A DNA stretch of 64,000 nt from Bacteroidales bacterium (GTDB lineage Bacteria > Bacteroidota > Bacteroidia > Bacteroidales > M50B96). Shown in pieces: positions 1 through 64,000 of the stretch. Made by a program: the position numbers and the translations under genes. Each line of letters starts with the position of its first letter. Within the stretch, counting starts at the first letter, position 1. Under the pieces are notes generated by a model. The model did not search any database and was not told the DNA's origin. It saw only the letters and a program-made list of their open reading frames with translations. Location: the NCBI GenBank assembly GCA_021740905.1, contig JAIOYV010000001.1, positions 62,001 to 126,000 on the forward strand, given 5' to 3'.

Positions 1-1040
1 CTCGGCTTATTGTTACCGAACACCGGGTTTTTGGGGCAACATGTGCGGTGTGCGGCCAATTGGTCAAGGGGGAAGCCCCCAGAGGCGTGAACGCCCCCGT
101 ACAATATGGCCGTAAGGCAAAAACCTTTGCCGTGTTGTTGAATTCGCATTACAAGCTACCGTTCAAAAAAGTCAGGGCATTGTTTGACGACATGTTTGGG
201 TATGCAATAAACGAATCGACCATTTATTCGGCCGCCAGGCAGAGCTACGAAAAACTTGGCCCCAGTGAGGAAATCATCAAATCAAAAGTAATCGAAAGCG
301 ATGTTGCCAATGTTGACGAATCAGGGATCAGGATATCCGGGAAACTGGCATGGCTGCACACGGCGACCACATTGCTCCATACCTACCTTTTCGTTCACCA
401 GAAACGCGGAATGGAAGCTTTGGAAAGCGACAAAAGCATACTGGACAAATTTCGGGGCTGGCTTGTGCACGATTGCTGGGGTAGTTACTTTAAATTTGAC
501 CAGTTAAAGCATGCCCTTTGCTGTGCCCATATATTAAGGGAACTAGAAGCTCTGATAGAGAATGGGCAGAGCAAATGGGCAAAATCTTTTAAAACATTTT
601 TGATGCAGGTTTACTTTCTGCCTTTCGAAGAAAGGGTCAGGCGACGGCAACAGATCGAATCCAGATACAAGAAGATTTGTGAGATTGGCCACAAGATGGA
701 GCCAGCCCCCACCAGGACAGATGGAAAAAGGGGAAGGTGCAAACGCACAAAAGGCAGGAACCTTGTTGAACGCCTTCAAAGGGAACAAGAAGCTGTACTT
801 GCGTTTGCTTTCAATAAGGAAGTCCCATTCACGAACAACCTTGCAGAAAGAGACATCAGACCGGTCAAGGTCAAGCTAAAAATATCGAACTATTTCAGAT
901 CGTTTGAAGGGGCCGAAATATATGCGAGAATCGAAAGTTTCATTTCGACTGCCAGAAAACAAAACCGAAATGTTTTTGAAGAGCTTTGCAATACATTAGA
1001 AGGTCAAAATTTCTTGACAGCAGAAATACCTGCTAAATAA
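1..1040 (+). CDS. IS66-family transposase (TnpC type), 5' end cut by window edge
   Basis: DDE transposase of an IS66-type insertion sequence. The frame is open to the first codon of the window (3-5), so the gene starts upstream; a GTG at 48 is not the real start. A CxxC pair encoded at 42-53 is the end of the IS66 zinc-finger region. Downstream are the family's acidic motifs: VDES near 313, HDCWGSY near 469 and NNLAERDIRP near 835, which supply the D, D and E residues. The C-terminus looks complete and ends in TAA at 1040. The tnpA/tnpB partners and left inverted repeat would lie outside the window, and no right terminal repeat could be assigned. Family assignment is firm; activity is unknown. 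Confidence 0.93.
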   Translation, partial: RLIVTEHRVFGATCAVCGQLVKGEAPRGVNAPVQYGRKAKTFAVLLNSHYKLPFKKVRALFDDMFGYAINESTIYSAARQSYEKLGPSEEIIKSKVIESDVANVDESGIRISGKLAWLHTATTLLHTYLFVHQKRGMEALESDKSILDKFRGWLVHDCWGSYFKFDQLKHALCCAHILRELEALIENGQSKWAKSFKTFLMQVYFLPFEERVRRRQQIESRYKKICEIGHKMEPAPTRTDGKRGRCKRTKGRNLVERLQREQEAVLAFAFNKEVPFTNNLAERDIRPVKVKLKISNYFRSFEGAEIYARIESFISTARKQNRNVFEELCNTLEGQNFLTAEIPAK

Positions 1041-1120
1041 TTACAATCTGTTAAAGATATAAAATTGTTCTGAAAGAAATATAAGAATGTAGATGGGGGC
1101 ACAGTTTTAATTTTTAGACG

Positions 1121-1187
1121 CTGTCATGTCCTTCGGACGATGACAGGTCTGGGCAACCTGACAGCGTTCGCAGAACCTGTCAGCGTT
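1121..1187. repeat. Palindromic/direct repeat cluster after IS66 gene
   Basis: A hairpin-forming stretch (1121-1146; arms CTGTCAT and ATGACAG around a TTCG loop) is followed by two near-identical 13-mers, ACCTGACAGCGTT and ACCTGTCAGCGTT (about 1156-1187). The TGACAG word recurs in both orientations. It may be a small intergenic repeat or part of the IS end. No gene is visible in 1041-1223. Confidence 0.6.
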
Positions 1188-1223
1188 GCATTGTCAAAGG
1201 GGCTTTGTAAGTTGGTGCGCAAA

Positions 1224-1409
1224 TCATAAGTCACGGAGAAATTCTTTTGCAGAACGAGATTTCATTTTTCCGGTTTGTACCAGTTTCATTTCTTCGACAG
1301 CTTCGGCAAGTTCGGCCAAAAAAATCTTTTTGTTCCCAGGCATATCAAGTTTCATAAAGCCCTTTTGTATTTGTTCACTCATTTTCATAGAACTCGATGA
1401 TTTATTCAA
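1224..1409 (-). CDS. Small antitoxin-like protein, 61 aa
   Basis: A 61-residue, charged, mostly helical protein. Its C-terminus (KMKSRSAKEFLRDL) resembles the tails of small Bacteroidota proteins that sit next to RelE/ParE-like toxins (general family impression, not a firm match). The start at 1409 overlaps the stop of the upstream ORF6N gene (1402) by 8 nt, as in a two-gene operon. No toxin gene follows it: the next thing downstream is the repeat at 1121-1187 and the IS66 gene on the other strand, so any partner may have been lost. Function unproven. Confidence 0.45.
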   Translation of the reverse strand: MNKSSSSMKMSEQIQKGFMKLDMPGNKKIFLAELAEAVEEMKLVQTGKMKSRSAKEFLRDL

Positions 1410-1938
1410 AACCTATCCTCTTTCGGTTAGCTTGATCTATTTGTTGTTGCCTGGATTCTTCCACCTGCTTCAGATATTCAAAAATCATTAAAAATTGATT
1501 GTCGTGTTCCGATAAATGTTTCCTTATTTTTTCAATCTCCTGCATGAAGTCCTTTTGCATTAACAGCATCTTTCTAAGCATAGTAAATGTTCGCATTATG
1601 GCTATATTTACTTCTATTGCTTTTTTACTATTAAGGACACTTGAGAGCATCGCTACAGCATTATCTGTAAAGGCATACGGAACAGCACCACCAAGATGTC
1701 TTTTTGAAGGTATCACATTTTGTGATACCACATTTTCTATTTCATCCGCTGTAAGTTCATACATAAAATCAGTCGGGAAACGATCTCTATTTCTACGAAC
1801 AGCTTGCTTTAACGCACTTGTTTCTACTTCATAAAACTCTGCAAGATGAACGTCGAGGATTACTTTTTCTTAACGTATAATTATGATCTTACTTGCGATT
1901 AATGTTTCCTGCAAGGCTGGCTTGTTTTCTTGCACCAT
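1402..1938 (-). pseudogene. ORF6N-domain protein interrupted by an in-frame TAA
   Basis: The translated frame matches an ORF6N (KilA-N-associated, phage/mobile-element type DNA-binding) protein. The N-terminal part from ATG at 1938 reads MVQENKPALQETLIAS and ends IIIIR; then a TAA (plus coordinates 1870-1872) interrupts; the same frame resumes with EKVILDVHLAEFYEVET, a typical ORF6N core, then HLGGAVPYAFTDNAVAMLSS and a C-terminal coiled-coil-like helix. Because frame and alignment are intact on both sides, a single substitution (for example AAA to TAA) explains the break. A shortened product from the internal ATG at 1764 would lack the start of the DNA-binding domain. Likely a recent pseudogene; a sequencing error is possible. 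Confidence 0.75.
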
Positions 1939-2010
1939 TTCTGTTTGTTTTTCCACAAATATAGGGAATTTTAGAAATAGATTATTGTATGCTTAGAATA
2001 ATATTGATTC

Positions 2011-2036
2011 ACCGCAAAGGCGCGGAGACGCGAAGT
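2011..2036. repeat. Short heptad-phased array
   Basis: ACCGCAA AGGCGCG GAGACGC repeats with 7-nt spacing in the gap between the ORF6N and PIN-domain pseudogenes. It is one of several arrays in the window with the same period but different consensus. The rest of 1939-2102 shows no gene. Confidence 0.5.
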
Positions 2037-2102
2037 TAATTTTAAACTTACTCAGCATACTGAAGATGCAGGTTGAGTGTAAAGAAAAATCGATAATACT
2101 GC

Positions 2103-2516
2103 TTAACGCCTAAACGGATTGATAATGGTCAATGTATCTTCAATTACTTGATTATCCTGCATATCTTCCGAATAGAGTATTTTGCATCCCTTCTCCAAAG
2201 CACATGAAATCATCAAACTATCGAAGAATCTATATTGATATTTTATTGAAATTTCAATAGCTTTAACAATCATCTGATTGGTAATAATTGAAACTTCAAA
2301 TGTTTCCATTAGATCTGAAATAATTTCTCTTGTTTCCTCCTTAGTTTTTACCCTCAGCTTATAAGCTAATACATTTACCAATTCATTGAGTACCTGTGTA
2401 CTCAATAGCAAATTATCAAACTAATTATCTATCAAATTTTTAACAATTGAGGACTTTGAATCTTCAGAATACAGATAGACAAGAATATTAGTATCGAAAT
2501 AGACCTTATCTTTCAT
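2103..2516 (-). pseudogene. PIN-domain (VapC-like) toxin with in-frame TAG
   Basis: The start ATG at 2516 leads into KVYFDTNILVYLYSED, the canonical PIN-domain first strand with its catalytic Asp (FDTNILVY). After 31 codons the frame meets TAG (plus 2421-2423), then continues in frame with FDNLLLSTQVLNELVNVLAYK and later RFFDSLMISCALEKGCKILYSEDM, which carries the remaining acidic PIN residues. It is therefore a full-length VapC-type RNase gene broken by one nonsense codon. The ATG overlaps the end of the upstream antitoxin-like gene by 11 nt, the usual antitoxin-toxin arrangement. An internal start at 2411 would lose the first catalytic Asp, so the toxin is probably dead. Confidence 0.8.
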
Positions 2517-2742
2517 TTGCAGCCTCTCTATCAAATTTATAATTTGTTGGCAATGAAAATTTATGTTGAGATACTAAATCGAAGAAATGCTCTTTACGCC
2601 CCTTCTTTTTCCTTTCTGATGCGTATTTTTCGATTAAAAAATCGTAGTAATCAATCAGTTCTATTTGAACATGTTTTGGTAATTCAGCAAGGTCTAGGTG
2701 GTCTTTGTATCTTGCTCGTTGAGTCAGCTCTCTTTTTAACAT
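2506..2742 (-). CDS. VapB-like antitoxin partner of PIN-domain gene, 78 aa
   Basis: A 78-residue protein with the segment LPKHVQIELIDYYDFLIEKY, which resembles the DUF2281/antitoxin pattern (LPxxxxxEvlDyieFLxxKY) seen before PIN toxins. Its end overlaps the start of the PIN-domain gene by 11 nt, suggesting translational coupling. The frame is intact although the toxin is interrupted, a common outcome when the toxin decays first. The assignment rests on this motif and gene order. Confidence 0.65.
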   Translation of the reverse strand: MLKRELTQRARYKDHLDLAELPKHVQIELIDYYDFLIEKYASERKKKGRKEHFFDLVSQHKFSLPTNYKFDREAANER

Positions 2743-2842
2743 ATCTATTACTTTAAATTACAAGATTTTCTCATACAAATATAGGTAGCATAAGAATAGA
2801 AAGCAAAAAGCTAATTTTCTTTGTTCCTCCGTTCCTTCGTGG

Positions 2843-4156
2843 TTACTTATATGCCCCGATTATCCCACCGGTAATCCGCAACAACTCAGTATTTGTGTCA
2901 ACCAAATCGTAAATGGCTTCCAAACGGCTAAAGGCAGCGTTCAGGTATTGCACCTGCACGTCGCGGTAGTTGAAAGAGTTGATGGTACCCGCCCTGAATT
3001 TTTCACTGGCTATTTCCATATTCAATTTCGAGCTTTTCAGGTTTTCTTCTGAAACAAGAAAAAGCTGACGGCGAACATTATAAAACTCATGAATGGTAAT
3101 TAGCAGGTTTTGCATGGTATGTTCCAACTCCGAAATTTCTATACCGGCAATCTCTTCCTGAATTTTTGCATTCTGAATGGCTGTTCTGGTTTGTCCTCCA
3201 TTGAACAGGTTAAAGCTTAGGCTAAAGTTGGCGTAATAATCGAACGAGTTGGAATTTGTTGCAGATGCCCCTTCGTATTTATAGCGGCTATAGGATTTAT
3301 CTGTACCAGCCGAAAGTCGGAGGTTCGGGTACAGGGCCGACTTGCTAAGGCCTGTTGCGTTCTGATACAACCGTTGATTGATGTATTGCATTTGTAGGGC
3401 TTTGTTGTCCTGCTTCATTTTGGTGATGAGGTCGCCCAGTTCGTACTGGTTTACGGGTACATTAAGCTCATCAGTGAGGGTATATTTTTTATCCGAATCA
3501 ACTGCCATCAAAAGGTTCAGGTTCATTTCTGCCGATCGCAGGTTCATCATTTGCATCAACACGAGGGAAGAATCGGAAAGGAAAGCATTCTGGGCCTGGA
3601 GCACATCGAATGTGACAGCATTTCCGATTTCTTTTTTGGTGAGCAAATAATCATACCGGTCTTTCGACAGGCTCATTAATTGGTTCAAAACATCAAGCTT
3701 TTCCTTTTCCAACAATATTTTGTAATACGCCAACACAATTCCCTGGATATTGTTTTCGACCACCAACGCAGCATTGCCTTCCGAAAGTTCCTGCAAAGTT
3801 TCAAAGTTTTTCTTGGAGATTGCCACAGCAAATCCGTTGAACAGGTTCCAGCCTAAGGATGCTCCAGGTGTCAGCCGGGTAGTATTTAATTTCGATCGAT
3901 CATCCAGATTAATTTGACTGGGCTGGTCGTCGTAGCGGTTTACGTTGGAAAGGCTTAGGTCTAATTTTGGGAGCATACCGGCATTGCCCCAGGTGTTGTT
4001 GTTCTCGGCAATTTCAATGTTCTTCTGCATAATCCTGATCTGGTAATTGTTTTCCAACCCGGTTAGGATGGCATCGGAAAGGGTAAGGTTTTCCTGGGAA
4101 TATCCCGATGGCAAAATCAGCAAAAAGAAAAGTGTTCCAAAGAATATTTTTTTCAT
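2843..4156 (-). CDS. TolC-family outer-membrane efflux channel
   Basis: An outer-membrane factor for a tripartite efflux pump, 437 aa. It has a signal peptide (MKKIFFGTLFFLLILPSGYSQ), then two homologous TolC/OEP halves: long coiled-coil helices separated by beta segments (LTLSDAILTGLENNYQIRI at the start of the first half; SLSFNLFNGGQTRTAIQNAK in the second). Length fits the family. It is the last gene of the adaptor-pump-channel operon, 136 nt after the pump gene. The substrate cannot be told from sequence. Downstream (2743-2842) no clear terminator was seen. Confidence 0.93.
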   Translation of the reverse strand: MKKIFFGTLFFLLILPSGYSQENLTLSDAILTGLENNYQIRIMQKNIEIAENNNTWGNAGMLPKLDLSLSNVNRYDDQPSQINLDDRSKLNTTRLTPGASLGWNLFNGFAVAISKKNFETLQELSEGNAALVVENNIQGIVLAYYKILLEKEKLDVLNQLMSLSKDRYDYLLTKKEIGNAVTFDVLQAQNAFLSDSSLVLMQMMNLRSAEMNLNLLMAVDSDKKYTLTDELNVPVNQYELGDLITKMKQDNKALQMQYINQRLYQNATGLSKSALYPNLRLSAGTDKSYSRYKYEGASATNSNSFDYYANFSLSFNLFNGGQTRTAIQNAKIQEEIAGIEISELEHTMQNLLITIHEFYNVRRQLFLVSEENLKSSKLNMEIASEKFRAGTINSFNYRDVQVQYLNAAFSRLEAIYDLVDTNTELLRITGGIIGAYK

Positions 4157-4261
4157 GATTGTTTCGAATATTTTATTTCAAAGTTGAATTCCGAGCCCGC
4201 CTTCCTTCAGAAAGCCACAAGGCTTGCAGTTTATTATCCAAATTTCTAATTTTTATTACTT

Positions 4262-4296
4262 TCAACGCCTACTGAGGACTGCCTACTGAGGACTAC
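4262..4296. repeat. Heptad-phased array GCCTACT/GAGGACT
   Basis: The units GCCTACT and GAGGACT alternate with a 7-nt period between the pump and channel genes. The stop codon of the pump gene (4293-4295 on the minus strand) falls inside the array, so the array has reached the 3' end of the coding sequence. Confidence 0.6.
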
Positions 4297-7200
4297 TCAA
4301 CATCTTCCCTTTTCGCAAAAATCACGGCCTTCTCAACTTCTTCCCTCGTAAACTTTTTCCCTGTCCAAAGTTGCTTTACGCCTCTTCGTATATCGTTCAA
4401 TACAATAATTAAGGCAGGGAAAAAAACCAACAGAAAAAGAGTTCCCACAGCCACACCATAAGCTAGGGAAATGGCCATGGGGATTAGGAACTGGGCCTGG
4501 AAACTATTATTTAAAATGATGGGGTATAACCCCACCGAAGTGGTGATGGTGGTAAGCAAAATAGCCCTAAACCTGGAAACCCCCGCCATGTATGCAGCGG
4601 CTTTCACTCTAAAGCCTTCAACCAAAAGCGAATTGTATTTTGATAGAAAGACCACAGCATCGTTTATGATCACCCCCGACAGGGCAACCATCCCCCATGC
4701 GCTTAACATGGAAACCGGGAAGCCTTCCAGTCCATGACCCCAAAGAGATCCTAACCAAGCAAGGGGAATCATCAAAACGATGATCAACATTTGGGTAAAC
4801 GACCTAAAGTGAATCATCAAGATAATAAGGATGATCAAAAAGGCGATGCTGAAATAGGTTGTGATGGTGTTCATGGTTTCATCGCTGTCCTGTTGCTGAC
4901 CTAAAAATTGGTACTTGACCCCAGTGTACTTTGCCAATATTTGTGGCAGTATTTTCTCTTCGATCCGTTTAATGAGGGGAGGGATTGGCTCCATAGGGTC
5001 GTGCACATCGGCATCAATGCGTACTTCGCGCGAGCTGTTGAAATGTTTTATGGCCACCGGCCCCCGCTTTATATCGTAGTAAGCCAATTCGGATAAAGGA
5101 TATTCACCCTTCGGTGTCTTAATTTTCATGTCCTCCAACTGGCCAATGTTGATGCGGTCTTGTTTGGGATAGCGCACCCAAACACGCACCTCGTCTTTCC
5201 CGACCTGGAGGCGCTGGGCTTGCCCACCATAAAATCCTTGCCGTATTTGGTTCGATATGTCGGCATGGTTCAATCCAAGAAAATAGGCTTTGGGTTTTAG
5301 CTTCAACAGGACTTCTCTTTTGCCGGCTGCATTTTGATCGACAATATTGTTCAATTCGGGAATATCTTTCATTCGGGCCATTAGCTCGGCTTTGGCCAGG
5401 TCTAGTTCCTCCAGGTCTTTACCGAGCAACGAAACCGAGATTGGTGTACCGAAAGTGTGCCGCCCGGCGGTGGAGAATTTTTCGGCTTCGGGGACAGGGC
5501 CAATTTTTTTGGTTACCCTGTTCACTACTTCATAACTCGAAACGCCAGTGTTTTCCAAATCGCGCAAAAGGACAAAAATATTACCTGTATGCGATCCAAT
5601 TTCCTGTCCATTGAAGCCAGCGCCCACCGAGAGGAAAGTATGGTTCACGAAGGGAATGGTGTCGCCAAGTTCCTCCATCAATTCATCGTTCACTTCCCAA
5701 ACAGCATTTTCGAAACGCTTCAGGTATTCGAAAGTTTGGACTTCGCCATCGCCAGGTTTAAAGGCTACATCCACATTAAACTGGTCGAAAGGGATAGAAG
5801 GGAAAAAGGTGGCTTTGATGAGTTTTCCACTAAACAGGCCCACAGTTATCAGAATAAGGGCTATGGGTATGGTAATCACAATGTATCGCCATTTGATGGA
5901 CCATAACAGGATGCGGGCATAGAATTTAAAGCGTAGCCAGTTGATCCCACCTTCGAGGTACCGTCGGATTTTTGCACCCATATCGGCCCGTTTGTTCGAG
6001 CGAAGCACATGGTTGCTACCTAGGTGGGCGGGCAAAACAAAGAAAGCCTCAAGCAAGGAGAAGAGTAGGCTGAATACAACCACAAAAGCCATTTCGAACA
6101 TAAACTCCATTCGTCCGGTACCAAAGAATAATGGCGCAAATGCGATCATTGTGGTGGTAACCGAAGTCAATACAGCTGGGGCAACTTCCATTGTCCCATC
6201 CAGGGCGGCTTGTTTTGGAGACTTTCCTTTTTCGAAATGCGAATATATGTTCTCGGCAATAACAATCCCATCGTCGACAAGGATACCGATTACCAAGATC
6301 ATCCCAAACAGCGATATCATGTTGATGGTAATGCCATACAGGGCTGCAGCCATAAACATGGCCAGGAAAGAGGCCGGGATACCCCAGGCTACCCAAAACG
6401 AAAGGCGGAAACTTAAAAACAAACCAAGCGACAATAGGACCAACAATAGACCGACACCTCCGTTGTTGTAAAGCAACTTCAACCGCTGGCCAAGCATGGC
6501 GAGAAAGTCGAATGTGATTTTCAATTCAACCGACGAATGGGTTTTGTTGAAATCTTCGACATATTGGGTCACAAAATCGGAGATCATTTCCAAATCTTCT
6601 TCGGGTAGTTTGCTAATATTGAACGAAACAGCTTGCTTCCCATTCATAAACGATTCGCCTGGCACATCTTCGAATTGCAGTTTTACAGTGGCCACGTCCC
6701 TTATCCTTATTTGATTCCCTTGGGTATCGGAACGTAGGATAATGTTGCTGATATCATTGGGGTCGATGGATCGAGAGCGCGAACGGATCATGATTTCTTC
6801 CACATCCGATTTTATTTGCCCTGCTGAAATGTCTTGGTTGTTCAAGTAAATGGCCCGCTCGATTTCCGAAAAAGTAAGACCATAGCGCATAAGGTTTTCT
6901 TCGGTTATTTCCACCGAGATTTCGATTTTCGGAAACCCGGTAATATCAAGCTGCGAAATGTAACCAGAGGCTAAAAAGTCGTCTTCGATATTGCTGGCCA
7001 GGTTTTTAAGGGTAAGCAAATCGACATCCCCCGAAAGCGACATGAACATGGCCATGGTTTTGGCGCGCTGTTTAAATACCACCGGCCGCTCAGCATTTAC
7101 AGGGAAAGAACTGATGCCATCCACCGCATTCTTTACTTCGGCAAGGGTTTCGTCGAGATCGTATTCGCCAGTGGTTTCAATAAGCACCGAACAGAAATTC

Positions 7201-7460
7201 TCCGAAGAGGTGGACGTAACTTGCTTGATGCCCACCAAACCACGGATCGAGTTCTCGACCCGCATAGTCACGCCTTCTTCCATTTCCTTGGGCGATGCAC
7301 CCGGATAAAAAACACTTACTGTTATATTACGCGAAGTGCTTTCCGGGAAAAAGGATTTCTTCATCGAAAAAATGGCGATACTACCCCCAAGTATCAAAAT
7401 GAAAATAATGATGTTGGCGTAAAAAGGGAACTTTATAAATGTCTTGACAAGGTTTCTCAT
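4293..7460 (-). CDS. RND-family efflux pump, inner-membrane permease
   Basis: A proton-driven resistance-nodulation-division transporter (AcrB/MexB-like), 1055 aa, the normal family length. It begins with a short cytoplasmic segment and TM1 (YANIIIFILILGGSIAIF), followed by a large periplasmic loop, TM2-6, a second periplasmic loop and TM8-12. TM4 carries the proton-relay pair in GILVDDGIVIAENIY, as in drug/lipophile (HAE-type) pumps rather than metal pumps. It sits between the adaptor and TolC genes and completes the tripartite system. Specificity is unknown. The last residues are KREDVE; the stop lies in the heptad array. Confidence 0.95.
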   Translation of the reverse strand: MRNLVKTFIKFPFYANIIIFILILGGSIAIFSMKKSFFPESTSRNITVSVFYPGASPKEMEEGVTMRVENSIRGLVGIKQVTSTSSENFCSVLIETTGEYDLDETLAEVKNAVDGISSFPVNAERPVVFKQRAKTMAMFMSLSGDVDLLTLKNLASNIEDDFLASGYISQLDITGFPKIEISVEITEENLMRYGLTFSEIERAIYLNNQDISAGQIKSDVEEIMIRSRSRSIDPNDISNIILRSDTQGNQIRIRDVATVKLQFEDVPGESFMNGKQAVSFNISKLPEEDLEMISDFVTQYVEDFNKTHSSVELKITFDFLAMLGQRLKLLYNNGGVGLLLVLLSLGLFLSFRLSFWVAWGIPASFLAMFMAAALYGITINMISLFGMILVIGILVDDGIVIAENIYSHFEKGKSPKQAALDGTMEVAPAVLTSVTTTMIAFAPLFFGTGRMEFMFEMAFVVVFSLLFSLLEAFFVLPAHLGSNHVLRSNKRADMGAKIRRYLEGGINWLRFKFYARILLWSIKWRYIVITIPIALILITVGLFSGKLIKATFFPSIPFDQFNVDVAFKPGDGEVQTFEYLKRFENAVWEVNDELMEELGDTIPFVNHTFLSVGAGFNGQEIGSHTGNIFVLLRDLENTGVSSYEVVNRVTKKIGPVPEAEKFSTAGRHTFGTPISVSLLGKDLEELDLAKAELMARMKDIPELNNIVDQNAAGKREVLLKLKPKAYFLGLNHADISNQIRQGFYGGQAQRLQVGKDEVRVWVRYPKQDRINIGQLEDMKIKTPKGEYPLSELAYYDIKRGPVAIKHFNSSREVRIDADVHDPMEPIPPLIKRIEEKILPQILAKYTGVKYQFLGQQQDSDETMNTITTYFSIAFLIILIILMIHFRSFTQMLIIVLMIPLAWLGSLWGHGLEGFPVSMLSAWGMVALSGVIINDAVVFLSKYNSLLVEGFRVKAAAYMAGVSRFRAILLTTITTSVGLYPIILNNSFQAQFLIPMAISLAYGVAVGTLFLLVFFPALIIVLNDIRRGVKQLWTGKKFTREEVEKAVIFAKREDVE

Positions 7461-7468
7461 TTGGGTTT

Positions 7469-7562
7469 GTTACTAGTTACTGGTTACTGGATGCTGGTTT
7501 GCACGGCGACTGCGAACTAACTACTATGAACTGCCTATTGCCTACTGTAGGTTGTGGACTGA
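7469..7562. repeat. Heptad-phased ACTG-rich array
   Basis: Units such as GTTACTA, GTTACTG, GATGCTG, CTATTGC, CTACTGT, GGACTGA and AGACTGA follow each other at 7-nt spacing between adaptor and pump genes. The array runs into the 3' end of the adaptor gene, whose last residues (about SSVHNLQ) are encoded by it. Confidence 0.6.
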
Positions 7563-8690
7563 AGACTGACCACGTATCACCTCTACCTTCGTATTTTCAA
7601 TGGCATTGATAAGAGGTTCTGACACAACATCAATCCCTTCGGGAAGCCCAGTAAATATGAGGCTGTTTTCGTTGTACTTTTCAATCGAGACAGTCTTCTT
7701 GACCAGTTTTCCTTCCACTACCGTGAATACTTCGTTGAAATTGAAAACAGCATTACGTGGGATTTCCATGCCGGCTTTAATGGTCTTGCCCGGAAAAACA
7801 GCTTTGAGGTATTGTCCATTGTAGAGGGGTTGCTTGGGATCTGGAGCCAGTTGTACAAATACACTGATCGACTGGGTGGTCACATCAACAAACTGCGATA
7901 CTCTCGAAATTTCACCATCCCACGACAACAAGCCATCCTCAGTGCTTACAACAGCCTTGTCGCCTTTGTTGAGCCAACGGATTTCTTCGGCCTTGATGGG
8001 CAATTCCAACTCCAATTGGTCGGTGCGGATAATCTGCCCCAATCGTGATCCAGGGTTGGCAACCGACCCTACTTCGCTGTTTACCTGGGTATACACTCCT
8101 TTGAAAGGCGCATAGATAAAATATTTTTTCAGCCTTAGTTCATCGCTTTGGATGGAATAATAATCGCTAAGGATATTTCTGCTTGCCAGGAATATTTTTT
8201 CCTGTTTCGATTTAATTTCAGGCAAAGCTGGCATGGGTTTGTCTATTTTAATTTGGTCGAAAAAATCGGTCCAGGTTTGATAGCTATCAGAGTAATCAAT
8301 TTTAAAATCGGGCAGGATGTTGGCGATGGAGGTCAGGAACCGGCTTTTTTTCGATTGCAGCCCCAACTCAAATTCCGCACTATAAATCTTTAACAAAAGG
8401 TCGCCTTTGTCGAAAGCTTGACCTTTTTTAAGGGGGATATTTCCTTGTAAGATCTGCCCTTGTACCTCGGAGGCAATATCGACAAGGCTTTGCGAGGCAA
8501 TCCGTCCCGATGCGCTAACCTGGCTTTCTATATCCTGATAAACTACTTTCTTTACATTTACATGCTTTTTGAGATTGGGGGCTGCCTGCATTTCCTGTTC
8601 AGGATTAAGTGTCGACAAGCCAGCCATTATTGCATAAGCTATCACAACGATAGCTAGGATGGACCCAATGATTGTTAATTTCCTCTTCAT
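7542..8690 (-). CDS. RND efflux periplasmic adaptor (membrane fusion protein)
   Basis: The HlyD/AcrA-type adaptor linking the RND pump to the TolC-like channel, 382 aa. It has one N-terminal membrane anchor (KLTIIGSILAIVVIAYAIMAGL), then a lipoyl-like half-motif (SGRIASQSLVDIASEVQGQI and KKGQAFDKGDLLLKI), a helical hairpin, the second lipoyl half (FIYAPFKGVYTQVNSEVGSV) and a beta-barrel domain. It is the first gene of the operon, 81 nt before the pump. The C-terminal dozen residues overlap a heptad repeat array, so the natural C-terminus may have been replaced. A promoter-like sequence lies just upstream at 8711-8746. Confidence 0.93.
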   Translation of the reverse strand: MKRKLTIIGSILAIVVIAYAIMAGLSTLNPEQEMQAAPNLKKHVNVKKVVYQDIESQVSASGRIASQSLVDIASEVQGQILQGNIPLKKGQAFDKGDLLLKIYSAEFELGLQSKKSRFLTSIANILPDFKIDYSDSYQTWTDFFDQIKIDKPMPALPEIKSKQEKIFLASRNILSDYYSIQSDELRLKKYFIYAPFKGVYTQVNSEVGSVANPGSRLGQIIRTDQLELELPIKAEEIRWLNKGDKAVVSTEDGLLSWDGEISRVSQFVDVTTQSISVFVQLAPDPKQPLYNGQYLKAVFPGKTIKAGMEIPRNAVFNFNEVFTVVEGKLVKKTVSIEKYNENSLIFTGLPEGIDVVSEPLINAIENTKVEVIRGQSSVHNLQ

Positions 8691-8710
8691 AATTATGGTT
8701 TTACGGGCTG

Positions 8711-8746
8711 CAAAAATAGTTATTAATCATATTCATATTTGTCAAA
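8711..8746 (-). promoter_or_regulatory. Predicted promoter of RND efflux operon
   Basis: On the minus strand, TATTTTTG (plus 8711-8718) matches the Bacteroidota -7 consensus TAnnTTTG, and TTTG (plus 8743-8746) about 24 nt upstream could be the -33 element. The predicted start of transcription is about 14 nt before the adaptor ATG. Consensus match only. Confidence 0.5.
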
Positions 8747-8799
8747 TCTTGCTTTTTTTAAAAAGCATGACGAATGAGTAAAGACAATATTTTAAAGGA

Positions 8800-8826
8800 T
8801 TTGTTTTCCAACTTTTATTACTTTTG
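8800..8826 (+). promoter_or_regulatory. Predicted promoter of HIT gene
   Basis: TACTTTTG at 8819-8826 matches TAnnTTTG, with TTTG at 8800-8803 upstream (spacer 15 nt, shorter than usual). The predicted start of transcription would fall within 1-2 nt of the ATG at 8834, implying a nearly leaderless mRNA. Confidence 0.45.
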
Positions 8827-8833
8827 AAAATGT

Positions 8834-9304
8834 ATGAAGAATCCAATACCGAATTGTCCGTTTTGCGCTACAGATATTGCTGCGATTAGTTTTTATGAAA
8901 CCGAAAACTTCCGTACCATATATAATAGGTCGCCCATATTGCCAGGTCATTCTTTGCTCATCCCCAAGCGACATTTTGAAAGTCTTCTCGATTTTTCCGA
9001 TGCCGAATTAAGCGAAATAATGATCCATGCAAAACAAGCCATTCAGTTACTGTTGAAGGCTTTCAATTGCAAGGGCTTCAACCTGAGCTTGCAGGAAAAA
9101 GAAGAAGCCGGACAAAGCGTGGCTCATTTCCACCTTCATATTATCCCCCGTAAAGAAAAAGATTTGCACAAACCAGGTGACTGGTATCCGAAATTAATAG
9201 AATCAGAATTGATCGATAGCGAGGAACGCCAGAAACTATCTCATAGCGAAATGATAAAGATGGCTGAGTTTATTAAAAAAGCCGCTAAAATTATCAGGAA
9301 ATGA
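8834..9304 (+). CDS. HIT-family nucleotide hydrolase/transferase
   Basis: A histidine-triad protein of 156 aa, probably hydrolysing dinucleoside polyphosphates or AMP/ADP-linked substrates in the cytosol. It shows CPFC near the N-terminus (residues 8-11, a zinc-site pair found in some HIT proteins), PGHSLLIPKRHFESL, and the catalytic triad HFHLHIIPR near residue 97. It runs divergently from the efflux operon and ends 11 nt inside the convergent acyltransferase gene. The subfamily (Hint/FHIT/other) is not decided. Confidence 0.9.
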   Translation: MKNPIPNCPFCATDIAAISFYETENFRTIYNRSPILPGHSLLIPKRHFESLLDFSDAELSEIMIHAKQAIQLLLKAFNCKGFNLSLQEKEEAGQSVAHFHLHIIPRKEKDLHKPGDWYPKLIESELIDSEERQKLSHSEMIKMAEFIKKAAKIIRK

Positions 9305-10169
9305 ACTCCTCAAAAGTTCCTTTATATCCTCCAGGCAAGGCATATACAAATTCCCGTACTTTAAGGGCCCAGTCCTTATGACTCATCCGTTTATCGAAAA
9401 ATTGATAGGGGATCGGGTCACTAAAAATCAGCTCAATGGTTTGGTCTTTTTGTTTAAATAGCTCATGCGGAAGAACAAACATTTCAAGATTTGCTTTTAT
9501 GCCTAAAAACTTTCGAAGAAGTCCTACATTGTAAAATAAGTTTGAATTTTGGCCCCCTGAGAAAATGGGCACAACATCCCTTTTGTGTTGAATGGATTTG
9601 GTGATGAATGTTTTTTTCCACTCCAGGTCTGTAATTATCCCTTTTACTTTACGAGACACCATACCTGCCGGAAACATAAGCATTTGCATATCTGAGGCAT
9701 AATTGTCATCGAATTGCCGGATTGCCTCTTTCGAGCTTGCCCCATGCTTGTTGATCGGGCTAAAATAAGGTGAAAAGTTTGGGACCTTCAGTAGGATATC
9801 GTTAACAGGTATTCGGATGTTGCCATATTTTTCGACAAGGACTTTTGTCAAAGCCATTCCCTCCAGGCCACCAAGCGGATGATTGGCAGCAAATACAAAT
9901 CGGCCATTTTCGTTTAACTTATCGATATCTGTAGGTTTAATTTTGATGGAAAAAAATTCAAGTGCCTTATTCACAAAATCGAGTCCTTGCAAATGCCCAT
10001 TAATCTCTAAAAAAGAATTAAGATCATCTTCATGAACAATCCGCCTAATTAAAGAAAAGACAAAGCCAGGAAGTACTTTGGCAAGGCTTGGGTTCTTTTC
10101 AGCAAAAACTTTTTCGACATCGATAAATTTTCCAGGACCCATTTTCTGATTGTTTTCCATATTTAACAT
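9294..10169 (-). CDS. PlsC-like acyltransferase (hemolysin/GlsA-like)
   Basis: A lysophospholipid-acyltransferase-fold protein of about 292 aa. The active-site block is NHPLGGLEGMAL (an H-x(4-5)-acidic variant of the NHxxxxD motif, as in the hemolysin/GlsA branch), followed by PVNDILLKVPNF and a later FPAGMVSRKV block. Such Bacteroidota proteins include the O-acyltransferase of glycine or ornithine lipid synthesis, a plausible but unproven role. A longer reading from TTG at 10181 is rejected because the predicted -7 element covers it; ATG at 10169 or 10160 is more likely. Convergent with the HIT gene, overlapping 11 nt. Confidence 0.8.
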   Translation of the reverse strand: MLNMENNQKMGPGKFIDVEKVFAEKNPSLAKVLPGFVFSLIRRIVHEDDLNSFLEINGHLQGLDFVNKALEFFSIKIKPTDIDKLNENGRFVFAANHPLGGLEGMALTKVLVEKYGNIRIPVNDILLKVPNFSPYFSPINKHGASSKEAIRQFDDNYASDMQMLMFPAGMVSRKVKGIITDLEWKKTFITKSIQHKRDVVPIFSGGQNSNLFYNVGLLRKFLGIKANLEMFVLPHELFKQKDQTIELIFSDPIPYQFFDKRMSHKDWALKVREFVYALPGGYKGTFEEFIS

Positions 10170-10178
10170 TTTCCGCCC

Positions 10179-10186
10179 CAAAAGTA
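10179..10186 (-). promoter_or_regulatory. Predicted -7 element of acyltransferase gene
   Basis: TACTTTTG on the minus strand is an exact TAnnTTTG match, about 10 nt before the first ATG. It decides against the TTG at 10181 as a start. No clear -33 element was seen. Confidence 0.45.
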
Positions 10187-10189
10187 ACT

Positions 10190-10910
10190 ATATAAATGAT
10201 TATTGTCGAATCACAAATGATTAGTTTAATCCTCCTTGCAGGAGTAATTTTCTGGTCATGTGGACAGGATTGCGGGTTTTGGGTTTCGCCTGCCATCCGA
10301 TGCTTTAGCATAGGTTGGGGTTGTTGGGTTGCGAGTTTTGGAGCGTTGATTTGCCCAACTGGTTACTGGATTATGGCGGTAATTATGGTTGAATTGCGAT
10401 CATCTGAATTGAAAAAATAATGAACATCGAGCATGAAATACTGAAAATCGAATGAGTAATTTAGAAGAATGTCGAACCAATACGTCCTCTTTTTACATTG
10501 GATATCGGATATTGAATGTTGGTTATTGGATATTTCCTACCAGGCAATAGGTACAGATTTGGGATGTTTATGACAAGACAAATCGTGTCTCAACTGTCAA
10601 CTGACGACTGTGGACTGCCAACTGCCGACTTGATACTGCCAACTGCCGACTTTTTCGGGCCAAAACACATTATGACACTTTATGACACTCACTTAAAACA
10701 CATAATATCAACAATATTATTCAAACACATTGTTGATATTTTTATTAATATTGCAAAGTTTCACTCAAATAATTGTTTTTTATCAACACTTACCAGCACT
10801 CCAACATAAAATTTTTAAATTACTAGTAATAAGTTATTTAATGTATTTATTTATACGACTTAAACAATTTACTAACAAAATATCAAGTTTTACTAACAGG
10901 TTTTAAAAAA
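10190..10910. other. Long non-coding spacer before the dcw cluster
   Basis: About 720 nt with no convincing gene. The left half holds degenerate arrays with 7-nt phasing: a GTTG-rich part (about 10315-10360), GAACATC/GAGCATG-like units (about 10423-10457), TTGGATA/TCGGATA/TTGAATG units (about 10498-10540) and ACTGCCA/ACTGCCG units (about 10588-10645). A 10-bp dyad follows (AATATCAACA 10704-10713; TGTTGATATT 10731-10740). The right part is very AT-rich. Short open frames here are repeat-derived and were not accepted as genes. Confidence 0.6.
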
Positions 10911-10915
10911 TATTA

Positions 10916-10981
10916 ACTACTTTTACAGTGTAATAATGTGTCACGAATTGTCATATATGGACAATCTTTACTACTTTTACA
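10916..10981 (+). promoter_or_regulatory. Possible tandem promoters of the dcw operon
   Basis: A direct repeat ACTACTTTTACA occurs at 10916-10927 and 10970-10981, 54 nt apart; each contains TACTTTTA, close to the TAnnTTTG element. Between them lies a dyad (ATTGTC ... GACAAT, about 10947-10965). The position 26-90 nt before mraZ fits dcw promoters and an operator. TGGG-type MraZ boxes were not seen. Confidence 0.35.
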
Positions 10982-11006
10982 AAGATTAATTAGACAACAG
11001 AACAGT

Positions 11007-11447
11007 ATGATCTCATTTGTAGGCGACTATCACGGAACGGTTGATAATAAAGGACGTATAGTCCTGCCTGCGGCATTTAAGTCAGAAATGATAAGTGCCG
11101 ATGAGCAAACTTTTGTTGTCAGGAAGGACTTTCACGAACCTTGTCTAGTGCTTTACCCCGAATCGGAATGGAACAATTTCATCCAGAAGATCAATGTGGC
11201 AAGCAGCATTACTAGCAAAGAAGACAGGGATTTGAAAAGGAGGCTTGCGAAAAATGTCACCCGGGTTGGGTTCGCCGAAAACGGCAGGATGTTGATCCTG
11301 AAAAAACTACTCGACATGGCCAACATCGAAAAAGATGTAGTGCTTGTAGGCGTGGGCGAGTACATCGAACTCTGGGACAAAGTGGCTTACGATCAAATTG
11401 ATGACAGTTCGGAAGATTTTTCCAATGAATTAAGTAAAAAGATTTAG
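11007..11447 (+). CDS. mraZ: MraZ, dcw cluster regulator
   Basis: An AbrB-like DNA-binding protein, the first gene of the division and cell wall cluster; it regulates this cluster in other bacteria. 146 aa with two SpoVT/AbrB-type halves: FVGDYHGTVDNKGRIVLPAAFK and later NVTRVGFAENGRMLILKKLL. An in-frame start 69 nt upstream (10938) would add an unconserved tail; ATG at 11007 gives the family start (MISFVGDYHG). rsmH follows after 23 nt. Confidence 0.93.
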   Translation: MISFVGDYHGTVDNKGRIVLPAAFKSEMISADEQTFVVRKDFHEPCLVLYPESEWNNFIQKINVASSITSKEDRDLKRRLAKNVTRVGFAENGRMLILKKLLDMANIEKDVVLVGVGEYIELWDKVAYDQIDDSSEDFSNELSKKI

Positions 11448-11470
11448 TACTGATTATTTGCAATTTTTGT

Positions 11471-12370
11471 ATGACAGTTTATCACATTCCGGCATTGTTG
11501 GCGCAAAGCATCAATGGGCTTTCTATAAAGCCCGATGGTGTCTATGTAGATGTTACTTATGGTGCAGGAGGCCATTCAAAAGAAATATTCAAGAATCTCC
11601 TTACCGGAAAATTAATTGCATTCGATCAGGATACCGATGCGTGTCGAAACCTTATCGAAAATGAGCGATTCTTCTTTGCCAACCACAACTTCAAGTATTT
11701 ACTGAATTTCCTGAACTATTTTGGCTTCGACCAGGTGGATGGGATAATTGCTGACCTGGGTGTAAGCTTTCACCACTTCGACCAGGCCGAGCGTGGCTTT
11801 TCCATACGTTTCGACGGGCCTCTGGACATGCGTATGAACTCGAACTCGAAAATCACCGCAGCAGAAATCCTCAACACGTATAGTTTCGAGAAACTGGCAG
11901 GGTTGTTCCGAACTTATGGAGATATTCCAAATGCCGGGAAACTCAGTGGTCAAATTGTGTCACAGCGTGACAAATCGGGATTGACCCGCACAGGGCATTT
12001 GATCGAAATTGCGAAAAATTGCACCCAAAAAAAAAATGAGAACAAGTTCCTCGCAAAAGTTTTTCAGGCACTGCGGATTGAAGTGAACCAGGAAATCGAA
12101 GCCCTGAAAGATTTCCTCCTTCAGGCAAGCGAAGCATTAAAGCCAGGTGGCCGGTTGGTGGTTATCAGCTACCATTCGCTCGAAGACAAACTGGTGAAAA
12201 ATTTTATGAAAACGGGCACCTTCGGATCGAACATAGAGAAGGATATTTATGGAAATTCCGATTGTCCCTTCAAACTTATCGGCAACAAAGTAATTGTACC
12301 TGATGAGGCGGAAATTGAAGAAAACAAACGCTCGCGAAGCGCTAAACTTAGAATCGCTGAAAAGATTTAA
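11471..12370 (+). CDS. rsmH: 16S rRNA (cytosine-1402 N4) methyltransferase
   Basis: An S-adenosylmethionine-dependent methyltransferase (MraW) acting on C1402 of 16S rRNA, 299 aa, normal length. Starts HIPALL; the SAM motif is VDVTYGAGGHSKEIF (around residue 29), and the signature block DGIIADLGVSFHHFDQAERGFSIRFDGPLDMRMN follows near 95-125. The C-terminal VVISYHSLEDKLVKNFMK is also typical. Second gene of the dcw operon, 2 nt before ftsL. Confidence 0.96.
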   Translation: MTVYHIPALLAQSINGLSIKPDGVYVDVTYGAGGHSKEIFKNLLTGKLIAFDQDTDACRNLIENERFFFANHNFKYLLNFLNYFGFDQVDGIIADLGVSFHHFDQAERGFSIRFDGPLDMRMNSNSKITAAEILNTYSFEKLAGLFRTYGDIPNAGKLSGQIVSQRDKSGLTRTGHLIEIAKNCTQKKNENKFLAKVFQALRIEVNQEIEALKDFLLQASEALKPGGRLVVISYHSLEDKLVKNFMKTGTFGSNIEKDIYGNSDCPFKLIGNKVIVPDEAEIEENKRSRSAKLRIAEKI

Positions 12371-12372
12371 AA

Positions 12373-12747
12373 GTGGAAGAAGATAAGAAACATAAGATAG
12401 ATTTTGGCGATGAGCAATCGAAACGTTCAACACGCGGATTGGTGATGGATGTTTTAAATGGCAGCATTCTCAATAAGGCTGTGTTTGTTCAGCACCTCGC
12501 TTACATTTTCTTCCTGGGCGCACTTGGCATTTTTTATATCGGAAACCGGTATCACGCCGAGAAAATACTCAGACAAACGACAAAAACCGAAAAAGAATTG
12601 ATCGACTTGCGATCGGAAGCTGTTGCCGTTTCATCCGAGTTGTTGATCTGGAAAAACCAGTCGAACATCAAAAAGCTCCTCGAAGAACGAAACATGCCCT
12701 TGAAACCTTTGGTTGCCCCACCAAAAAAATTGTATATCAATGACTAA
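12373..12747 (+). CDS. ftsL: FtsL-like divisome protein
   Basis: A small bitopic membrane protein of 124 aa: a cytoplasmic N-terminus of about 40 residues, one TM helix (LAYIFFLGALGIFYIG) and a periplasmic coiled coil (EKILRQTTKTEKELIDLRSE). Position between rsmH and the PBP gene and this topology identify the Bacteroidota FtsL, which partners FtsB/FtsQ and activates septal synthesis. The start is GTG at 12373, 2 nt after rsmH. The end overlaps the PBP start by 8 nt. Confidence 0.85.
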   Translation: MEEDKKHKIDFGDEQSKRSTRGLVMDVLNGSILNKAVFVQHLAYIFFLGALGIFYIGNRYHAEKILRQTTKTEKELIDLRSEAVAVSSELLIWKNQSNIKKLLEERNMPLKPLVAPPKKLYIND

Positions 12748-14917
12748 GCCTGCCTCAGATACTAAAAAACGGATAGTCCGTCGGGTTGTATTTATTTACA
12801 TCCTGGCTTTGCTGTTTAGTATCGGCATTGTGGCTCAGGCTTTCAACCTGATTGTGTTTCAGCACGAAAAATGGAAAACCACCAAAGAGTCGCCGATTCA
12901 ATTAAAGGAAACAGAAGCCAAACGGGGCGACATTCTTTCGAGCGATGGAAACTTGCTTGCCACCTCTGTTCCCTGGTACGAGGTAGTGATCGATTTGCGG
13001 ATGAGCGGATGGGACCATGTTTTTACGAGCAAAAAGGATTCTGTAAGGCGTACTTTGGACACCTTGGTCAGGGGCATCTCGAAGTTTGTTTACCTCCCCC
13101 CCGAAAAAGTACTGGCCGATTTACGAAAATTACATGCCAAGGGCAGCCAGTTCGAATTCAAACGACAGTTTATTTATAAGGAATACATGGAACTGAAAAA
13201 ACTTCCTATCCTTCGATCGGGCCAGTTTGTGGGAGGTTTGCGCAACATTCAGCATAGCAAGCGGGTTCTGCCCTATTCCGATCTGGCTAAACGGTCGATT
13301 GGCGAGTTGAATGAAGACGGGCGGGGCCTGTATGGTTTCGAGAAAGCCTACAACGAATACTTGAAAGGCGAACCAGGCGAGGCCCTGATGCAAAAAATTG
13401 GGGGCAATATCTGGATGCCTGTCGATGAAGGAGCAGCCAAGGAACCTGTTGATGGCTATAATGTGGTGACCACTTTAGACATGAATTTCCAGGACATAGT
13501 ACACAATGCCCTCCTGCAACAACTCAAAAAAACCGATTCGCACCACGGTTGTGCTGTGTTGATGGATGTTGAAACCGGTGAAGTACTTGCCATTTCGAAC
13601 CTTGTGAAAGACAAATATGGCTACGAGGAAGATTACAATTACGCCGTTGGCGAACGCACCGAACCTGGTTCTACCATGAAACTGGCTTCTTTTATGGCGG
13701 GTATCGAAGACGGATATCTGCATTTGGATGATACCATCAATACCGGGAAAGGTTCGTTTGTGTACAAGGGGCTTCCAATTACCGATACGGAGGAGGAAGG
13801 TCACGGGAAACTTTCCATCAAAGATATATTTAAAGTGTCGTCGAACGTGGGGGTTGTAAAGGCCATCCTGAAACACTACGAAGACAGGCCCTCGGAATTT
13901 ATCGATCGTTTATATACCTTCAACCTAAACAAAAAACTGGGCCTCGGCATTCCGGGCGAACCACCACCCATTATTAAATACCCTGGTGACAGCTTATGGT
14001 GGGCCGGGTCCTTAGCACAAATATCGTATGGCTACGAAACAAAATTTACGGCCATGCAAATCCTGGCTTTCTATAATGCTGTGGCAAACGATGGAAAAAT
14101 GGTTAGGCCCAGGTTCAAAAAATACCTAAAGAAAGATGGCAAGATCGTAAAACGATTCTCCACCGAAGTAATCGACAACTCGATATGTTCCCGTTCCACC
14201 TTACGAAAAGCCCGCGAATTGTTGGAATGTGTAGTAGAAGATGGATATGTGACAGACAAAGATGGCCATCGACATGCAGAAGGCAGAAGAGGGACGGCCT
14301 GGAACATAAAATCGCCCATCTATAAGATTGCAGGAAAAACCGGGACTGCACAAATTGCCGACGAAGACCGGGGTTACAAGGTCAAAAAATACCAGGCCTC
14401 GTTTGTTGGCTACTTTCCCGCTGACGAGCCAAAATACTCATGCATCGTAGTTATCAACTCGCCAAACTATAAAACATATTATGGAAATTTAGTGGCCGGC
14501 CCGGTTTTTAAAGAGATTTCGGACAAAGTATATGCGCGCACTTTTGCATTGAACGAGGAGGATGCAAAAGCCACCTCGCGGCAAATGTTGCCGGTTTCAA
14601 TGAATGGCAATTACAAGGAAACCATAGAAGTAATGGATGAACTTGATCTTCCCGTGGATGAATCGGGGGTGAATTCGGAATGGGTATTGACCCTAAAACA
14701 CGATTCGATTATCGAATACCAAAACAGGTTTATCCGGGAAAAAAATCTCATGCCCAATGTGAAAGGAATGGGCTTGAAGGATGCTTTGTACATTCTCGAA
14801 AACTTAGGATTAAAAGTTGAAGTTTCGGGCTATGGTATGATCCATCATCAAACCCCACAGCCAAACAGCAGGATAAAGAAAGGACAACGGGTTATACTGG
14901 GTTTAAAAACGATTTGA
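12740..14917 (+). CDS. ftsI: Septal class B PBP (FtsI/PBP3-type) with C-terminal PASTA
   Basis: The transpeptidase cross-linking septal peptidoglycan, 725 aa from ATG 12740 (chosen over an upstream in-frame codon because it overlaps ftsL tightly and gives MTKPASDTKKRIVRR before the TM). TM at about residues 16-38, then the PBP-dimer domain, then transpeptidase motifs S311-T-M-K314, SSN at 367-369 and KTG at 533-535. The last 60 residues (LMPNVKGMGLKDALYILENLGLKV...) form one PASTA domain, as is common in Bacteroidota FtsI-type proteins. All catalytic residues are present. Confidence 0.94.
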   Translation: MTKPASDTKKRIVRRVVFIYILALLFSIGIVAQAFNLIVFQHEKWKTTKESPIQLKETEAKRGDILSSDGNLLATSVPWYEVVIDLRMSGWDHVFTSKKDSVRRTLDTLVRGISKFVYLPPEKVLADLRKLHAKGSQFEFKRQFIYKEYMELKKLPILRSGQFVGGLRNIQHSKRVLPYSDLAKRSIGELNEDGRGLYGFEKAYNEYLKGEPGEALMQKIGGNIWMPVDEGAAKEPVDGYNVVTTLDMNFQDIVHNALLQQLKKTDSHHGCAVLMDVETGEVLAISNLVKDKYGYEEDYNYAVGERTEPGSTMKLASFMAGIEDGYLHLDDTINTGKGSFVYKGLPITDTEEEGHGKLSIKDIFKVSSNVGVVKAILKHYEDRPSEFIDRLYTFNLNKKLGLGIPGEPPPIIKYPGDSLWWAGSLAQISYGYETKFTAMQILAFYNAVANDGKMVRPRFKKYLKKDGKIVKRFSTEVIDNSICSRSTLRKARELLECVVEDGYVTDKDGHRHAEGRRGTAWNIKSPIYKIAGKTGTAQIADEDRGYKVKKYQASFVGYFPADEPKYSCIVVINSPNYKTYYGNLVAGPVFKEISDKVYARTFALNEEDAKATSRQMLPVSMNGNYKETIEVMDELDLPVDESGVNSEWVLTLKHDSIIEYQNRFIREKNLMPNVKGMGLKDALYILENLGLKVEVSGYGMIHHQTPQPNSRIKKGQRVILGLKTI

Positions 14918-14940
14918 AAAAAGCCTGAAAGATTGCAGAC

Positions 14941-16410
14941 ATGAAAAAGATAAGCGACATAGTAAAAAGGGTACAGGCAGTTTCGGTTTGGGGCGAAAGC
15001 AATATCGAAATTACCAGTATTGATTTCGATTCGAGGAAAGTCGACCGGGGCAGCCTGTTTGTTGCCGTGAAAGGCACCCAATCCGACGGGCACCAATTCA
15101 TCAATATATCCATCGAAAAAGGGGCTGTGGCAATTATTTGTGAAACCATGCCTGCCCAAAGGGAAGATTTTATTTGTTACATACAGGTTGAAGATTCTTC
15201 CAAAGCCCTGGCCCAGGTAGCTTGCGAATACTACGATAACCCTTCAACCAAACTTAAATTGATAGGCATAACCGGGACCAATGGAAAAACAACCATTGCC
15301 ACTTTGCTGTATCGCTTGTTCATGAAGTTGGGTTACCTTACAGGGTTGCTTTCGACGGTCGAAAATTTTGTAGGCAACCGCTCGCTATCGGCCAGTCACA
15401 CCACTCCCGATGCAGTCCAGATAAATAAGCTTTTGGCCGAAATGGTCGAGGCCGGGTGCGAGTTTTGTTTCATGGAAGTAAGCTCCCATGCCATAGATCA
15501 AAACAGGATAGAGGGATTGAATTTTGTAGGCGGGGTTTTCACAAACTTGACCCACGAACACCTCGACTACCACCTTACTTTCAAGGACTACATCGATACC
15601 AAAAAGAAATTCTTCGACCACCTTCCTAAAACATCCTTTGCCCTCACCAATGGCGATGACAAGAACGGCAGGGTCATGTTTCAGAATTGTGGAGCCACTA
15701 AAAAGTATTATGCCCTGAAAAGCATGGCCGATTACAAATGCAAAGTACTCGAACAGCACTTCGATGGAATGTTGCTGCAGCTTGATGGCGTTGAGGTTTG
15801 GACTCATTTCATGGGACAATTCAATGCCTATAACTTGCTTGCAGTATTTGCCGTTGCCCTTGAACTGGGTGCCGACAAACTCGAAGCCCTCGAAGTGATC
15901 AGTCACCTGAAACCGGTAAATGGCCGTTTCGAGTCAATCCAGTCGAATAGTGGAATTCTGGCCATTGTCGATTATGCCCATACGCCCGATGCCCTGAAAA
16001 ATGTGCTGGAAACCATCGGCCAGATCAGGCAGGCAAACGACAAAGTGATTACAGTGGTGGGAGCCGGGGGGAACCGCGACAGAAGCAAACGTCCCGAAAT
16101 GGGAAAGATCGTTGCCGAATTGTCCGACAGGGTGATTTTTACTTCCGACAATCCCCGCTATGAAGAGCCAGAACAGATTATTGAGGAAATAATTGCAGGT
16201 GTGACAGCCGGGAACCTTTCCAAAATAATAACCATCCCCGACAGGAAAGAAGCCATAAAAACAGCCTGCCTTTTAGCCCGGACAGGCGATATCGTTTTGG
16301 TGGCAGGCAAAGGACACGAGACCTATCAGGAAACCAATGGTGTGCGCACTCACTTCGACGACAAAGAAGTGATCAAAGCGATTTTTTTACAGATTATTAA
16401 TCCTAATTAA
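14941..16410 (+). CDS. murE: UDP-MurNAc-tripeptide synthetase (meso-DAP adding)
   Basis: Cytoplasmic Mur ligase adding the third stem-peptide residue, 489 aa. ATP loop [14 protein letters not shown] (near residue 112), central-domain block [15 protein letters not shown], and C-terminal [11 protein letters not shown]; the DNPR motif is the known marker for meso-diaminopimelate specificity, so the peptidoglycan should be DAP type. 23 nt after the PBP gene. Confidence 0.96.
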
Positions 16411-16421
16411 ACCACAAGGCA

Positions 16422-17663
16422 ATGCTCTATTACCTATTCAATTATTTAGATACATTAGATTTCCCGGGAGCAGGGATGTTTCAGTACATTACCTTCCGCT
16501 CGTCGATGGCCATAATTACCTCTCTGATTGTGTCATTGTTGATAGGCAAACGGATCATCAATTACCTTCAGAAAAAACAAATTGGCGAAACTATCCGCAA
16601 CCTCGACCTTGAAGGGCAAATGCAAAAGAAAGGCACACCTACCATGGGAGGGCTTATCATTATTGGCTCCATCCTCGTGCCTGTGTTGCTTTTTGCCAAG
16701 CTCGATAATTTTTATGTCCTCCTGATGATTTTCACCACCCTTTGGCTTGGAGTCATTGGTTTCCTCGACGATTACATCAAGGTATTCAAAAAAAATAAGG
16801 AAGGCCTGCGCGGTCGTACAAAATTGCTTGGGCAAATAATCCTGGGGTTGATTGTGGGCATCAGCCTGTACATGAACGACGGCGCGGTGATCCGTGTAAA
16901 AAAACCGGTTTCGACGTATGCACATATCGAAAATATTGAACAGCAGGAAGTGCGGATGAAGAACATCTGGACAGAAGATGCAAAATCGACCCAAACGACC
17001 ATACCTTTTCTAAAAAACAACGAATTTGATTACACCAATCTTGTTTCATTTCTTGGCGAGAGCAAGCAATCTTGGGGGTGGATCGTATTTGTGCTCATTG
17101 CCATATTTATCATCACAGCCGTGTCGAATGGGGCCAACCTCACCGATGGGCTGGATGGTCTCGCAACCGGGACCTCAGCGATCATGGGGGTGTCGCTGGG
17201 GATCCTGGCTTACGTGTCGGGTAGCCTTATCTGGGCCGATTATCTCAACATCATGTACATCCCCCACACCGGCGAGTTGGTGGTGTTTGCTGCGGCTTTC
17301 ATTGGTGCCACGGTTGGTTTTTTGTGGTACAATTCGTACCCGGCGCAGGTTTTCATGGGCGATACCGGCAGTTTGACATTGGGCGGCATCATTGCTGTGT
17401 ACGCCATAATCATCCACAAAGAATTACTGATCCCTATTTTGTGCGGGATATTCTTGGTCGAAAACCTTTCGGTGGTCTTGCAGGTAGCTTGGTTCAAACA
17501 CACCCGTAGGAAATATGGTGAAGGCCGCCGGATTTTCCTCATGGCCCCCTTGCATCATCACTATCAGAAAAAAGGATACCCCGAAGCGAAAATCGTGACC
17601 CGCTTCTGGATTGTCGCCATCATGCTGGCGGTGTTGAGTATTGTAACCCTGAAAATCCGATAA
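16422..17663 (+). CDS. mraY: Phospho-MurNAc-pentapeptide transferase
   Basis: Integral membrane enzyme making lipid I, 413 aa with about ten TM segments. Motifs seen: [64 protein letters not shown] and the histidine motif [11 protein letters not shown]. It is longer than E. coli MraY because of an extra loop of about 60 residues after the DDYIK block, as usual in Bacteroidota. 11 nt after murE. Confidence 0.96.
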
Positions 17664-17669
17664 AACAAG

Positions 17670-19007
17670 ATGAAAAAAAGAATAGTCATATTGGGAGCAG
17701 GGGAAAGCGGAAGCGGTTCGGCGGTATTGGCTGTGCTGAAAGGCTTCGAGGTGTTTGTTTCCGATAGGGGCGAGATCAAACAAAAGTACAAGGATTTGCT
17801 CCTCAAGTACGATATCCCTTTCGAAGAAGGCCAACACAGCGAAGAAAAAATCCTGTTGGCGGAGGAGGTGATAAAAAGCCCCGGCATCCCCGACAAGGCC
17901 GAAATCATTCAAAAATTAAAGGCAAAGCACATCCCCATTATTTCTGAAATTGAATTTGCAGGGCGATACACAACCGCCAAAAACATCTGCATCACGGGCA
18001 GCAACGGCAAAACCACAACCACACTCCTACTCCACTACATCCTTAAAAAGGCTGGACTGAACGTGGGATTGGCAGGCAATGTAGGCAGCAGTTATGCCCT
18101 TCAGGTGGCTTTGGAAAATCACGATTATTATGTGATCGAACTCAGCAGTTTCCAATTGGATGGGATGTTCGATTTCAGGGCCTACATCGCCATTTTGATG
18201 AATGTGACCCCTGACCACCTAGACCGCTACGATTATAAACTGGAAAATTATACCGATTCGAAATTCAGGATTACCCAAAATCAACGGGCTTCCGACTATT
18301 TTATTTACTGTGCCGATGATGAGATAACCAGCCAGGAAGTAGCAAAAAGAAGCTTTCAATCGGTGCTTTTCCCCTTTTCTTTTGAAAAGGAAAAGGCACC
18401 ACAGGCTTATGTCGACAATGGATCAATTTTTATTAATCAACAAAACAACCTCTATACTATGACTTTACAAGATTTAGCACTACAAGGCAAACATAATGTC
18501 TACAACTCGATGGCTGCGGCAATTGCGAGCAATGTCCTTCTAATACGGAAGGAGCGGATCCGTGAATGTCTTTCTGATTTTCAGGGTGTTGAACATCGCC
18601 TGGAATATTGGTTGAAAGTTCATGGCATCCAATTTATCAACGATTCGAAGGCTACCAATGTAAATTCTACATGGTATGCCCTGGAAAGTATGCCCCCAAA
18701 TACGGTTTGGATCGTAGGGGGCATTGATAAAGGAAATGATTATTCGATGCTTAAAAACCTGGTAAAAGAAAAGGTGAAGGCGATTGTTTGTCTGGGCGTT
18801 GACAACAGCAAAATCCATGCTGCATTTGGGAAGCATGTAAAAACCATTGTCGACACCACATCCATGCGCGAGGCCGTGCGGACTGCCTATTCCATTGCCT
18901 CGAAGGATGAAACGGTGTTGCTTTCGCCGGCCTGTGCCAGTTTCGATTTGTTCGAAAACTACGAAGACAGGGGAAGGCAATTTAAAAATTGTGTAAGGGA
19001 TTTGTAA
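17670..19007 (+). CDS. murD: UDP-MurNAc-L-alanine:D-glutamate ligase
   Basis: Second Mur ligase of the pathway, adding D-Glu, 445 aa. N-terminal dinucleotide-like motif VILGAGESGSGSAVLA, ATP loop ITGSNGKTTTTLLL, ELSSFQLDG and MNVTPDHLDRY in the central domain, and FINDSKATNVNST plus LLSPACASFDLFENYEDRG in the C-terminal domain. Starts 6 nt after mraY. murF and ddl are absent from this cluster and must be elsewhere. Confidence 0.96.
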   Translation: MKKRIVILGAGESGSGSAVLAVLKGFEVFVSDRGEIKQKYKDLLLKYDIPFEEGQHSEEKILLAEEVIKSPGIPDKAEIIQKLKAKHIPIISEIEFAGRYTTAKNICITGSNGKTTTTLLLHYILKKAGLNVGLAGNVGSSYALQVALENHDYYVIELSSFQLDGMFDFRAYIAILMNVTPDHLDRYDYKLENYTDSKFRITQNQRASDYFIYCADDEITSQEVAKRSFQSVLFPFSFEKEKAPQAYVDNGSIFINQQNNLYTMTLQDLALQGKHNVYNSMAAAIASNVLLIRKERIRECLSDFQGVEHRLEYWLKVHGIQFINDSKATNVNSTWYALESMPPNTVWIVGGIDKGNDYSMLKNLVKEKVKAIVCLGVDNSKIHAAFGKHVKTIVDTTSMREAVRTAYSIASKDETVLLSPACASFDLFENYEDRGRQFKNCVRDL

Positions 19008-19045
19008 ATCCTGAAAAAAAATCAAAAGAGAAAAGGAAAAATTGA

Positions 19046-20191
19046 ATGGCACAGGTTTTTAAATATCTGAAAGGCGACCGGGTTATCTGGATAGTGATGA
19101 TGTTTTTTGCATTGATCTCGATCCTGGTTGTGTTTACATCGGTTGGCCCTTTAGCCCTCCGAAAAGATGGTACCTCAACGAGTATAAACCTGTTTCGTCA
19201 TTTCATTTTCCTGGGGCTTGGCTTTGTTGTTATGTTCGTCACCCACAGAATGCCCTACAATTATTTCTCTAAAATTTCGGTAGTATTGTTATGGGTGTCG
19301 GTGGGCCTTTTGATGCTCACCCTCGGATTGGATATCGCGACCAACGGGGCAAGACGTTGGTTACAGTTGCCTTTTGGGTTTACGATCCAAACGTCCGACC
19401 TTGCCAAGATTGCCCTCATCATGTATGTAGCTCGCATCCTGTCGAAATACCAGGAAAAGAAAGCGGATTTCAGAAAAGTAATACTGCCCCTCTTCTTTAG
19501 GATTTTGCTGGTGTGTGCCTTAATCTTCACCGAGAACCTGTCGACAGCCATATTAATATTTGGCTCGGCATTTACCCTTATTTTGGTAGGCCGGGTAAAA
19601 TGGTATTATTTAACAGGGCTACTGATGACCCTTATTATCCCCGCTTTTCTTTTCATAATTTTACTTACCGAAACCGATCTTATCCCCCGAAAGGAAACAT
19701 GGATTGCCCGGTGGGAAAAGTTTACGGGCACTTCCGAAGAGGGCAATTACGCACAGGCCAACCTGTCGAAGATTGCCATTGTAACGGGGGGGATTTTTGG
19801 CAAAGGCCCTGGTCACAGCGAAGTCCGCTATGCTTTGCCCCATGCCTACTCCGATTTTATCTATGCCATTATTATTGAGGAATACGGCCTGTTTGGAGGC
19901 ATCATCGTGTTGCTCCTCTACCTGATTTTGCTATTCCGTGCCGGGGTTATTGTGAAACAAAGCCCCACCCATTTTGGGGCATTGCTGGCATTTGGCCTGG
20001 CCATTAGTTTGGTTTTCCAGGCATTTATCAACATGGGCGTTTGTGTAGGGATGTTGCCGGTTACGGGGCAGACCTTGCCCTTTATCAGCTGGGGTGGCAC
20101 CTCCATACTTTTCACAAGTGTTGCAGTGGGGGCTATTCTAAGCGTAAGTCGAAACGAACAAATTGCAGAAGCCGATGAGCAAACAGCATAA
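19046..20191 (+). CDS. ftsW: Septal peptidoglycan glycosyltransferase FtsW
   Basis: SEDS-family polymerase working with the FtsI-type PBP, 381 aa with about ten TM helices. Typical blocks: NGARRWLQLPFGFTIQTSDLAKIALI, ENLSTAILIFGSAF (the conserved acidic loop region), LPHAYSDFIYAIIIEEYGLFGG and the C-terminal PVTGQTLPFISWGGTSILFTSVAVGAILSVSR. Overlaps the start of murG by 17 nt. Confidence 0.95.
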   Translation: MAQVFKYLKGDRVIWIVMMFFALISILVVFTSVGPLALRKDGTSTSINLFRHFIFLGLGFVVMFVTHRMPYNYFSKISVVLLWVSVGLLMLTLGLDIATNGARRWLQLPFGFTIQTSDLAKIALIMYVARILSKYQEKKADFRKVILPLFFRILLVCALIFTENLSTAILIFGSAFTLILVGRVKWYYLTGLLMTLIIPAFLFIILLTETDLIPRKETWIARWEKFTGTSEEGNYAQANLSKIAIVTGGIFGKGPGHSEVRYALPHAYSDFIYAIIIEEYGLFGGIIVLLLYLILLFRAGVIVKQSPTHFGALLAFGLAISLVFQAFINMGVCVGMLPVTGQTLPFISWGGTSILFTSVAVGAILSVSRNEQIAEADEQTA

Positions 20192-21296
20192 CATACGGGT
20201 CATTATTTCAGGCGGTGGTACAGGTGGACATATCTTCCCGGCTATCTCCATTGCCAATGCCCTGAAGGAAATAGATCCCGCTATCGAAATCCTCTTTGTA
20301 GGTGCTTCCGATCGCATGGAAATGGAGCGTGTTCCTGCTGCCGGGTACAAAATAATTGGATTGCCAATTAGTGGTTTCCAGCGTAGGCTTACCTTAAAAA
20401 ACCTCTCCTTTTTCGTAAAACTTTTCAGAAGTCTTCGCAAGGCGTCGACCATCATAAAAGATTTTAATCCCCACGTGGCTGTTGGTGTGGGTGGGTATGC
20501 AAGCGGGGCTTTGTTGTACGTGGCCGCAAACCGGAAGGTACCAGCCTTGATCCAGGAGCAAAATTCGTATCCCGGCATCACCAACAAATTACTGAAAAAC
20601 AAGGCTGAAAAAATTTGCGTGGCCTATTCGGGCATGGAGCGTTTCTTTCCGCAGGAAAAAATAATATTGACCGGAAACCCTGTGCGCCAGGATATATTAC
20701 AGATTGCTGGTAAAAAGGAAGAAGCCCTTGAATATTTTGGGTTGAATAAAGATAAAAAAGTATTGCTGATCCTGGGAGGGAGCCTGGGTGCGCGGACAAT
20801 CAACCAAAGTCTGATGAAAGACCTTGCCGGATTGTCCTCCGAAGATATTGAAGTGGTTTGGCAAACAGGCAAATTTTATATCGAAGAGGTGAAAGCCGCT
20901 TTGGAAAACATACCGGCAGCCAATGTCCACGCCATGGATTTCATAAGCCGGATGGATTTGGCTTATGCCTGTGCGGATGTAATTATTTCACGCGCCGGGG
21001 CCGGGACTATTTCCGAGCTTTGCCTGGTGGGAAAAGCCTGCATCCTGGTGCCATCGCCCAATGTAGCCGAAGACCACCAAACTAAAAATGCAATGGCTTT
21101 GGCCGATCAGGATGCAGCCATCCTGGTAAGGGACAAAGATGCCGGGGCAGAAATGATAGAAGAAGCATTGAAGCTGATCAATGATCAAACAAAACAAAAA
21201 GAATTATCTGAAAATATTGAAAAAATGGCTTTGAAAGACTCGGCCAAAATAATAGCTAATGAGGTTTTAAAATTGGCAAAGAGAGAAAAAGAATAA
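20175..21296 (+). CDS. murG: UDP-GlcNAc:lipid I N-acetylglucosaminyltransferase
   Basis: Membrane-associated GT28 enzyme making lipid II, about 373 aa. ATG 20175 (MSKQHNIRVIISGGGTGGHIFPA) is preferred over a TTG 12 nt upstream. It has the glycine-rich N-terminal loop GGGTGGHIFPA, VGVGGYASG, EQNSYPGITNKLL, then the donor-site blocks LGGSLGARTINQ and SRAGAGTISEL. Translationally coupled to ftsW (17 nt overlap) and to murC (1 nt overlap). Confidence 0.95.
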   Translation: MSKQHNIRVIISGGGTGGHIFPAISIANALKEIDPAIEILFVGASDRMEMERVPAAGYKIIGLPISGFQRRLTLKNLSFFVKLFRSLRKASTIIKDFNPHVAVGVGGYASGALLYVAANRKVPALIQEQNSYPGITNKLLKNKAEKICVAYSGMERFFPQEKIILTGNPVRQDILQIAGKKEEALEYFGLNKDKKVLLILGGSLGARTINQSLMKDLAGLSSEDIEVVWQTGKFYIEEVKAALENIPAANVHAMDFISRMDLAYACADVIISRAGAGTISELCLVGKACILVPSPNVAEDHQTKNAMALADQDAAILVRDKDAGAEMIEEALKLINDQTKQKELSENIEKMALKDSAKIIANEVLKLAKREKE

Positions 21297-22678
21297 TGTA
21301 TATAGACAGGATAAATAAGGTTTATTGTATCGGGATTGGAGGTATCGGAGTCAGTGCCCTAGCTCGCTATTTCATGGTTCTTGGGAAAATAGTATCCGGT
21401 TACGATCTTACTCCCTCTACCCTCACCCAGTCGCTCCAACTGGAGGGCATTGATGTGCATTTTACCGACGATCCTGCCAGGCTACCCTTTTCGGAAGAAG
21501 AAAAAGAAACCACCCTGGTGATTTACACCCCTGCCGTTCCAGCCAATCACAAAGAATTGGGGTACTTGAAAGAGGCTGGTTTTACGGTGATGAAACGCTC
21601 CCAGGTGCTGGGCCTGATTGCCAACCAGAAAGAAGCCATTGCAGTGGCCGGCACCCACGGAAAGACCAGTGTGTCGGGCATGTTGAGCTACATCCTCGAA
21701 TCATCTGGCATGGGCTGTTCCGCTTTTCTTGGTGGGATTTCGCGCAATTTCAACAGTAATCTAGTGTATCATCTGGAGAGCCAACTCATGGTAGTCGAGG
21801 CCGACGAGTTCGACCGCTCCTTTTTGCAGTTGTTCCCGAGCCATGCCATTATTACATCTACCGATGCCGACCACCTCGACATTTATGGAAAGCATGATGC
21901 CCTAATCGAAAGCTTCACCCAATTTGCTTCACAGGTTCAGCCGGGTGGCTTTTTATTGCTGAAAAAAGGTTTGGGCTTGAAGGGGCCGCTTCCTGAAGAA
22001 ATAAAAACCTTCACCTATTCGATTACCGACGAGGCCGATTTTTATGCCGACAATATCCGAATCGAAGAAGGCTCGTTTCATTTTAACCTTCACCTCAACA
22101 AAAACGAGACAATCGAAGACATTTCATTGAAAATTCCCGGCAGGGTAAATATGGAGAATGCCACCGCAGCCGCAGCAATGGCCTGGTTGCTGGGAGTTGG
22201 GAAGGAAAAAATCAAACTGGCTCTTGCTTCTTTCGAGGGGATGCTCAGACGCTACGATTTCCAGATCAGAAAGGATAACCTAATTTTTATCGACGATTAT
22301 GCCCACCATCCCAGGGAGATTGAGGCCACAGTACTCTCATTAAAGGAACTTTATCCCGGCAGGAAATTGACAGGCATTTTTCAACCCCACCTGTTTTCAC
22401 GAACACGTGACTTTGCCGAAGGGTTCGCCCAAAGTCTGTCGCTGTTGGATTGTATTATTTTGCTGGATATATATCCGGCCCGTGAGCTGCCTATCAAGGG
22501 AGTCAGTTCAAAAATCATTTTTGACCAAATCAACAAAAAGGAAAAATATGAATGTACAAAGGCGGAGTTGCCGGAGTTTATTGCAAAGTTAAAGCCTGAG
22601 TTTTTAGTAACTATGGGGGCCGGCGATATCGACAGGCTGGTACCGGTGTTAAAAAAAATCCTCTTAGAAAGCGAATAG
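21296..22678 (+). CDS. murC: UDP-MurNAc:L-alanine ligase
   Basis: First Mur ligase, adding L-Ala, 460 aa. YCIGIGGIGVSALARYF N-terminal loop, ATP loop VAGTHGKTSVSGML, VEADEFDRSFLQL, STDADHLDIYG and the C-terminal FIDDYAHHPREIEATV and FQPHLFSRTRDF. Start overlaps the murG stop by 1 nt. Confidence 0.96.
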   Translation: MYIDRINKVYCIGIGGIGVSALARYFMVLGKIVSGYDLTPSTLTQSLQLEGIDVHFTDDPARLPFSEEEKETTLVIYTPAVPANHKELGYLKEAGFTVMKRSQVLGLIANQKEAIAVAGTHGKTSVSGMLSYILESSGMGCSAFLGGISRNFNSNLVYHLESQLMVVEADEFDRSFLQLFPSHAIITSTDADHLDIYGKHDALIESFTQFASQVQPGGFLLLKKGLGLKGPLPEEIKTFTYSITDEADFYADNIRIEEGSFHFNLHLNKNETIEDISLKIPGRVNMENATAAAAMAWLLGVGKEKIKLALASFEGMLRRYDFQIRKDNLIFIDDYAHHPREIEATVLSLKELYPGRKLTGIFQPHLFSRTRDFAEGFAQSLSLLDCIILLDIYPARELPIKGVSSKIIFDQINKKEKYECTKAELPEFIAKLKPEFLVTMGAGDIDRLVPVLKKILLESE

Positions 22679-22679
22679 T

Positions 22680-23471
22680 ATGAGGTTGATAAATAGAAAA
22701 TATCGTAAATATTGGGTAATGGCCGTCTGGGTCTTTATTTTGGGCTACCTTGTTTTCTCATTTGGGATAGTAGGCAGCGACCGGAATTCGACCCTGTGCT
22801 CGGGATATTCTATTCTTATCGACCAGGAAGATGGAGCAAAATATATTGATGAAAGCGAAATAGAATCACAACTCACAAAGAATAAGATAAAACTAAAAGG
22901 CGAGCCTTTGCGAGATATCAATACGGCCCTAATCGAAATGAAGCTCAACGAACATCCATCCATTCGCGAAGTGGCGGTGTACAAAACCATCAAAGGTGAG
23001 GTGCACATCGACATTGAGCAGAGGAAGCCAATGCTTAGGATCATAAACAACAAAAATCAAAGTTTCTATCTCGATGAGGATGGCTATCCCATGCCCCACT
23101 CTTCGCATTATTCGCCTCATTTGTTGGTAGCCGGAGGCTATATCCCAAAGGTGGATTATTCGAAATTGAACGATGGGGCCGAGTTGCCCAAAATATTGCA
23201 AGACCTTTATGCCCTGGCGAAATTCATCAACAACGATGATTATTGGAGATCACAAATAGTGCAATTATATGTGACCCGGAATAAAGAATTTGAACTGGTT
23301 TCGAGGGTGGGTGATCAGAAGATCCACTTTGGCGGGATAGACGATTATGAAACCAAATTTGCCAAGCTCGATGCACTATATAGGCAGGGTTTTGCAAAAT
23401 ACGGATGGTCGAAATATGAGGCCATCAACCTAAAATTTAAAGATCAGGTAGTGTGCACAGTAAGAAAATAG
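22680..23471 (+). CDS. ftsQ: Cell division protein FtsQ
   Basis: Bitopic divisome protein of 263 aa: short cytoplasmic N-terminus, one TM (YWVMAVWVFILGYLVFSFGI), then a POTRA-like segment containing EVAVYKTIKGEVHIDIEQRKPMLRI, and a beta domain. Sequence is divergent, as is usual for FtsQ, but topology and position between murC and ftsA make the call safe. One nucleotide after murC; 6 nt before ftsA. Confidence 0.9.
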   Translation: MRLINRKYRKYWVMAVWVFILGYLVFSFGIVGSDRNSTLCSGYSILIDQEDGAKYIDESEIESQLTKNKIKLKGEPLRDINTALIEMKLNEHPSIREVAVYKTIKGEVHIDIEQRKPMLRIINNKNQSFYLDEDGYPMPHSSHYSPHLLVAGGYIPKVDYSKLNDGAELPKILQDLYALAKFINNDDYWRSQIVQLYVTRNKEFELVSRVGDQKIHFGGIDDYETKFAKLDALYRQGFAKYGWSKYEAINLKFKDQVVCTVRK

Positions 23472-23477
23472 TAAGAT

Positions 23478-24788
23478 ATGATGACTCAGAATAATGAATA
23501 TATGGCGGCAATCGACATCGGGACCAGCGAAACGATTGCCATAATTGGAGAAAAGACAGCTAAAGGAAAATTAAATATAGTAGGCCTGGGGGCAACTCCT
23601 TCGGTGGGCGTGAAACGTGGCGTAGTGGTGAATATCGAAGAAACCGCCAATTCAATAAAACTGGCAGTCGACCAGGCAACGGAAATGGCCCATTTTAAAC
23701 TGTCGCGGGTATTCGTGGGCATTGCCGGGCAGCACATCAAGTCGGTCGTCAACAAAGGCAAAAAATTTATCGATGCCCCCGAATACGAAATCAAACAGAA
23801 CGATGTGAATGCCATAAAGGCCGATATGTATAAAATACCCATCGAGGCCAGCGAAGAAATAATCCATGTAATCCCTCAAAATTATAGTGTCGACAACGAA
23901 GGGGGCGTGAAAAACCCGGTGGGGATTTCGGGCAAACAATTAGAGGCCAACTACCTTATTGTAATCGGTCAAAGCGCGTCGGCCCGTAATATAGAGAAAT
24001 GTGTGAACCGCATTGGGCTTGACATAATCGACCTCATCCTTAGCCCACTTGCCGCTGCCGAAGCAGTACTGACAGAAGATGAAAAAGAGGCCGGTGTGGT
24101 GCTGGTCGATATTGGGGGCGGCACTACCGATTTGGCCATATATTACGACAATGTGATCCGGCATACAGCCATAATCCCGTTTGGTGGAACAGTTGTGACA
24201 AACGATATTAAAGAGGGCTGTGCCACCTTGCTGCGCCAGGCCGAAGCGCTAAAGTTGCAGTATGGTTGTGCCCTGGGGGAAGTGGCAGATGAAAATAAAA
24301 TTATTTCGATCCCTGGCATCAGTGGCCGACCAGCAAAGGAAATCTCCTTCCGCAACCTGGCCTTTATCATCCAGTCGAGGATGGAGGAAATTGTGGATGC
24401 AGTGCTTTTCGAGATTCAAAACTCGGGTATGTCCGATAAAATTAGTGCAGGCTTAGTACTTACAGGTGGAAGTGCCCTATTGAACAACCTTCCCGACTTG
24501 TTTACCCTGCAAACCGGCTACGATGTACGGATTGGATATCCTTCCGAAATATTGTCGGACAATACCCCTGAAGAAATGAGCAATCCGAAATTTGCTACTG
24601 CAATTGGCCTTTTGTTGAAAGGATTTGAGCACCCGAAGGCAAAAGATGTACTGATCCCAAAACTGGAAACCCCGGTTGCGGTTGATAAAATTGAAGAAGA
24701 AGAGGAAGAAGAAGAGCCATCAGGGGGTATTTTTAGATCGATTAAAAAACATTTGAAGAATTTGGTAGAGGACAAGGACCTTAATTGA
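23478..24788 (+). CDS. ftsA: Cell division protein FtsA
   Basis: Actin-like membrane tether of FtsZ, 436 aa. Phosphate-1 motif AAIDIGTSETIAIIGE, 1C/SHS2 region, phosphate-2 VVLVDIGGGTTDLAIY, adenosine motif VLTGGSALLNNL. The end is an acidic run followed by a basic amphipathic helix (GGIFRSIKKHLKNLVEDKD), the membrane-targeting sequence. It is followed by a 411-nt repeat-filled gap before the first ftsZ, unusual for ftsA-ftsZ. Confidence 0.95.
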   Translation: MMTQNNEYMAAIDIGTSETIAIIGEKTAKGKLNIVGLGATPSVGVKRGVVVNIEETANSIKLAVDQATEMAHFKLSRVFVGIAGQHIKSVVNKGKKFIDAPEYEIKQNDVNAIKADMYKIPIEASEEIIHVIPQNYSVDNEGGVKNPVGISGKQLEANYLIVIGQSASARNIEKCVNRIGLDIIDLILSPLAAAEAVLTEDEKEAGVVLVDIGGGTTDLAIYYDNVIRHTAIIPFGGTVVTNDIKEGCATLLRQAEALKLQYGCALGEVADENKIISIPGISGRPAKEISFRNLAFIIQSRMEEIVDAVLFEIQNSGMSDKISAGLVLTGGSALLNNLPDLFTLQTGYDVRIGYPSEILSDNTPEEMSNPKFATAIGLLLKGFEHPKAKDVLIPKLETPVAVDKIEEEEEEEEPSGGIFRSIKKHLKNLVEDKDLN

Positions 24789-24850
24789 TTATTTATTAAT
24801 GATTAGTGAATAATGTTAAATATTGAATTATGAATGTTGGATAATGAAAA
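24786..24850. repeat. Heptad-phased array after ftsA
   Basis: Degenerate AT-rich units (TTGATTA, TTTATTA, ATGATTA, GTGAATA, ATGTTAA, ATATTGA, ATTATGA, ATGTTGG, ATAATGA, AAATTGA) run for about ten units at an exact 7-nt period, beginning at the ftsA stop. Confidence 0.6.
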
Positions 24851-24939
24851 TTGAGTCCAGAATAGAAAGTTTTAAAATGATGTCAGTGAAATTGGGCATA
24901 AATGTTTTGTATAATAGTTCAACCCCTTTCATGGTTGGA

Positions 24940-25160
24940 AAACTCACGTTCGCTTACCACGGGTTTCACCCGTGGCTATTCATGTTAAAGCCTTTCAGGC
25001 TTTTTGCCTCGAAGTGGTTCAATGTAAACAGCAACAATGAAGTCCAATTTAGCTGTATTTTAGCAACTATACCTCTAACCACGAAGTGGTTCAATGTGAA
25101 TAGCCACGGGCTACGCCCGTGGTAAATGAGAAATGATATTCCAACCCCGATAGGGGTTGA
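24940..25160. repeat. Palindromic hairpin cluster between ftsA and ftsZ1
   Basis: Perfect or near-perfect hairpins in a row: CCACGGGTTTCACCCGTGG (24957-24975), AAAGCCTTTCAGGCTTT (24987-25003), AACCACGAAGTGGTT (25077-25091), CCACGGGCTACGCCCGTGG (25104-25122), CAACCCCGATAGGGGTTG (25142-25159). The same elements recur at 52911-53087. It fills most of the gap; no gene was accepted here. Confidence 0.75.
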
Positions 25161-25199
25161 ACAAAATTTAAAACAAAGTTTGAAAGGAAATAAAATTTA

Positions 25200-26474
25200 A
25201 TGCAAAACAACACCCAACATACCACCGATTTTGATGGATATCTTCCCGAAGACCTCCTCAATTTTGCCTTCCCCGAGCACCATGCTTCGGAGTTGAAAAT
25301 CATTGGAGTTGGTGGAGGTGGGTCGAATGCCGTGAACCACATGCACGCAATGGGTGTGAACGATGTGCAGTTGATTGTTTGCAACACCGATGCACAGGCC
25401 CTTCGGAACAGTCCGGTGTCAACAAAAATTCAATTAGGGCAAACCCTGACGCGAGGTCGAGGTGCTGGCAGCAAACCCGAAATTGGTCGCGAAGCCGCCA
25501 TCGAAAGCATCGACGAAATCCTCAACAAAGTACGCGACAACACCGACATGGTGTTCATCACTGCCGGTATGGGCGGGGGAACGGGCACAGGCGCAGCCCC
25601 CGTGATAGCCAAAAGAATTAAAGAACTTGGCATCCTTACGGTGGCTATTGTCACCATTCCCTTTAAATCGGAAATAGGTAACAGGATCGAACATGCCCGG
25701 AAAGGTATCGAAGATTTAAACGAAGTAGTGGATGCCCTGATCATCATCGAAAACGAAAAGCTGAACATCAGTTTTGCCGACCTGCCCCTTTCCGAAGCCT
25801 TTACGAAAGCGGATGAAATTCTCGCAATTGCCGCCAAGTCCATCGTCGAGATCATTAAAGTACATGGGGTTTGGAATGTCGATTTCAACGATATAAAAAC
25901 GGTAATGAGCAATAGCCATGTAGCCCTCATGGGTTCAGGGATGGCAGAAGGAAAAAACCGTGCAATGGATGCGGTCGAAATGGCCCTGAACTCCCCTCTT
26001 ATCAGCAGCAATAATATTTCTGACGCAAAAAATATCCTCATCAATATTATCTCAGGTGAAAAAGAAATCCTGATGGGTGAACACCAACAGATATGCGATC
26101 ACATACAGAAAATTTCGGGACAGGGGGCTGAGCATTTCATTATTGGTTCGGCACGCGACAAATCGCTGGGCGATAATGTGAAAGTCACCTTGATTGCCAC
26201 AGGTTTCAGTACGCAATCGGTGGACTCGTTCAAAGAGAAGGTGAAAATCGATCTTGACCCTGAACCTGAAAATGTAGACAAACCTCCTATCGAACCGGAA
26301 AACAATCCAGTTCAAGAAGAAACAAAACCCATAGATAGCAACAATGGTGGGGGAAAACGAATGGATGCCGATCAAAATCCAAAAAAAGAAAAGAAGGAGA
26401 AAAAAGAACAGAAAATCGACATAAAAGCTGGTCTCCAAAAGATGATCAAATTTTTTGATGATGATGTAGATTGA
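25200..26474 (+). CDS. ftsZ: FtsZ paralogue 1, non-canonical C-terminus
   Basis: Tubulin-like GTPase, 424 aa. GTP-binding residues are intact: GVGGGGSNAVNHM (36-48), tubulin signature GGGTGTG at 125-131, RGRGAG at 85-90, and the T7 catalytic loop NVDFND at 226-231. It is the most divergent of the three in the core (for example KSEIGNRIEHA where the others have KFEGQTRLKQA or RFEGQRRLNQA) and has an extra N-terminal extension of about 20 residues. The linker is acidic/proline-rich, then lysine-rich (KKEKKEKKEQK), and the tail DIKAGLQKMIKFFDDDVD looks like an amphipathic helix. The FtsA-binding peptide seen in the third copy (VPAYKRKG) is missing. Confidence 0.93.
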   Translation: MQNNTQHTTDFDGYLPEDLLNFAFPEHHASELKIIGVGGGGSNAVNHMHAMGVNDVQLIVCNTDAQALRNSPVSTKIQLGQTLTRGRGAGSKPEIGREAAIESIDEILNKVRDNTDMVFITAGMGGGTGTGAAPVIAKRIKELGILTVAIVTIPFKSEIGNRIEHARKGIEDLNEVVDALIIIENEKLNISFADLPLSEAFTKADEILAIAAKSIVEIIKVHGVWNVDFNDIKTVMSNSHVALMGSGMAEGKNRAMDAVEMALNSPLISSNNISDAKNILINIISGEKEILMGEHQQICDHIQKISGQGAEHFIIGSARDKSLGDNVKVTLIATGFSTQSVDSFKEKVKIDLDPEPENVDKPPIEPENNPVQEETKPIDSNNGGGKRMDADQNPKKEKKEKKEQKIDIKAGLQKMIKFFDDDVD

Positions 26475-26505
26475 AAAAATAACTTCGAACATAAACGACA
26501 AAACT

Positions 26506-27837
26506 ATGGTTGAACAGAATCTAAACCCTGAACCGAGTCAGAAAGACTCTCCCATTATCAAAGTATTTGGTGTTGGAGGCGGTGGAAGCAATGCTGTGAA
26601 TTACATGAAAAAGCAGGGCATTATCGATGTCGACTTTTTTGTGTGCAATACCGATGCCCAGGCCCTTGCCAACAGTCCGGTCGAAAATAAAATATCCATC
26701 GGACAATCCCTTACAGAAGGCCGGGGTGCCGGCAACAATCCTGAAGTGGGCAGAAAGGCAGCCCTGGAAAGTGAAGAGCAAATAGCCGAAATATTGTCGG
26801 GGAACACCAAAATGCTGTTTGTTACGGCAGGTATGGGTGGCGGCACTGGAACAGGTGCAGCACCGGTAATTGCCGGCATTGCCCGTAAGTTGGGCATCCT
26901 TACCATCGGCATCGTGACAATCCCCTTTAAGTTTGAAGGCCAGACCCGATTAAAGCAAGCAATCAAGGGTCTGGAGGAAATGGAAAAGCATGTCGATTCG
27001 TTGTTGGTGATCAAAAACGAGAAGCTGCGCAAAATACATGGCGACCTAAAAATATCGGAAGCCTTCGAGCGGGCCGACGACGTTTTGCTTGTGGCCGCCA
27101 AGGGGATTGCAGAGATCATCACAGTTCACGGCCATGTAAATGTCGACTTTGCCGATGTGCAAACGGTTATGAAAGACAGTGGTGTTGCCATTCTGGGTTC
27201 GGCCTGTGCATCGGGCGAGAACCGGGGAATGCACGCCATCAAAAAGGCTCTTAGCTCGCCATTGCTGAACAGCAACGACATTCGAGGGGCAAAAAATGTA
27301 TTGTTGAATGTGACCTCGGGGAACGAAGAATTCCGCCTTGATGAACTGGGTGAAATAACCGACTATGTACAATCCGCCGTGCGCGACGATGTGCAGATAA
27401 TTTGGGGAAATGGCACAGACGAAAGCCTGGGCGATAAAATCCGGGTTGTGATTATTGCCACAGGATTCAAGAAATACGACATCCACGAAGTGTTTATTGA
27501 GAAGAAAAAGGAGGAGGAAAAACAGCTTCTAAAGCTCGATGACAAGGCCCCCGAAGCCAAAATAAAAGAAGCCCCTGCAAAACCTTTGGAATATGCTGCC
27601 CCAAAAGTTGACGAGCCTGCAAAGGTAGAAGAAGCCAAGCCTGTTCTTGTTTTGGAAGAAAAGAAACCGGAAGAAATCCAATTAAAAATGGTCCCGCCAG
27701 AAGGACAGGAAAAACTGGCCCATGACAGGGTCGAAGTTTTTCAGAAGAAGCCCGTTCCGCCAAAAAAGAAAAAAAAGAAAAGCATTAACATGGGTGGCTG
27801 GATACAGACTACCTTTGATAGCTTGTTTGATGAGTAG
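26506..27837 (+). CDS. ftsZ: FtsZ paralogue 2, non-canonical C-terminus
   Basis: Tubulin-like GTPase, 443 aa, 31 nt after paralogue 1. Intact motifs: GVGGGGSNAVNYM, GGGTGTG at 111-117, NVDFAD at 212-217. The core is closer to the third copy than to the first. The linker is long and KEAP-rich; it ends with a polylysine run (PPKKKKKKS) and a short hydrophobic amphipathic tail, INMGGWIQTTFDSLFDE. The canonical C-terminal peptide is missing. The basic run plus amphipathic tail resembles a membrane-targeting helix such as that of FtsA (inference). Confidence 0.93.
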   Translation: MVEQNLNPEPSQKDSPIIKVFGVGGGGSNAVNYMKKQGIIDVDFFVCNTDAQALANSPVENKISIGQSLTEGRGAGNNPEVGRKAALESEEQIAEILSGNTKMLFVTAGMGGGTGTGAAPVIAGIARKLGILTIGIVTIPFKFEGQTRLKQAIKGLEEMEKHVDSLLVIKNEKLRKIHGDLKISEAFERADDVLLVAAKGIAEIITVHGHVNVDFADVQTVMKDSGVAILGSACASGENRGMHAIKKALSSPLLNSNDIRGAKNVLLNVTSGNEEFRLDELGEITDYVQSAVRDDVQIIWGNGTDESLGDKIRVVIIATGFKKYDIHEVFIEKKKEEEKQLLKLDDKAPEAKIKEAPAKPLEYAAPKVDEPAKVEEAKPVLVLEEKKPEEIQLKMVPPEGQEKLAHDRVEVFQKKPVPPKKKKKKSINMGGWIQTTFDSLFDE

Positions 27838-27997
27838 AGTGAGATGGAGTGATGGAGCGATGGGGTGATAGGGTGAGAAAAGTTTTTTTTAAAGCACCAA
27901 AGGTGCATAAGCAATAGCATAGGGTAGTCTGTCCCGCACTTTAGTCGGGAAAGCCCTATGATAACATGATAGGTCAACAAAATAGCCCTGAAAGGGC
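27838..27997. repeat. Octad array and hairpins between ftsZ2 and ftsZ3
   Basis: An 8-nt-phased run (GGAGTGAT, GGAGCGAT, GGGGTGAT, AGGGTGAG; about 27846-27877) is followed by hairpins: GCACCAAAGGTGC (27894-27906), CATAGGG/CCCTATG (27918-27960) enclosing TCCCG/CGGGA, and GCCCTGAAAGGGC (27985-27997). Similar in style to the cluster before ftsZ1, so the ftsZ1-ftsZ2 pair is bracketed by repeats. Confidence 0.65.
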
Positions 27998-28046
27998 GCA
28001 AGCATTTAGAGAATGTTGTTTGAAAAATGAATAAAAACGAATTTCT

Positions 28047-29414
28047 ATGAATACTGAAAACGAAGGAAACAACCGAAATATCATCAAGGTAATCGGAGTG
28101 GGTGGCGGTGGCAGCAATGCCGTAAACCACATGTTTCGCCTGGGGATAAAAGATGTCGAATTTGTAATTTGCAACACCGATTCGCAAGCCTTGGAAAAAA
28201 GCCCTGTGCCCCACAAAATCCAACTTGGGATGGCCCTCACCGAAGGCCGGGGTGCCGGGAACAAACCTGAACAAGGGAAACAATCGGCCATAGAAAACCT
28301 GAGCGAAATCGAAGAGATGCTATCCCAAAACACCAAGATGGCTTTCATCACGGCCGGGATGGGCGGCGGAACCGGAACCGGAGCTGCCCCTATCATTGCC
28401 AAAACCGCACAGGAAATGGGCATCCTTACCGTAGGGATTGTCACTATACCGTTTCGTTTCGAGGGGCAACGGCGGCTAAACCAAGCCAAGGAAGGGATCA
28501 TAGAGATTAGTGAATTTGTCGATTCCTTGCTGGTGATCAGCAACGAAAAGCTGCGCGAAATCCACGGCGACCTAACCATTTCCGATGCCTTCTCGAAAGC
28601 CGACAATGTGCTCACCATTGCCGCCAAAGGGATTGCCGAGATCATCACTGTGCATGGCTATGTAAACGTTGACTTTGCAGACGTGGAAACCGTGATGCGT
28701 GGCAGTGGAGTGGCCATAATGGGATCGGCCACCGCAATGGGTGAAAACCGCGCTATCGATGCTATCCGTGACGCCCTTACTTCTCCCCTGTTGAACAACA
28801 ACAACATAAACGGGGCAACAAACATCCTCTTGAATATTACCTCGGGAAAAGAAGAGGCCACCATGAGCGAGATTGGCCGCATCAACGACTTTGTGCAGGA
28901 ATGTGCCGGGTCGAACGCCAACATTATCTGGGGCAACGGCACCGACACAAACCTCAACCAGGAGATTTGTGTGACCGTGATTGCCACCGGGTTTAAAGCC
29001 GACATCATCCCCGAGCTGTATTCCAACCAGGCGCGAAAAACCGAATTGTTTGAGCTGGGAGGAAATCGTTCAGGAAATTCGCGACCTGTGAAAGTGGTGC
29101 AACAGGAGATTGATTTTTCGGTAAGCCACAGCGAGGGCAAGAGTGAAGGAATTCGCCCAGGGGAAAACTTCCAAAAAATATCGGGATCGGGCAACCGGCC
29201 CCAAAACCAGCCCCAACCCCAGGAAAACCGCACCTGGCGAAAAACCGAAGAGATCGACGAAATGGAAACAGTCCCGGCTTACAAACGCAAAGGCCTCCAA
29301 ATCGACAACCCCGACCCGCACCACAGCTCCAACGTGCCCCGCTACTACATCACCGAAGAAGACGGCCAGACAGTGATAAAAAAAAATAAGTGGCTGCACG
29401 ATAAGGCGGATTAG
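28047..29414 (+). CDS. ftsZ: FtsZ, canonical copy
   Basis: Main division tubulin, 455 aa. Motifs: GVGGGGSNAVNHM (17-29), GGGTGTG at 106-112, T7 loop NVDFAD at 207-212. After a Q/N/P-rich linker it has the Bacteroidota C-terminal peptide VPAYKRKGLQ (about 409-418), which binds FtsA, and a terminal extension ending NKWLHDKAD that is typical for the phylum. On this basis it is the orthologue of the single FtsZ of other Bacteroidota; copies 1 and 2 are extra. Last gene of the dcw cluster. Confidence 0.95.
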   Translation: MNTENEGNNRNIIKVIGVGGGGSNAVNHMFRLGIKDVEFVICNTDSQALEKSPVPHKIQLGMALTEGRGAGNKPEQGKQSAIENLSEIEEMLSQNTKMAFITAGMGGGTGTGAAPIIAKTAQEMGILTVGIVTIPFRFEGQRRLNQAKEGIIEISEFVDSLLVISNEKLREIHGDLTISDAFSKADNVLTIAAKGIAEIITVHGYVNVDFADVETVMRGSGVAIMGSATAMGENRAIDAIRDALTSPLLNNNNINGATNILLNITSGKEEATMSEIGRINDFVQECAGSNANIIWGNGTDTNLNQEICVTVIATGFKADIIPELYSNQARKTELFELGGNRSGNSRPVKVVQQEIDFSVSHSEGKSEGIRPGENFQKISGSGNRPQNQPQPQENRTWRKTEEIDEMETVPAYKRKGLQIDNPDPHHSSNVPRYYITEEDGQTVIKKNKWLHDKAD

Positions 29415-29594
29415 GGGGAATAGCACAGAGAGGATAAAAATTTTCATTACTTTTAAAGTTATTATGATGGCATATAATTTTAGGGATGAAATTATTTGAA
29501 CGAATGAAGATAAACTTCCGCTTAAAATACAGATTTCCGTTTGTGTGAGAAGCTTTCTTGCCAGATTTAGAAGAAATAAATTGAATTACTTTTA

Positions 29595-29602
29595 TACATT
29601 TG
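29595..29602 (+). promoter_or_regulatory. Predicted -7 element of TIR-like gene
   Basis: TACATTTG matches TAnnTTTG exactly and lies 25 nt before the ATG at 29627. A -33 element is not obvious. It supports independent transcription of the next gene from the dcw operon. Confidence 0.4.
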
Positions 29603-29626
29603 CTTTGTAACATAAATAAAAATAAA

Positions 29627-30718
29627 ATGGCCAGAATACCAATGGAAATAGTGAAAGTTGGGAGTAACTTTCAAACGGAAATAATAGAGGCAATAGAAAA
29701 ATGCAACTCTTTACAAGATGATTTTATTTTTAGCTTTTTGCCTTTAGATGAAGAGCAAAAGTTTCAAACTTTAAATTTTAAGAAAGCGGTGGTTTCGGAT
29801 TTAATTCCGTTAATGATTCAGAAACGAAATGATTTAAGAGGTTATCATCCTTTTATGATTTTTATTTTTGACGGAGAATTAACAAATGGCGAATATGAAA
29901 ATTTATTTGGGTATGGAGAGCCCGAAAACGGAATAGGACTACTGTCGTCAAACAATATAACTGAGATCATCATACCTTCAGATAAAATGGTTAGCTACTT
30001 TATATTCTTCTTTGCTAGATATGCAATCAATACAATGCTTCCAGATCATCATAACCATTATGACACAAGAGGATGTGTATTTGATTTCAGAGAGTTAAAA
30101 ACAGACTTGACTAAAAGTATGAGGTCAGGTGCAATATGCGATCAATGTAGGATGGAAATGTTATCTGGTGATTACTCATTAACTACTAAACAATTCATAT
30201 CCTTAAATATTCTCTTTGAAGAATCAGGAAGAATATTAAATGAAAAAGTTGAGACTAAAGTAGTAAAAACGAAACAAAAGATTTTCATTGGATCTTCCGT
30301 GGAAGGATTAGAAGTTGCAAGAACAATTCAAAGTGAATTGAGTCATGATTTTGAACTTGAAATTTGGAATCAAGGTACTTTCGATATATTAGGAAAATCC
30401 TACTTAGAATGTCTTGAAGAAGCAACTAAGAAATTCAACTTTGGAATTTTCGTGTTTACGCCGGATGATAAAATTACATCAAGGGGAGAACAAAAATCTA
30501 TGGCAAGAGATAATGTTATATTTGAATTAGGTATGTTCTTAGGAAAACTATCAAGACTAAAATCTTTTATAGTATACCCAACAAATGAAAACATGCATAT
30601 AATGTCGGACTTTAACGGTATAACAACTGCAAATTATGACTCTGAACATTCTAATTTGAAAGCATCCTTAGGCCCTGCCTGTTCAAAAATGAGAGATTCA
30701 ATTAAATACGCTACATAA
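29627..30718 (+). CDS. Orphan TIR-like domain protein, candidate defence effector
   Basis: 363 aa from ATG 29627 (an upstream TTG lies inside the -7 element and was rejected). The C-terminal part (about residues 215-363) matches the predicted nucleotide-binding TIR-like family (PF10137 type, found in some CBASS/Pycsar effectors): KIFIGSSVEGLEVARTIQ, FGIFVFTPDD, and ARDNVIFELGMFLGKL, whose Glu (about 300) corresponds to the NADase catalytic Glu. The N-terminal 215 residues are not recognised; they contain HNHYDTRGCVFDF and a CDQC pair (C171, C174) that may bind metal. No cyclase or other defence partner is adjacent. The gene is visibly more AT-rich than the ftsZ genes, suggesting transfer. Antiphage function is inference. 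Confidence 0.75.
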   Translation: MARIPMEIVKVGSNFQTEIIEAIEKCNSLQDDFIFSFLPLDEEQKFQTLNFKKAVVSDLIPLMIQKRNDLRGYHPFMIFIFDGELTNGEYENLFGYGEPENGIGLLSSNNITEIIIPSDKMVSYFIFFFARYAINTMLPDHHNHYDTRGCVFDFRELKTDLTKSMRSGAICDQCRMEMLSGDYSLTTKQFISLNILFEESGRILNEKVETKVVKTKQKIFIGSSVEGLEVARTIQSELSHDFELEIWNQGTFDILGKSYLECLEEATKKFNFGIFVFTPDDKITSRGEQKSMARDNVIFELGMFLGKLSRLKSFIVYPTNENMHIMSDFNGITTANYDSEHSNLKASLGPACSKMRDSIKYAT

Positions 30719-30826
30719 TAAATATAAATATGAGCGGTCTATAAGACCCAGCAATTATTTCCGATTGAACTACATCCTGGTCAGTTTTCTATGCACTTGT
30801 CAAGGAGTTTGAAGTTTTTCCCTCGC

Positions 30827-31013
30827 TACCGCACAGCTTGTCCCGGTATCGAGAATTGCATCGTGTGGGTTAAAAGAAAAAGTGTTATTGATAGATTGGG
30901 TTTTTAAAGGTGCGTAAGCTTATTTTTGGGGATAAGGCCATTGGATGATAGGTTTGTTAAATGATAAAAACCGATAGGATCGAAATTCTGAAACCGGGAC
31001 AAGCTGTGCAGTA
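30827..31013. repeat. 21-bp inverted repeat pair in the TIR-transposase gap
   Basis: 30827-30847 and 30993-31013 are inverted copies with one mismatch (core GCACAGCTTGTCCCGG), 145 nt apart. The enclosed DNA has no gene. The word CGGGACAAGCT recurs at 44116-44126. The gap 30719-31232 otherwise holds only this pair and the REP unit at 31049. Confidence 0.65.
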
Positions 31014-31048
31014 GCATGGCAATGGCATGAGAGAAGGGGCATACCATT

Positions 31049-31137
31049 GAGACGCAAGCCTTGCGTCTCTACCACAGTGCTAAATGACCCTAGACCGTTT
31101 ATTGATCCGGAATGTAGAGACGCAAGGCTTGCGTCTC
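31049..31137. repeat. REP/BIME-like unit upstream of tyrosine transposase
   Basis: An 89-bp unit made of two near-perfect 21-nt palindromes (31049-31069 and 31117-31137; arms GAGACGCAAG and CTTGCGTCTC) facing each other around a 47-nt spacer. A second copy of the same length lies at 31829-31917, on the other side of the transposase gene. Confidence 0.85.
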
Positions 31138-31232
31138 ATTTATTCAATCACCGAAATAAAATAGTTGAGATTTTATTTTTCATAAACCGCAAATTTTCAT
31201 AAATTCGTACCATTGTAGTAATCAAATAGTCA

Positions 31233-31808
31233 ATGGACAAATTTCAGGATAAATACAGGATTGATTCGGCCAGGGCACATTGGTGGGATTATTCGATGGA
31301 AGGTGCCTATTTTATAACAATTTGTTCGGCTGGGCATGAATGCATATTTGGGAAGATTCAAAATAAAGAAATGATTTTGTCCAAAATTGGAGAAATTGCG
31401 CAACAAGAATGGGAAAAATCATTCGATATCAGGAAGGAGTTGTTTTGTGATTTGTATGTGATAATGCCAAACCATATACATTCCATATTACGCATCGACT
31501 ACAGTGAATATTTTTTTCCGGTACAAAAACAAGACATTGCATCTAATGAAATATACAAACCTGGTTTTTTTGAGAAGGATCATGGTGTTGCCTTTCGCTC
31601 ACCAAAATCAATATCAACTTTTGTGGGTGGTTTTAAATCATCGGTAACCAAAAGGATTAATAAGCTTTGTAACCCTCAGCAGGAAACTGTTTGGCAATCG
31701 CGTTTTCACGACCATATCATCAGGGATCGTGGTGAATATATCAAAATCAGGAATTATATTGAATCAAACCCTAAAAATTGGGAACAGGATAGGTTTTACA
31801 GGGAATAA
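31233..31808 (+). CDS. REP-associated tyrosine transposase (RAYT, Y1/HUH)
   Basis: IS200/IS605-like single-strand transposase of the TnpA_REP type, 191 aa. HUH motif in IMPNHIHSIL (H81, H83); candidate nucleophile tyrosines are in GEYIKIRNYIESNP (Y169, Y175). Other family marks: YFITICSAGHECIFG, FVGGFKSSVTKRIN and VWQSRFHDHIIRD. Unlike IS200 it lacks its own IS ends but stands between two 89-bp REP pairs, the layout expected for a domesticated RAYT that mobilises or processes REP sequences. The frame is intact. Confidence 0.92.
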   Translation: MDKFQDKYRIDSARAHWWDYSMEGAYFITICSAGHECIFGKIQNKEMILSKIGEIAQQEWEKSFDIRKELFCDLYVIMPNHIHSILRIDYSEYFFPVQKQDIASNEIYKPGFFEKDHGVAFRSPKSISTFVGGFKSSVTKRINKLCNPQQETVWQSRFHDHIIRDRGEYIKIRNYIESNPKNWEQDRFYRE

Positions 31809-31828
31809 AATAATGAAAATGAAATACT

Positions 31829-31917
31829 AAGACGCAAGCCTTGCGTCTCTACCACAGTGCTAATTGAACCTAGACCGTTTATTGATCCGGAATGTAGAGT
31901 CGCAAGGCTTGTGTCTC
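31829..31917. repeat. REP/BIME-like unit downstream of tyrosine transposase
   Basis: A second copy of the 89-bp unit at 31049-31137, with few mismatches and the same internal spacing (palindromes at 31829-31849 and 31897-31917). Its right palindrome has mutated positions (GAGTCGC / GTGTCTC), so it may be the less active copy. Confidence 0.85.
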
Positions 31918-32008
31918 AATAGCCAAAAACCGAAACCATTCTTTTCATAAAAAAATCCTTAATTTTACCCTCATGGTGCATAGGATTAAACCTCAAATAC
32001 AAAAAAAT

Positions 32009-32344
32009 ATGAAGAAGCTAATTTTATTTACAGCCTTGGTGATTGCGATCGCAAGCTCTATGGCGCAGAAAGTCTATTCCGTGGATTCTGATTACCAAGC
32101 TGACGTTAAAGCGTTTGTTGTTGATGCAGAATACAAGGCCGACCTCTTAGTGTATAAAGTAGATGCGGATTATAAAGCTGGGGACAACGATGGTAAATGG
32201 TATTTTACAGATGCCGCGTACAAAGCAAAAAAGAAAATATTTTTTGTTGACGCAAATTACAAAGCAGATTTAAAGATTTTCTTTGTTGACTCAGAATATA
32301 AAGCAGGTTGGAAAGAAAACTCTAAAAAGCATTTAATGTATTAA
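32009..32344 (+). CDS. Small secreted DUF6150-like repeat protein
   Basis: 111 aa from ATG 32009 (an upstream ATG at 31973 would put 12 charged residues before the signal peptide). Signal peptide MKKLILFTALVIAIASSMAQ, then about six copies of a 15-17-residue unit of the form VDxxYKADxxVFxVD (SDYQADVKAFVVDAEYKADLL, DADYKAG, DAAYKAKKKIF, DANYKADLKIF, DSEYKAG). It resembles the DUF6150 repeat family known mainly from Bacteroidota; function unknown. Confidence 0.7.
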   Translation: MKKLILFTALVIAIASSMAQKVYSVDSDYQADVKAFVVDAEYKADLLVYKVDADYKAGDNDGKWYFTDAAYKAKKKIFFVDANYKADLKIFFVDSEYKAGWKENSKKHLMY

Positions 32345-32525
32345 AACCAAGGCACAATCGAGTAGGAAGTCCCATAAGTAAAAACTGATTAGGAGACTCT
32401 CTTCCCGCTACTGCTCAGCATTTTCCGGTTTTCCCGCGCTACGGCACGCTTGCCCCTAAAATCCGCATGTCTAAAAAAAGCCTTAGTTTTGTTTTGACCT
32501 TTTATAAAAGGAACAAATCCAATCT

Positions 32526-32566
32526 AAAAAAAGGAATGTTCACCAGCCAAAGCCGGCAAACATTCC
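32526..32566 (-). terminator. Rho-independent terminator at the end of the glucan locus
   Basis: On the minus strand, an 8-bp stem (GGAATGTT / AACATTCC; plus 32533-32566) with an inner GCCGGC/GGCTGG stem is followed by seven T (plus 32526-32532). It lies 33 nt past the stop of the last gene of the minus-strand locus. Confidence 0.75.
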
Positions 32567-32598
32567 ATTCTAAAAAAACCTAATAACCCAAAAAAAAC

Positions 32599-34377
32599 TT
32601 AATTCTTTATAATCCGGTTTGAAGAAATTACACTGTTGTCGTTTAAGATGGTTACAATATAAATGCCTTCTGTCAATTCTGAGAGGTCTACGGTTGTGCG
32701 ACTAGTTAAAATTTCTGAAGCATAAACCTCTTTTCCAAGCACATCATAAATTTTAATTTGATTGGCATCGGCATAGCCTTCCAGTGTCAACATATCGTTA
32801 ACCGGGACAGGATATACTTTTACCGAAGAGAAAGAGGCTTCATCAATTGAAAGTGGTTCGCCAAACATTACATCGTCCCAATAGAATACATTGCCGGTTC
32901 CGACGTTGCCAAAATTGAAAAATATCGATGCCTTGTCGTACACAAAGGCTAAGTTGAAAGCGGGTGTCCCGACTGTATTATTAGTAGTAAAATCGAAGGT
33001 AATGGTTTCCCAGGCATTGGCTACTGTGGTTAACTCAAGAGTCTCACAGCTATTGGCAGGAGTATTTTTTTCTTCCACTTTTAAAAGAACAGGAATACCG
33101 ACAGCAGGTGAATATACCCTAAGGTTCATTTTTGTAGCAGAGGCTGTAAATGGAATGGGTGAAGAGAATCCATCTGGCCGGCCAATGGTTGTACCTGCCC
33201 ATACTTCGGCACCTACTGCTTTTGTGGTAATGGCTACTGTATTTGTCGATACTACAGGGTCGGGACCTAAAACTGATGCAGCATTTCCAAAATCGGTAAG
33301 TGTGTAATCTACCAATGGGTCTTCAAAAGTTACAGGAAGTGAAATTTGTGTCAGGGTGGTTCCACCGCCCATAAATTCAACATCATCCCAATAGTAAACA
33401 TCACCAGCACCCATATTTCCAAAATCGAAAAAGATGGAAGCTTTGTCGAAATTCCAGGATAAATTTAAGATTGCCGTTAAGGGAGCTTCGTTACTGAAAT
33501 CAAATTCCAATGTTTCCCAGGCGTTGGCTACTGTTGTGAGAGCCTCTGTTTCACAGGTATGGGTATCGTCTAAATGATCTTCCACTTTTAAACGGATAGT
33601 TGTTCCTATGGCAGGCGAATAAACCTTCACCTTCATTTTGGTATCGGTTGCCGTGAAAGGGATAAGTGATGAAAAACCGGCGGGAGTACCAATAGTTGTT
33701 CCTGCCCATGTTTCGGCCAGATTTGCTTTTGTTGAAATAGCTACGATATTAGCAGCATTTACCGGGTCGGCACCTAAAACGGAAACGTTTCCACCAAAAT
33801 CAGTAAGTGTATAATCTACTGTGGCTGTATCTTCAAAAGTTACAGGAAGTGAAATTTGTGTTAACCCACTACCGCTACCTGGTACCAATTCCACATCATC
33901 GAAATAAAAAATGGTATCGCTAAAGGTGGCAAAATCGAAAAAGATCACAATCTTGTCGTAGAGGTTCGAGGCAGCCCCCGGAAAAGCAAACTCTAACTGT
34001 TGCCACTCATTCACGGTAGAAACTGATTGTGAAACTTCTACCGTGGTAGCTGTACCAGCCTGGTTTTCGAGCTTGAACAAAACGGTACAAGCAATGGGTG
34101 AAATCACCTTTAACTTAAAGGTATTGTTTACCGAAAAATCGAGGGGTGTGGTCAGGTTCGAATATGCATGCGCCCACTGTTCACCACCTCTATCGTATTC
34201 GGCACAATTGGCACTGGTGTTAATACCGGCAGAAACGGGATTCGCAACTATAGTTGGAAAATTAGGCCAACCTTCGAACGTGATATTCTGGTTGGCATCG
34301 AAATCGGTCAGCAATTGAGCGGACAAAAAGCCCAGGCCCATTAAGCTAACAACAAAAGAAAATAAAACTCTTTTCAT
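32599..34377 (-). CDS. T9SS surface protein with one A-B-B triad of glycan-binding-like modules
   Basis: 592 aa: signal peptide (1-21), module A (22-166), two modules B (172-336 and 342-506), and a C-terminal type-A sorting domain (about 511-592; VKVYPVPVNDMLTLEG, ending GIYIVTILNDNSVISSNRIIKN) for type IX secretion. The modules are beta-sandwich-like, about 145-165 residues each, ending in FYFDD (A) or YYWDD/FYWDD (B), and look like carbohydrate-binding modules; no catalytic domain is present. Module A begins with FEGWPNFP. The gene sits at the 3' end of the beta-glucan locus. Role as surface glucan binder is inferred from context; the module family could not be named. Confidence 0.75.
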   Translation of the reverse strand: MKRVLFSFVVSLMGLGFLSAQLLTDFDANQNITFEGWPNFPTIVANPVSAGINTSANCAEYDRGGEQWAHAYSNLTTPLDFSVNNTFKLKVISPIACTVLFKLENQAGTATTVEVSQSVSTVNEWQQLEFAFPGAASNLYDKIVIFFDFATFSDTIFYFDDVELVPGSGSGLTQISLPVTFEDTATVDYTLTDFGGNVSVLGADPVNAANIVAISTKANLAETWAGTTIGTPAGFSSLIPFTATDTKMKVKVYSPAIGTTIRLKVEDHLDDTHTCETEALTTVANAWETLEFDFSNEAPLTAILNLSWNFDKASIFFDFGNMGAGDVYYWDDVEFMGGGTTLTQISLPVTFEDPLVDYTLTDFGNAASVLGPDPVVSTNTVAITTKAVGAEVWAGTTIGRPDGFSSPIPFTASATKMNLRVYSPAVGIPVLLKVEEKNTPANSCETLELTTVANAWETITFDFTTNNTVGTPAFNLAFVYDKASIFFNFGNVGTGNVFYWDDVMFGEPLSIDEASFSSVKVYPVPVNDMLTLEGYADANQIKIYDVLGKEVYASEILTSRTTVDLSELTEGIYIVTILNDNSVISSNRIIKN

Positions 34378-34395
34378 AATTACTTTTTTTTAGAT

Positions 34396-34432
34396 GATCG
34401 GGAAGCCGAAATCGTTTAGCGACTTCCCGATC
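34396..34432. other. Strong hairpin between two module-protein genes
   Basis: Perfect 10-bp inverted repeat GATCGGGAAG (34396-34405) / CTTCCCGATC (34423-34432). On the minus (transcribed) strand it is followed by A residues, not T, so it is not a standard terminator; it may cap or protect the upstream 6-kb message. Confidence 0.55.
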
Positions 34433-34445
34433 AGAATAAATACTA

Positions 34446-37400
34446 TTATTTAATTACTTGAAATGCCTTTGTTTGGATATTATTTCCCGACTGGACACGG
34501 CAGAAGTAACTGCCCGCTGGTAAAGAAACCAGGTCTACATCAAACCTGTAGGTACCCGATGAAAGGTTTCCTTTTTGCAATACGTCCAATTTAGCACCTA
34601 AACTATTGTATACTGCCACTTCAACATAATCGCCATTGCTTATGCTGAATGAAATGGTACAATTGTCGGTGGCAGGATTTGGATAACATTCAACAGCAAG
34701 GTCGCTTGAAATGAAGCTAACTTTTTCGGCCACACTTATTCCATTCACTTCATAGCTATCGCTACCTTGTTGCCACGATTCAATTGTAACAGGGTTGGAC
34801 AAGCCACTTGCCTTGTTCCATAGTTGCACCTGGAAGGCTTCACCTGACATTAGACCATCCACTTCAGGAGTCAGATCATCGTTTCCCCAAAGGGTAACTA
34901 CGAAGTTTCCGCCCTCATAAGTTCCGGCTCCGACTAATGACCCTGTTTGGGTAAAGACGGCAATTTCATCACCCACTGCAGGATTTGATTCCCATGCCAC
35001 GACCGGGATCGCAAGGATATGATTGTTCCCAGTATTTGTGGCAGAAGGAAAATGAAAGCTTGAATTCATCACCGAATACCCTTTGCTTGCAGGTGCATTG
35101 GCTGGAAACGAATAGGTGAATTGGGCACTTGTCTTTATTTGATAACCTTCGCCCGGCATCATATTGCCAATGGCATTTAAGCCCCAAAGCGGCCAATAAA
35201 CAGTACCATTCCCATTTTTCATTATAATTACTTCGCTAAAGCTTGAGAACAATGCCTGGATATCGGCAGGTGATTGACGAAGATATCCTATCATTCCCCA
35301 ACCTTGCTGAATTGTCAGGATTGTATTTTCCGGCACAACGGCCGTCCCAACGATATCAAGGGTTTGGGCAGATGTTACTTTTATCTGATAACCCATGCCG
35401 ATTGTAAGATCACCAATAGCATTCAGATTGAATGATGGCCAATAAACCACACCATTTCCGTCTTTTACAATTTGTACTTCATTAACAATGCTGCTGAATA
35501 TACTGTCGAGCGATGCTTCATAAGGATCGATATAAGTAGAGAACATACTCCATCCATATACAATATTTAGTGTTTGGACATCAACCGATACGTCAATAAA
35601 TTCGATATCATCCCAATAGAAAATTTCGCCGGCACCCATATTTCCAAAGCCAAAGAATATAGCTACTTTATTATATGTCCATGATAGATTAAGCGCAGGT
35701 GTTGAAGGTTGTTCATTAGAAAGATCAAATTCTATGGTTTCCCAAGCATTGGCAACAGTGGTTGCGCCGAGTGTCTCACAGGAATGACTTCCATCGCTTT
35801 TGTCTTCCACTTTGAATAAAATAGGAATACCAGCAGCTGGTGAATATACCCGCATTTTCATTTTTGTAAGGCTTGAAGTGAAAGGGATTGCATTTGCCAA
35901 TCCATTCGCAATTCCGATAGGTGCTGTACCTGCCCACACTTCTGCATTGACAGTTTTGGTTGTTTTTCCAACAGTGTTAGAAGGATCAACCGGGTCAACG
36001 GCTAATTCGGAATAAGTGCCACCCCAAACTTCGAATGTATAATCTGTAGTTGCTGATTCAAAATCAACAGGAAGATCAATCTCATCCCAAACGAAAGGTA
36101 CAAACATCACATCATCCCAATAATACATAGCACCAGAACCTGCATTTCCAAAGTCGAAGAAAATGCTTGCCATGTCGTAGGTATTCACTAAATTAATTGC
36201 CGGATTCCCTGATGCGTAATCAAACACGAGGGTTTCCCAGGCATTGGCCACTGTGGTAGTAGCAAATGCTTCACTGAATATAGCACTATTGGTATGATCT
36301 TCAACTTTCAATAAAACACTTACTCCTGCAGCTGGAGAATAAACTTTTACACTCATTTTTGTGTCCATTGCTGTGAATGGGATCGCAGTGGCAAAACCAG
36401 CCGGTGTACTCATGGTGGTTCCTGCCCAGGTTTGAGCCCCTGCAGTTTTTGTTGTTACCGCTACATTGTTGGTCCCAACCACTGGATCGGTCCCTAATAC
36501 AGTTGCAGCCCCACCAAAATCGGTTAAGGTGTAATCGACATAAGCTCCTTCGAAATCGACAGGTAAGTCAATTTGTGAATAAACAATTTGTCCTTCTACC
36601 TGCATTACTTCATCGAAATAAAAGAGGGTGTCGTTGTTTGAGGCAAAATCGAAGAAAATTACAATTTTGTTGTACACATTCGACGCTGCACCCGTAAAGT
36701 TGTAGGATAGCTCTACCCATTCGTTAGCGGTTGTTACAGATGCCAATACTTCGGTAAATGCGGTTGCCCCCGACATGTCTTCCAGTTTCATTAAAACATC
36801 GCAAGTAATCGGCGACCATACCTTCATGGTAATTGTATTGTATTGAGAGAAATCGAGTGCGGTAGCGGGAAGTCCGGCAGCATGTGCCCAGGTTTCGCCC
36901 GTACGTTGGAAAGCGGCACAAGTATCGGTAGTGTTCATTCCTGTTGGATCAGGATTAACTACTTTACCTGGCCAGTTTGGCCATCCTTCGAAAGGAACAT
37001 TCTCGTTGTCATCAAAATCGTTGATGATTATGTAGTTGGGTGCCACAATTGGGGTATCAATAAATGTAACATCGTCCCAATAGTAAACCTCACCGGCACC
37101 TACATTTCCAAAACCAAAGAACAATCCAACTTTATCGTAGGTATTGGCTAAGTTTAGGGCGGGTGTACCATTTGACAAATCAAACACTAAAGTTTCCCAG
37201 GCATTGGCTACCGTTGTAGTATCAGTTACCTCGCATGATATTGCACCATTCGATTTGTTTTCTACTTTGCACAAAACAGGTGTACCAGCGGCAGGAGAAT
37301 AAACCCGCACTGCCATTTTTGTATGCAGTGCATCGAAAGGAATCGCATTGGCTAATCCATTGGCATTTCCAACTGCTGCTGTTCCAGCCCATGTCTGAGC

Positions 37401-40400
37401 ATTTACTTCCTTTGTTGTTTTGGCAACCGTGTTTGTTGGATCAACTGGATCGATTGCAAGTTCCGATGCCATTCCCCCCCATACTTCGAATGTATAATCT
37501 GTGGTGCTTGATTCAAAATCAATTGGAAGATCAATTGGATCTAATACGAAAGGTACAAACATTACATCGTCCCAATAATACATAGCTCCAGTGCCTGTAT
37601 TTCCAAAGTCGAAGAAAATGCTGGCCATGTCGTAAGTATTGGCTGTGTTAATAGCTGGGTTCCCCGTCGCATAATCAAACTCGAGGGTTTCCCAGGCATT
37701 GGCCACTGTGGTAGTAGCAAATGCTTCGCTGAATATACCACTATTCGTATGATCTTCAACTTTCAATAAAACACTGACACCTGTAGCCGGAGAATATACT
37801 TTAACACTCATTTTAGTGTCTAAAGTTGTAAACGGAATCGCTGTTGCAAACCCACTTGAAGTGCTCATTGTGGTACCTGCCCAGGTTTGAGCACCCACAC
37901 CTTTTGTGGTAATAGCCACATTATTTGTTGCAGCTACCGGGTCGCTTCCGAGAACCGTTGTGGTTCCACCAAAATCAGTAAGTGTATAATCTGTTGTTGC
38001 CGATTCGAAATCGATAGGCAAATCGATTTGATCCATAACAGCTGGGGCTAACTGAACATCATCAAAATAGAAAGTATCGGTTCCATTAGTGGCAAAATCG
38101 AAAAAGATAATCATATTGTTGTACACTCCCGAAGCGGTTCCTGCAAAATTAAAGGAGAGATTCTCCCATGTATTGGCTGTAGTTACAGTTTGTGAAACTT
38201 CTACCGGAGCCGCCCCATAAGAACTTTCCAGTTTTAATAAAACGGTACAAGTTATCGGTGAATAGATCTTCAGATCAATCCCCTGGTAGGTTGTAAAATC
38301 GATTACATTATTGAGGTTGGAGTAAGTATTTGCCCATTGCTCGCCTCCGCGCGCCCAGCAACCTACGCTATCGCTCACATTTATTCCTGAAGCATCTGGA
38401 TTGGCAACCTTTAGGACTGTATTTGGCCATCCAGAGAATACCTCATTTTCGTTGGTATCGAAATCGGTGAAGATGGTGTAACTTGGCGTTACGACAGAGG
38501 TTGTATCAAATTCAACATCATCCCAATAATAAACCTCACCGTTGCCAGAAGTGCCAAAATTGAAAAAGATGATGGCCTTATCGTACGTATTTGTTAGGTT
38601 GAAAGAACCAGCTGTAGGAGCACTAAAATCGAATGTCAAGGTTTCCCAGGCATTGGCAACAGTTGTAGTGTCTTGTGTCTCGACATTAATACCCGAGTTG
38701 TTTTTATCTTCAAGCTTAAACAATACAGGTGTTCCTATTGCAGGTGAATAAACCTTTACCATCATTTTTGTTTGAGTGGCGGTAAAAGGAACTGCATTAA
38801 GAAACCCTTGTTCTGGAGACCCGGGTGTTGCTAAAGTAGTTCCAGCCCATGTCTCAGAGGCAACTCCTTTTGTAGTTTGAACAACTTGATTTGTTCCACC
38901 GGCAGGATCGGTTACTATAAGTGAAGTCGTTCCCCCAAAGTCGATGAATGAATAATTTACCGTAGTATCATCAAAGTTAACGGGTAAGTCCATTTGTGTT
39001 AATGGGGGTGGCGGTGGTACTATGGTTCCACAACTTGCTGCAAAAGGAACCACAATATCCGTTTGGCTTAACTGCCAGTTTCCACCAAAGGAGACCTTGC
39101 TCCATAAAACATTCAAGGTAACATCGGTGGGTGGTGTAACCCATGTCAGTGTCCTGGAAATTTTACCGGATACCGATGTGTTCTCGGCCGAAATAGCGGC
39201 ACCACTACCATTATTAACGATTAATAAATCCACAGGATCGGAATCAGCTGATTCAATTTCAACCATCATAGAAGTTGCATCAACATTTGTGATAGTTAAA
39301 TTGATGGCCGAAGCTACTTCTGCGGGAATATTAAAATGTGTAGTATAGGTTACACAATAATCCGATACGCTGTCTACAGGAAGCACTATGGTTGAATCAG
39401 GGGGTAGAAATTGAACATCGTCCCAATAGTAAGTTTTTGCTCCGGCAGTGGCACCATCGGTTCCAAAGTTAAAAAAGATGGATGCTTTGTTGTAGGTGTT
39501 GGCCAGGTTTAGGACAGGTGCAGAAACTGGAATACTAAAATCGAATACCAAAGTGTCCCACGCATTGGCCATTGTGGTTGTGTCTTCACTTTCGACATAT
39601 ATGCCTCCATTGGCAGCATCCTCTACCTTTAAACGAACAGGGATTCCTGCATCGGGGGAATAAACCATCACCTGCATCTTGGAAGCATTCGCAGCGAATG
39701 GGATCGCATTGGCAAAACCAGAAGGAGTACTCATGGTTGTACCTGCCCAGACTTGGGCTGTTGCATCTTTGGTAGAAATAGCTACCGTATTACTTGCATT
39801 GGCAGGGTCAGCTCCTAAAATAGTTGTGTTGCCTCCAAAGTCTGTCACTGTGTAATTAACAGTTGCCGATTCGAAATCGATAGGCAAGTCGATCTGTGAA
39901 AGCGTAATCACTGGTTCTACCAATTCCAAATCATCGAAATAAAAAGTATCGGTACCAAAAGTGGCAAAATCAAAGAAAATGATGATCTTATCGTAAACAC
40001 CTGTTGTGGCAAACGAAAAGTCAAAGGTCAATTGTTCCCATGCATTTGCTGCTACATTCTTAGTCACTTCAACAGGCAATGCTCCTCCTGAATCTTCAAG
40101 TTTAAATAAAACGGCACAGGCTATCGGCGAATATACCTTCAACTCGAAAACGGAATTCACCGAAAAATCAAGATCAGTTGCCAGGTTCGAATAACAATGC
40201 GCCCATTGTTCTCCCCCTCGGGCCCACATTCCCACGCTGTCGCTGGTATTAATACCCGATTGCGATGGATTAATTACCTGGGTTGGAAAATTTGGCCAAC
40301 CCTCGAAGGTAGCTGTTTCAACTCCCTCGAAATTGGTAAACACCTGAGACGAGAGCCATCCCATACTTGCTACCAAAATCATCATTGTAAAAATCGCTCT

Positions 40401-40406
40401 TTTCAT
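34446..40406 (-). CDS. Giant T9SS surface protein, three A-B-B module triads
   Basis: 1986 aa. Signal peptide (about 1-21). Modules: A1 23-163, B1 166-334, a unique domain 335-465 (CVTYTTHFNIPAEVAS...), B2 468-633, A2 644-787, B3 790-951, B4 955-1116, A3 1124-1270, B5 1275-1437, B6 1440-1604. Then two tandem copies of a unit with GNGxVYWPxxxLNAIG (about 1611-1685 and 1700-1765), a region (about 1780-1895) containing GDEIAVFTQTGSLVGAGTY, and a type-A sorting domain (1904-1986). The A-B-B order is the same as in the 592-aa neighbour. Modules of the same type are highly similar, e.g. B3 and B5. Likely a cell-surface glucan-binding protein or adhesin; no catalytic domain seen. Confidence 0.75.
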   Translation of the reverse strand: MKRAIFTMMILVASMGWLSSQVFTNFEGVETATFEGWPNFPTQVINPSQSGINTSDSVGMWARGGEQWAHCYSNLATDLDFSVNSVFELKVYSPIACAVLFKLEDSGGALPVEVTKNVAANAWEQLTFDFSFATTGVYDKIIIFFDFATFGTDTFYFDDLELVEPVITLSQIDLPIDFESATVNYTVTDFGGNTTILGADPANASNTVAISTKDATAQVWAGTTMSTPSGFANAIPFAANASKMQVMVYSPDAGIPVRLKVEDAANGGIYVESEDTTTMANAWDTLVFDFSIPVSAPVLNLANTYNKASIFFNFGTDGATAGAKTYYWDDVQFLPPDSTIVLPVDSVSDYCVTYTTHFNIPAEVASAINLTITNVDATSMMVEIESADSDPVDLLIVNNGSGAAISAENTSVSGKISRTLTWVTPPTDVTLNVLWSKVSFGGNWQLSQTDIVVPFAASCGTIVPPPPPLTQMDLPVNFDDTTVNYSFIDFGGTTSLIVTDPAGGTNQVVQTTKGVASETWAGTTLATPGSPEQGFLNAVPFTATQTKMMVKVYSPAIGTPVLFKLEDKNNSGINVETQDTTTVANAWETLTFDFSAPTAGSFNLTNTYDKAIIFFNFGTSGNGEVYYWDDVEFDTTSVVTPSYTIFTDFDTNENEVFSGWPNTVLKVANPDASGINVSDSVGCWARGGEQWANTYSNLNNVIDFTTYQGIDLKIYSPITCTVLLKLESSYGAAPVEVSQTVTTANTWENLSFNFAGTASGVYNNMIIFFDFATNGTDTFYFDDVQLAPAVMDQIDLPIDFESATTDYTLTDFGGTTTVLGSDPVAATNNVAITTKGVGAQTWAGTTMSTSSGFATAIPFTTLDTKMSVKVYSPATGVSVLLKVEDHTNSGIFSEAFATTTVANAWETLEFDYATGNPAINTANTYDMASIFFDFGNTGTGAMYYWDDVMFVPFVLDPIDLPIDFESSTTDYTFEVWGGMASELAIDPVDPTNTVAKTTKEVNAQTWAGTAAVGNANGLANAIPFDALHTKMAVRVYSPAAGTPVLCKVENKSNGAISCEVTDTTTVANAWETLVFDLSNGTPALNLANTYDKVGLFFGFGNVGAGEVYYWDDVTFIDTPIVAPNYIIINDFDDNENVPFEGWPNWPGKVVNPDPTGMNTTDTCAAFQRTGETWAHAAGLPATALDFSQYNTITMKVWSPITCDVLMKLEDMSGATAFTEVLASVTTANEWVELSYNFTGAASNVYNKIVIFFDFASNNDTLFYFDEVMQVEGQIVYSQIDLPVDFEGAYVDYTLTDFGGAATVLGTDPVVGTNNVAVTTKTAGAQTWAGTTMSTPAGFATAIPFTAMDTKMSVKVYSPAAGVSVLLKVEDHTNSAIFSEAFATTTVANAWETLVFDYASGNPAINLVNTYDMASIFFDFGNAGSGAMYYWDDVMFVPFVWDEIDLPVDFESATTDYTFEVWGGTYSELAVDPVDPSNTVGKTTKTVNAEVWAGTAPIGIANGLANAIPFTSSLTKMKMRVYSPAAGIPILFKVEDKSDGSHSCETLGATTVANAWETIEFDLSNEQPSTPALNLSWTYNKVAIFFGFGNMGAGEIFYWDDIEFIDVSVDVQTLNIVYGWSMFSTYIDPYEASLDSIFSSIVNEVQIVKDGNGVVYWPSFNLNAIGDLTIGMGYQIKVTSAQTLDIVGTAVVPENTILTIQQGWGMIGYLRQSPADIQALFSSFSEVIIMKNGNGTVYWPLWGLNAIGNMMPGEGYQIKTSAQFTYSFPANAPASKGYSVMNSSFHFPSATNTGNNHILAIPVVAWESNPAVGDEIAVFTQTGSLVGAGTYEGGNFVVTLWGNDDLTPEVDGLMSGEAFQVQLWNKASGLSNPVTIESWQQGSDSYEVNGISVAEKVSFISSDLAVECYPNPATDNCTISFSISNGDYVEVAVYNSLGAKLDVLQKGNLSSGTYRFDVDLVSLPAGSYFCRVQSGNNIQTKAFQVIK

Positions 40407-40457
40407 AATAAATTGTTTAGTAAATAAATTGTCTATTAATCTTCATTATATCTCGTT

Positions 40458-42236
40458 TTATCTTGTGCTTTTTATCACTTTATATCTTGATACTTCATTT
40501 CCTGAATGTATCTCAACTATGTAAACTCCGGGTGAAAGATGTCCCAGGCTCATCTTCCCAAAGTTTGAAACATTGTTGAACACCTGGATTTTGCTTCCAT
40601 TCAAATTGAAAATATTCACTTGCACCAGATTTGAAATTTCCTGGGTCGCGATTGTCAGTTCATCTACAAAAGGATTGGGAAATATTTCGACAGTATGTCC
40701 ATTTTCGGTTTCATTGATAGTGGTGACTAAGGAATGTACCATTTCGATGGGCTGTATCCAAAATGTTCCGGTATTAGCTGTAACAAAATTTCCGTAATTG
40801 ATATAAATTCTTATTTCTGAAATTTGATCGATCAGAAAAGCCCCGACAGGCGTATCTCCAAAATTGTGGTAATAGGTATGGTAGTTCCCATCACTATTAA
40901 TAGCTTCGAGAATGAAAAAGTTGCCCTGATTGCTTGCTCCGTTCACATCGTAGAGGTCTACCCGCAAATTTGCCGGCGCATTGCCATTCTCCGTTTTTAG
41001 CCTGAGCTTCATCTTGGGAGTGGCCCAAAAATTTACGGGCGAGTCAAATTCATAATAAATGTAGGCATGGTTTGGGGGGACCGAAATGGAATAATCCACT
41101 GCCAATTCGTTGGTGCCAGTTAATGTGACAGAATTGCCAGAAGTTTGATGCACCTGCCAAATAAGCTGGTTTTGCAAATCTATATGGGGAACATTGAAAA
41201 CGCTGTTGCTCAATGCTGACACGTAAAAGGGATCGGAGATCTTTACAAGTGTACCACCAGAGGCTGTTACTGTTATCGAATCGCTGGTAGAACCCCAAAT
41301 TGCCGTCATTGTGCAACTATTGGCTCCACTAATAATTACAGCATCGGTTGGCAGGTCCCAGAGATAGGTGAGTTCGGGGAAATACAAACTCGAGTAAGTT
41401 ACCGTGTCGCCTTGTACAACTACTGAAGGTCCGTCAATTTCAGGTTGTGGAAAATCGTCCTGATACACCCGGACATAATCTATTTTCATGGTCTGTGGAA
41501 AAACAGTAGAGGCATTCGGATAACCTGGCCAATTGCCTCCCACAGCCAGGTTTAGGATGATGAAGAAATCGTTGTGAAATTCGCTCAGGCCAGAAGGTGT
41601 AATATCAGCTGTGTAATAAAGGATGCCATCCATATAGGCACGGATTTCCTGGTTGTCCCATTCGGCAGAAAATACATGGTAAGCGTTGGCAAAAATCCCT
41701 ACTGGTAGCGTATAGCTGTCGCCATAACTGGCATGGTTGCCGTTGTTGTCCCAATGGATGGTAGAATGACAGACATTGTCGTTGCCAGCCCCACCTATCA
41801 TTTCCATTATATCAATTTCGCCACAGCCCGGCCATCCTGTTGAATTGAAATTTTCGCCCAGCATCCAAAAGGCTGGCCATATACCCTGTCCATAAGGCAA
41901 TAGAATACGGGCTTCTATTTTTCCATATTGAAATTCAAATTTGTCCTGGGTGGTAATTCGTGCCGAAGTGTATGGGTTGCTGCCAATGGTTTGTTGTTTG
42001 GCAGTGATGGTAAGTACCCCGTTGGCAACCTCGGCATTCGCAAGGTTGTTGGTGTAATATTGCGATTCATTGTTACCCCAGCCACTACCGCCAATCTCCA
42101 TATTCCATTTGGCAGGATCGGGTAGCCCGTTGTAATTGAACTCATCGGCCCAAATCGTAAACTGATTCTGCGCACTGGCCGAAAAAATACTGATCAACAA
42201 TAAAAAAATAAGATGTGTAATATTCCTTCTAGTCAT
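40458..42236 (-). CDS. GH16 endo-beta-1,3-glucanase (laminarinase-like), T9SS-secreted
   Basis: 592 aa: signal peptide (1-22), GH16 catalytic domain (about 25-260) with nucleophile and acid/base in GEIDIMEM (E140, D142, E145), a PKD/Ig-like domain (about 265-345), a beta-sandwich domain resembling a CBM (about 350-500) and a T9SS sorting domain (about 510-592; VEIFPNPFVDELTI). The EIDIMEM form with the extra Met is typical of laminarinases. It should act outside the cell on beta-1,3-glucan. The start overlaps the upstream MFS gene by 8 nt. Confidence 0.9.
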   Translation of the reverse strand: MTRRNITHLIFLLLISIFSASAQNQFTIWADEFNYNGLPDPAKWNMEIGGSGWGNNESQYYTNNLANAEVANGVLTITAKQQTIGSNPYTSARITTQDKFEFQYGKIEARILLPYGQGIWPAFWMLGENFNSTGWPGCGEIDIMEMIGGAGNDNVCHSTIHWDNNGNHASYGDSYTLPVGIFANAYHVFSAEWDNQEIRAYMDGILYYTADITPSGLSEFHNDFFIILNLAVGGNWPGYPNASTVFPQTMKIDYVRVYQDDFPQPEIDGPSVVVQGDTVTYSSLYFPELTYLWDLPTDAVIISGANSCTMTAIWGSTSDSITVTASGGTLVKISDPFYVSALSNSVFNVPHIDLQNQLIWQVHQTSGNSVTLTGTNELAVDYSISVPPNHAYIYYEFDSPVNFWATPKMKLRLKTENGNAPANLRVDLYDVNGASNQGNFFILEAINSDGNYHTYYHNFGDTPVGAFLIDQISEIRIYINYGNFVTANTGTFWIQPIEMVHSLVTTINETENGHTVEIFPNPFVDELTIATQEISNLVQVNIFNLNGSKIQVFNNVSNFGKMSLGHLSPGVYIVEIHSGNEVSRYKVIKSTR

Positions 42237-43941
42237 TGGTAGTCTCCTCTTTTGATCGTCTACGGTCCAATTCTGTTTGCATCACCAGGCAAGTTTTGTG
42301 GTCGATGGTGTAGAAAAACAGAAGGATTGCACACGATGCGTATAAAAAGCCAGGTATCACTGAAACCATTAATTTTATGCCCATGATGGCCGTTTCGCTT
42401 TGTACTATATTGGGTTCGAATTTGAACAGGAAGAGCAACCAGCCAGCCAATGCACCGCCAATTCCCCAACCTGCTTTCTGGGCAAAGGTTGCTGCCGAAA
42501 ATACCAGGCCAGTTGATCGGCGGCCTGTTTTCCATTCCGAATAATCAGCCGTATCAGCCAACATGGTCCATAAAAGGACAACTGCCGGGGCATAAGACAT
42601 TTTAGCCAGGATGTTGAAAATGTATATCAGGGTGTAATCGCCTTTTCCAGGTATGTACAATAGGGCAAAAAAGATACCCGACAAAATGGTACTCGCCATA
42701 AACACATTCCGGTTGCCAAAGCGTTTGGCCAATGGCTTGGCGGCTGGAAGGGCCACAATCAAAGCAATGCTACTTACGATATTGAATAACTGAACGTTTT
42801 CTTCAGTCCCAATATAGTATTTGAAATAGTAGGCAATCGACAAATTCTGCAAGGCAAACATGATAAACGAAATAATGCCAACCAGTGCCAGGATAATCCA
42901 TGGCTTGTTGGTCATTAAATTCTTAAAATCTTCCTTGATCGAATTCTGCTGGGCTTTTGGCGGATGGACACGCTCTTTGGTTGTAAAGAAAGTGATCAGG
43001 AAGAAAATAACACTGAGGATGCCTAAAACCACCAAAGTGTATTTATACCCTTTTGCCTTGTCTACAGTGTTGTCATTTGCCCGTACATTGATGTAGGTTT
43101 CCGTCGCGCCTTGTTTTATATAATGCACATCTTCGTTTGCATCGGGATAAGGTATCATTCGCGACACTTTTGCCTTGGCCATAATCTGAGCTGAATCGAA
43201 GGCTGCAATTTGATGAAGTGAATCGCCCCTCGTCCCATTGGCAGGCTCAACAACCACATACACGGTGCCTGTGGCCGATTTCGATTTCTTATCTTCGATG
43301 GAATATACCAGGGTGTCGATCCCCACAAAACCGGGATTCGGATTGTACTTGATACTGTCGTTATCTACCACCAGGGCAGTACCCCCTTTGAAGTTTTCTG
43401 AGACTATTTTCGTGGTGAAATCGCCTTTTCCAAAAAACAGGGCCATGGATAGCGCAAAACCGGTTACTATTAATTGACCTGAAAAGGCACTGACAAAACG
43501 ATAGGTGTTGATCCCGGCTCTTTCGTTTGAGTCGGAAGTCATTACGGCCATTAATGAGGAATAGGGTAGATTTATGGCGGTGTAGGCTGTCATTAAAAGA
43601 AAATAGGTTGTGGCGGCCCAAAGCACTTTCCCAGTTTGACCCAGGTCGGGAGTGGTGAAAGTGAGTACCGCTAAAATGGCATAGGGAAAGGCTGTAAATA
43701 AAATAAATGGCCGGAATTTACCCCAGCGGGATGTTGTCCTATCGGAGATAATCCCCATCAGGGGGTCGGTCACCATGTCCCATATCCGGGCAATCAGCAT
43801 GATGGTCCCGGCAGCCGCCGCCGAAATCCCGAAGGTGTCGGTATAAAAAATGAGGATCCAGAAACCAACCATATCCCAAACAAAGTGAGATGCGGTGTCG
43901 CCTAAGCCGTATCCAATTTTCTCTTTTATTGATAGTTTCAT
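42229..43941 (-). CDS. MFS sugar:cation symporter (GPH type) with periplasmic Ig/cadherin-like insert
   Basis: 570 aa, about 120 longer than usual for MelB-like GPH transporters. N-terminal TM block 1-172 (KIGYGLGDTASHFVWDM; DPLMGIISDRTTSRWGKFRPF; INLPYSSLMAVMTSDSNERA) is normal. Between TM5 and TM6, in a loop that should face the periplasm, residues about 174-297 are extra. They include IKYNPNPGFVGIDTLVYSIEDK and TGTVYVVVEP, the signature of bacterial Ig/cadherin-like modules normally seen in adhesins. TM6-TM12 resume at about 300. Probably imports glucose or laminari-oligosaccharides. Gene context: directly before the GH16 gene (8-nt overlap). Confidence 0.88.
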   Translation of the reverse strand: MKLSIKEKIGYGLGDTASHFVWDMVGFWILIFYTDTFGISAAAAGTIMLIARIWDMVTDPLMGIISDRTTSRWGKFRPFILFTAFPYAILAVLTFTTPDLGQTGKVLWAATTYFLLMTAYTAINLPYSSLMAVMTSDSNERAGINTYRFVSAFSGQLIVTGFALSMALFFGKGDFTTKIVSENFKGGTALVVDNDSIKYNPNPGFVGIDTLVYSIEDKKSKSATGTVYVVVEPANGTRGDSLHQIAAFDSAQIMAKAKVSRMIPYPDANEDVHYIKQGATETYINVRANDNTVDKAKGYKYTLVVLGILSVIFFLITFFTTKERVHPPKAQQNSIKEDFKNLMTNKPWIILALVGIISFIMFALQNLSIAYYFKYYIGTEENVQLFNIVSSIALIVALPAAKPLAKRFGNRNVFMASTILSGIFFALLYIPGKGDYTLIYIFNILAKMSYAPAVVLLWTMLADTADYSEWKTGRRSTGLVFSAATFAQKAGWGIGGALAGWLLFLFKFEPNIVQSETAIMGIKLMVSVIPGFLYASCAILLFFYTIDHKTCLVMQTELDRRRSKEETTND

Positions 43942-44044
43942 GTATCTAAGTTTGTTAGTTGAATAATTTTACTAAACCAGAAATACGACAAGCTGTATTT
44001 CTACGATTGTCAATAACTTTGACTGATGTTATATCGGAGGATGT

Positions 44045-44138
44045 CCCCCGCTGGCGGGGGCTAGGGGGTGGAATTAAATGTGCGAACTCCCCCCTCTTAT
44101 TCTTCCCGACTGCATCGGGACAAGCTCCCCTAGGGGAG
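44045..44138. repeat. GC-rich palindrome cluster between transporter and GH17 genes
   Basis: CCCCCGCTGGCGGGGG (44045-44060), TCCCGACTGCATCGGGA (44104-44120), CTCCCCTAGGGGAG (44125-44138). The gap 43942-44219 contains no gene. It separates the MFS-GH16 pair from the upstream operon. Confidence 0.7.
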
Positions 44139-44219
44139 ACAGTGCTTCGTTGCAAACTTCTCATAAACTATTTACCTTATTCATTATAAAATCTTTTTTC
44201 TAGTTCCTTGAGATGATAC

Positions 44220-46028
44220 TTATTCTCGTGAGTAATATATATCCTTAATAAAAATCTTCTTCCCACCCAGGCTCGACTCCCCTCTCAGAAAAAGGAGACT
44301 GGTCACATCGGTTAAATCCGCACCCTTGTTCAGGATGGAAACGGGTATGCTATAATTTGTCCATTCTTCGTTGACAGCGAAGCTTTTGCCGGGGCTAAAT
44401 GTCACAAAATTGTTTACCTGGTTTCCTTTGTTCCACAATCCGGTTTGAAAGCCCAGGGAGAAATCAGAAGATATGTTTCCTTTGATTGCGAAATTTAATA
44501 ACCCGTTGGCAAATTCAGTCATGTTTTCACCTACTCCACTGGATGGTAATTCGAGGGCGCAACCCCACCAATCGTCTGTGCCGTTTGATATTTCGACAAT
44601 ACCCTCCACCGACATTTTTATGCTGCAAGTGCCTTCCCACGAATTTAGTATTATCCCTGCACTCGGGTAAGTGGCGTTATTGCTTTCGTCAGGGACAATC
44701 GTTTGGCACAACACAACATAAGTATCTTCTATTACTTTGTCCCCGGGTTGGCGATTGTTGTTTATCATTGAAATCTCCATTACCCCGGCAGCTTTCTTCG
44801 AGGGTGGGGACAGGACTTCAGCAAGCAAAGCTTCCGTATCCCCATTGTACGTTTTGGAAAGAGTTACGCCATTTCGGGTCAATCCTTCAAAGACACCATA
44901 ATCAAAGCTGTCCCACAAAGCGAATTTTACTTCCCCTTGAAGACTAATCAAGCCAAAATGGTTTTCCGAACCCAAAGGGTTGCCCTGGTCTTTCCAATGC
45001 TCATCAAAAGCCTCGAAATAAAAACAAGACATTCCCGCCTGGTTGGTCCAGTCGCGCATGTAGTCATAAAATAATTTTTGCTTGTACTCATCGGCGGCAT
45101 GGGAACCGTTTGCCCCATATAATGATGCATCGACCGATGCCCAGCCGGTTTCGCCAATGTGAATAGGTTTATTTGGCTCAACACTATGAATATAATCGGC
45201 AGCGCTTTGATATTGCGTTTTGGCATAGTCTATTGCCCTAATCATGGCTGCATCCACTTTTTCAATCGTGTTCAAACTGTCTTCTGCTTCAGGTACATTC
45301 CAGAAATCGGAGTTGTAGTGGCTTTCATGAAACGGATAGGTGTGTAGAGAAACATAGTCCACTGCTTTTATGAGGGCAGCCAGATCATCGGTCCGATAGG
45401 CATTATCGCCACCCCAAGCTGCAAAATTGTCTGAGCTGGTTATCCAAACATTTTCCGGCAACTTGTCTTTCGATTTCAAATCCTGCAAATATTCAACCCA
45501 TTTTAAAATGATTGCGGGAGAGACAAAATACCTGGTTGCCCAATGCACCATTGCTTCATTTCCTACGGCAATGATTTTTACAATATCGGGGTAAGCCATG
45601 GCCATTTCAACGGCAGCATTAATTTCTGCCGTGTTGTTTTCGACACTGCCAGCATTGTGGTTTGGGGTTTCAGTCCACGCCCCTTCACAGTCGATCCATA
45701 CTCCCAACATGACATACATTTCGAAATCGCGATCTTCTTCCTTCAACTCTTGAATGGCTTTCAGAAGATTTCCGGCCTGGGCAAATTGTTGAGAATTGTA
45801 GGTCCGCAAAAGCTTTACGCCCATAGCTTCCAGAATTTTCATGTCTTCTTTCAATTCCTCAACAGTGGGTACAACATCACGGGTCGTTCCCCGGTATCCT
45901 CCATACGAAAAAGCCAGATATTCAGGATTTCCGAGAATTTCCGCAGCCGTTTTGTCATTCGATGGCGAACATCCAACTATTAAAATAGAAAGAACGAATA
46001 AATATAAATACCAAAATTTTAGTTTCAT
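44220..46028 (-). CDS. GH17 beta-glucanase lipoprotein
   Basis: 602 aa. Lipobox ending at C20 (SILIVGC) predicts a lipid-anchored protein in the cell envelope. GH17 barrel about residues 35-400 with acid/base in AVGNEAMVHW (E158) and nucleophile in IGETGW (E293); VSLHTYPF is also family-typical. The C-terminal third (about 405-602) looks like an extra beta-sandwich, perhaps glycan binding. Last gene of the GH149-GH17-GH17-MFS-GH17 operon, 17 nt after the MFS gene. Confidence 0.88.
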   Translation of the reverse strand: MKLKFWYLYLFVLSILIVGCSPSNDKTAAEILGNPEYLAFSYGGYRGTTRDVVPTVEELKEDMKILEAMGVKLLRTYNSQQFAQAGNLLKAIQELKEEDRDFEMYVMLGVWIDCEGAWTETPNHNAGSVENNTAEINAAVEMAMAYPDIVKIIAVGNEAMVHWATRYFVSPAIILKWVEYLQDLKSKDKLPENVWITSSDNFAAWGGDNAYRTDDLAALIKAVDYVSLHTYPFHESHYNSDFWNVPEAEDSLNTIEKVDAAMIRAIDYAKTQYQSAADYIHSVEPNKPIHIGETGWASVDASLYGANGSHAADEYKQKLFYDYMRDWTNQAGMSCFYFEAFDEHWKDQGNPLGSENHFGLISLQGEVKFALWDSFDYGVFEGLTRNGVTLSKTYNGDTEALLAEVLSPPSKKAAGVMEISMINNNRQPGDKVIEDTYVVLCQTIVPDESNNATYPSAGIILNSWEGTCSIKMSVEGIVEISNGTDDWWGCALELPSSGVGENMTEFANGLLNFAIKGNISSDFSLGFQTGLWNKGNQVNNFVTFSPGKSFAVNEEWTNYSIPVSILNKGADLTDVTSLLFLRGESSLGGKKIFIKDIYYSRE

Positions 46029-46045
46029 TCCAATTCGGTTTTAGT

Positions 46046-47476
46046 TTATAATTCTCCTCTTCGTTTTACTAATTCTACTTTTATCTCATGCACTCTTTCT
46101 TCATCAAGGCTATATTTCCACATCACCCAAATGGCAATTGCCGCAGTTATAACCGGAATAGAGATATCTGCAATACGTAGATTCGTCATTGTGTCAGCTG
46201 CCTGAATTGCAGCATTTTGATCAAAGCCAACCAATTTTAATACTAAGCCACCAAGGACTAAAGCGATGGCCTGGCCTAATTTTACCATCCACCAATAAAT
46301 GGCCCCAAAAGTTCCTTCTTTACGGGGCATACCATTCTTCAATTCATCTAAATCACAAACATCTGCAGTCATGCTCATCATTAGTGTGAATAAACCACCA
46401 ATACCAAAAGACATTAGAGGAACCGGCATAAAAATCAACCAGGGATTTCCTGGATTAAATCCCCACCATTTTAGCGCATAACCTACTATTGAAATAGCTG
46501 TTGAAATGATAAAGGCCCTTCGTTTCCCCCATCTTGTGGCCATCGCTGTAATTACCGGAATAACTAGAAATGCAGTTGCCATAGCACTTATCGTTGAAAA
46601 CCAGGCTGGCCATGTTCCAGTAATTCCATAGTCGCCATTAAACATGTAAAAAACGATAATGAAATAGCTAAACGAAGCGACCATTTGAAACCCGTTAAAG
46701 ACTAAAAATGTGGCTCCACAAAGTTTCATAAAAGGTTTGTTTTTTGAAATTTGGGCAATTCCTTTAAGCAAATCTTTTAAATTAGTGAACAAACTACTAA
46801 ATGTGATTTTTGCCCTGTTTTCCATTTTGCCCGGATCAATTCCCTTACAAAATATTGCGGGTAAAATTCCCAGCGATAAACATATTGCCCCAACGAAAAT
46901 TGAAAGTTGGCGAACACCTATTACTTGTGTTTCAAATAAATCAGGGTCAGCAATGAGAACCCAAAACCAGGGCACAATCATCCATGCAATTTGACCGACT
47001 ACTTGGGAAAATCCCATTAAGCGAGTGCGCTCGGAATAGTCAGAAGTCATTTCGTAACCTAACCCTATTAAGGGTGTTGAAAAGATTGTATTTCCAATTA
47101 GATAGACCAGCGACAAGATCAGGAAATACCAAAAATTATACATCTGAGTGCGCTCGGGATCAAGTTGCCATAAAACGGCAAACAATACACCACTTAAAAT
47201 AGCACCGGCAAAAATATACGGTCTTCTGCGCCCATATCTCGATTTGGTATTGTCCGATATATACCCCATTATGGGGTCGGTAATAGCATCAAAGATTCGC
47301 GGAAGCCCACCCAACAAACCTGCTAGAAAAGGATCCATCCCAAAGGCTGTCACTAAAAAGAACATAAAAATGCCAAGTGCACCGGGTAATAAATTATTCA
47401 CTAAGTTCCCTGCACCAAAAGCCATTTTCTGTCCGATGGGTACAACATCTTTTGCAGCTGTTTTATAATGTGCCAT
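46046..47476 (-). CDS. MFS sugar:cation symporter (GPH type)
   Basis: 476 aa, 12 predicted TM helices, standard length. Hallmarks: QKMAFGAGNLVNNLLPGALG, DAITDPIMGYISDNTKSRYGRRRPYIF and GLGYEMTSDYSERTRLMGFSQVVGQ. No periplasmic insert, unlike the second MFS gene of the locus. Probably imports glucose or short beta-glucan products into the cytoplasm, where the adjacent GH17 and phosphorylase genes would act. Overlaps the upstream GH17 gene by 14 nt. Confidence 0.9.
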   Translation of the reverse strand: MAHYKTAAKDVVPIGQKMAFGAGNLVNNLLPGALGIFMFFLVTAFGMDPFLAGLLGGLPRIFDAITDPIMGYISDNTKSRYGRRRPYIFAGAILSGVLFAVLWQLDPERTQMYNFWYFLILSLVYLIGNTIFSTPLIGLGYEMTSDYSERTRLMGFSQVVGQIAWMIVPWFWVLIADPDLFETQVIGVRQLSIFVGAICLSLGILPAIFCKGIDPGKMENRAKITFSSLFTNLKDLLKGIAQISKNKPFMKLCGATFLVFNGFQMVASFSYFIIVFYMFNGDYGITGTWPAWFSTISAMATAFLVIPVITAMATRWGKRRAFIISTAISIVGYALKWWGFNPGNPWLIFMPVPLMSFGIGGLFTLMMSMTADVCDLDELKNGMPRKEGTFGAIYWWMVKLGQAIALVLGGLVLKLVGFDQNAAIQAADTMTNLRIADISIPVITAAIAIWVMWKYSLDEERVHEIKVELVKRRGEL

Positions 47477-48500
47477 TTGAATTTTCTTTTGTGTCTCTTA
47501 AAATTCTCTTTCCTTTTGAAATTTGATTTTTGGAATTTGTATTTTGGGATTTCTCCCCTTGCATCACCTTCTTTGGTTTTCTGTCCACTGTAAATAAGCC
47601 CCAGTGTTTTTCAGGTTCAAGAGCCTCGGGCGATCCTTTCCAGGGTTCGTCGAAAGCTTCGAATACAAAAGTGAGAATCCCTTCCTTCTTGCTCCAGGCT
47701 GCTAAATCGTTGAAATATATTTGTTGAAACTCTTCGCTTACATTTTGAGGGTCGATCCCACGACCGTTCGAATTGGTAGCCCAACCCGCCTCGGTTATCA
47801 CAACCGGCTTATTGGGGTATAGCACTGCAACTCCATAGAAATTTTGCTTGGTGTATTCCAGTGCATCGTGGATATTTTTGTATTCCCATACCGGGTAGGT
47901 GTGTATGGAAATGAAATCAACTTCATTGGCCAGGTCATGCAATTTGCTGTTCCAGGGGACATAGTTTTCGCAAAAGGTTATAGGCTGTTGGGTTTCCCTT
48001 TTAATTAACCTTACATACTCAATTACTTTTTCAACCGGAACAAAATGATCGGTCCAATCGACCGTGGCCTCGTTTCCGGCTGAGAGTGAAAAGATAATTT
48101 CGGGGTATTTGTTGGCCAGATAAATCAAACTCATTATTTCTTCGAGGTTCCGGGTTTTATTCCGGTTTAATTCTTCTTCAGAATAAATGGTACCCCATGG
48201 ACATCCGAAGTTGTTCATCTCGGCTGCAATATAAGCACCCAACATCACCCTAAAATTGAGCTTTTCTTTTTGGATCACCTGTAGAACAATCTCCGCATGA
48301 TGGCTACAATCGTACAGGCGTAAATATTTCCAACGATCCTGAAGGATTAACAGGTCCTCCTTTACCTCCTCATAAGAAGGGTAAATTTCAGAACCCGGAC
48401 TTTGTCCATCGCGATAACCTGAATAACAAATCCCACTGCCGGGGTTTATGCCCAGTTCAGCAAATACGTTTATATGTTTCCTCTCGGGATTATTTTCCAT
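47463..48500 (-). CDS. GH17-family glycosidase without signal peptide
   Basis: 345 aa. GH17 barrel with SAGNEATVDW (acid/base E144) and ITEAGW (nucleophile E237), plus ISIHTYPVW. The N-terminus (MENNPERKHINVFAELGINPGSG) has no signal peptide or lipobox, so the enzyme should be cytoplasmic. The last 25 residues are polar and low complexity. Overlaps its neighbours by 11 and 14 nt, so it is translationally coupled. Could be an endo-1,3-glucanase or transglycosylase on imported oligosaccharides. Confidence 0.85.
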   Translation of the reverse strand: MENNPERKHINVFAELGINPGSGICYSGYRDGQSPGSEIYPSYEEVKEDLLILQDRWKYLRLYDCSHHAEIVLQVIQKEKLNFRVMLGAYIAAEMNNFGCPWGTIYSEEELNRNKTRNLEEIMSLIYLANKYPEIIFSLSAGNEATVDWTDHFVPVEKVIEYVRLIKRETQQPITFCENYVPWNSKLHDLANEVDFISIHTYPVWEYKNIHDALEYTKQNFYGVAVLYPNKPVVITEAGWATNSNGRGIDPQNVSEEFQQIYFNDLAAWSKKEGILTFVFEAFDEPWKGSPEALEPEKHWGLFTVDRKPKKVMQGEKSQNTNSKNQISKGKRILRDTKENSNGTL

Positions 48501-49380
48501 ATTTTAATTTTCCGTCTTTGTCCCATAATCCCCAAAAGGCACCAACATCGCCTTCATCGCTTGTTTTCCAGGCCTCATCAAACGATGAGAAATAAAATAT
48601 GTCGATATTATCCTCTTCGGACCATAGTTGGGCATTAATGAAATATTTTATGGCGTTCTCTGTACTTGGTTCTGCACCATAGAATTCTTCCCCAACATTT
48701 GGCCATCCGGTTTCGGATATGATTACCTTTTTCCCGTTGGCAATTTGGAGAGCACGACGGTACATATCTTTCATGTATAGAAATGAATGTTCCAGGCTGC
48801 AACCTTCCCAGAAAGGATAACAATTGGCAAGTATTACATCGCAGGCCTCAGTTATTTTAGGATGATTCTCAAATTGGTAGTAGGCATCGACATAGCCCAC
48901 GGGCATATTGGGCGCCTCTTTTTTCACCCTAAGGATATAGTCCAAAAGTTCCTCCTCGCTCAAGTCGCCACGGTACAAAACCTCGTTGCCCACAGCCAAA
49001 ATATCGGCATAGCCCTCCTTTGCGATTTGAATGGCATTGGCGATTTCCTTTTCGTTAATCCTTTTATTCACTCCGAGCCAGGCACCCACCATAGTTTTGA
49101 TCCCATATTCATGAGCCACCCGCGGGATAAGCTCATTGCCATCGGTACACGAAAACGATCGGATCCACTTTGTGTAGGGTTTGATAAGCTCCATCCGGTT
49201 TCTTATCTGCGCTTCACTAATTTGGGAACCGGGTGCCTGTTCTTCGAGATAGGGGCTAAAACAAAGCCCCCGCATCCCGTTTTGCAATACTTTGGTAAAC
49301 ATGGTCTGTAGTTCTTCCCTGCTTTTATTGGCGAAGTTTATTCCCGCCAACGACATAATATTTTCTGATCTTCTTGACAT
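48490..49380 (-). CDS. GH17-family glycosidase without signal peptide, shorter paralogue
   Basis: 296 aa, essentially one GH17 domain: FSPYLEEQAPGSQ near the N-terminus, AVGNEVLYRGD (E133 acid/base), ANCYPFWEG and ISETGWPNVGEEF (E223 nucleophile). No signal peptide, so probably cytoplasmic. It resembles the next gene in architecture but not closely in sequence. 17 nt after the GH149-like gene. Confidence 0.85.
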   Translation of the reverse strand: MSRRSENIMSLAGINFANKSREELQTMFTKVLQNGMRGLCFSPYLEEQAPGSQISEAQIRNRMELIKPYTKWIRSFSCTDGNELIPRVAHEYGIKTMVGAWLGVNKRINEKEIANAIQIAKEGYADILAVGNEVLYRGDLSEEELLDYILRVKKEAPNMPVGYVDAYYQFENHPKITEACDVILANCYPFWEGCSLEHSFLYMKDMYRRALQIANGKKVIISETGWPNVGEEFYGAEPSTENAIKYFINAQLWSEEDNIDIFYFSSFDEAWKTSDEGDVGAFWGLWDKDGKLKYGK

Positions 49381-49397
49381 ATCTATTTCAGATAAGA

Positions 49398-52300
49398 CTA
49401 TTGAATAATTGAGACTTCGATGAGTGCGATTTCGTTTGTGCGATTAAAAACCAGGCTGCTTATTTTCTTTTCCAGCTTGTTGCCTGCGATTTCATCCCGG
49501 CGATTGTCGGTGTACACCACCACAATTTTTTCCTGATCGGCAAGCGTGTAAACTACCGGCACCTGGCAAAGGGTAAAGCCAAGCTGTTTCTTTTGTAAGG
49601 AAAGCTGTTGAATCTTTCCATCCAGGGAAACGTACTCAAACACCTGCTCTTTCAGTAAAAATTCCTTTTTGTTGATGAGGGTGAGATCGAACAGGATTTC
49701 GCCCTTTATGATCCGCACCCCAATTTCTCCCATGCGCGAAATCACATCTTCTTTCACCTGACCAGTCATGCCGGGCTGCTTGGCACCAGCGTTGCCGGGC
49801 GTGTGGGAATAGGCATCGGTGGGGAATGCACCGTACAATTTGGGTGATTTATAAAGGCCAATCCCTGCCTTAATCTCATAAAAATGATCTTTGAGTTTTC
49901 CAATAATCAGAGGGTCGGCATCCTCGTCCACAGCCTTGAAGAAACATTCTTCGGTGGCCAACAATAGTTTCCCAACCATGTGCCAGTAAATACTGCCCAG
50001 TCCTTCGTACCCATAGAAAGTACCCGATCTGCCAGTGAAGGATTGATGGTCGAACATTTCTTCGTAAATATCCAAAACCTTTGCTTTTTCCTCTTGCACA
50101 AGGCTGCCATAGTTTTTCGAATCGAGCTGGTCGAGGGCCGTTTCAAGCACATTGGCATTTCGGAACGATCCATCGAAATGACAATGCCCCGAATTGTCAG
50201 CACTCAGAATGGAAGAATTGTTATCGGCTATCAGCTTCTTCAATAGTTTCGATCCTTCAACCTTATCGGTTGGGATATTGTTTCTCTCGTTGAAGCGAGG
50301 CAATTGCCTGTCGGGATAAAGCAAATAACTGTATTGATCCTGCCTGAACAAGGGGCTCCATTTCAAGTGGTCGAGCACATCGAGGCTTTCTTTTGCTGAA
50401 AGCAAGCCCGAACTCAGTACGGCAACCTGGCCTTCGAGCATCACATACAAGTGCCGGATCGAAATTCCATTCCACTTAAACGAAATTAAGTTATATGCTT
50501 GATAAAGCCCATCTTCGCCTTTGTTTACACGGATAGACTGATCGATATACTCCAAGGCAACTTTTGTAAAAGCGACCAGTTCCCTTGCGTTTACTGTCGA
50601 TTTCTTTCCAGAAAATGAATTTTTATAGATTGAATTTCGATAGTTCGACCCAGCCTCTCCCAAAACATCGGCAAAGTAGCGGCGTTTCTCGTCCGAAAAC
50701 CCCATTTCCAAAAGGATGGTATTATCTGCAAATAGCTTATAAATAGCGTCGAAAAGAGTTTTTACTTCTTCCGAAATAGAGATGGTTTTTACCTCGGTGC
50801 TGCTGAATTTATCAATCCAAAACTGCAAAGCCCTGCGCAGATAATAAAGCGTGACCATCGAAACCCCATTGCCCACGAGGGCATTGTTTGCATCGTTCCA
50901 TTCGGGTCGCTGGGTGTTTAACCAAATACCTGCCTCGGGAATAAAATTGCTCAATTTAGCCAGCAATGAAACCAGCACCTTTTCGGTGAGATTCACATGT
51001 AGTGTTTCATCGCCCTTTCTTACCAAACGACCATCGGCTCCAATTTCTTTAACCAATTCTTTAATCCGATTATTCAGATCACCATCAAAATCGATGGTTG
51101 CCTGTGGATTTTTAACGATTTCCTGGTACGACTTAATCCGGTAAGGAACATTAGCATACGCAAAAATTTCTTTCGTCAGCAACTTGTCCAGCTTTCCGGG
51201 ATGATAGGCTTCTGAAAGTTCGAGCAACTTTTGCAAATAGATTACCTGGTGATCGCCCCAATAGCCGATATAGGCCCAGGGATCATCTGGTTCGGGACTT
51301 TCCCAATCAATGCCATCGCGTTTGATCCGGTAGGGGTTGTACCCATCGGGCGTAGAGGCGTTCACAAACTTGCTGATGATATTCTCGATGTATCCGGGAT
51401 AGGACAAACTCAGGGCTTCCCAGTTCTGAAAGATGTCGCGCCAGTTTCCCTGATAGTCTGATTTAGGGGAACCATCTTCATTTTTAGTTTCGATGGAAAA
51501 TTGATTCCACGGACGGCTGGGATCGCCATGGCGACGGCTAAACGTAAGGGGCAAATATTCGTAACAGATCCGTATAAAATCGGGGTTGCCGGTCTTATAT
51601 GCAAGGTCTATCAGGTCTTTGTCCGAAATTTCCGCAGGCAAAGAAATCAGCGTGGCGGCAAGTTCGAGGCTGATATTCTTGTTGGTTTGCTCCACAAATT
51701 TCCTGAAATCATTCCCTTCAACAATGTAATTATTGAGATAAATCCCCCCGCGCATTACATTGAAAAGGGTATTGGTGAAATGCCTTGCCGAACAAAGTTC
51801 TTCGTGACTGCTTTGTAAACCATCGGCCCCGGAAACAATTTTAATCAGGTTGGTAGTTCCTTTTTTGATGTCAGCGTTTACCAATTTGGTATGGTTCACC
51901 TGCCCTTTTAGGAATTTGTTCAGATTGGCAACATCGGTGGTGTTTTGGTTGATCTCGGCCACAAATAGCCAATCTCTATCCTGGTTTGGTTCAAGGTTTA
52001 ATTCGGCATGAACAAAATAAGCTCCCCTGGCAGCCCTCACATCCGTTTCGGTTTGCACGGGCAATCCACATTTATAATCATCCAATTGATTGGCCGAAAT
52101 AAGGATTTTTGAATCCTTCAAACCCTGCGACCATACTGTAGTGGCATTCAACGATTCGCTCGGCTCGGCCCGGTCGACCGGTATGGAACTCAGCATAAAA
52201 AGGCCAAGACCCGTTTTCTCGATCAGTTCGTTCTTTTTGTAGCCGTCGAGGAGGTTGCTGTATTCATTTTGAAATTCATAAAAAACGCCATGTGGGAGTA

Positions 52301-52850
52301 TGTTTTGCAAGCCATCGAGTATTTCAACTTTCAGTGATTTGCTGCTTCTATTGGTTATTACCGATTTCTTGACAAAGCCATAAAGCTCGCTGCTGTACCA
52401 TCCGTACTTGAAACTGATCTCCAGGTCGTCGTTTATTTCTTCGAAGATGAGTTTGTTGCCATAGATGGATTTATATAGGTTCCGCTCAATTTTGTAGATC
52501 GAACTATGCTCTTTCGAGAAAGGTTCCCAAAGGTAGCTTCGTCGTGCTTCGCTTACGAAGAGGATGGTTTTGCTGCCCGTGCGATCGTAATAATCATGAA
52601 TCTTATCATCGGTATAGTAAGGAAATAGCGCATTGTTCCGGTCCTTTCGCCCTGCTGAAAGCGACCCGTTGCTCGAAATAAAATTCCAGTGGTCGGAATC
52701 GCTGACTATGGTCATCAGAAAATCTGGCATCTGGTGATAATTCGTGATTTTGTAAAACTTCTCACCTTCCATTTCGACAAAACCCCCTTTGACCTTTGCC
52801 GGGGTGCAGTCTAAAAATGTGTCGCCTAAGTATATTTTTTTCCTTTTCAT
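49398..52850 (-). CDS. GH149-like beta-1,3-oligoglucan phosphorylase
   Basis: About 1150 aa from ATG 52850 (MKRKKIYLGDTF), chosen over a start 27 nt upstream. A large (alpha/alpha)6-type phosphorylase: N-terminal beta domain, linker, helical barrel with the PEWNDANNALVGNG block (around residue 650) carrying the candidate catalytic Asp, and a C-terminal beta region. Size and context suit GH149 (beta-1,3-glucan phosphorylases, about 1100 aa); GH94 or GH161 membership is less likely but not excluded. It would convert laminari-oligosaccharides plus phosphate to glucose-1-phosphate. No signal peptide; cytoplasmic. First gene of a tight five-gene operon. Confidence 0.78.
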   Translation of the reverse strand: MKRKKIYLGDTFLDCTPAKVKGGFVEMEGEKFYKITNYHQMPDFLMTIVSDSDHWNFISSNGSLSAGRKDRNNALFPYYTDDKIHDYYDRTGSKTILFVSEARRSYLWEPFSKEHSSIYKIERNLYKSIYGNKLIFEEINDDLEISFKYGWYSSELYGFVKKSVITNRSSKSLKVEILDGLQNILPHGVFYEFQNEYSNLLDGYKKNELIEKTGLGLFMLSSIPVDRAEPSESLNATTVWSQGLKDSKILISANQLDDYKCGLPVQTETDVRAARGAYFVHAELNLEPNQDRDWLFVAEINQNTTDVANLNKFLKGQVNHTKLVNADIKKGTTNLIKIVSGADGLQSSHEELCSARHFTNTLFNVMRGGIYLNNYIVEGNDFRKFVEQTNKNISLELAATLISLPAEISDKDLIDLAYKTGNPDFIRICYEYLPLTFSRRHGDPSRPWNQFSIETKNEDGSPKSDYQGNWRDIFQNWEALSLSYPGYIENIISKFVNASTPDGYNPYRIKRDGIDWESPEPDDPWAYIGYWGDHQVIYLQKLLELSEAYHPGKLDKLLTKEIFAYANVPYRIKSYQEIVKNPQATIDFDGDLNNRIKELVKEIGADGRLVRKGDETLHVNLTEKVLVSLLAKLSNFIPEAGIWLNTQRPEWNDANNALVGNGVSMVTLYYLRRALQFWIDKFSSTEVKTISISEEVKTLFDAIYKLFADNTILLEMGFSDEKRRYFADVLGEAGSNYRNSIYKNSFSGKKSTVNARELVAFTKVALEYIDQSIRVNKGEDGLYQAYNLISFKWNGISIRHLYVMLEGQVAVLSSGLLSAKESLDVLDHLKWSPLFRQDQYSYLLYPDRQLPRFNERNNIPTDKVEGSKLLKKLIADNNSSILSADNSGHCHFDGSFRNANVLETALDQLDSKNYGSLVQEEKAKVLDIYEEMFDHQSFTGRSGTFYGYEGLGSIYWHMVGKLLLATEECFFKAVDEDADPLIIGKLKDHFYEIKAGIGLYKSPKLYGAFPTDAYSHTPGNAGAKQPGMTGQVKEDVISRMGEIGVRIIKGEILFDLTLINKKEFLLKEQVFEYVSLDGKIQQLSLQKKQLGFTLCQVPVVYTLADQEKIVVVYTDNRRDEIAGNKLEKKISSLVFNRTNEIALIEVSIIQ

Positions 52851-52910
52851 TATTCGTTCTTTAATCTCAAAGTTCAATCTCTACGTTCCAATCAATCTGC
52901 TATGATTGTT

Positions 52911-53118
52911 GAACCCTTTCAGGGTTCCAAATATTCCTACTTCCCATACCCCGCACTGCGTACGGGGTTATTCATGTTCAATCCTTTCAGGATTGCTTCC
53001 AGCAAATTGGAATTATTACCGAATTGATTTCCTAAGCGTACAACCACGAAGTGGTTAAACGTGAATAGCCACAGGTGAAACCTGTGGAAATAGACAGCAC
53101 GTAAATCCTGAATCCTAA
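52911..53118. repeat. Palindromic hairpin cluster before GH149 gene
   Basis: Same family as 24940-25160: GAACCCTTTCAGGGTTC (52911-52927), ACCCCGCACTGCGTACGGGGT-like (52948-52968), AATCCTTTCAGGATT (52980-52994), AACCACGAAGTGGTT (53042-53056, identical to the ftsA-ftsZ1 copy), CCACAGGTGAAACCTGTGG (53069-53087). It fills most of the gap 52851-53202, so the GH149 operon likely starts a new transcript here. Confidence 0.75.
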
Positions 53119-53202
53119 AGGGATTCAACAATAAAACAAGCTGTTTCTGCAACAAGAAGGTTTTGCTGACAACCCTTGATAATATTTGATTTTTAATATT
53201 TG

Positions 53203-55521
53203 TCATTTGCTATTTCCTCCCATGTAAAAACGGTCTGTTTTGTCACCTATCCGAACCGTAAAATACCCTGGTTCTGCAATCCATTTATTATGCTGATCCA
53301 CAAATTTCAGGTCATCGGAATTAATGGTAAATTCCACTTTTTGCTTTTCGCCGGGCTTGAGATTGATCTTCCTGAACCGCTTCAAAAGCTTAACTGGTGG
53401 TGAAATAGAGGCCACTTCGTCCGATACAAAAAGAAGGACTGATTCTTTTCCGGCAATCTCTCCCGTATTGGTAACCTCAACACTTATGTTCACCGATTCA
53501 TTCATTGGAAAGGAATCGCTGCCGAGTTGAATTTCTGAATACTCAAAAGTGGTGTAACTCAAGCCAAAACCAAATTCATATTGAGGTTTAAACCCATCCA
53601 AACCAAAGGTCACATCGCGTTCGTCGGATATAGGGTGATCCAGCGTCCATATCGATCCCGAATACCGTGGGTAGGTATAGGGCAATTTGCCGGATGGGTT
53701 ATGGTCGCCAAACAGCACATCGGCAATGGCACGACCACCTTCGTTGCCCGGAAGGTATGCCATCACGATTGCCTGAGACAGTGGTTCAATCTCCCGGATT
53801 ATCCGTGGCCTTCCCTGCACCATGACCAAAATTACAGGTTTGCCTGTGGCAGTTAATTCTTTCACTAATTGTTGTTGAACATCAGGCAAATCGAGTTCAT
53901 CGATATCGCTGGGTTTTTCGGTGGCCGGTTTTTCTCCAACACAAGCGATTATAATATCAGCCTGTTTTGCTTTTCGTACTGCTGCCGGAATATCTATTTC
54001 TTCGGTGTAACCGGTACCTTTCGCATAGCTAACATTTTCGGCACCAATTTTTTGTTGTACTGCCTGAAGGATGGTCAATTTATCCAGATCGTTGAATATA
54101 GTGTCCTGCCCGGACCATGTACGCGACCAAGCACCATTCAGGTAATTAATCGAATTGGCAGAAACACCTGTAATCAGTACTTTGCTCTCTTTCGGTAAAG
54201 GCAAAATATCATTTGAATTCTTTAGAAGCGTAATGCTTTCGCAAGCAATGTGGTGGTTTATGCTGTCTGATTCTGGGGATGCAAACTCATCGTAAGAGCG
54301 GCTTTCGAACATCGGATCCTCGAATATGCCAGATTTAAACTTCACATAGAGAATTCTACGAACTGCATCATCCACTCTGGATATGGGAACTTCTCCATCC
54401 TTCACCAGTTCGATCAAATGAACAGCAAAGCTCTCATCGTAAGGATCCATGCACATATCCAATCCGGCCAACACACTTTTTTTCACCGCCTCTCTTTCAT
54501 CTGCTGCCACCTGATGGATAAGTAACAGATTGTCCACATCGCTCCAGTCTGACAGGACAAAACCCTTGAATCCTAATTCATCTTTCAGAAGTTTTGTAAT
54601 CAGATTATAGTCGACATGCGAAGGGACTCCGTTTAAAGAACCGGACGAAATCATTAAGCTAAGAAGACCCATTTTGATAGCTGATTCGAAGGGTGGCAGC
54701 AAACTTTGGCGGATTATCCTCTCGGGCAACATGATCGGTGAGCGGTCTTTGCCATTATAGGATGCCCCATAACCAATAAAATGTTTGGGGCAAGCCACAA
54801 CCTTATTGTATGCAGCGGGATTCTCTCCTTGCATCCCGTCCAGAATTGCCTTGCCCATTTCAGTAGTCAGGTAGGTATCTTCACCAAAACTTTCGTAAAT
54901 CCGTCCCCACAATGGATGCCGCGATACATCCAAAACCGGTGCATAATTCCAGGGAATAGCACTGGCTTTAAGTTCATAAGCGGTTAACTCTCCGGCAATT
55001 TTTGCGAATTCGGGTTCGAAGGTTGCGGCCAGGTTTATTTGGTGGGGAGTCATCACAGACCCGGCTGTATAATTTGCTCCATGAACAGCATCGATGCCGT
55101 ACAAAAGGGGGATCTTCAAGCGGGTATTTTTCTTTGCATATTCCTGAAGGAAGCCGATGTTATAGCGCCATTGCTCTGGGGTCATAGGAAAGGTACTCAG
55201 GTTTTGGACCGATCCTGCACCATAAGTAACCAACAGCCTGTTCAGCTTTTCCTCATCAAAAATAAGCGTATCACGACCGGCAAAAAATTCGCCTTCCAAC
55301 AATGCAGCAAAACCTAAATTAAGCATTTGCCCTACCTTTTCTTCCAGGGTCATCAGAGACATAAGGCTATCTACTTTTGCGTAGGTCTGGGCATCGAGGT
55401 CGTTTGTAGTGTTCGGCTTTGTGTTGCATGAAACCAGGAACAAGGAGTAAGTAAAAACAAGAAAGGTCCACCAATTCGCTTTTGCAGATTTCAATCGTAT
55501 GTCAATTTTTGTTTTCCTCAT
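53203..55521 (-). CDS. GH3 beta-glucosidase-like lipoprotein
   Basis: 772 aa. Lipobox ending at C32 (SLFLVSC). GH3 N-terminal barrel with LLYGIDAVHGANY, KHFIGYGAS and nucleophile D325 in FVLSDWSDVD, then the alpha/beta sandwich and a C-terminal fibronectin-type III-like domain. Likely trims beta-1,3- or beta-1,6-linked glucosyl units from laminarin oligosaccharides in the periplasm or at the outer membrane. Follows the GH16 gene by 37 nt. Confidence 0.9.
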   Translation of the reverse strand: MRKTKIDIRLKSAKANWWTFLVFTYSLFLVSCNTKPNTTNDLDAQTYAKVDSLMSLMTLEEKVGQMLNLGFAALLEGEFFAGRDTLIFDEEKLNRLLVTYGAGSVQNLSTFPMTPEQWRYNIGFLQEYAKKNTRLKIPLLYGIDAVHGANYTAGSVMTPHQINLAATFEPEFAKIAGELTAYELKASAIPWNYAPVLDVSRHPLWGRIYESFGEDTYLTTEMGKAILDGMQGENPAAYNKVVACPKHFIGYGASYNGKDRSPIMLPERIIRQSLLPPFESAIKMGLLSLMISSGSLNGVPSHVDYNLITKLLKDELGFKGFVLSDWSDVDNLLLIHQVAADEREAVKKSVLAGLDMCMDPYDESFAVHLIELVKDGEVPISRVDDAVRRILYVKFKSGIFEDPMFESRSYDEFASPESDSINHHIACESITLLKNSNDILPLPKESKVLITGVSANSINYLNGAWSRTWSGQDTIFNDLDKLTILQAVQQKIGAENVSYAKGTGYTEEIDIPAAVRKAKQADIIIACVGEKPATEKPSDIDELDLPDVQQQLVKELTATGKPVILVMVQGRPRIIREIEPLSQAIVMAYLPGNEGGRAIADVLFGDHNPSGKLPYTYPRYSGSIWTLDHPISDERDVTFGLDGFKPQYEFGFGLSYTTFEYSEIQLGSDSFPMNESVNISVEVTNTGEIAGKESVLLFVSDEVASISPPVKLLKRFRKINLKPGEKQKVEFTINSDDLKFVDQHNKWIAEPGYFTVRIGDKTDRFYMGGNSK

Positions 55522-55558
55522 TTTTTTATACTTGTTCTGAATTCAAATCAGCTTATAT

Positions 55559-56815
55559 TCATTGTAAAACTATCTTCCGCGACATTGTAAATCCCGCCTT
55601 GCTGACTATTACTAAATAAGTTCCTGCTTCAAGACCCGACACATCTATTTTTGTTGATTGATCCAGTGAAGTGTGAATTACTGTTCGTCCGGATAAATCA
55701 ATAATCTTGACTGAATAATCAGTTGGATTTTGGAGTTGAATATTCAGGATTTCGCTGGATGGATTTGGATAGAGGTTGAATTGGAACTGATCTGCTATTT
55801 CATTTATTCCGATATTCTCTAATTCATAAACCCGCACCCAATCAATAAATACTGAACAGGGAAATTCAGCCTCCGGAACAATTTCTCCACCGTAGGTATT
55901 TTGACTTCCTCCCACACCAGCACTCAGAATAAAATACATCTTATGTTCATAAGGATACCATTCCTCAAAATGATTGGAATATTCGGAAGTAGCAACCCTC
56001 TTGCCTGTTGCATTTGAAATCGCAAATCCATCTTGCCCATCAGCTTGAAAAGCATCTCCATCATTCAGATAGTGGATATGATAGGTGGTACTGTCGACGA
56101 AAAATTCGATCCTGTCGGTGTACCAATTGATGCCATAATTATGAAAGCCACTACTGCCTGCATAAGGAGCATTTGCAGGTGGAGGGTAAGCACCATAGCC
56201 AGGTTCAGCCGGATCTGGAACTTCCTCGGCTTCGTAGCTGTAATAAGCTCCCTGATGACCATGATTCCATGACTGCCATTGATTATCTTCCCAATACCAC
56301 GCATAATGGACACTCCCCAGATTATGATAGGGGATAGAACCTACATATTCCATAATATCAATCTCGCCACCTTGAGGCCACATGATGTAGCTCCACCCTG
56401 TTGGAATTTCATCGGGCATCATCCAAAAAGCAAAGCCCTGGCCTTTGTACTTCACATCTCTGGGGTAAACTTTGGCTTCAATTCTATGCCCCGGACCCCA
56501 TGAAGCTTTGCCGGCTGTGTTGATCCGTCCGCTCGTGTAATTGCGATCAATATGAAATTCTCCTTTGGTGGTAATAACTAAACAACCATCATCGGCACCA
56601 GATACCCCATTTTGAAATGTTACATTTTCAGCCCTGGCCCTATCAATTTGACCCGTTCCCCAATCACCATTTACACCGGTACCCGTTTCGATATTCCATT
56701 TGCTTAGATCTAATTGACCTTGGTTGAAATTATCTTCCCATACCGGATTCCCAACCTGCCCAAATAGGGCTAGATTTAACAAAAGAACCGATGATATGGT
56801 GGATATAAATTTCAT
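55559..56815 (-). CDS. GH16 beta-glucanase, T9SS-secreted
   Basis: 418 aa: signal peptide (1-20), GH16 domain (about 22-335) with GEIDIMEY (E151, D153, E156), and a T9SS sorting domain (about 343-418; FNLYPNPSSEILNIQL, ending GFTMSRKIVLQ). Longer inserts around the active site (HNLGSVHYAWYWEDNQWQSW) than the other GH16 enzymes here suggest a different substrate preference, perhaps branched or beta-1,6-containing glucan. 15 nt after the second GH3 gene. Confidence 0.88.
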   Translation of the reverse strand: MKFISTISSVLLLNLALFGQVGNPVWEDNFNQGQLDLSKWNIETGTGVNGDWGTGQIDRARAENVTFQNGVSGADDGCLVITTKGEFHIDRNYTSGRINTAGKASWGPGHRIEAKVYPRDVKYKGQGFAFWMMPDEIPTGWSYIMWPQGGEIDIMEYVGSIPYHNLGSVHYAWYWEDNQWQSWNHGHQGAYYSYEAEEVPDPAEPGYGAYPPPANAPYAGSSGFHNYGINWYTDRIEFFVDSTTYHIHYLNDGDAFQADGQDGFAISNATGKRVATSEYSNHFEEWYPYEHKMYFILSAGVGGSQNTYGGEIVPEAEFPCSVFIDWVRVYELENIGINEIADQFQFNLYPNPSSEILNIQLQNPTDYSVKIIDLSGRTVIHTSLDQSTKIDVSGLEAGTYLVIVSKAGFTMSRKIVLQ

Positions 56816-56830
56816 GTTTTAATTCTGTAT

Positions 56831-59110
56831 CTAGTCTTTAGTGATTGAAAATCCTAAGCTCATATCTACCTCTGAGTTGCCCCCAATACCGGCTTTAAAA
56901 GCACCCGGTTCTGTCACATATTTCATTTCCTGATTATGAAAGCCAAGTTGATTGGTGTGGATTTTGAAACTTACTTTCCTGCTGTCGCCAGGTTTTAGGA
57001 ATATCTTCTGGAAGCCTTTTAATTCTTTCACAGGTCTTGTTCTGCTGCCCACCAAATCGCGGATGTATAATTGAACCACTTCCTTGCCTGCAAATTCTCC
57101 GGTATTTTTAATAGTAGCTGAAAAAGTGAGGCTATCACCCAAAGAAAAAGTATTGGCATCGATTGCAATACCGGAATATTCAAATGTGGAATAAGACAGT
57201 CCATATCCAAACGGGAACCAAGGCTTGAAGCCATAATCGAGGTAATGATTTGTGTTTCCGATCGATAATTGGAATGCTTCATGAGGGATATCATCCATCC
57301 TCTCCCAGGTATTATCGGCTGCGGGTTTTCCCGAGTTTTTCTGAGAATAGTAAACAGGAATCTGGCCTACTGTGCGAGGGAAAGTTACCGGTAGTTTTCC
57401 AGATGGTGATTCAACTCCAAAAAGAATATCAGAGATGGCAGGGCCTGCCATTGTTCCAGGATGCCAGGCATAGATCAACGCATCGAAGTATTTGCTTTCC
57501 GGTTCAAAAGTAAGAGGACGACCAGCCATAACTACAGCAATTATGGGTTTGCCGGTTTCGGCGAGGGCTTCAATAAGCTTGGTTTGAATTCCGGGGAGTG
57601 TAATATCCGCCCGGCAGTGCGATTCGCCTGACAGAATGGATTCTTCTCCTAAGAAGAGAACAATGACTTCAGATTTTTTTGCTGCCTTGATTGCCTCCTC
57701 AAATCCCTTGCGGTTCATGGTACGGCTAATCTCCAGCCCGGGTGCAAAATTCACTTTTGCATCACCCAAAAACGTACGAATAGATTGTAAGGGGGTAATG
57801 GAATTTTCCTTGTTCCCATCAAAAGTCCACGTTCCGAGTTGGTCGTGCGCCTGATCGGCAAGAGGGCCAATAACTGCCACACTTGAAATATCCTTGCTCA
57901 GCGGCAATACTTGCTTGTCGTTTTTGAGAAGAACGAGGCTTTCGGCAGCGGCTTGTTTTGCTACTTTCAGATGTTCCTCATTCAATACTTTAGGATAATC
58001 ATTGGGGTTGGTATAAGGATTTTCAAACAATCCCATTTTGAATTTTAAACGAAGGATATTCCGTACTGATTCATCAATAAGCTCCAGGGATATTTCGCCT
58101 TTTTCAAGTAAGTCTTTTATGTTTTCCTCGTAACACGTGCTGGCCATTTCCATATCAACCCGTGCGTTGATGGCTTTTAGGGCTGCATCCCGATTGTCTT
58201 CGGCATAGCCATGAACCACCAATTGCTGGATGGATGACCAATCGCTTACCACCATGCCTTTGTAATCCCATTCGTTTCGTAAAATCTGTTTGGTAAGCAA
58301 CTCATTTCCCGATGCAGGAATCCCATTAATTTCATTGAAGGCAGTCATTAACGTAGCCACATCAGCACCAACCGCAGCTTTAAAAGAAGGCAGGTAAATA
58401 TCCCGAAGGTCGTTTTCAGGAACGGCTACTGTATGGTAATCGCGACCAGCTTCGGCGGCCCCATAAGCGGCAAAGTGCTTGGCACAGGCGGCTATCGAAT
58501 TTTTATCATCTAAACTATTACCCTGATAGCCCTTGACAGCTGCAGCTCCAAGGGTAGAGGTTAAGAATGGATCTTCGCCAAAGCTTTCAGCGATACGGCC
58601 CCAGCGTGGGTCGCGGGTTACATCAATCATTGGGGCGAAAGTCCAGCGGATTCCGGAAGACCTTGCTTCGATGGCGGACATCCCGGTGCCGCTCTGAATC
58701 AATTCGGGATTCCAGGTTGCAGCTTGTCCAAGAGGAATAGGCAAGATGGTGTTAAAACCGTGAATCACATCACGAGCAAAAATAATTGGAATACCCAAAC
58801 GGCTTTCTTCAACAGCAATTTTCTGTAAGCGGTTTATGGCTTCCACATCAACCGTATTCAGGATCGATCCGATTTGACCTTCCCTAATTTTATCGTCATG
58901 CCCATCGGCTCCATTCTTCTGAAGCATTTGCCCGATTTTTTCGTCGAGGGTCATTAGGCTCAATAGGGAATCGACCCGGGATTCAATGGGATCGGATGAC
59001 ATAGTCTGATTGCTGGTACAGGACATAAAAAGTAGATTTATCAAAATGAAAGACATTGAGAAGGCTAATGCTCTCGTAAATTTGCTGCTATGATTTTGGT
59101 TCAAATACAT
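56831..59110 (-). CDS. GH3 beta-glucosidase (BglX-like) lipoprotein
   Basis: 759 aa. Lipobox ending at C31 (LLFMSC). GH3 blocks: FARDVIHGFNTILPIPLGQAA, MIDVTRDPRWGRIAESFGEDPFL, KHFAAYGA and MVVSDWSSIQQ (nucleophile D290); C-terminal Fn3-like domain. It resembles BglX-type beta-glucosidases more closely than its neighbour at 53203. Probably releases glucose from exported or periplasmic beta-glucan oligosaccharides. Follows a hairpin cluster by about 50 nt. Confidence 0.9.
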   Translation of the reverse strand: MYLNQNHSSKFTRALAFSMSFILINLLFMSCTSNQTMSSDPIESRVDSLLSLMTLDEKIGQMLQKNGADGHDDKIREGQIGSILNTVDVEAINRLQKIAVEESRLGIPIIFARDVIHGFNTILPIPLGQAATWNPELIQSGTGMSAIEARSSGIRWTFAPMIDVTRDPRWGRIAESFGEDPFLTSTLGAAAVKGYQGNSLDDKNSIAACAKHFAAYGAAEAGRDYHTVAVPENDLRDIYLPSFKAAVGADVATLMTAFNEINGIPASGNELLTKQILRNEWDYKGMVVSDWSSIQQLVVHGYAEDNRDAALKAINARVDMEMASTCYEENIKDLLEKGEISLELIDESVRNILRLKFKMGLFENPYTNPNDYPKVLNEEHLKVAKQAAAESLVLLKNDKQVLPLSKDISSVAVIGPLADQAHDQLGTWTFDGNKENSITPLQSIRTFLGDAKVNFAPGLEISRTMNRKGFEEAIKAAKKSEVIVLFLGEESILSGESHCRADITLPGIQTKLIEALAETGKPIIAVVMAGRPLTFEPESKYFDALIYAWHPGTMAGPAISDILFGVESPSGKLPVTFPRTVGQIPVYYSQKNSGKPAADNTWERMDDIPHEAFQLSIGNTNHYLDYGFKPWFPFGYGLSYSTFEYSGIAIDANTFSLGDSLTFSATIKNTGEFAGKEVVQLYIRDLVGSRTRPVKELKGFQKIFLKPGDSRKVSFKIHTNQLGFHNQEMKYVTEPGAFKAGIGGNSEVDMSLGFSITKD

Positions 59111-59163
59111 TTTCTAAATTTTGAATTCTCAATAATTGCAAATGTGTTTCCTGAAATGATTAC

Positions 59164-59242
59164 GCCCCTTTGGGGCTTCAATAATTACATCATTTGAATC
59201 CCAGGGCTTCACCCTGGGCTAATGATTGCGCACCTTTGGTGC
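59164..59242. repeat. Hairpin cluster overlapping the 3' end of a GH16 gene
   Basis: GCCCCTTTGGGGC (59164-59176), CCCAGGGCTTCACCCTGGG (59200-59218) and GCACCTTTGGTGC (59230-59242). The last hairpin lies inside the GH16 reading frame and encodes residues just before its stop. The core GCACCaaaGGTGC is also present between ftsZ2 and ftsZ3. Confidence 0.7.
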
Positions 59243-60085
59243 TTGAACAGATGGTTTTTGATAAACCCTTACAAAATCAACTTCCATGGTTTGTGGGAAA
59301 ACGGTAGTGGCGTCGGGCGATCCGGGCCAGTTGCCACCTACTGCCAGATTCAGGATTATGTAGAAGTTGTTGTGAAACTCACTGAGCTGGGCCGGGGTAA
59401 TATCTGTTTTAAAATACTGTGTGTCGTCAATAAATCCCCTGATTTCCTGGTCATCCCATTCTGCTGAGAAGATGTGGAAATCGTCGGCTAAAATCCCTGT
59501 GGACAGTGAGTGGCTTTGACCATACTTGGCATGTTTTCCATCGTTGTCCCAGTGAAGGGTGCAATGAGTTGTGTTGTCGCCATCAGGGCCACCCACCATT
59601 TCCATCACATCTATTTCGCCACAAGCTGGCCAGCCAATCGTACCAATATTTGCCCCCAGCATCCAGAATGCCGGCCAGATACCTTGTCCGTAAGGCAGCT
59701 TAATCCGGGCTTCGATTTTACCATATTTAAAATCAAACTTATTTTGGGTTGAGATGCGGGCCGAAGAATAATCCCTTCCTTCAATTGACTCCTCTCGTGC
59801 AGTAATGGAAAGTACACCGTTGGCAACCATTGCATTGTTCTGGCCGGTGGTGTGATATTGAAGCTCGTTGTTGCCCCAGCCATATTCATTCCCTTTGGTT
59901 TCGAATATCCATTTGGTAGAATCGGGCAATCCCTCATAGTCGAATTCATCGGCCCAAATCAATTGGTACTCTTCGCCTGTTTTTGAAGTAGCGGATTTCG
60001 AATAATTTGAAGAAGGGGATGCACAACCCGAAAGAATATACAGAGCCCCTATACTTATGAATAAAAACCTACCCTTTTTTAACAT
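59219..60085 (-). CDS. GH16 endo-beta-1,3-glucanase lipoprotein
   Basis: 288 aa. Lipobox ending at C21 (YILSGC); a compact GH16 domain (about 40-275) with GEIDVMEM (E157, D159, E162). Closely similar to the GH16 part of the next gene and of the gene at 40458. As a lipoprotein it may sit on the outer face of the outer membrane. The last residues (VQAPKVRNH) are encoded by an intergenic hairpin repeat, so the native C-terminus probably ended after YVRVYQK. Only 3 nt after the PKD-GH16 gene. Confidence 0.9.
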   Translation of the reverse strand: MLKKGRFLFISIGALYILSGCASPSSNYSKSATSKTGEEYQLIWADEFDYEGLPDSTKWIFETKGNEYGWGNNELQYHTTGQNNAMVANGVLSITAREESIEGRDYSSARISTQNKFDFKYGKIEARIKLPYGQGIWPAFWMLGANIGTIGWPACGEIDVMEMVGGPDGDNTTHCTLHWDNDGKHAKYGQSHSLSTGILADDFHIFSAEWDDQEIRGFIDDTQYFKTDITPAQLSEFHNNFYIILNLAVGGNWPGSPDATTVFPQTMEVDFVRVYQKPSVQAPKVRNH

Positions 60086-60088
60086 ACT

Positions 60089-61453
60089 CTACTTTTTGGA
60101 TGAATCATCTTTTTGATATACCCGCACGTAATCGACTTCCATGGTTTGCGGGAAAACGGTGGTCCCATCGGGCGATCCCGGCCAGTCGCCACCAACTGCC
60201 AGATTCAGGATAATAAAAAAGTTGTTGTGAAATTCGCTCAAACCAGGATCGGTAATATCAATCACAAAATATTGAGTCCCGGCGATAAAAGCCTTGATTT
60301 TTTGCTCGTCCCATTCAACAGAAAAAATATGGTAATCATCGGCTAATATACCTGATGGTATTGTATAACTTTCGCCGTAAGCGGCATTGCTGCCATTGTT
60401 GTCCCAATGAAGAGTAGCAACAGCTGTATTGTCTTTACCCGGTCCTCCAACCATTTCGACGATATCAATTTCGCCACATTCAGGCCAACCTACTGTGCTA
60501 AGATTACTACCCAGCATCCAAAAGGCCGGCCACATGCCCTGACTATAAGGCATTTTTATCCTGGCTTCGATTTTACCGTATTTGAAATCGAATTTGTTTT
60601 GTGTGGTAATTCTGGCGGAAGAATAGTCTTTGCCCCCTATTTGCTCTTTGCGAGCTGTAATGGTTAGGACTCCATTCTCAACCTTTAGATTGTCTTGACT
60701 ATTTGTGTAATATTGCAATTCACCATTTCCACCACCAAATCCTCCAGTCTCGATATTCCATTTCGAAGATTCTGGCTGGCCGGTATAGTCGAACTCATCG
60801 AACCAAACAAGCTCCATGCCCTGTACATAATTTGGGTCGTCTTGTAAAATAGTAACAGTTTTGTTTACGGTGTGATCGGTTCCGTCCTTCGTGACGACCA
60901 ATTCAATATCATACGATCCGGCAAGACGGAAATAGGCTATTTCTTGCATTTGATCCTCAACTACTTTGTTAAGGTAAAGCCACTTAAACGAATCATAATC
61001 CCCAATAGTGGTATTTGTTAAAGTCACATAATTCGGATTCGAGATACTGATTTCGGCGGTAAAATCAACTGCAAATAAAGTATTTGTAATACTTATCGTT
61101 TTAGTAGCTGTTTTAACTGTTCCTGAATAGTTCAGTGCACTTAAGGAAACTTCAAAGTCCCCTGCTGTTGGATATAGGATAATAAAACTCTGGGTTTTAT
61201 CTGTCGTTGTTTCTTCTTGCCCATTACCAAAATCCCAGGTCAGGGAATAATACTCGCCGGTCGATTCGTTGATAAACTCGACATAGTTATCGCTTATGTG
61301 GTTGAAACTGAAATCGGGATTGAAGGCTGGCTCATTATCTTTATCACAAGCGGTAAAGGCAATCAAAAAAAAGAAGAAAGTGATTGGAATTAATATGCTG
61401 ATGCCTTTTAAGGTATTCGCTAAATTTTTTCGTACCATAGTTCTATTGTTCAT
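60089..61453 (-). CDS. PKD-PKD-GH16 endo-beta-1,3-glucanase lipoprotein
   Basis: 454 aa. Lipobox ending at C36 (FLIAFTAC). Two PKD-like domains (about 40-125, with YYSLTWDFGNGQEETT; and 126-205), then GH16 (about 210-450) with GEIDIVEM (E328, D330, E333). The surface-anchored PKD-GH16 layout is typical of laminarin-locus enzymes. The ATG at 61453 or the one five codons later could be the start; both give the same lipoprotein signal. Confidence 0.9.
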   Translation of the reverse strand: MNNRTMVRKNLANTLKGISILIPITFFFFLIAFTACDKDNEPAFNPDFSFNHISDNYVEFINESTGEYYSLTWDFGNGQEETTTDKTQSFIILYPTAGDFEVSLSALNYSGTVKTATKTISITNTLFAVDFTAEISISNPNYVTLTNTTIGDYDSFKWLYLNKVVEDQMQEIAYFRLAGSYDIELVVTKDGTDHTVNKTVTILQDDPNYVQGMELVWFDEFDYTGQPESSKWNIETGGFGGGNGELQYYTNSQDNLKVENGVLTITARKEQIGGKDYSSARITTQNKFDFKYGKIEARIKMPYSQGMWPAFWMLGSNLSTVGWPECGEIDIVEMVGGPGKDNTAVATLHWDNNGSNAAYGESYTIPSGILADDYHIFSVEWDEQKIKAFIAGTQYFVIDITDPGLSEFHNNFFIILNLAVGGDWPGSPDGTTVFPQTMEVDYVRVYQKDDSSKK

Positions 61454-61568
61454 TCGTAATTATTTTTTTGATTACCCTGAATTCCATTAGTGCTGCAACA
61501 AGGAAAATAAGTATCCAAGTTGCAGCATCCAATGTCATTATTTAACCAACTCTAAAAGTCATAGTAAT

Positions 61569-62510
61569 CTATTTGGATTGCACCGGCTTAACACTGGTAA
61601 AAATGTGATACCACGACTGGGTTTCGTCTTCCATAATACGGACCCTTAGTATATTCTCGGTAACTTCGATAATGTCGTATTCGCTGGTTCCAACCCACCA
61701 ACACATAAATCCACCCTCACCGATTGTCATTGTTGTTCCACGGTACTCCCCAACAATCGAAGCATTTGACGAGGAAGGTGAAAAAGAGACATTTTTAACA
61801 CCATATAGGGCAGGTGCAATATCTTCACCAATACACTGATCGCCGGTTACTCCAATATCTCCGGCCCAGGTTCCCGGAATCCATCCAGGCCCGGTAGTTT
61901 GTTCATACGTTAAGCCATTATCTGTTTTGGTAAATACAAATTCAGCACTGTACATACATGCCTTATCCGAATCCCATGGGCTTATACTCCACCAATTTGG
62001 CCAAGTGAAATCTGCATTACCATAGTCGTCAGATGTTGGGCCCATACCGGCATGACCCGGCAGGTCGGATGCCCAATACCATTTCTTTGAGCTTCCCCCT
62101 GTTAAGAATTCCAATGCCTCATCATCTCTGAAATTGCTGAATACTTCAACTGGCGTAACAACGCTTGAGATCGTCCCCCCGGTACCAACAGCAAATACCT
62201 GTACATTATACGTTTGGACACCATTTATAGAGAAAACTTTTGAGATTTTCCCACCGGCTGCAGTTTTAACATCTGTACCATCATCAAAATTAAAATTATA
62301 CGTAATGGCATTATTGGCAGTAACTTCAAAATCGACCATTCCACTTCCATCTCCATAGGGATTCAATTCATCAACCCCAATGATATGATAGGTAACATTT
62401 ACATTGGTAGGAACTACTAAGTCGCCCAATTCATATTCATTTTGCTGGCAACTATTAAATAGTAATAGTCCCAGAAGGCTTACTAAAATATATTGACTAA
62501 TCTTTTTCAT
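61569..62510 (-). CDS. Surface glycan-binding lipoprotein candidate (SusE/F position)
   Basis: 313 aa. Lipobox ending at C21 (LLLFNSC), a PKD-like domain (about 30-125) and a C-terminal domain (about 128-313) with the pattern NWWSISPWDSDKACMYSAEFVF. The same pattern (WWSIDAAGVTERACFFDDTYVF) appears twice in the next upstream gene, so the two proteins share a domain type. No catalytic residues recognised. Position between the partial gene and the GH16 genes fits a SusE/F-like surface binding protein; this is inference. Confidence 0.65.
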   Translation of the reverse strand: MKKISQYILVSLLGLLLFNSCQQNEYELGDLVVPTNVNVTYHIIGVDELNPYGDGSGMVDFEVTANNAITYNFNFDDGTDVKTAAGGKISKVFSINGVQTYNVQVFAVGTGGTISSVVTPVEVFSNFRDDEALEFLTGGSSKKWYWASDLPGHAGMGPTSDDYGNADFTWPNWWSISPWDSDKACMYSAEFVFTKTDNGLTYEQTTGPGWIPGTWAGDIGVTGDQCIGEDIAPALYGVKNVSFSPSSSNASIVGEYRGTTMTIGEGGFMCWWVGTSEYDIIEVTENILRVRIMEDETQSWYHIFTSVKPVQSK

Positions 62511-62524
62511 CGTATATCCCTTTT

Positions 62525-64000
62525 TTAAATTTTAACCATCTTATATCTCCACCAACCTGCTCCAATACTGATATCTACTGTCATTACGGTGTTGTTTTCC
62601 GAGAAGGCGACATCATACGTAATGGATGCAGGGGCATTGGCCGGATCGTTTAGTTCTCCTCCATTATAAGGTTTGGGAATACCCAAATAGGCCCCTGTTC
62701 CATTTATTGTAACCGTTCCTGCGGTTTCGTCATAAGTGTAAGTAGCTGCAACAGTTCCGTCATGCGGTGCAATAGGAGCTCCACATGTGAAGGAACCACC
62801 TTGCCAGTCTTCTAACCAGGTTTCGGCACCTAATACATTGCTGAATGAACCATTGGCACTGAAAACATACGTATCATCAAAAAAGCAAGCTCGTTCTGCA
62901 ACACCCGCTGCATCAATCGACCACCAGGAAATATCGCCAAGTGTTGGGCCAACGCCAAGCGATCCGGCTTCAGGGGCTACCTGCCATGTTCCGTCCAAAG
63001 GAGTGGAAACTGTTCCGCCTCCCTCTTTTACCAGTTTAAATCTCCACCATCCGTTTCCAATATTAATATCCAGGGTCATTACAGCATCATTTTCAGAAAG
63101 TGTAATATCATACGTAATAGAAGCCGGTGCATCGGCCGGAGTAGTAAGTTCTCCACCGTTATATGGTTTCGGAATACCGAGATAGGCTCCTATTCCATCC
63201 AGGGTAACAGTGCCTGCACTTTCGTTGTAGGTGTATGTAGCGGCTACAGTTCCATCATGAGGTGCAACTGGTGTTCCACAAGCATCAGAGCCACCTTGCC
63301 AACCTTCAATCCAGGTTTCGGTTCCCAGCACATTGCTAAACGTACCGTTTGCATTAAAAACGTAAGTATCGTCAAAAAAACAAGCTCGTTCTGTTACACC
63401 TGCTGCATCGATCGACCACCATGAAATATCTCCCAGTGTTGGGCCTACTCCAAGGGATCCTGCCTCCGGTGCAATTTTCCATGTCCCTACAATTCCAGGA
63501 CCGGCAGTTGCACCCACTAGTTTTATATCATCGAAATAATACGTGGCACCATCGCCTACATTATCAAAATCAAAAAAGATAACTACCTTCTGATAGGTGT
63601 TTCCTAAGTCGATGCCTGAGAAATCAAATTGCAATTCTTCCCATTGGTTATCAACAGTAGTTGTCGCATCCACTTCATGAGCAATATTTCCGTCATTCAG
63701 ATTTTCAACCTTTAGTTTTACAATAGCCCCTACTTTAGGCGACCATGTTTTAACTTTGAAATTCTTATTGGTTGAAAAGTCAATCGGATTTCCAAGAGTC
63801 AACAGCGAGCCTGCCCAAGTTTCGGCCCCGGCAGCTTTTACCGATTTTGCAACCCTCGAACTGGTATTGATTCCTGTTGCATCAGGATTATCGGTTACCG
63901 TTGTTGTTGCATTTCCAAAATTTTCGAAGCCATAGTTTACCGTAAACGATTCGAAATTGATTGGGAGCATTACCGGATCGGAAGCTGCTGCGATGGTAAC
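62525..64000 (-). CDS. Glycan-binding protein candidate, 5' end beyond window
   Basis: The frame is open through the right edge (VTIAAASDPVMLPINFES...), so the ATG at 63970 is not the true start. In the window: one module resembling those of the 592- and 1986-aa proteins (INFESFTVNYGFENFGNATT... ATYYFDDIKLV), then two tandem, nearly identical domains (about 63010-63495 and 62525-63005; each with GTW..APEAGSLGVGPTLGDISWWSID..RACFFDDTYVF and PKPYNGGEL). No enzyme motifs. It precedes the SusE/F-like gene, 14 nt away, and is probably part of the surface glycan-binding system; susC/susD would be expected further upstream, outside the window. Confidence 0.7.
   Translation of the reverse strand, partial: VTIAAASDPVMLPINFESFTVNYGFENFGNATTTVTDNPDATGINTSSRVAKSVKAAGAETWAGSLLTLGNPIDFSTNKNFKVKTWSPKVGAIVKLKVENLNDGNIAHEVDATTTVDNQWEELQFDFSGIDLGNTYQKVVIFFDFDNVGDGATYYFDDIKLVGATAGPGIVGTWKIAPEAGSLGVGPTLGDISWWSIDAAGVTERACFFDDTYVFNANGTFSNVLGTETWIEGWQGGSDACGTPVAPHDGTVAATYTYNESAGTVTLDGIGAYLGIPKPYNGGELTTPADAPASITYDITLSENDAVMTLDINIGNGWWRFKLVKEGGGTVSTPLDGTWQVAPEAGSLGVGPTLGDISWWSIDAAGVAERACFFDDTYVFSANGSFSNVLGAETWLEDWQGGSFTCGAPIAPHDGTVAATYTYDETAGTVTINGTGAYLGIPKPYNGGELNDPANAPASITYDVAFSENNTVMTVDISIGAGWWRYKMVKI

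Follow-up and report, generated by a model that had tools for sequence, protein, structure and literature searches.

A circularly permuted bacterial Ig-like domain, as read from sequence and model, in the TM5-TM6 loop of a predicted beta-1,3-glucan oligosaccharide importer

The window analyzed here is a stretch of 64,000 nucleotides from a Bacteroidales bacterium (GCA_021740905.1, contig JAIOYV010000001.1, positions 62,001 to 126,000). It holds a gene for a sugar symporter of the MFS type with extra residues between two transmembrane helices, which raises the question of what these residues form and what they might do for an importer set among beta-glucan enzymes. The reading we favor, at only just short of an even chance, is that the gene encodes an importer of beta-1,3-gluco-(laminari-)oligosaccharides whose insert is a complete permuted Big_9 domain, serving as an optional periplasmic docking or clustering module.

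The open reading frame lies at positions 42229-43941 on the minus strand and encodes 570 residues. Its protein matches the Pfam model MFS_2 (PF13347) with E=4.8e-101 and the TIGR00792 gph model with 363.4 bits, against a cut-off of 231.35, the latter match being split between TM5 and TM6, at the insert. MelB is the nearest solved relative by sequence alignment. The full-length AF2 model resembles MelB in its MFS fold and shows beta strands within the insert; its best match is MelBSt 9old (Z 40.2, 436 aligned residues, rmsd 3.4). TM1-TM5 are formed by residues 1-170 (43432..43941, minus strand), which show AF2 helices and belong to a one-to-one alignment with MelB that extends to about residue 174, and TM6-TM12 by residues 295-570 (42229..43059, minus strand), likewise modeled by AF2, with the gph match picking up again at residue 293. 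The importer has in common with the MelB/GPH family (TIGR00792, PF13347) the 12-TM MFS core and the cation-site Asp pair, the TM2 pair of MelB (D55, D59) being aligned at positions 55 and 59 of the query, RIWDMVTDPLMG. It differs from MelB in its TM5-TM6 Ig insert, which MelB lacks, and in the sugar site, where D19 and D124 of MelB are replaced by H19 and N124; given these replacements, a different sugar is expected. By homology, the gene encodes a GPH sugar:cation symporter of the MelB type, its transport activity being predicted, which agrees with the family and the coordinates given in the first-pass annotation.

That annotation had placed about 120 extra residues, with the pattern of an adhesin-type Ig module, in a periplasmic loop between TM5 and TM6. 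The TM5-TM6 stretch has 181 residues in the window protein versus 61 in 68 orthologs, so the insert is exactly 120 residues long (residues 175-294, 43060..43419, minus strand). The Pfam bacterial Ig domain Big_9 (PF17963) matches residues 174-229 with E=6.1e-08 and 33.9 bits, above the gathering cut-off of 23.6, which bears out the Ig assignment, and homology to MelB suggests that the loop with its insert lies on the periplasmic side, as had been proposed. Structure prediction, named in the annotation as a check, gave beta strands in the insert, with disorder in the linker region described below. A chance match to Big_9 was ruled out, as the score exceeds the curated cut-off and the match is common to orthologs. 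An assembly artefact was also ruled out, because independent isolates of Labilibacter, Marinilabilia and Carboxylicivirga carry the same insert.

In native order, the Big_9 match spans just profile positions 33-88 of 89. This rules out a plain linear Ig domain, since native order leaves the opening third of the profile unmatched. The missing third was found downstream, at about residues 264-294. Placing this A-B piece before residues 175-237 raises the Big_9 score from 34.7 bits (profile 42-88) to 42.6 bits (6-88), and the inserts of the divergent relatives L108 and L041, re-ordered likewise, reach 38.5 and 36.5 bits at profile 4-88. With hhalign, Big_9 columns 3-30 are covered by the A-B piece alone (P 6.7e-5) and columns 3-90 of 92 by the insert family after re-ordering. 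When A-B pieces from 8 orthologs were scored on a profile built locally from 122 full Big_9 domains, only 1-3 of 1000 shuffles per ortholog were not outscored by the real piece; the 8 orthologs are related and do not amount to 8 independent tests.

From these matches and the model, we read the insert as one complete Big_9 domain with a circular permutation whose break falls between strands B and C. The C-to-G part comes first (residues 175-232, 43246..43419), followed by a flexible linker of about 31 residues that bridges the original C and N termini of the domain (residues 233-263, 43153..43245), and then, out of order, by the A-B part (residues 264-294, 43060..43152), all on the minus strand. 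AF2 strands of the C-G part are found at 175-183, 187-193, 196-201, 207-217 and 222-232; pLDDT is below 50 at 236-270, and two further strands, 271-276 and 282-285, fall at the A and B positions. The A-B strands would pack against the C-G sheet. A model of the insert by itself was mediocre (pLDDT 70), and its fold search returned only weak hits (Z 3.5-5) among solved Ig/cadherin-type domains, whose alignments lie mostly within model residues 1-62 and do not display the permuted part. Judging by its profile matches, the insert is a permuted relative of Big_9 rather than a standard copy. This layout was unexpected, and had gone unnoticed in the first-pass annotation.

Selection was estimated from ortholog pairs with measurable dS. 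Several other pairs, including the window copy versus Labilibacter, had saturated dS. Where dS was measurable, the core has a dN/dS of 0.02-0.03, both Ig halves lie at 0.05-0.18, and the linker, with few sites, gives erratic values from 0.05 to about 1.1. These values, which come from pairs other than the window copy, indicate purifying selection on both Ig halves and relaxation in the linker; the insert evolves faster than the transporter core. This bears on whether a permutation exists at all, as the insert could also be an Ig domain reduced to strands C-G, with an unrelated tail behind it. The linear Pfam match, limited to positions 33-88, would fit such a truncation, and the pairing of A-B with the sheet rests on prediction. 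However, the tail matches the missing columns 3-30, outscores shuffles in 8/8 orthologs tested, is under purifying selection and is predicted as strands, and the same permuted logic recurs in an unrelated three-repeat insert, presented further below. We thus consider the truncation very improbable, and retain the permuted domain.

A search of genome contigs found the insert in 11/79 close orthologous loci, all in Bacteroidota (including L103, which is cut by a contig end), and absent in 68/79. In a tree of the core, with the insert left out, nine carriers including the window gene form one strongly supported group, which spans several genera, and L108 and L041 form another, so that presence and absence of the insert require two changes. 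Given that the break point and motifs are shared, the sequences favor a single gain followed by losses, or else a transfer of the insert, over separate gains in the two groups. Since 68/79 orthologs lack the insert, many of them in the same GH149/GH17 beta-1,3-glucan neighborhood, it is, by its distribution, an optional accessory. The first-pass annotation had called the insert specific, because the neighboring MFS gene at 46046 lacks it. That comparison stands, as the gph match of this neighbor is in one piece; the broader claim is only partly right, as most close orthologs also lack the insert, while other GPH importers have other inserts at the same loop. When the insert profile was searched against 295 genomes of the class, no polytopic transporter with Big_9 was seen among 12 loci inspected; most of the remaining matches sit in long open frames, and the window's own genome also holds Big_9 in such frames.

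Of 149 genomes searched within the order, eight hold a protein whose gph match is interrupted at the TM5-TM6 loop. Two Bacteroidales genomes, G007 and G488, carry at this loop a three-repeat Ig/cadherin-type insert that differs from that of the window. The G007 importer has 761 residues, and its insert of about 290 residues starts and ends mid-repeat; when re-joined, the two halves score 36.1 bits against a profile of its two complete repeats, with 0/1000 shuffles as high. The G488 importer has 781 residues and is 39% identical to it along its length. On our reading of the alignment, the G007 break falls later in the domain than the window break, which argues for separate origins of the two inserts. 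The G007 importer adjoins two GH130 phosphorylases and an epimerase, and that of G488 adjoins GH94; no such insert is present in a G414 importer that likewise adjoins GH130 and shares 73-81% core identity with the G007 protein.

Further extra segments were seen in GPH importers. An unrelated insert of 85 residues, predicted to be of beta type by sequence pattern only, occurs in five further genomes and in Ancylomarina (L048 4858-6462; L159, L160, L162, L164 and L165); carriers whose neighborhood was checked adjoin GH94 phosphorylases, and comparison of this insert with Big_9 found no relation. In L161 (G378:C88), the TM5-TM6 loop is lengthened by about 50 residues that look helical. In the window's own genome, a GPH-type paralog (L004, contig C49, a 693-residue frame) has a long, apparently helical insert in the apparent TM11-TM12 loop, the pseudo-symmetric counterpart of TM5-TM6, and GPH frames of 600-709 residues like L004 occur in G027, G048, G050, G368, G382 and G429.

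From the sequences, related importers appear to have gained modules of Ig type or of other kinds at the TM5-TM6 loop on several occasions. A phosphorylase neighbor is present at 8/8 TM5-TM6 insert loci versus 18/39 insert-free loci (Fisher p 0.006); this association is not relied on, because 5/8 loci belong to one family and the window gene's insert-free orthologs have the same neighbor. A more speculative and somewhat doubtful generalization is that, in GPH oligosaccharide importers of Bacteroidota, the TM5-TM6 hairpin has repeatedly taken up out-of-register Ig cassettes from tandem-repeat arrays. The first and last half-domains of a cassette would pair at the membrane, and importers that are coupled to phosphorylases in the cytoplasm would in this way receive docking modules on their periplasmic side.

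The window gene belongs to a beta-1,3-glucan locus on the minus strand. Downstream, a GH16 gene with a T9SS tail (40458..42236, by the ORF list and Pfam) overlaps the transporter stop with its start. Upstream are a GH17-like lipoprotein with a weak CBM30 match in Pfam (44220..46028), which is a conserved neighbor in many orthologous loci; the second GPH-type MFS, without insert (46046..47476, MFS_2 and gph models); two GH17 genes identified by Pfam, neither with an apparent signal peptide (47463..48500 and 48490..49380); and a GH149 beta-1,3-oligoglucan phosphorylase (49398..52877; 6hq6, 1255 bits, nearly full length). A GH3 is also present. Clusters of GH149 with GH16, cytoplasmic GH17 and an inner-membrane pfam13347 MFS have been described (PMC5827456), and the window locus has the same gene set; the available text of that study makes no mention of an insert in the MFS. 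Among the genes scanned in 32599-63970 on the minus strand, none matched a SusC/SusD pair, which leaves outer-membrane uptake for the locus unexplained. The GH149/GH17/second-MFS neighborhood is conserved around many orthologs. Given that these include insert-free ones, the substrate is probably a beta-1,3-gluco-oligosaccharide with or without the insert.

Under the favored reading, the cation-coupled symporter would import periplasmic beta-1,3-gluco-oligosaccharides for the cytoplasmic GH149 phosphorylase and GH17 enzymes. The natural ends of an Ig domain would lie at opposite poles, and a break at a hairpin loop would bring both new ends side by side at one pole, suiting the close-set ends of TM5 and TM6, with the linker (or further repeats) spanning the length of the domain and rejoining the old ends. 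Facing the periplasm, the module would dock or cluster a protein partner, for instance a glucan hydrolase lipoprotein kept near the pore. A suggestive hint is that a GH16 with a lipoprotein-like signal lies directly upstream of the transporter in six insert loci (L035, L036, L039, L040, L042 and L043), all of one clade. Against docking, the upstream gene in the window is the GH17-like lipoprotein rather than this GH16, the insert is dispensable, as most orthologs in the same neighborhood lack it, and the clade with the insert is so narrow that it affords no independent test of association. On balance, we take docking or clustering to be the likeliest role of the insert, at somewhat less than an even chance.

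The same dispensability would fit a tolerated decoration of little function, that is, an out-of-register piece of a tandem-Ig array in a permissive loop, kept just by the need to fold. The 68/79 insert-free orthologs, the G414 near-ortholog of the three-repeat form, the several unrelated insert kinds at this loop and the faster evolution of the insert all point this way. Yet the insert has been retained across a strongly supported clade of several genera and both halves are under purifying selection, for which the need to fold may account in part, so we hold decoration to be unlikely, though with an appreciable chance. That the insert is instead a carbohydrate-binding module, capturing laminari-oligosaccharides near the pore, would be in keeping with a locus rich in beta-glucan enzymes and with the ability of Ig-like sandwiches to act as carbohydrate binders. 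However, the window insert has no Trp, and a conserved aromatic patch was not found beyond Big_9 core residues and single Tyr/Phe positions. Pfam assigns the insert to Big_9, a structural or adhesin-type module, and to no CBM family, and, together with the lack of Trp, this makes sugar binding less likely than docking. Moreover, a different Ig-type insert is found on importers beside GH130 and GH94, which suggests no tie to one sugar. We regard sugar binding as improbable. Finally, the module could tune the transporter, either by contacting other periplasmic loops and changing gating or by pairing transporters through Ig-Ig contacts. The insert does sit in an N-domain hairpin, and self-association is common among Ig/cadherin-type modules. 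Nevertheless, the Ig-like domains inserted in the animal peptide transporters PepT1 and PepT2 have minimal impact on transport according to PMC4597091, and tuning appears quite improbable.

These animal transporters are also the closest known design, at a different loop. Mammalian PepT1 and PepT2 (SLC15) have an ectodomain of Ig-like folds within the MFS core, for which docking to trypsin has been proposed, and domains so inserted have been termed highly unusual (PMC4597091). Like the window importer, judged by its Ig profile and its loop position by MelB homology, both transporters are nutrient symporters with an Ig-like fold in an extracytoplasmic loop of the MFS core, which other members of their family lack. 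PepT1 and PepT2, however, belong to a different MFS family, have two Ig-like domains at TM9-TM10 versus one at TM5-TM6, and have no permutation described in the available text of that paper. The window importer is not a member of this type, yet may work alike. On the sequence side, the insert belongs to the same family as the Big_9/tandem-95 Ig repeats (PF17963, NF012211) of bacterial surface proteins, where the domains are whole and linear; in the window, a single permuted domain sits in a polytopic membrane protein. The first-pass annotation knew of no described transporter of this layout. PepT1 and PepT2 run counter to this as regards an Ig-like domain in an extracellular MFS loop (PMC4597091); as regards bacteria the statement held, nothing relevant on a bacterial MFS with an Ig insert being found in the literature searched, outside which most subscription journals fall. 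The window importer is apparently an undescribed bacterial variant of a known idea, the placing of an Ig-like domain in an MFS loop outside the cytoplasm, here in a permuted layout.

A bacterial Ig-loop importer offers a testable parallel to the Ig modules of the animal peptide transporters, and near-orthologs with or without the insert permit a clean deletion or transplant test of the module's role. The permutation also points to a simple way of fitting an Ig domain, with its ends at opposite poles, into a tight helical hairpin, which bears on the origin of domain insertions and on engineering them.

Two further genes of the window were noted. Adjoining the glucan genes, 34446-40406 on the minus strand encodes a secreted repeat protein of 1986 residues, in which the T9SS tail is the only confident Pfam match. 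On the plus strand, 29600-30718 encodes a CAP12/Pycsar-type TIR effector domain (PF10137, E=1.2e-31), and is probably an anti-phage defense gene.
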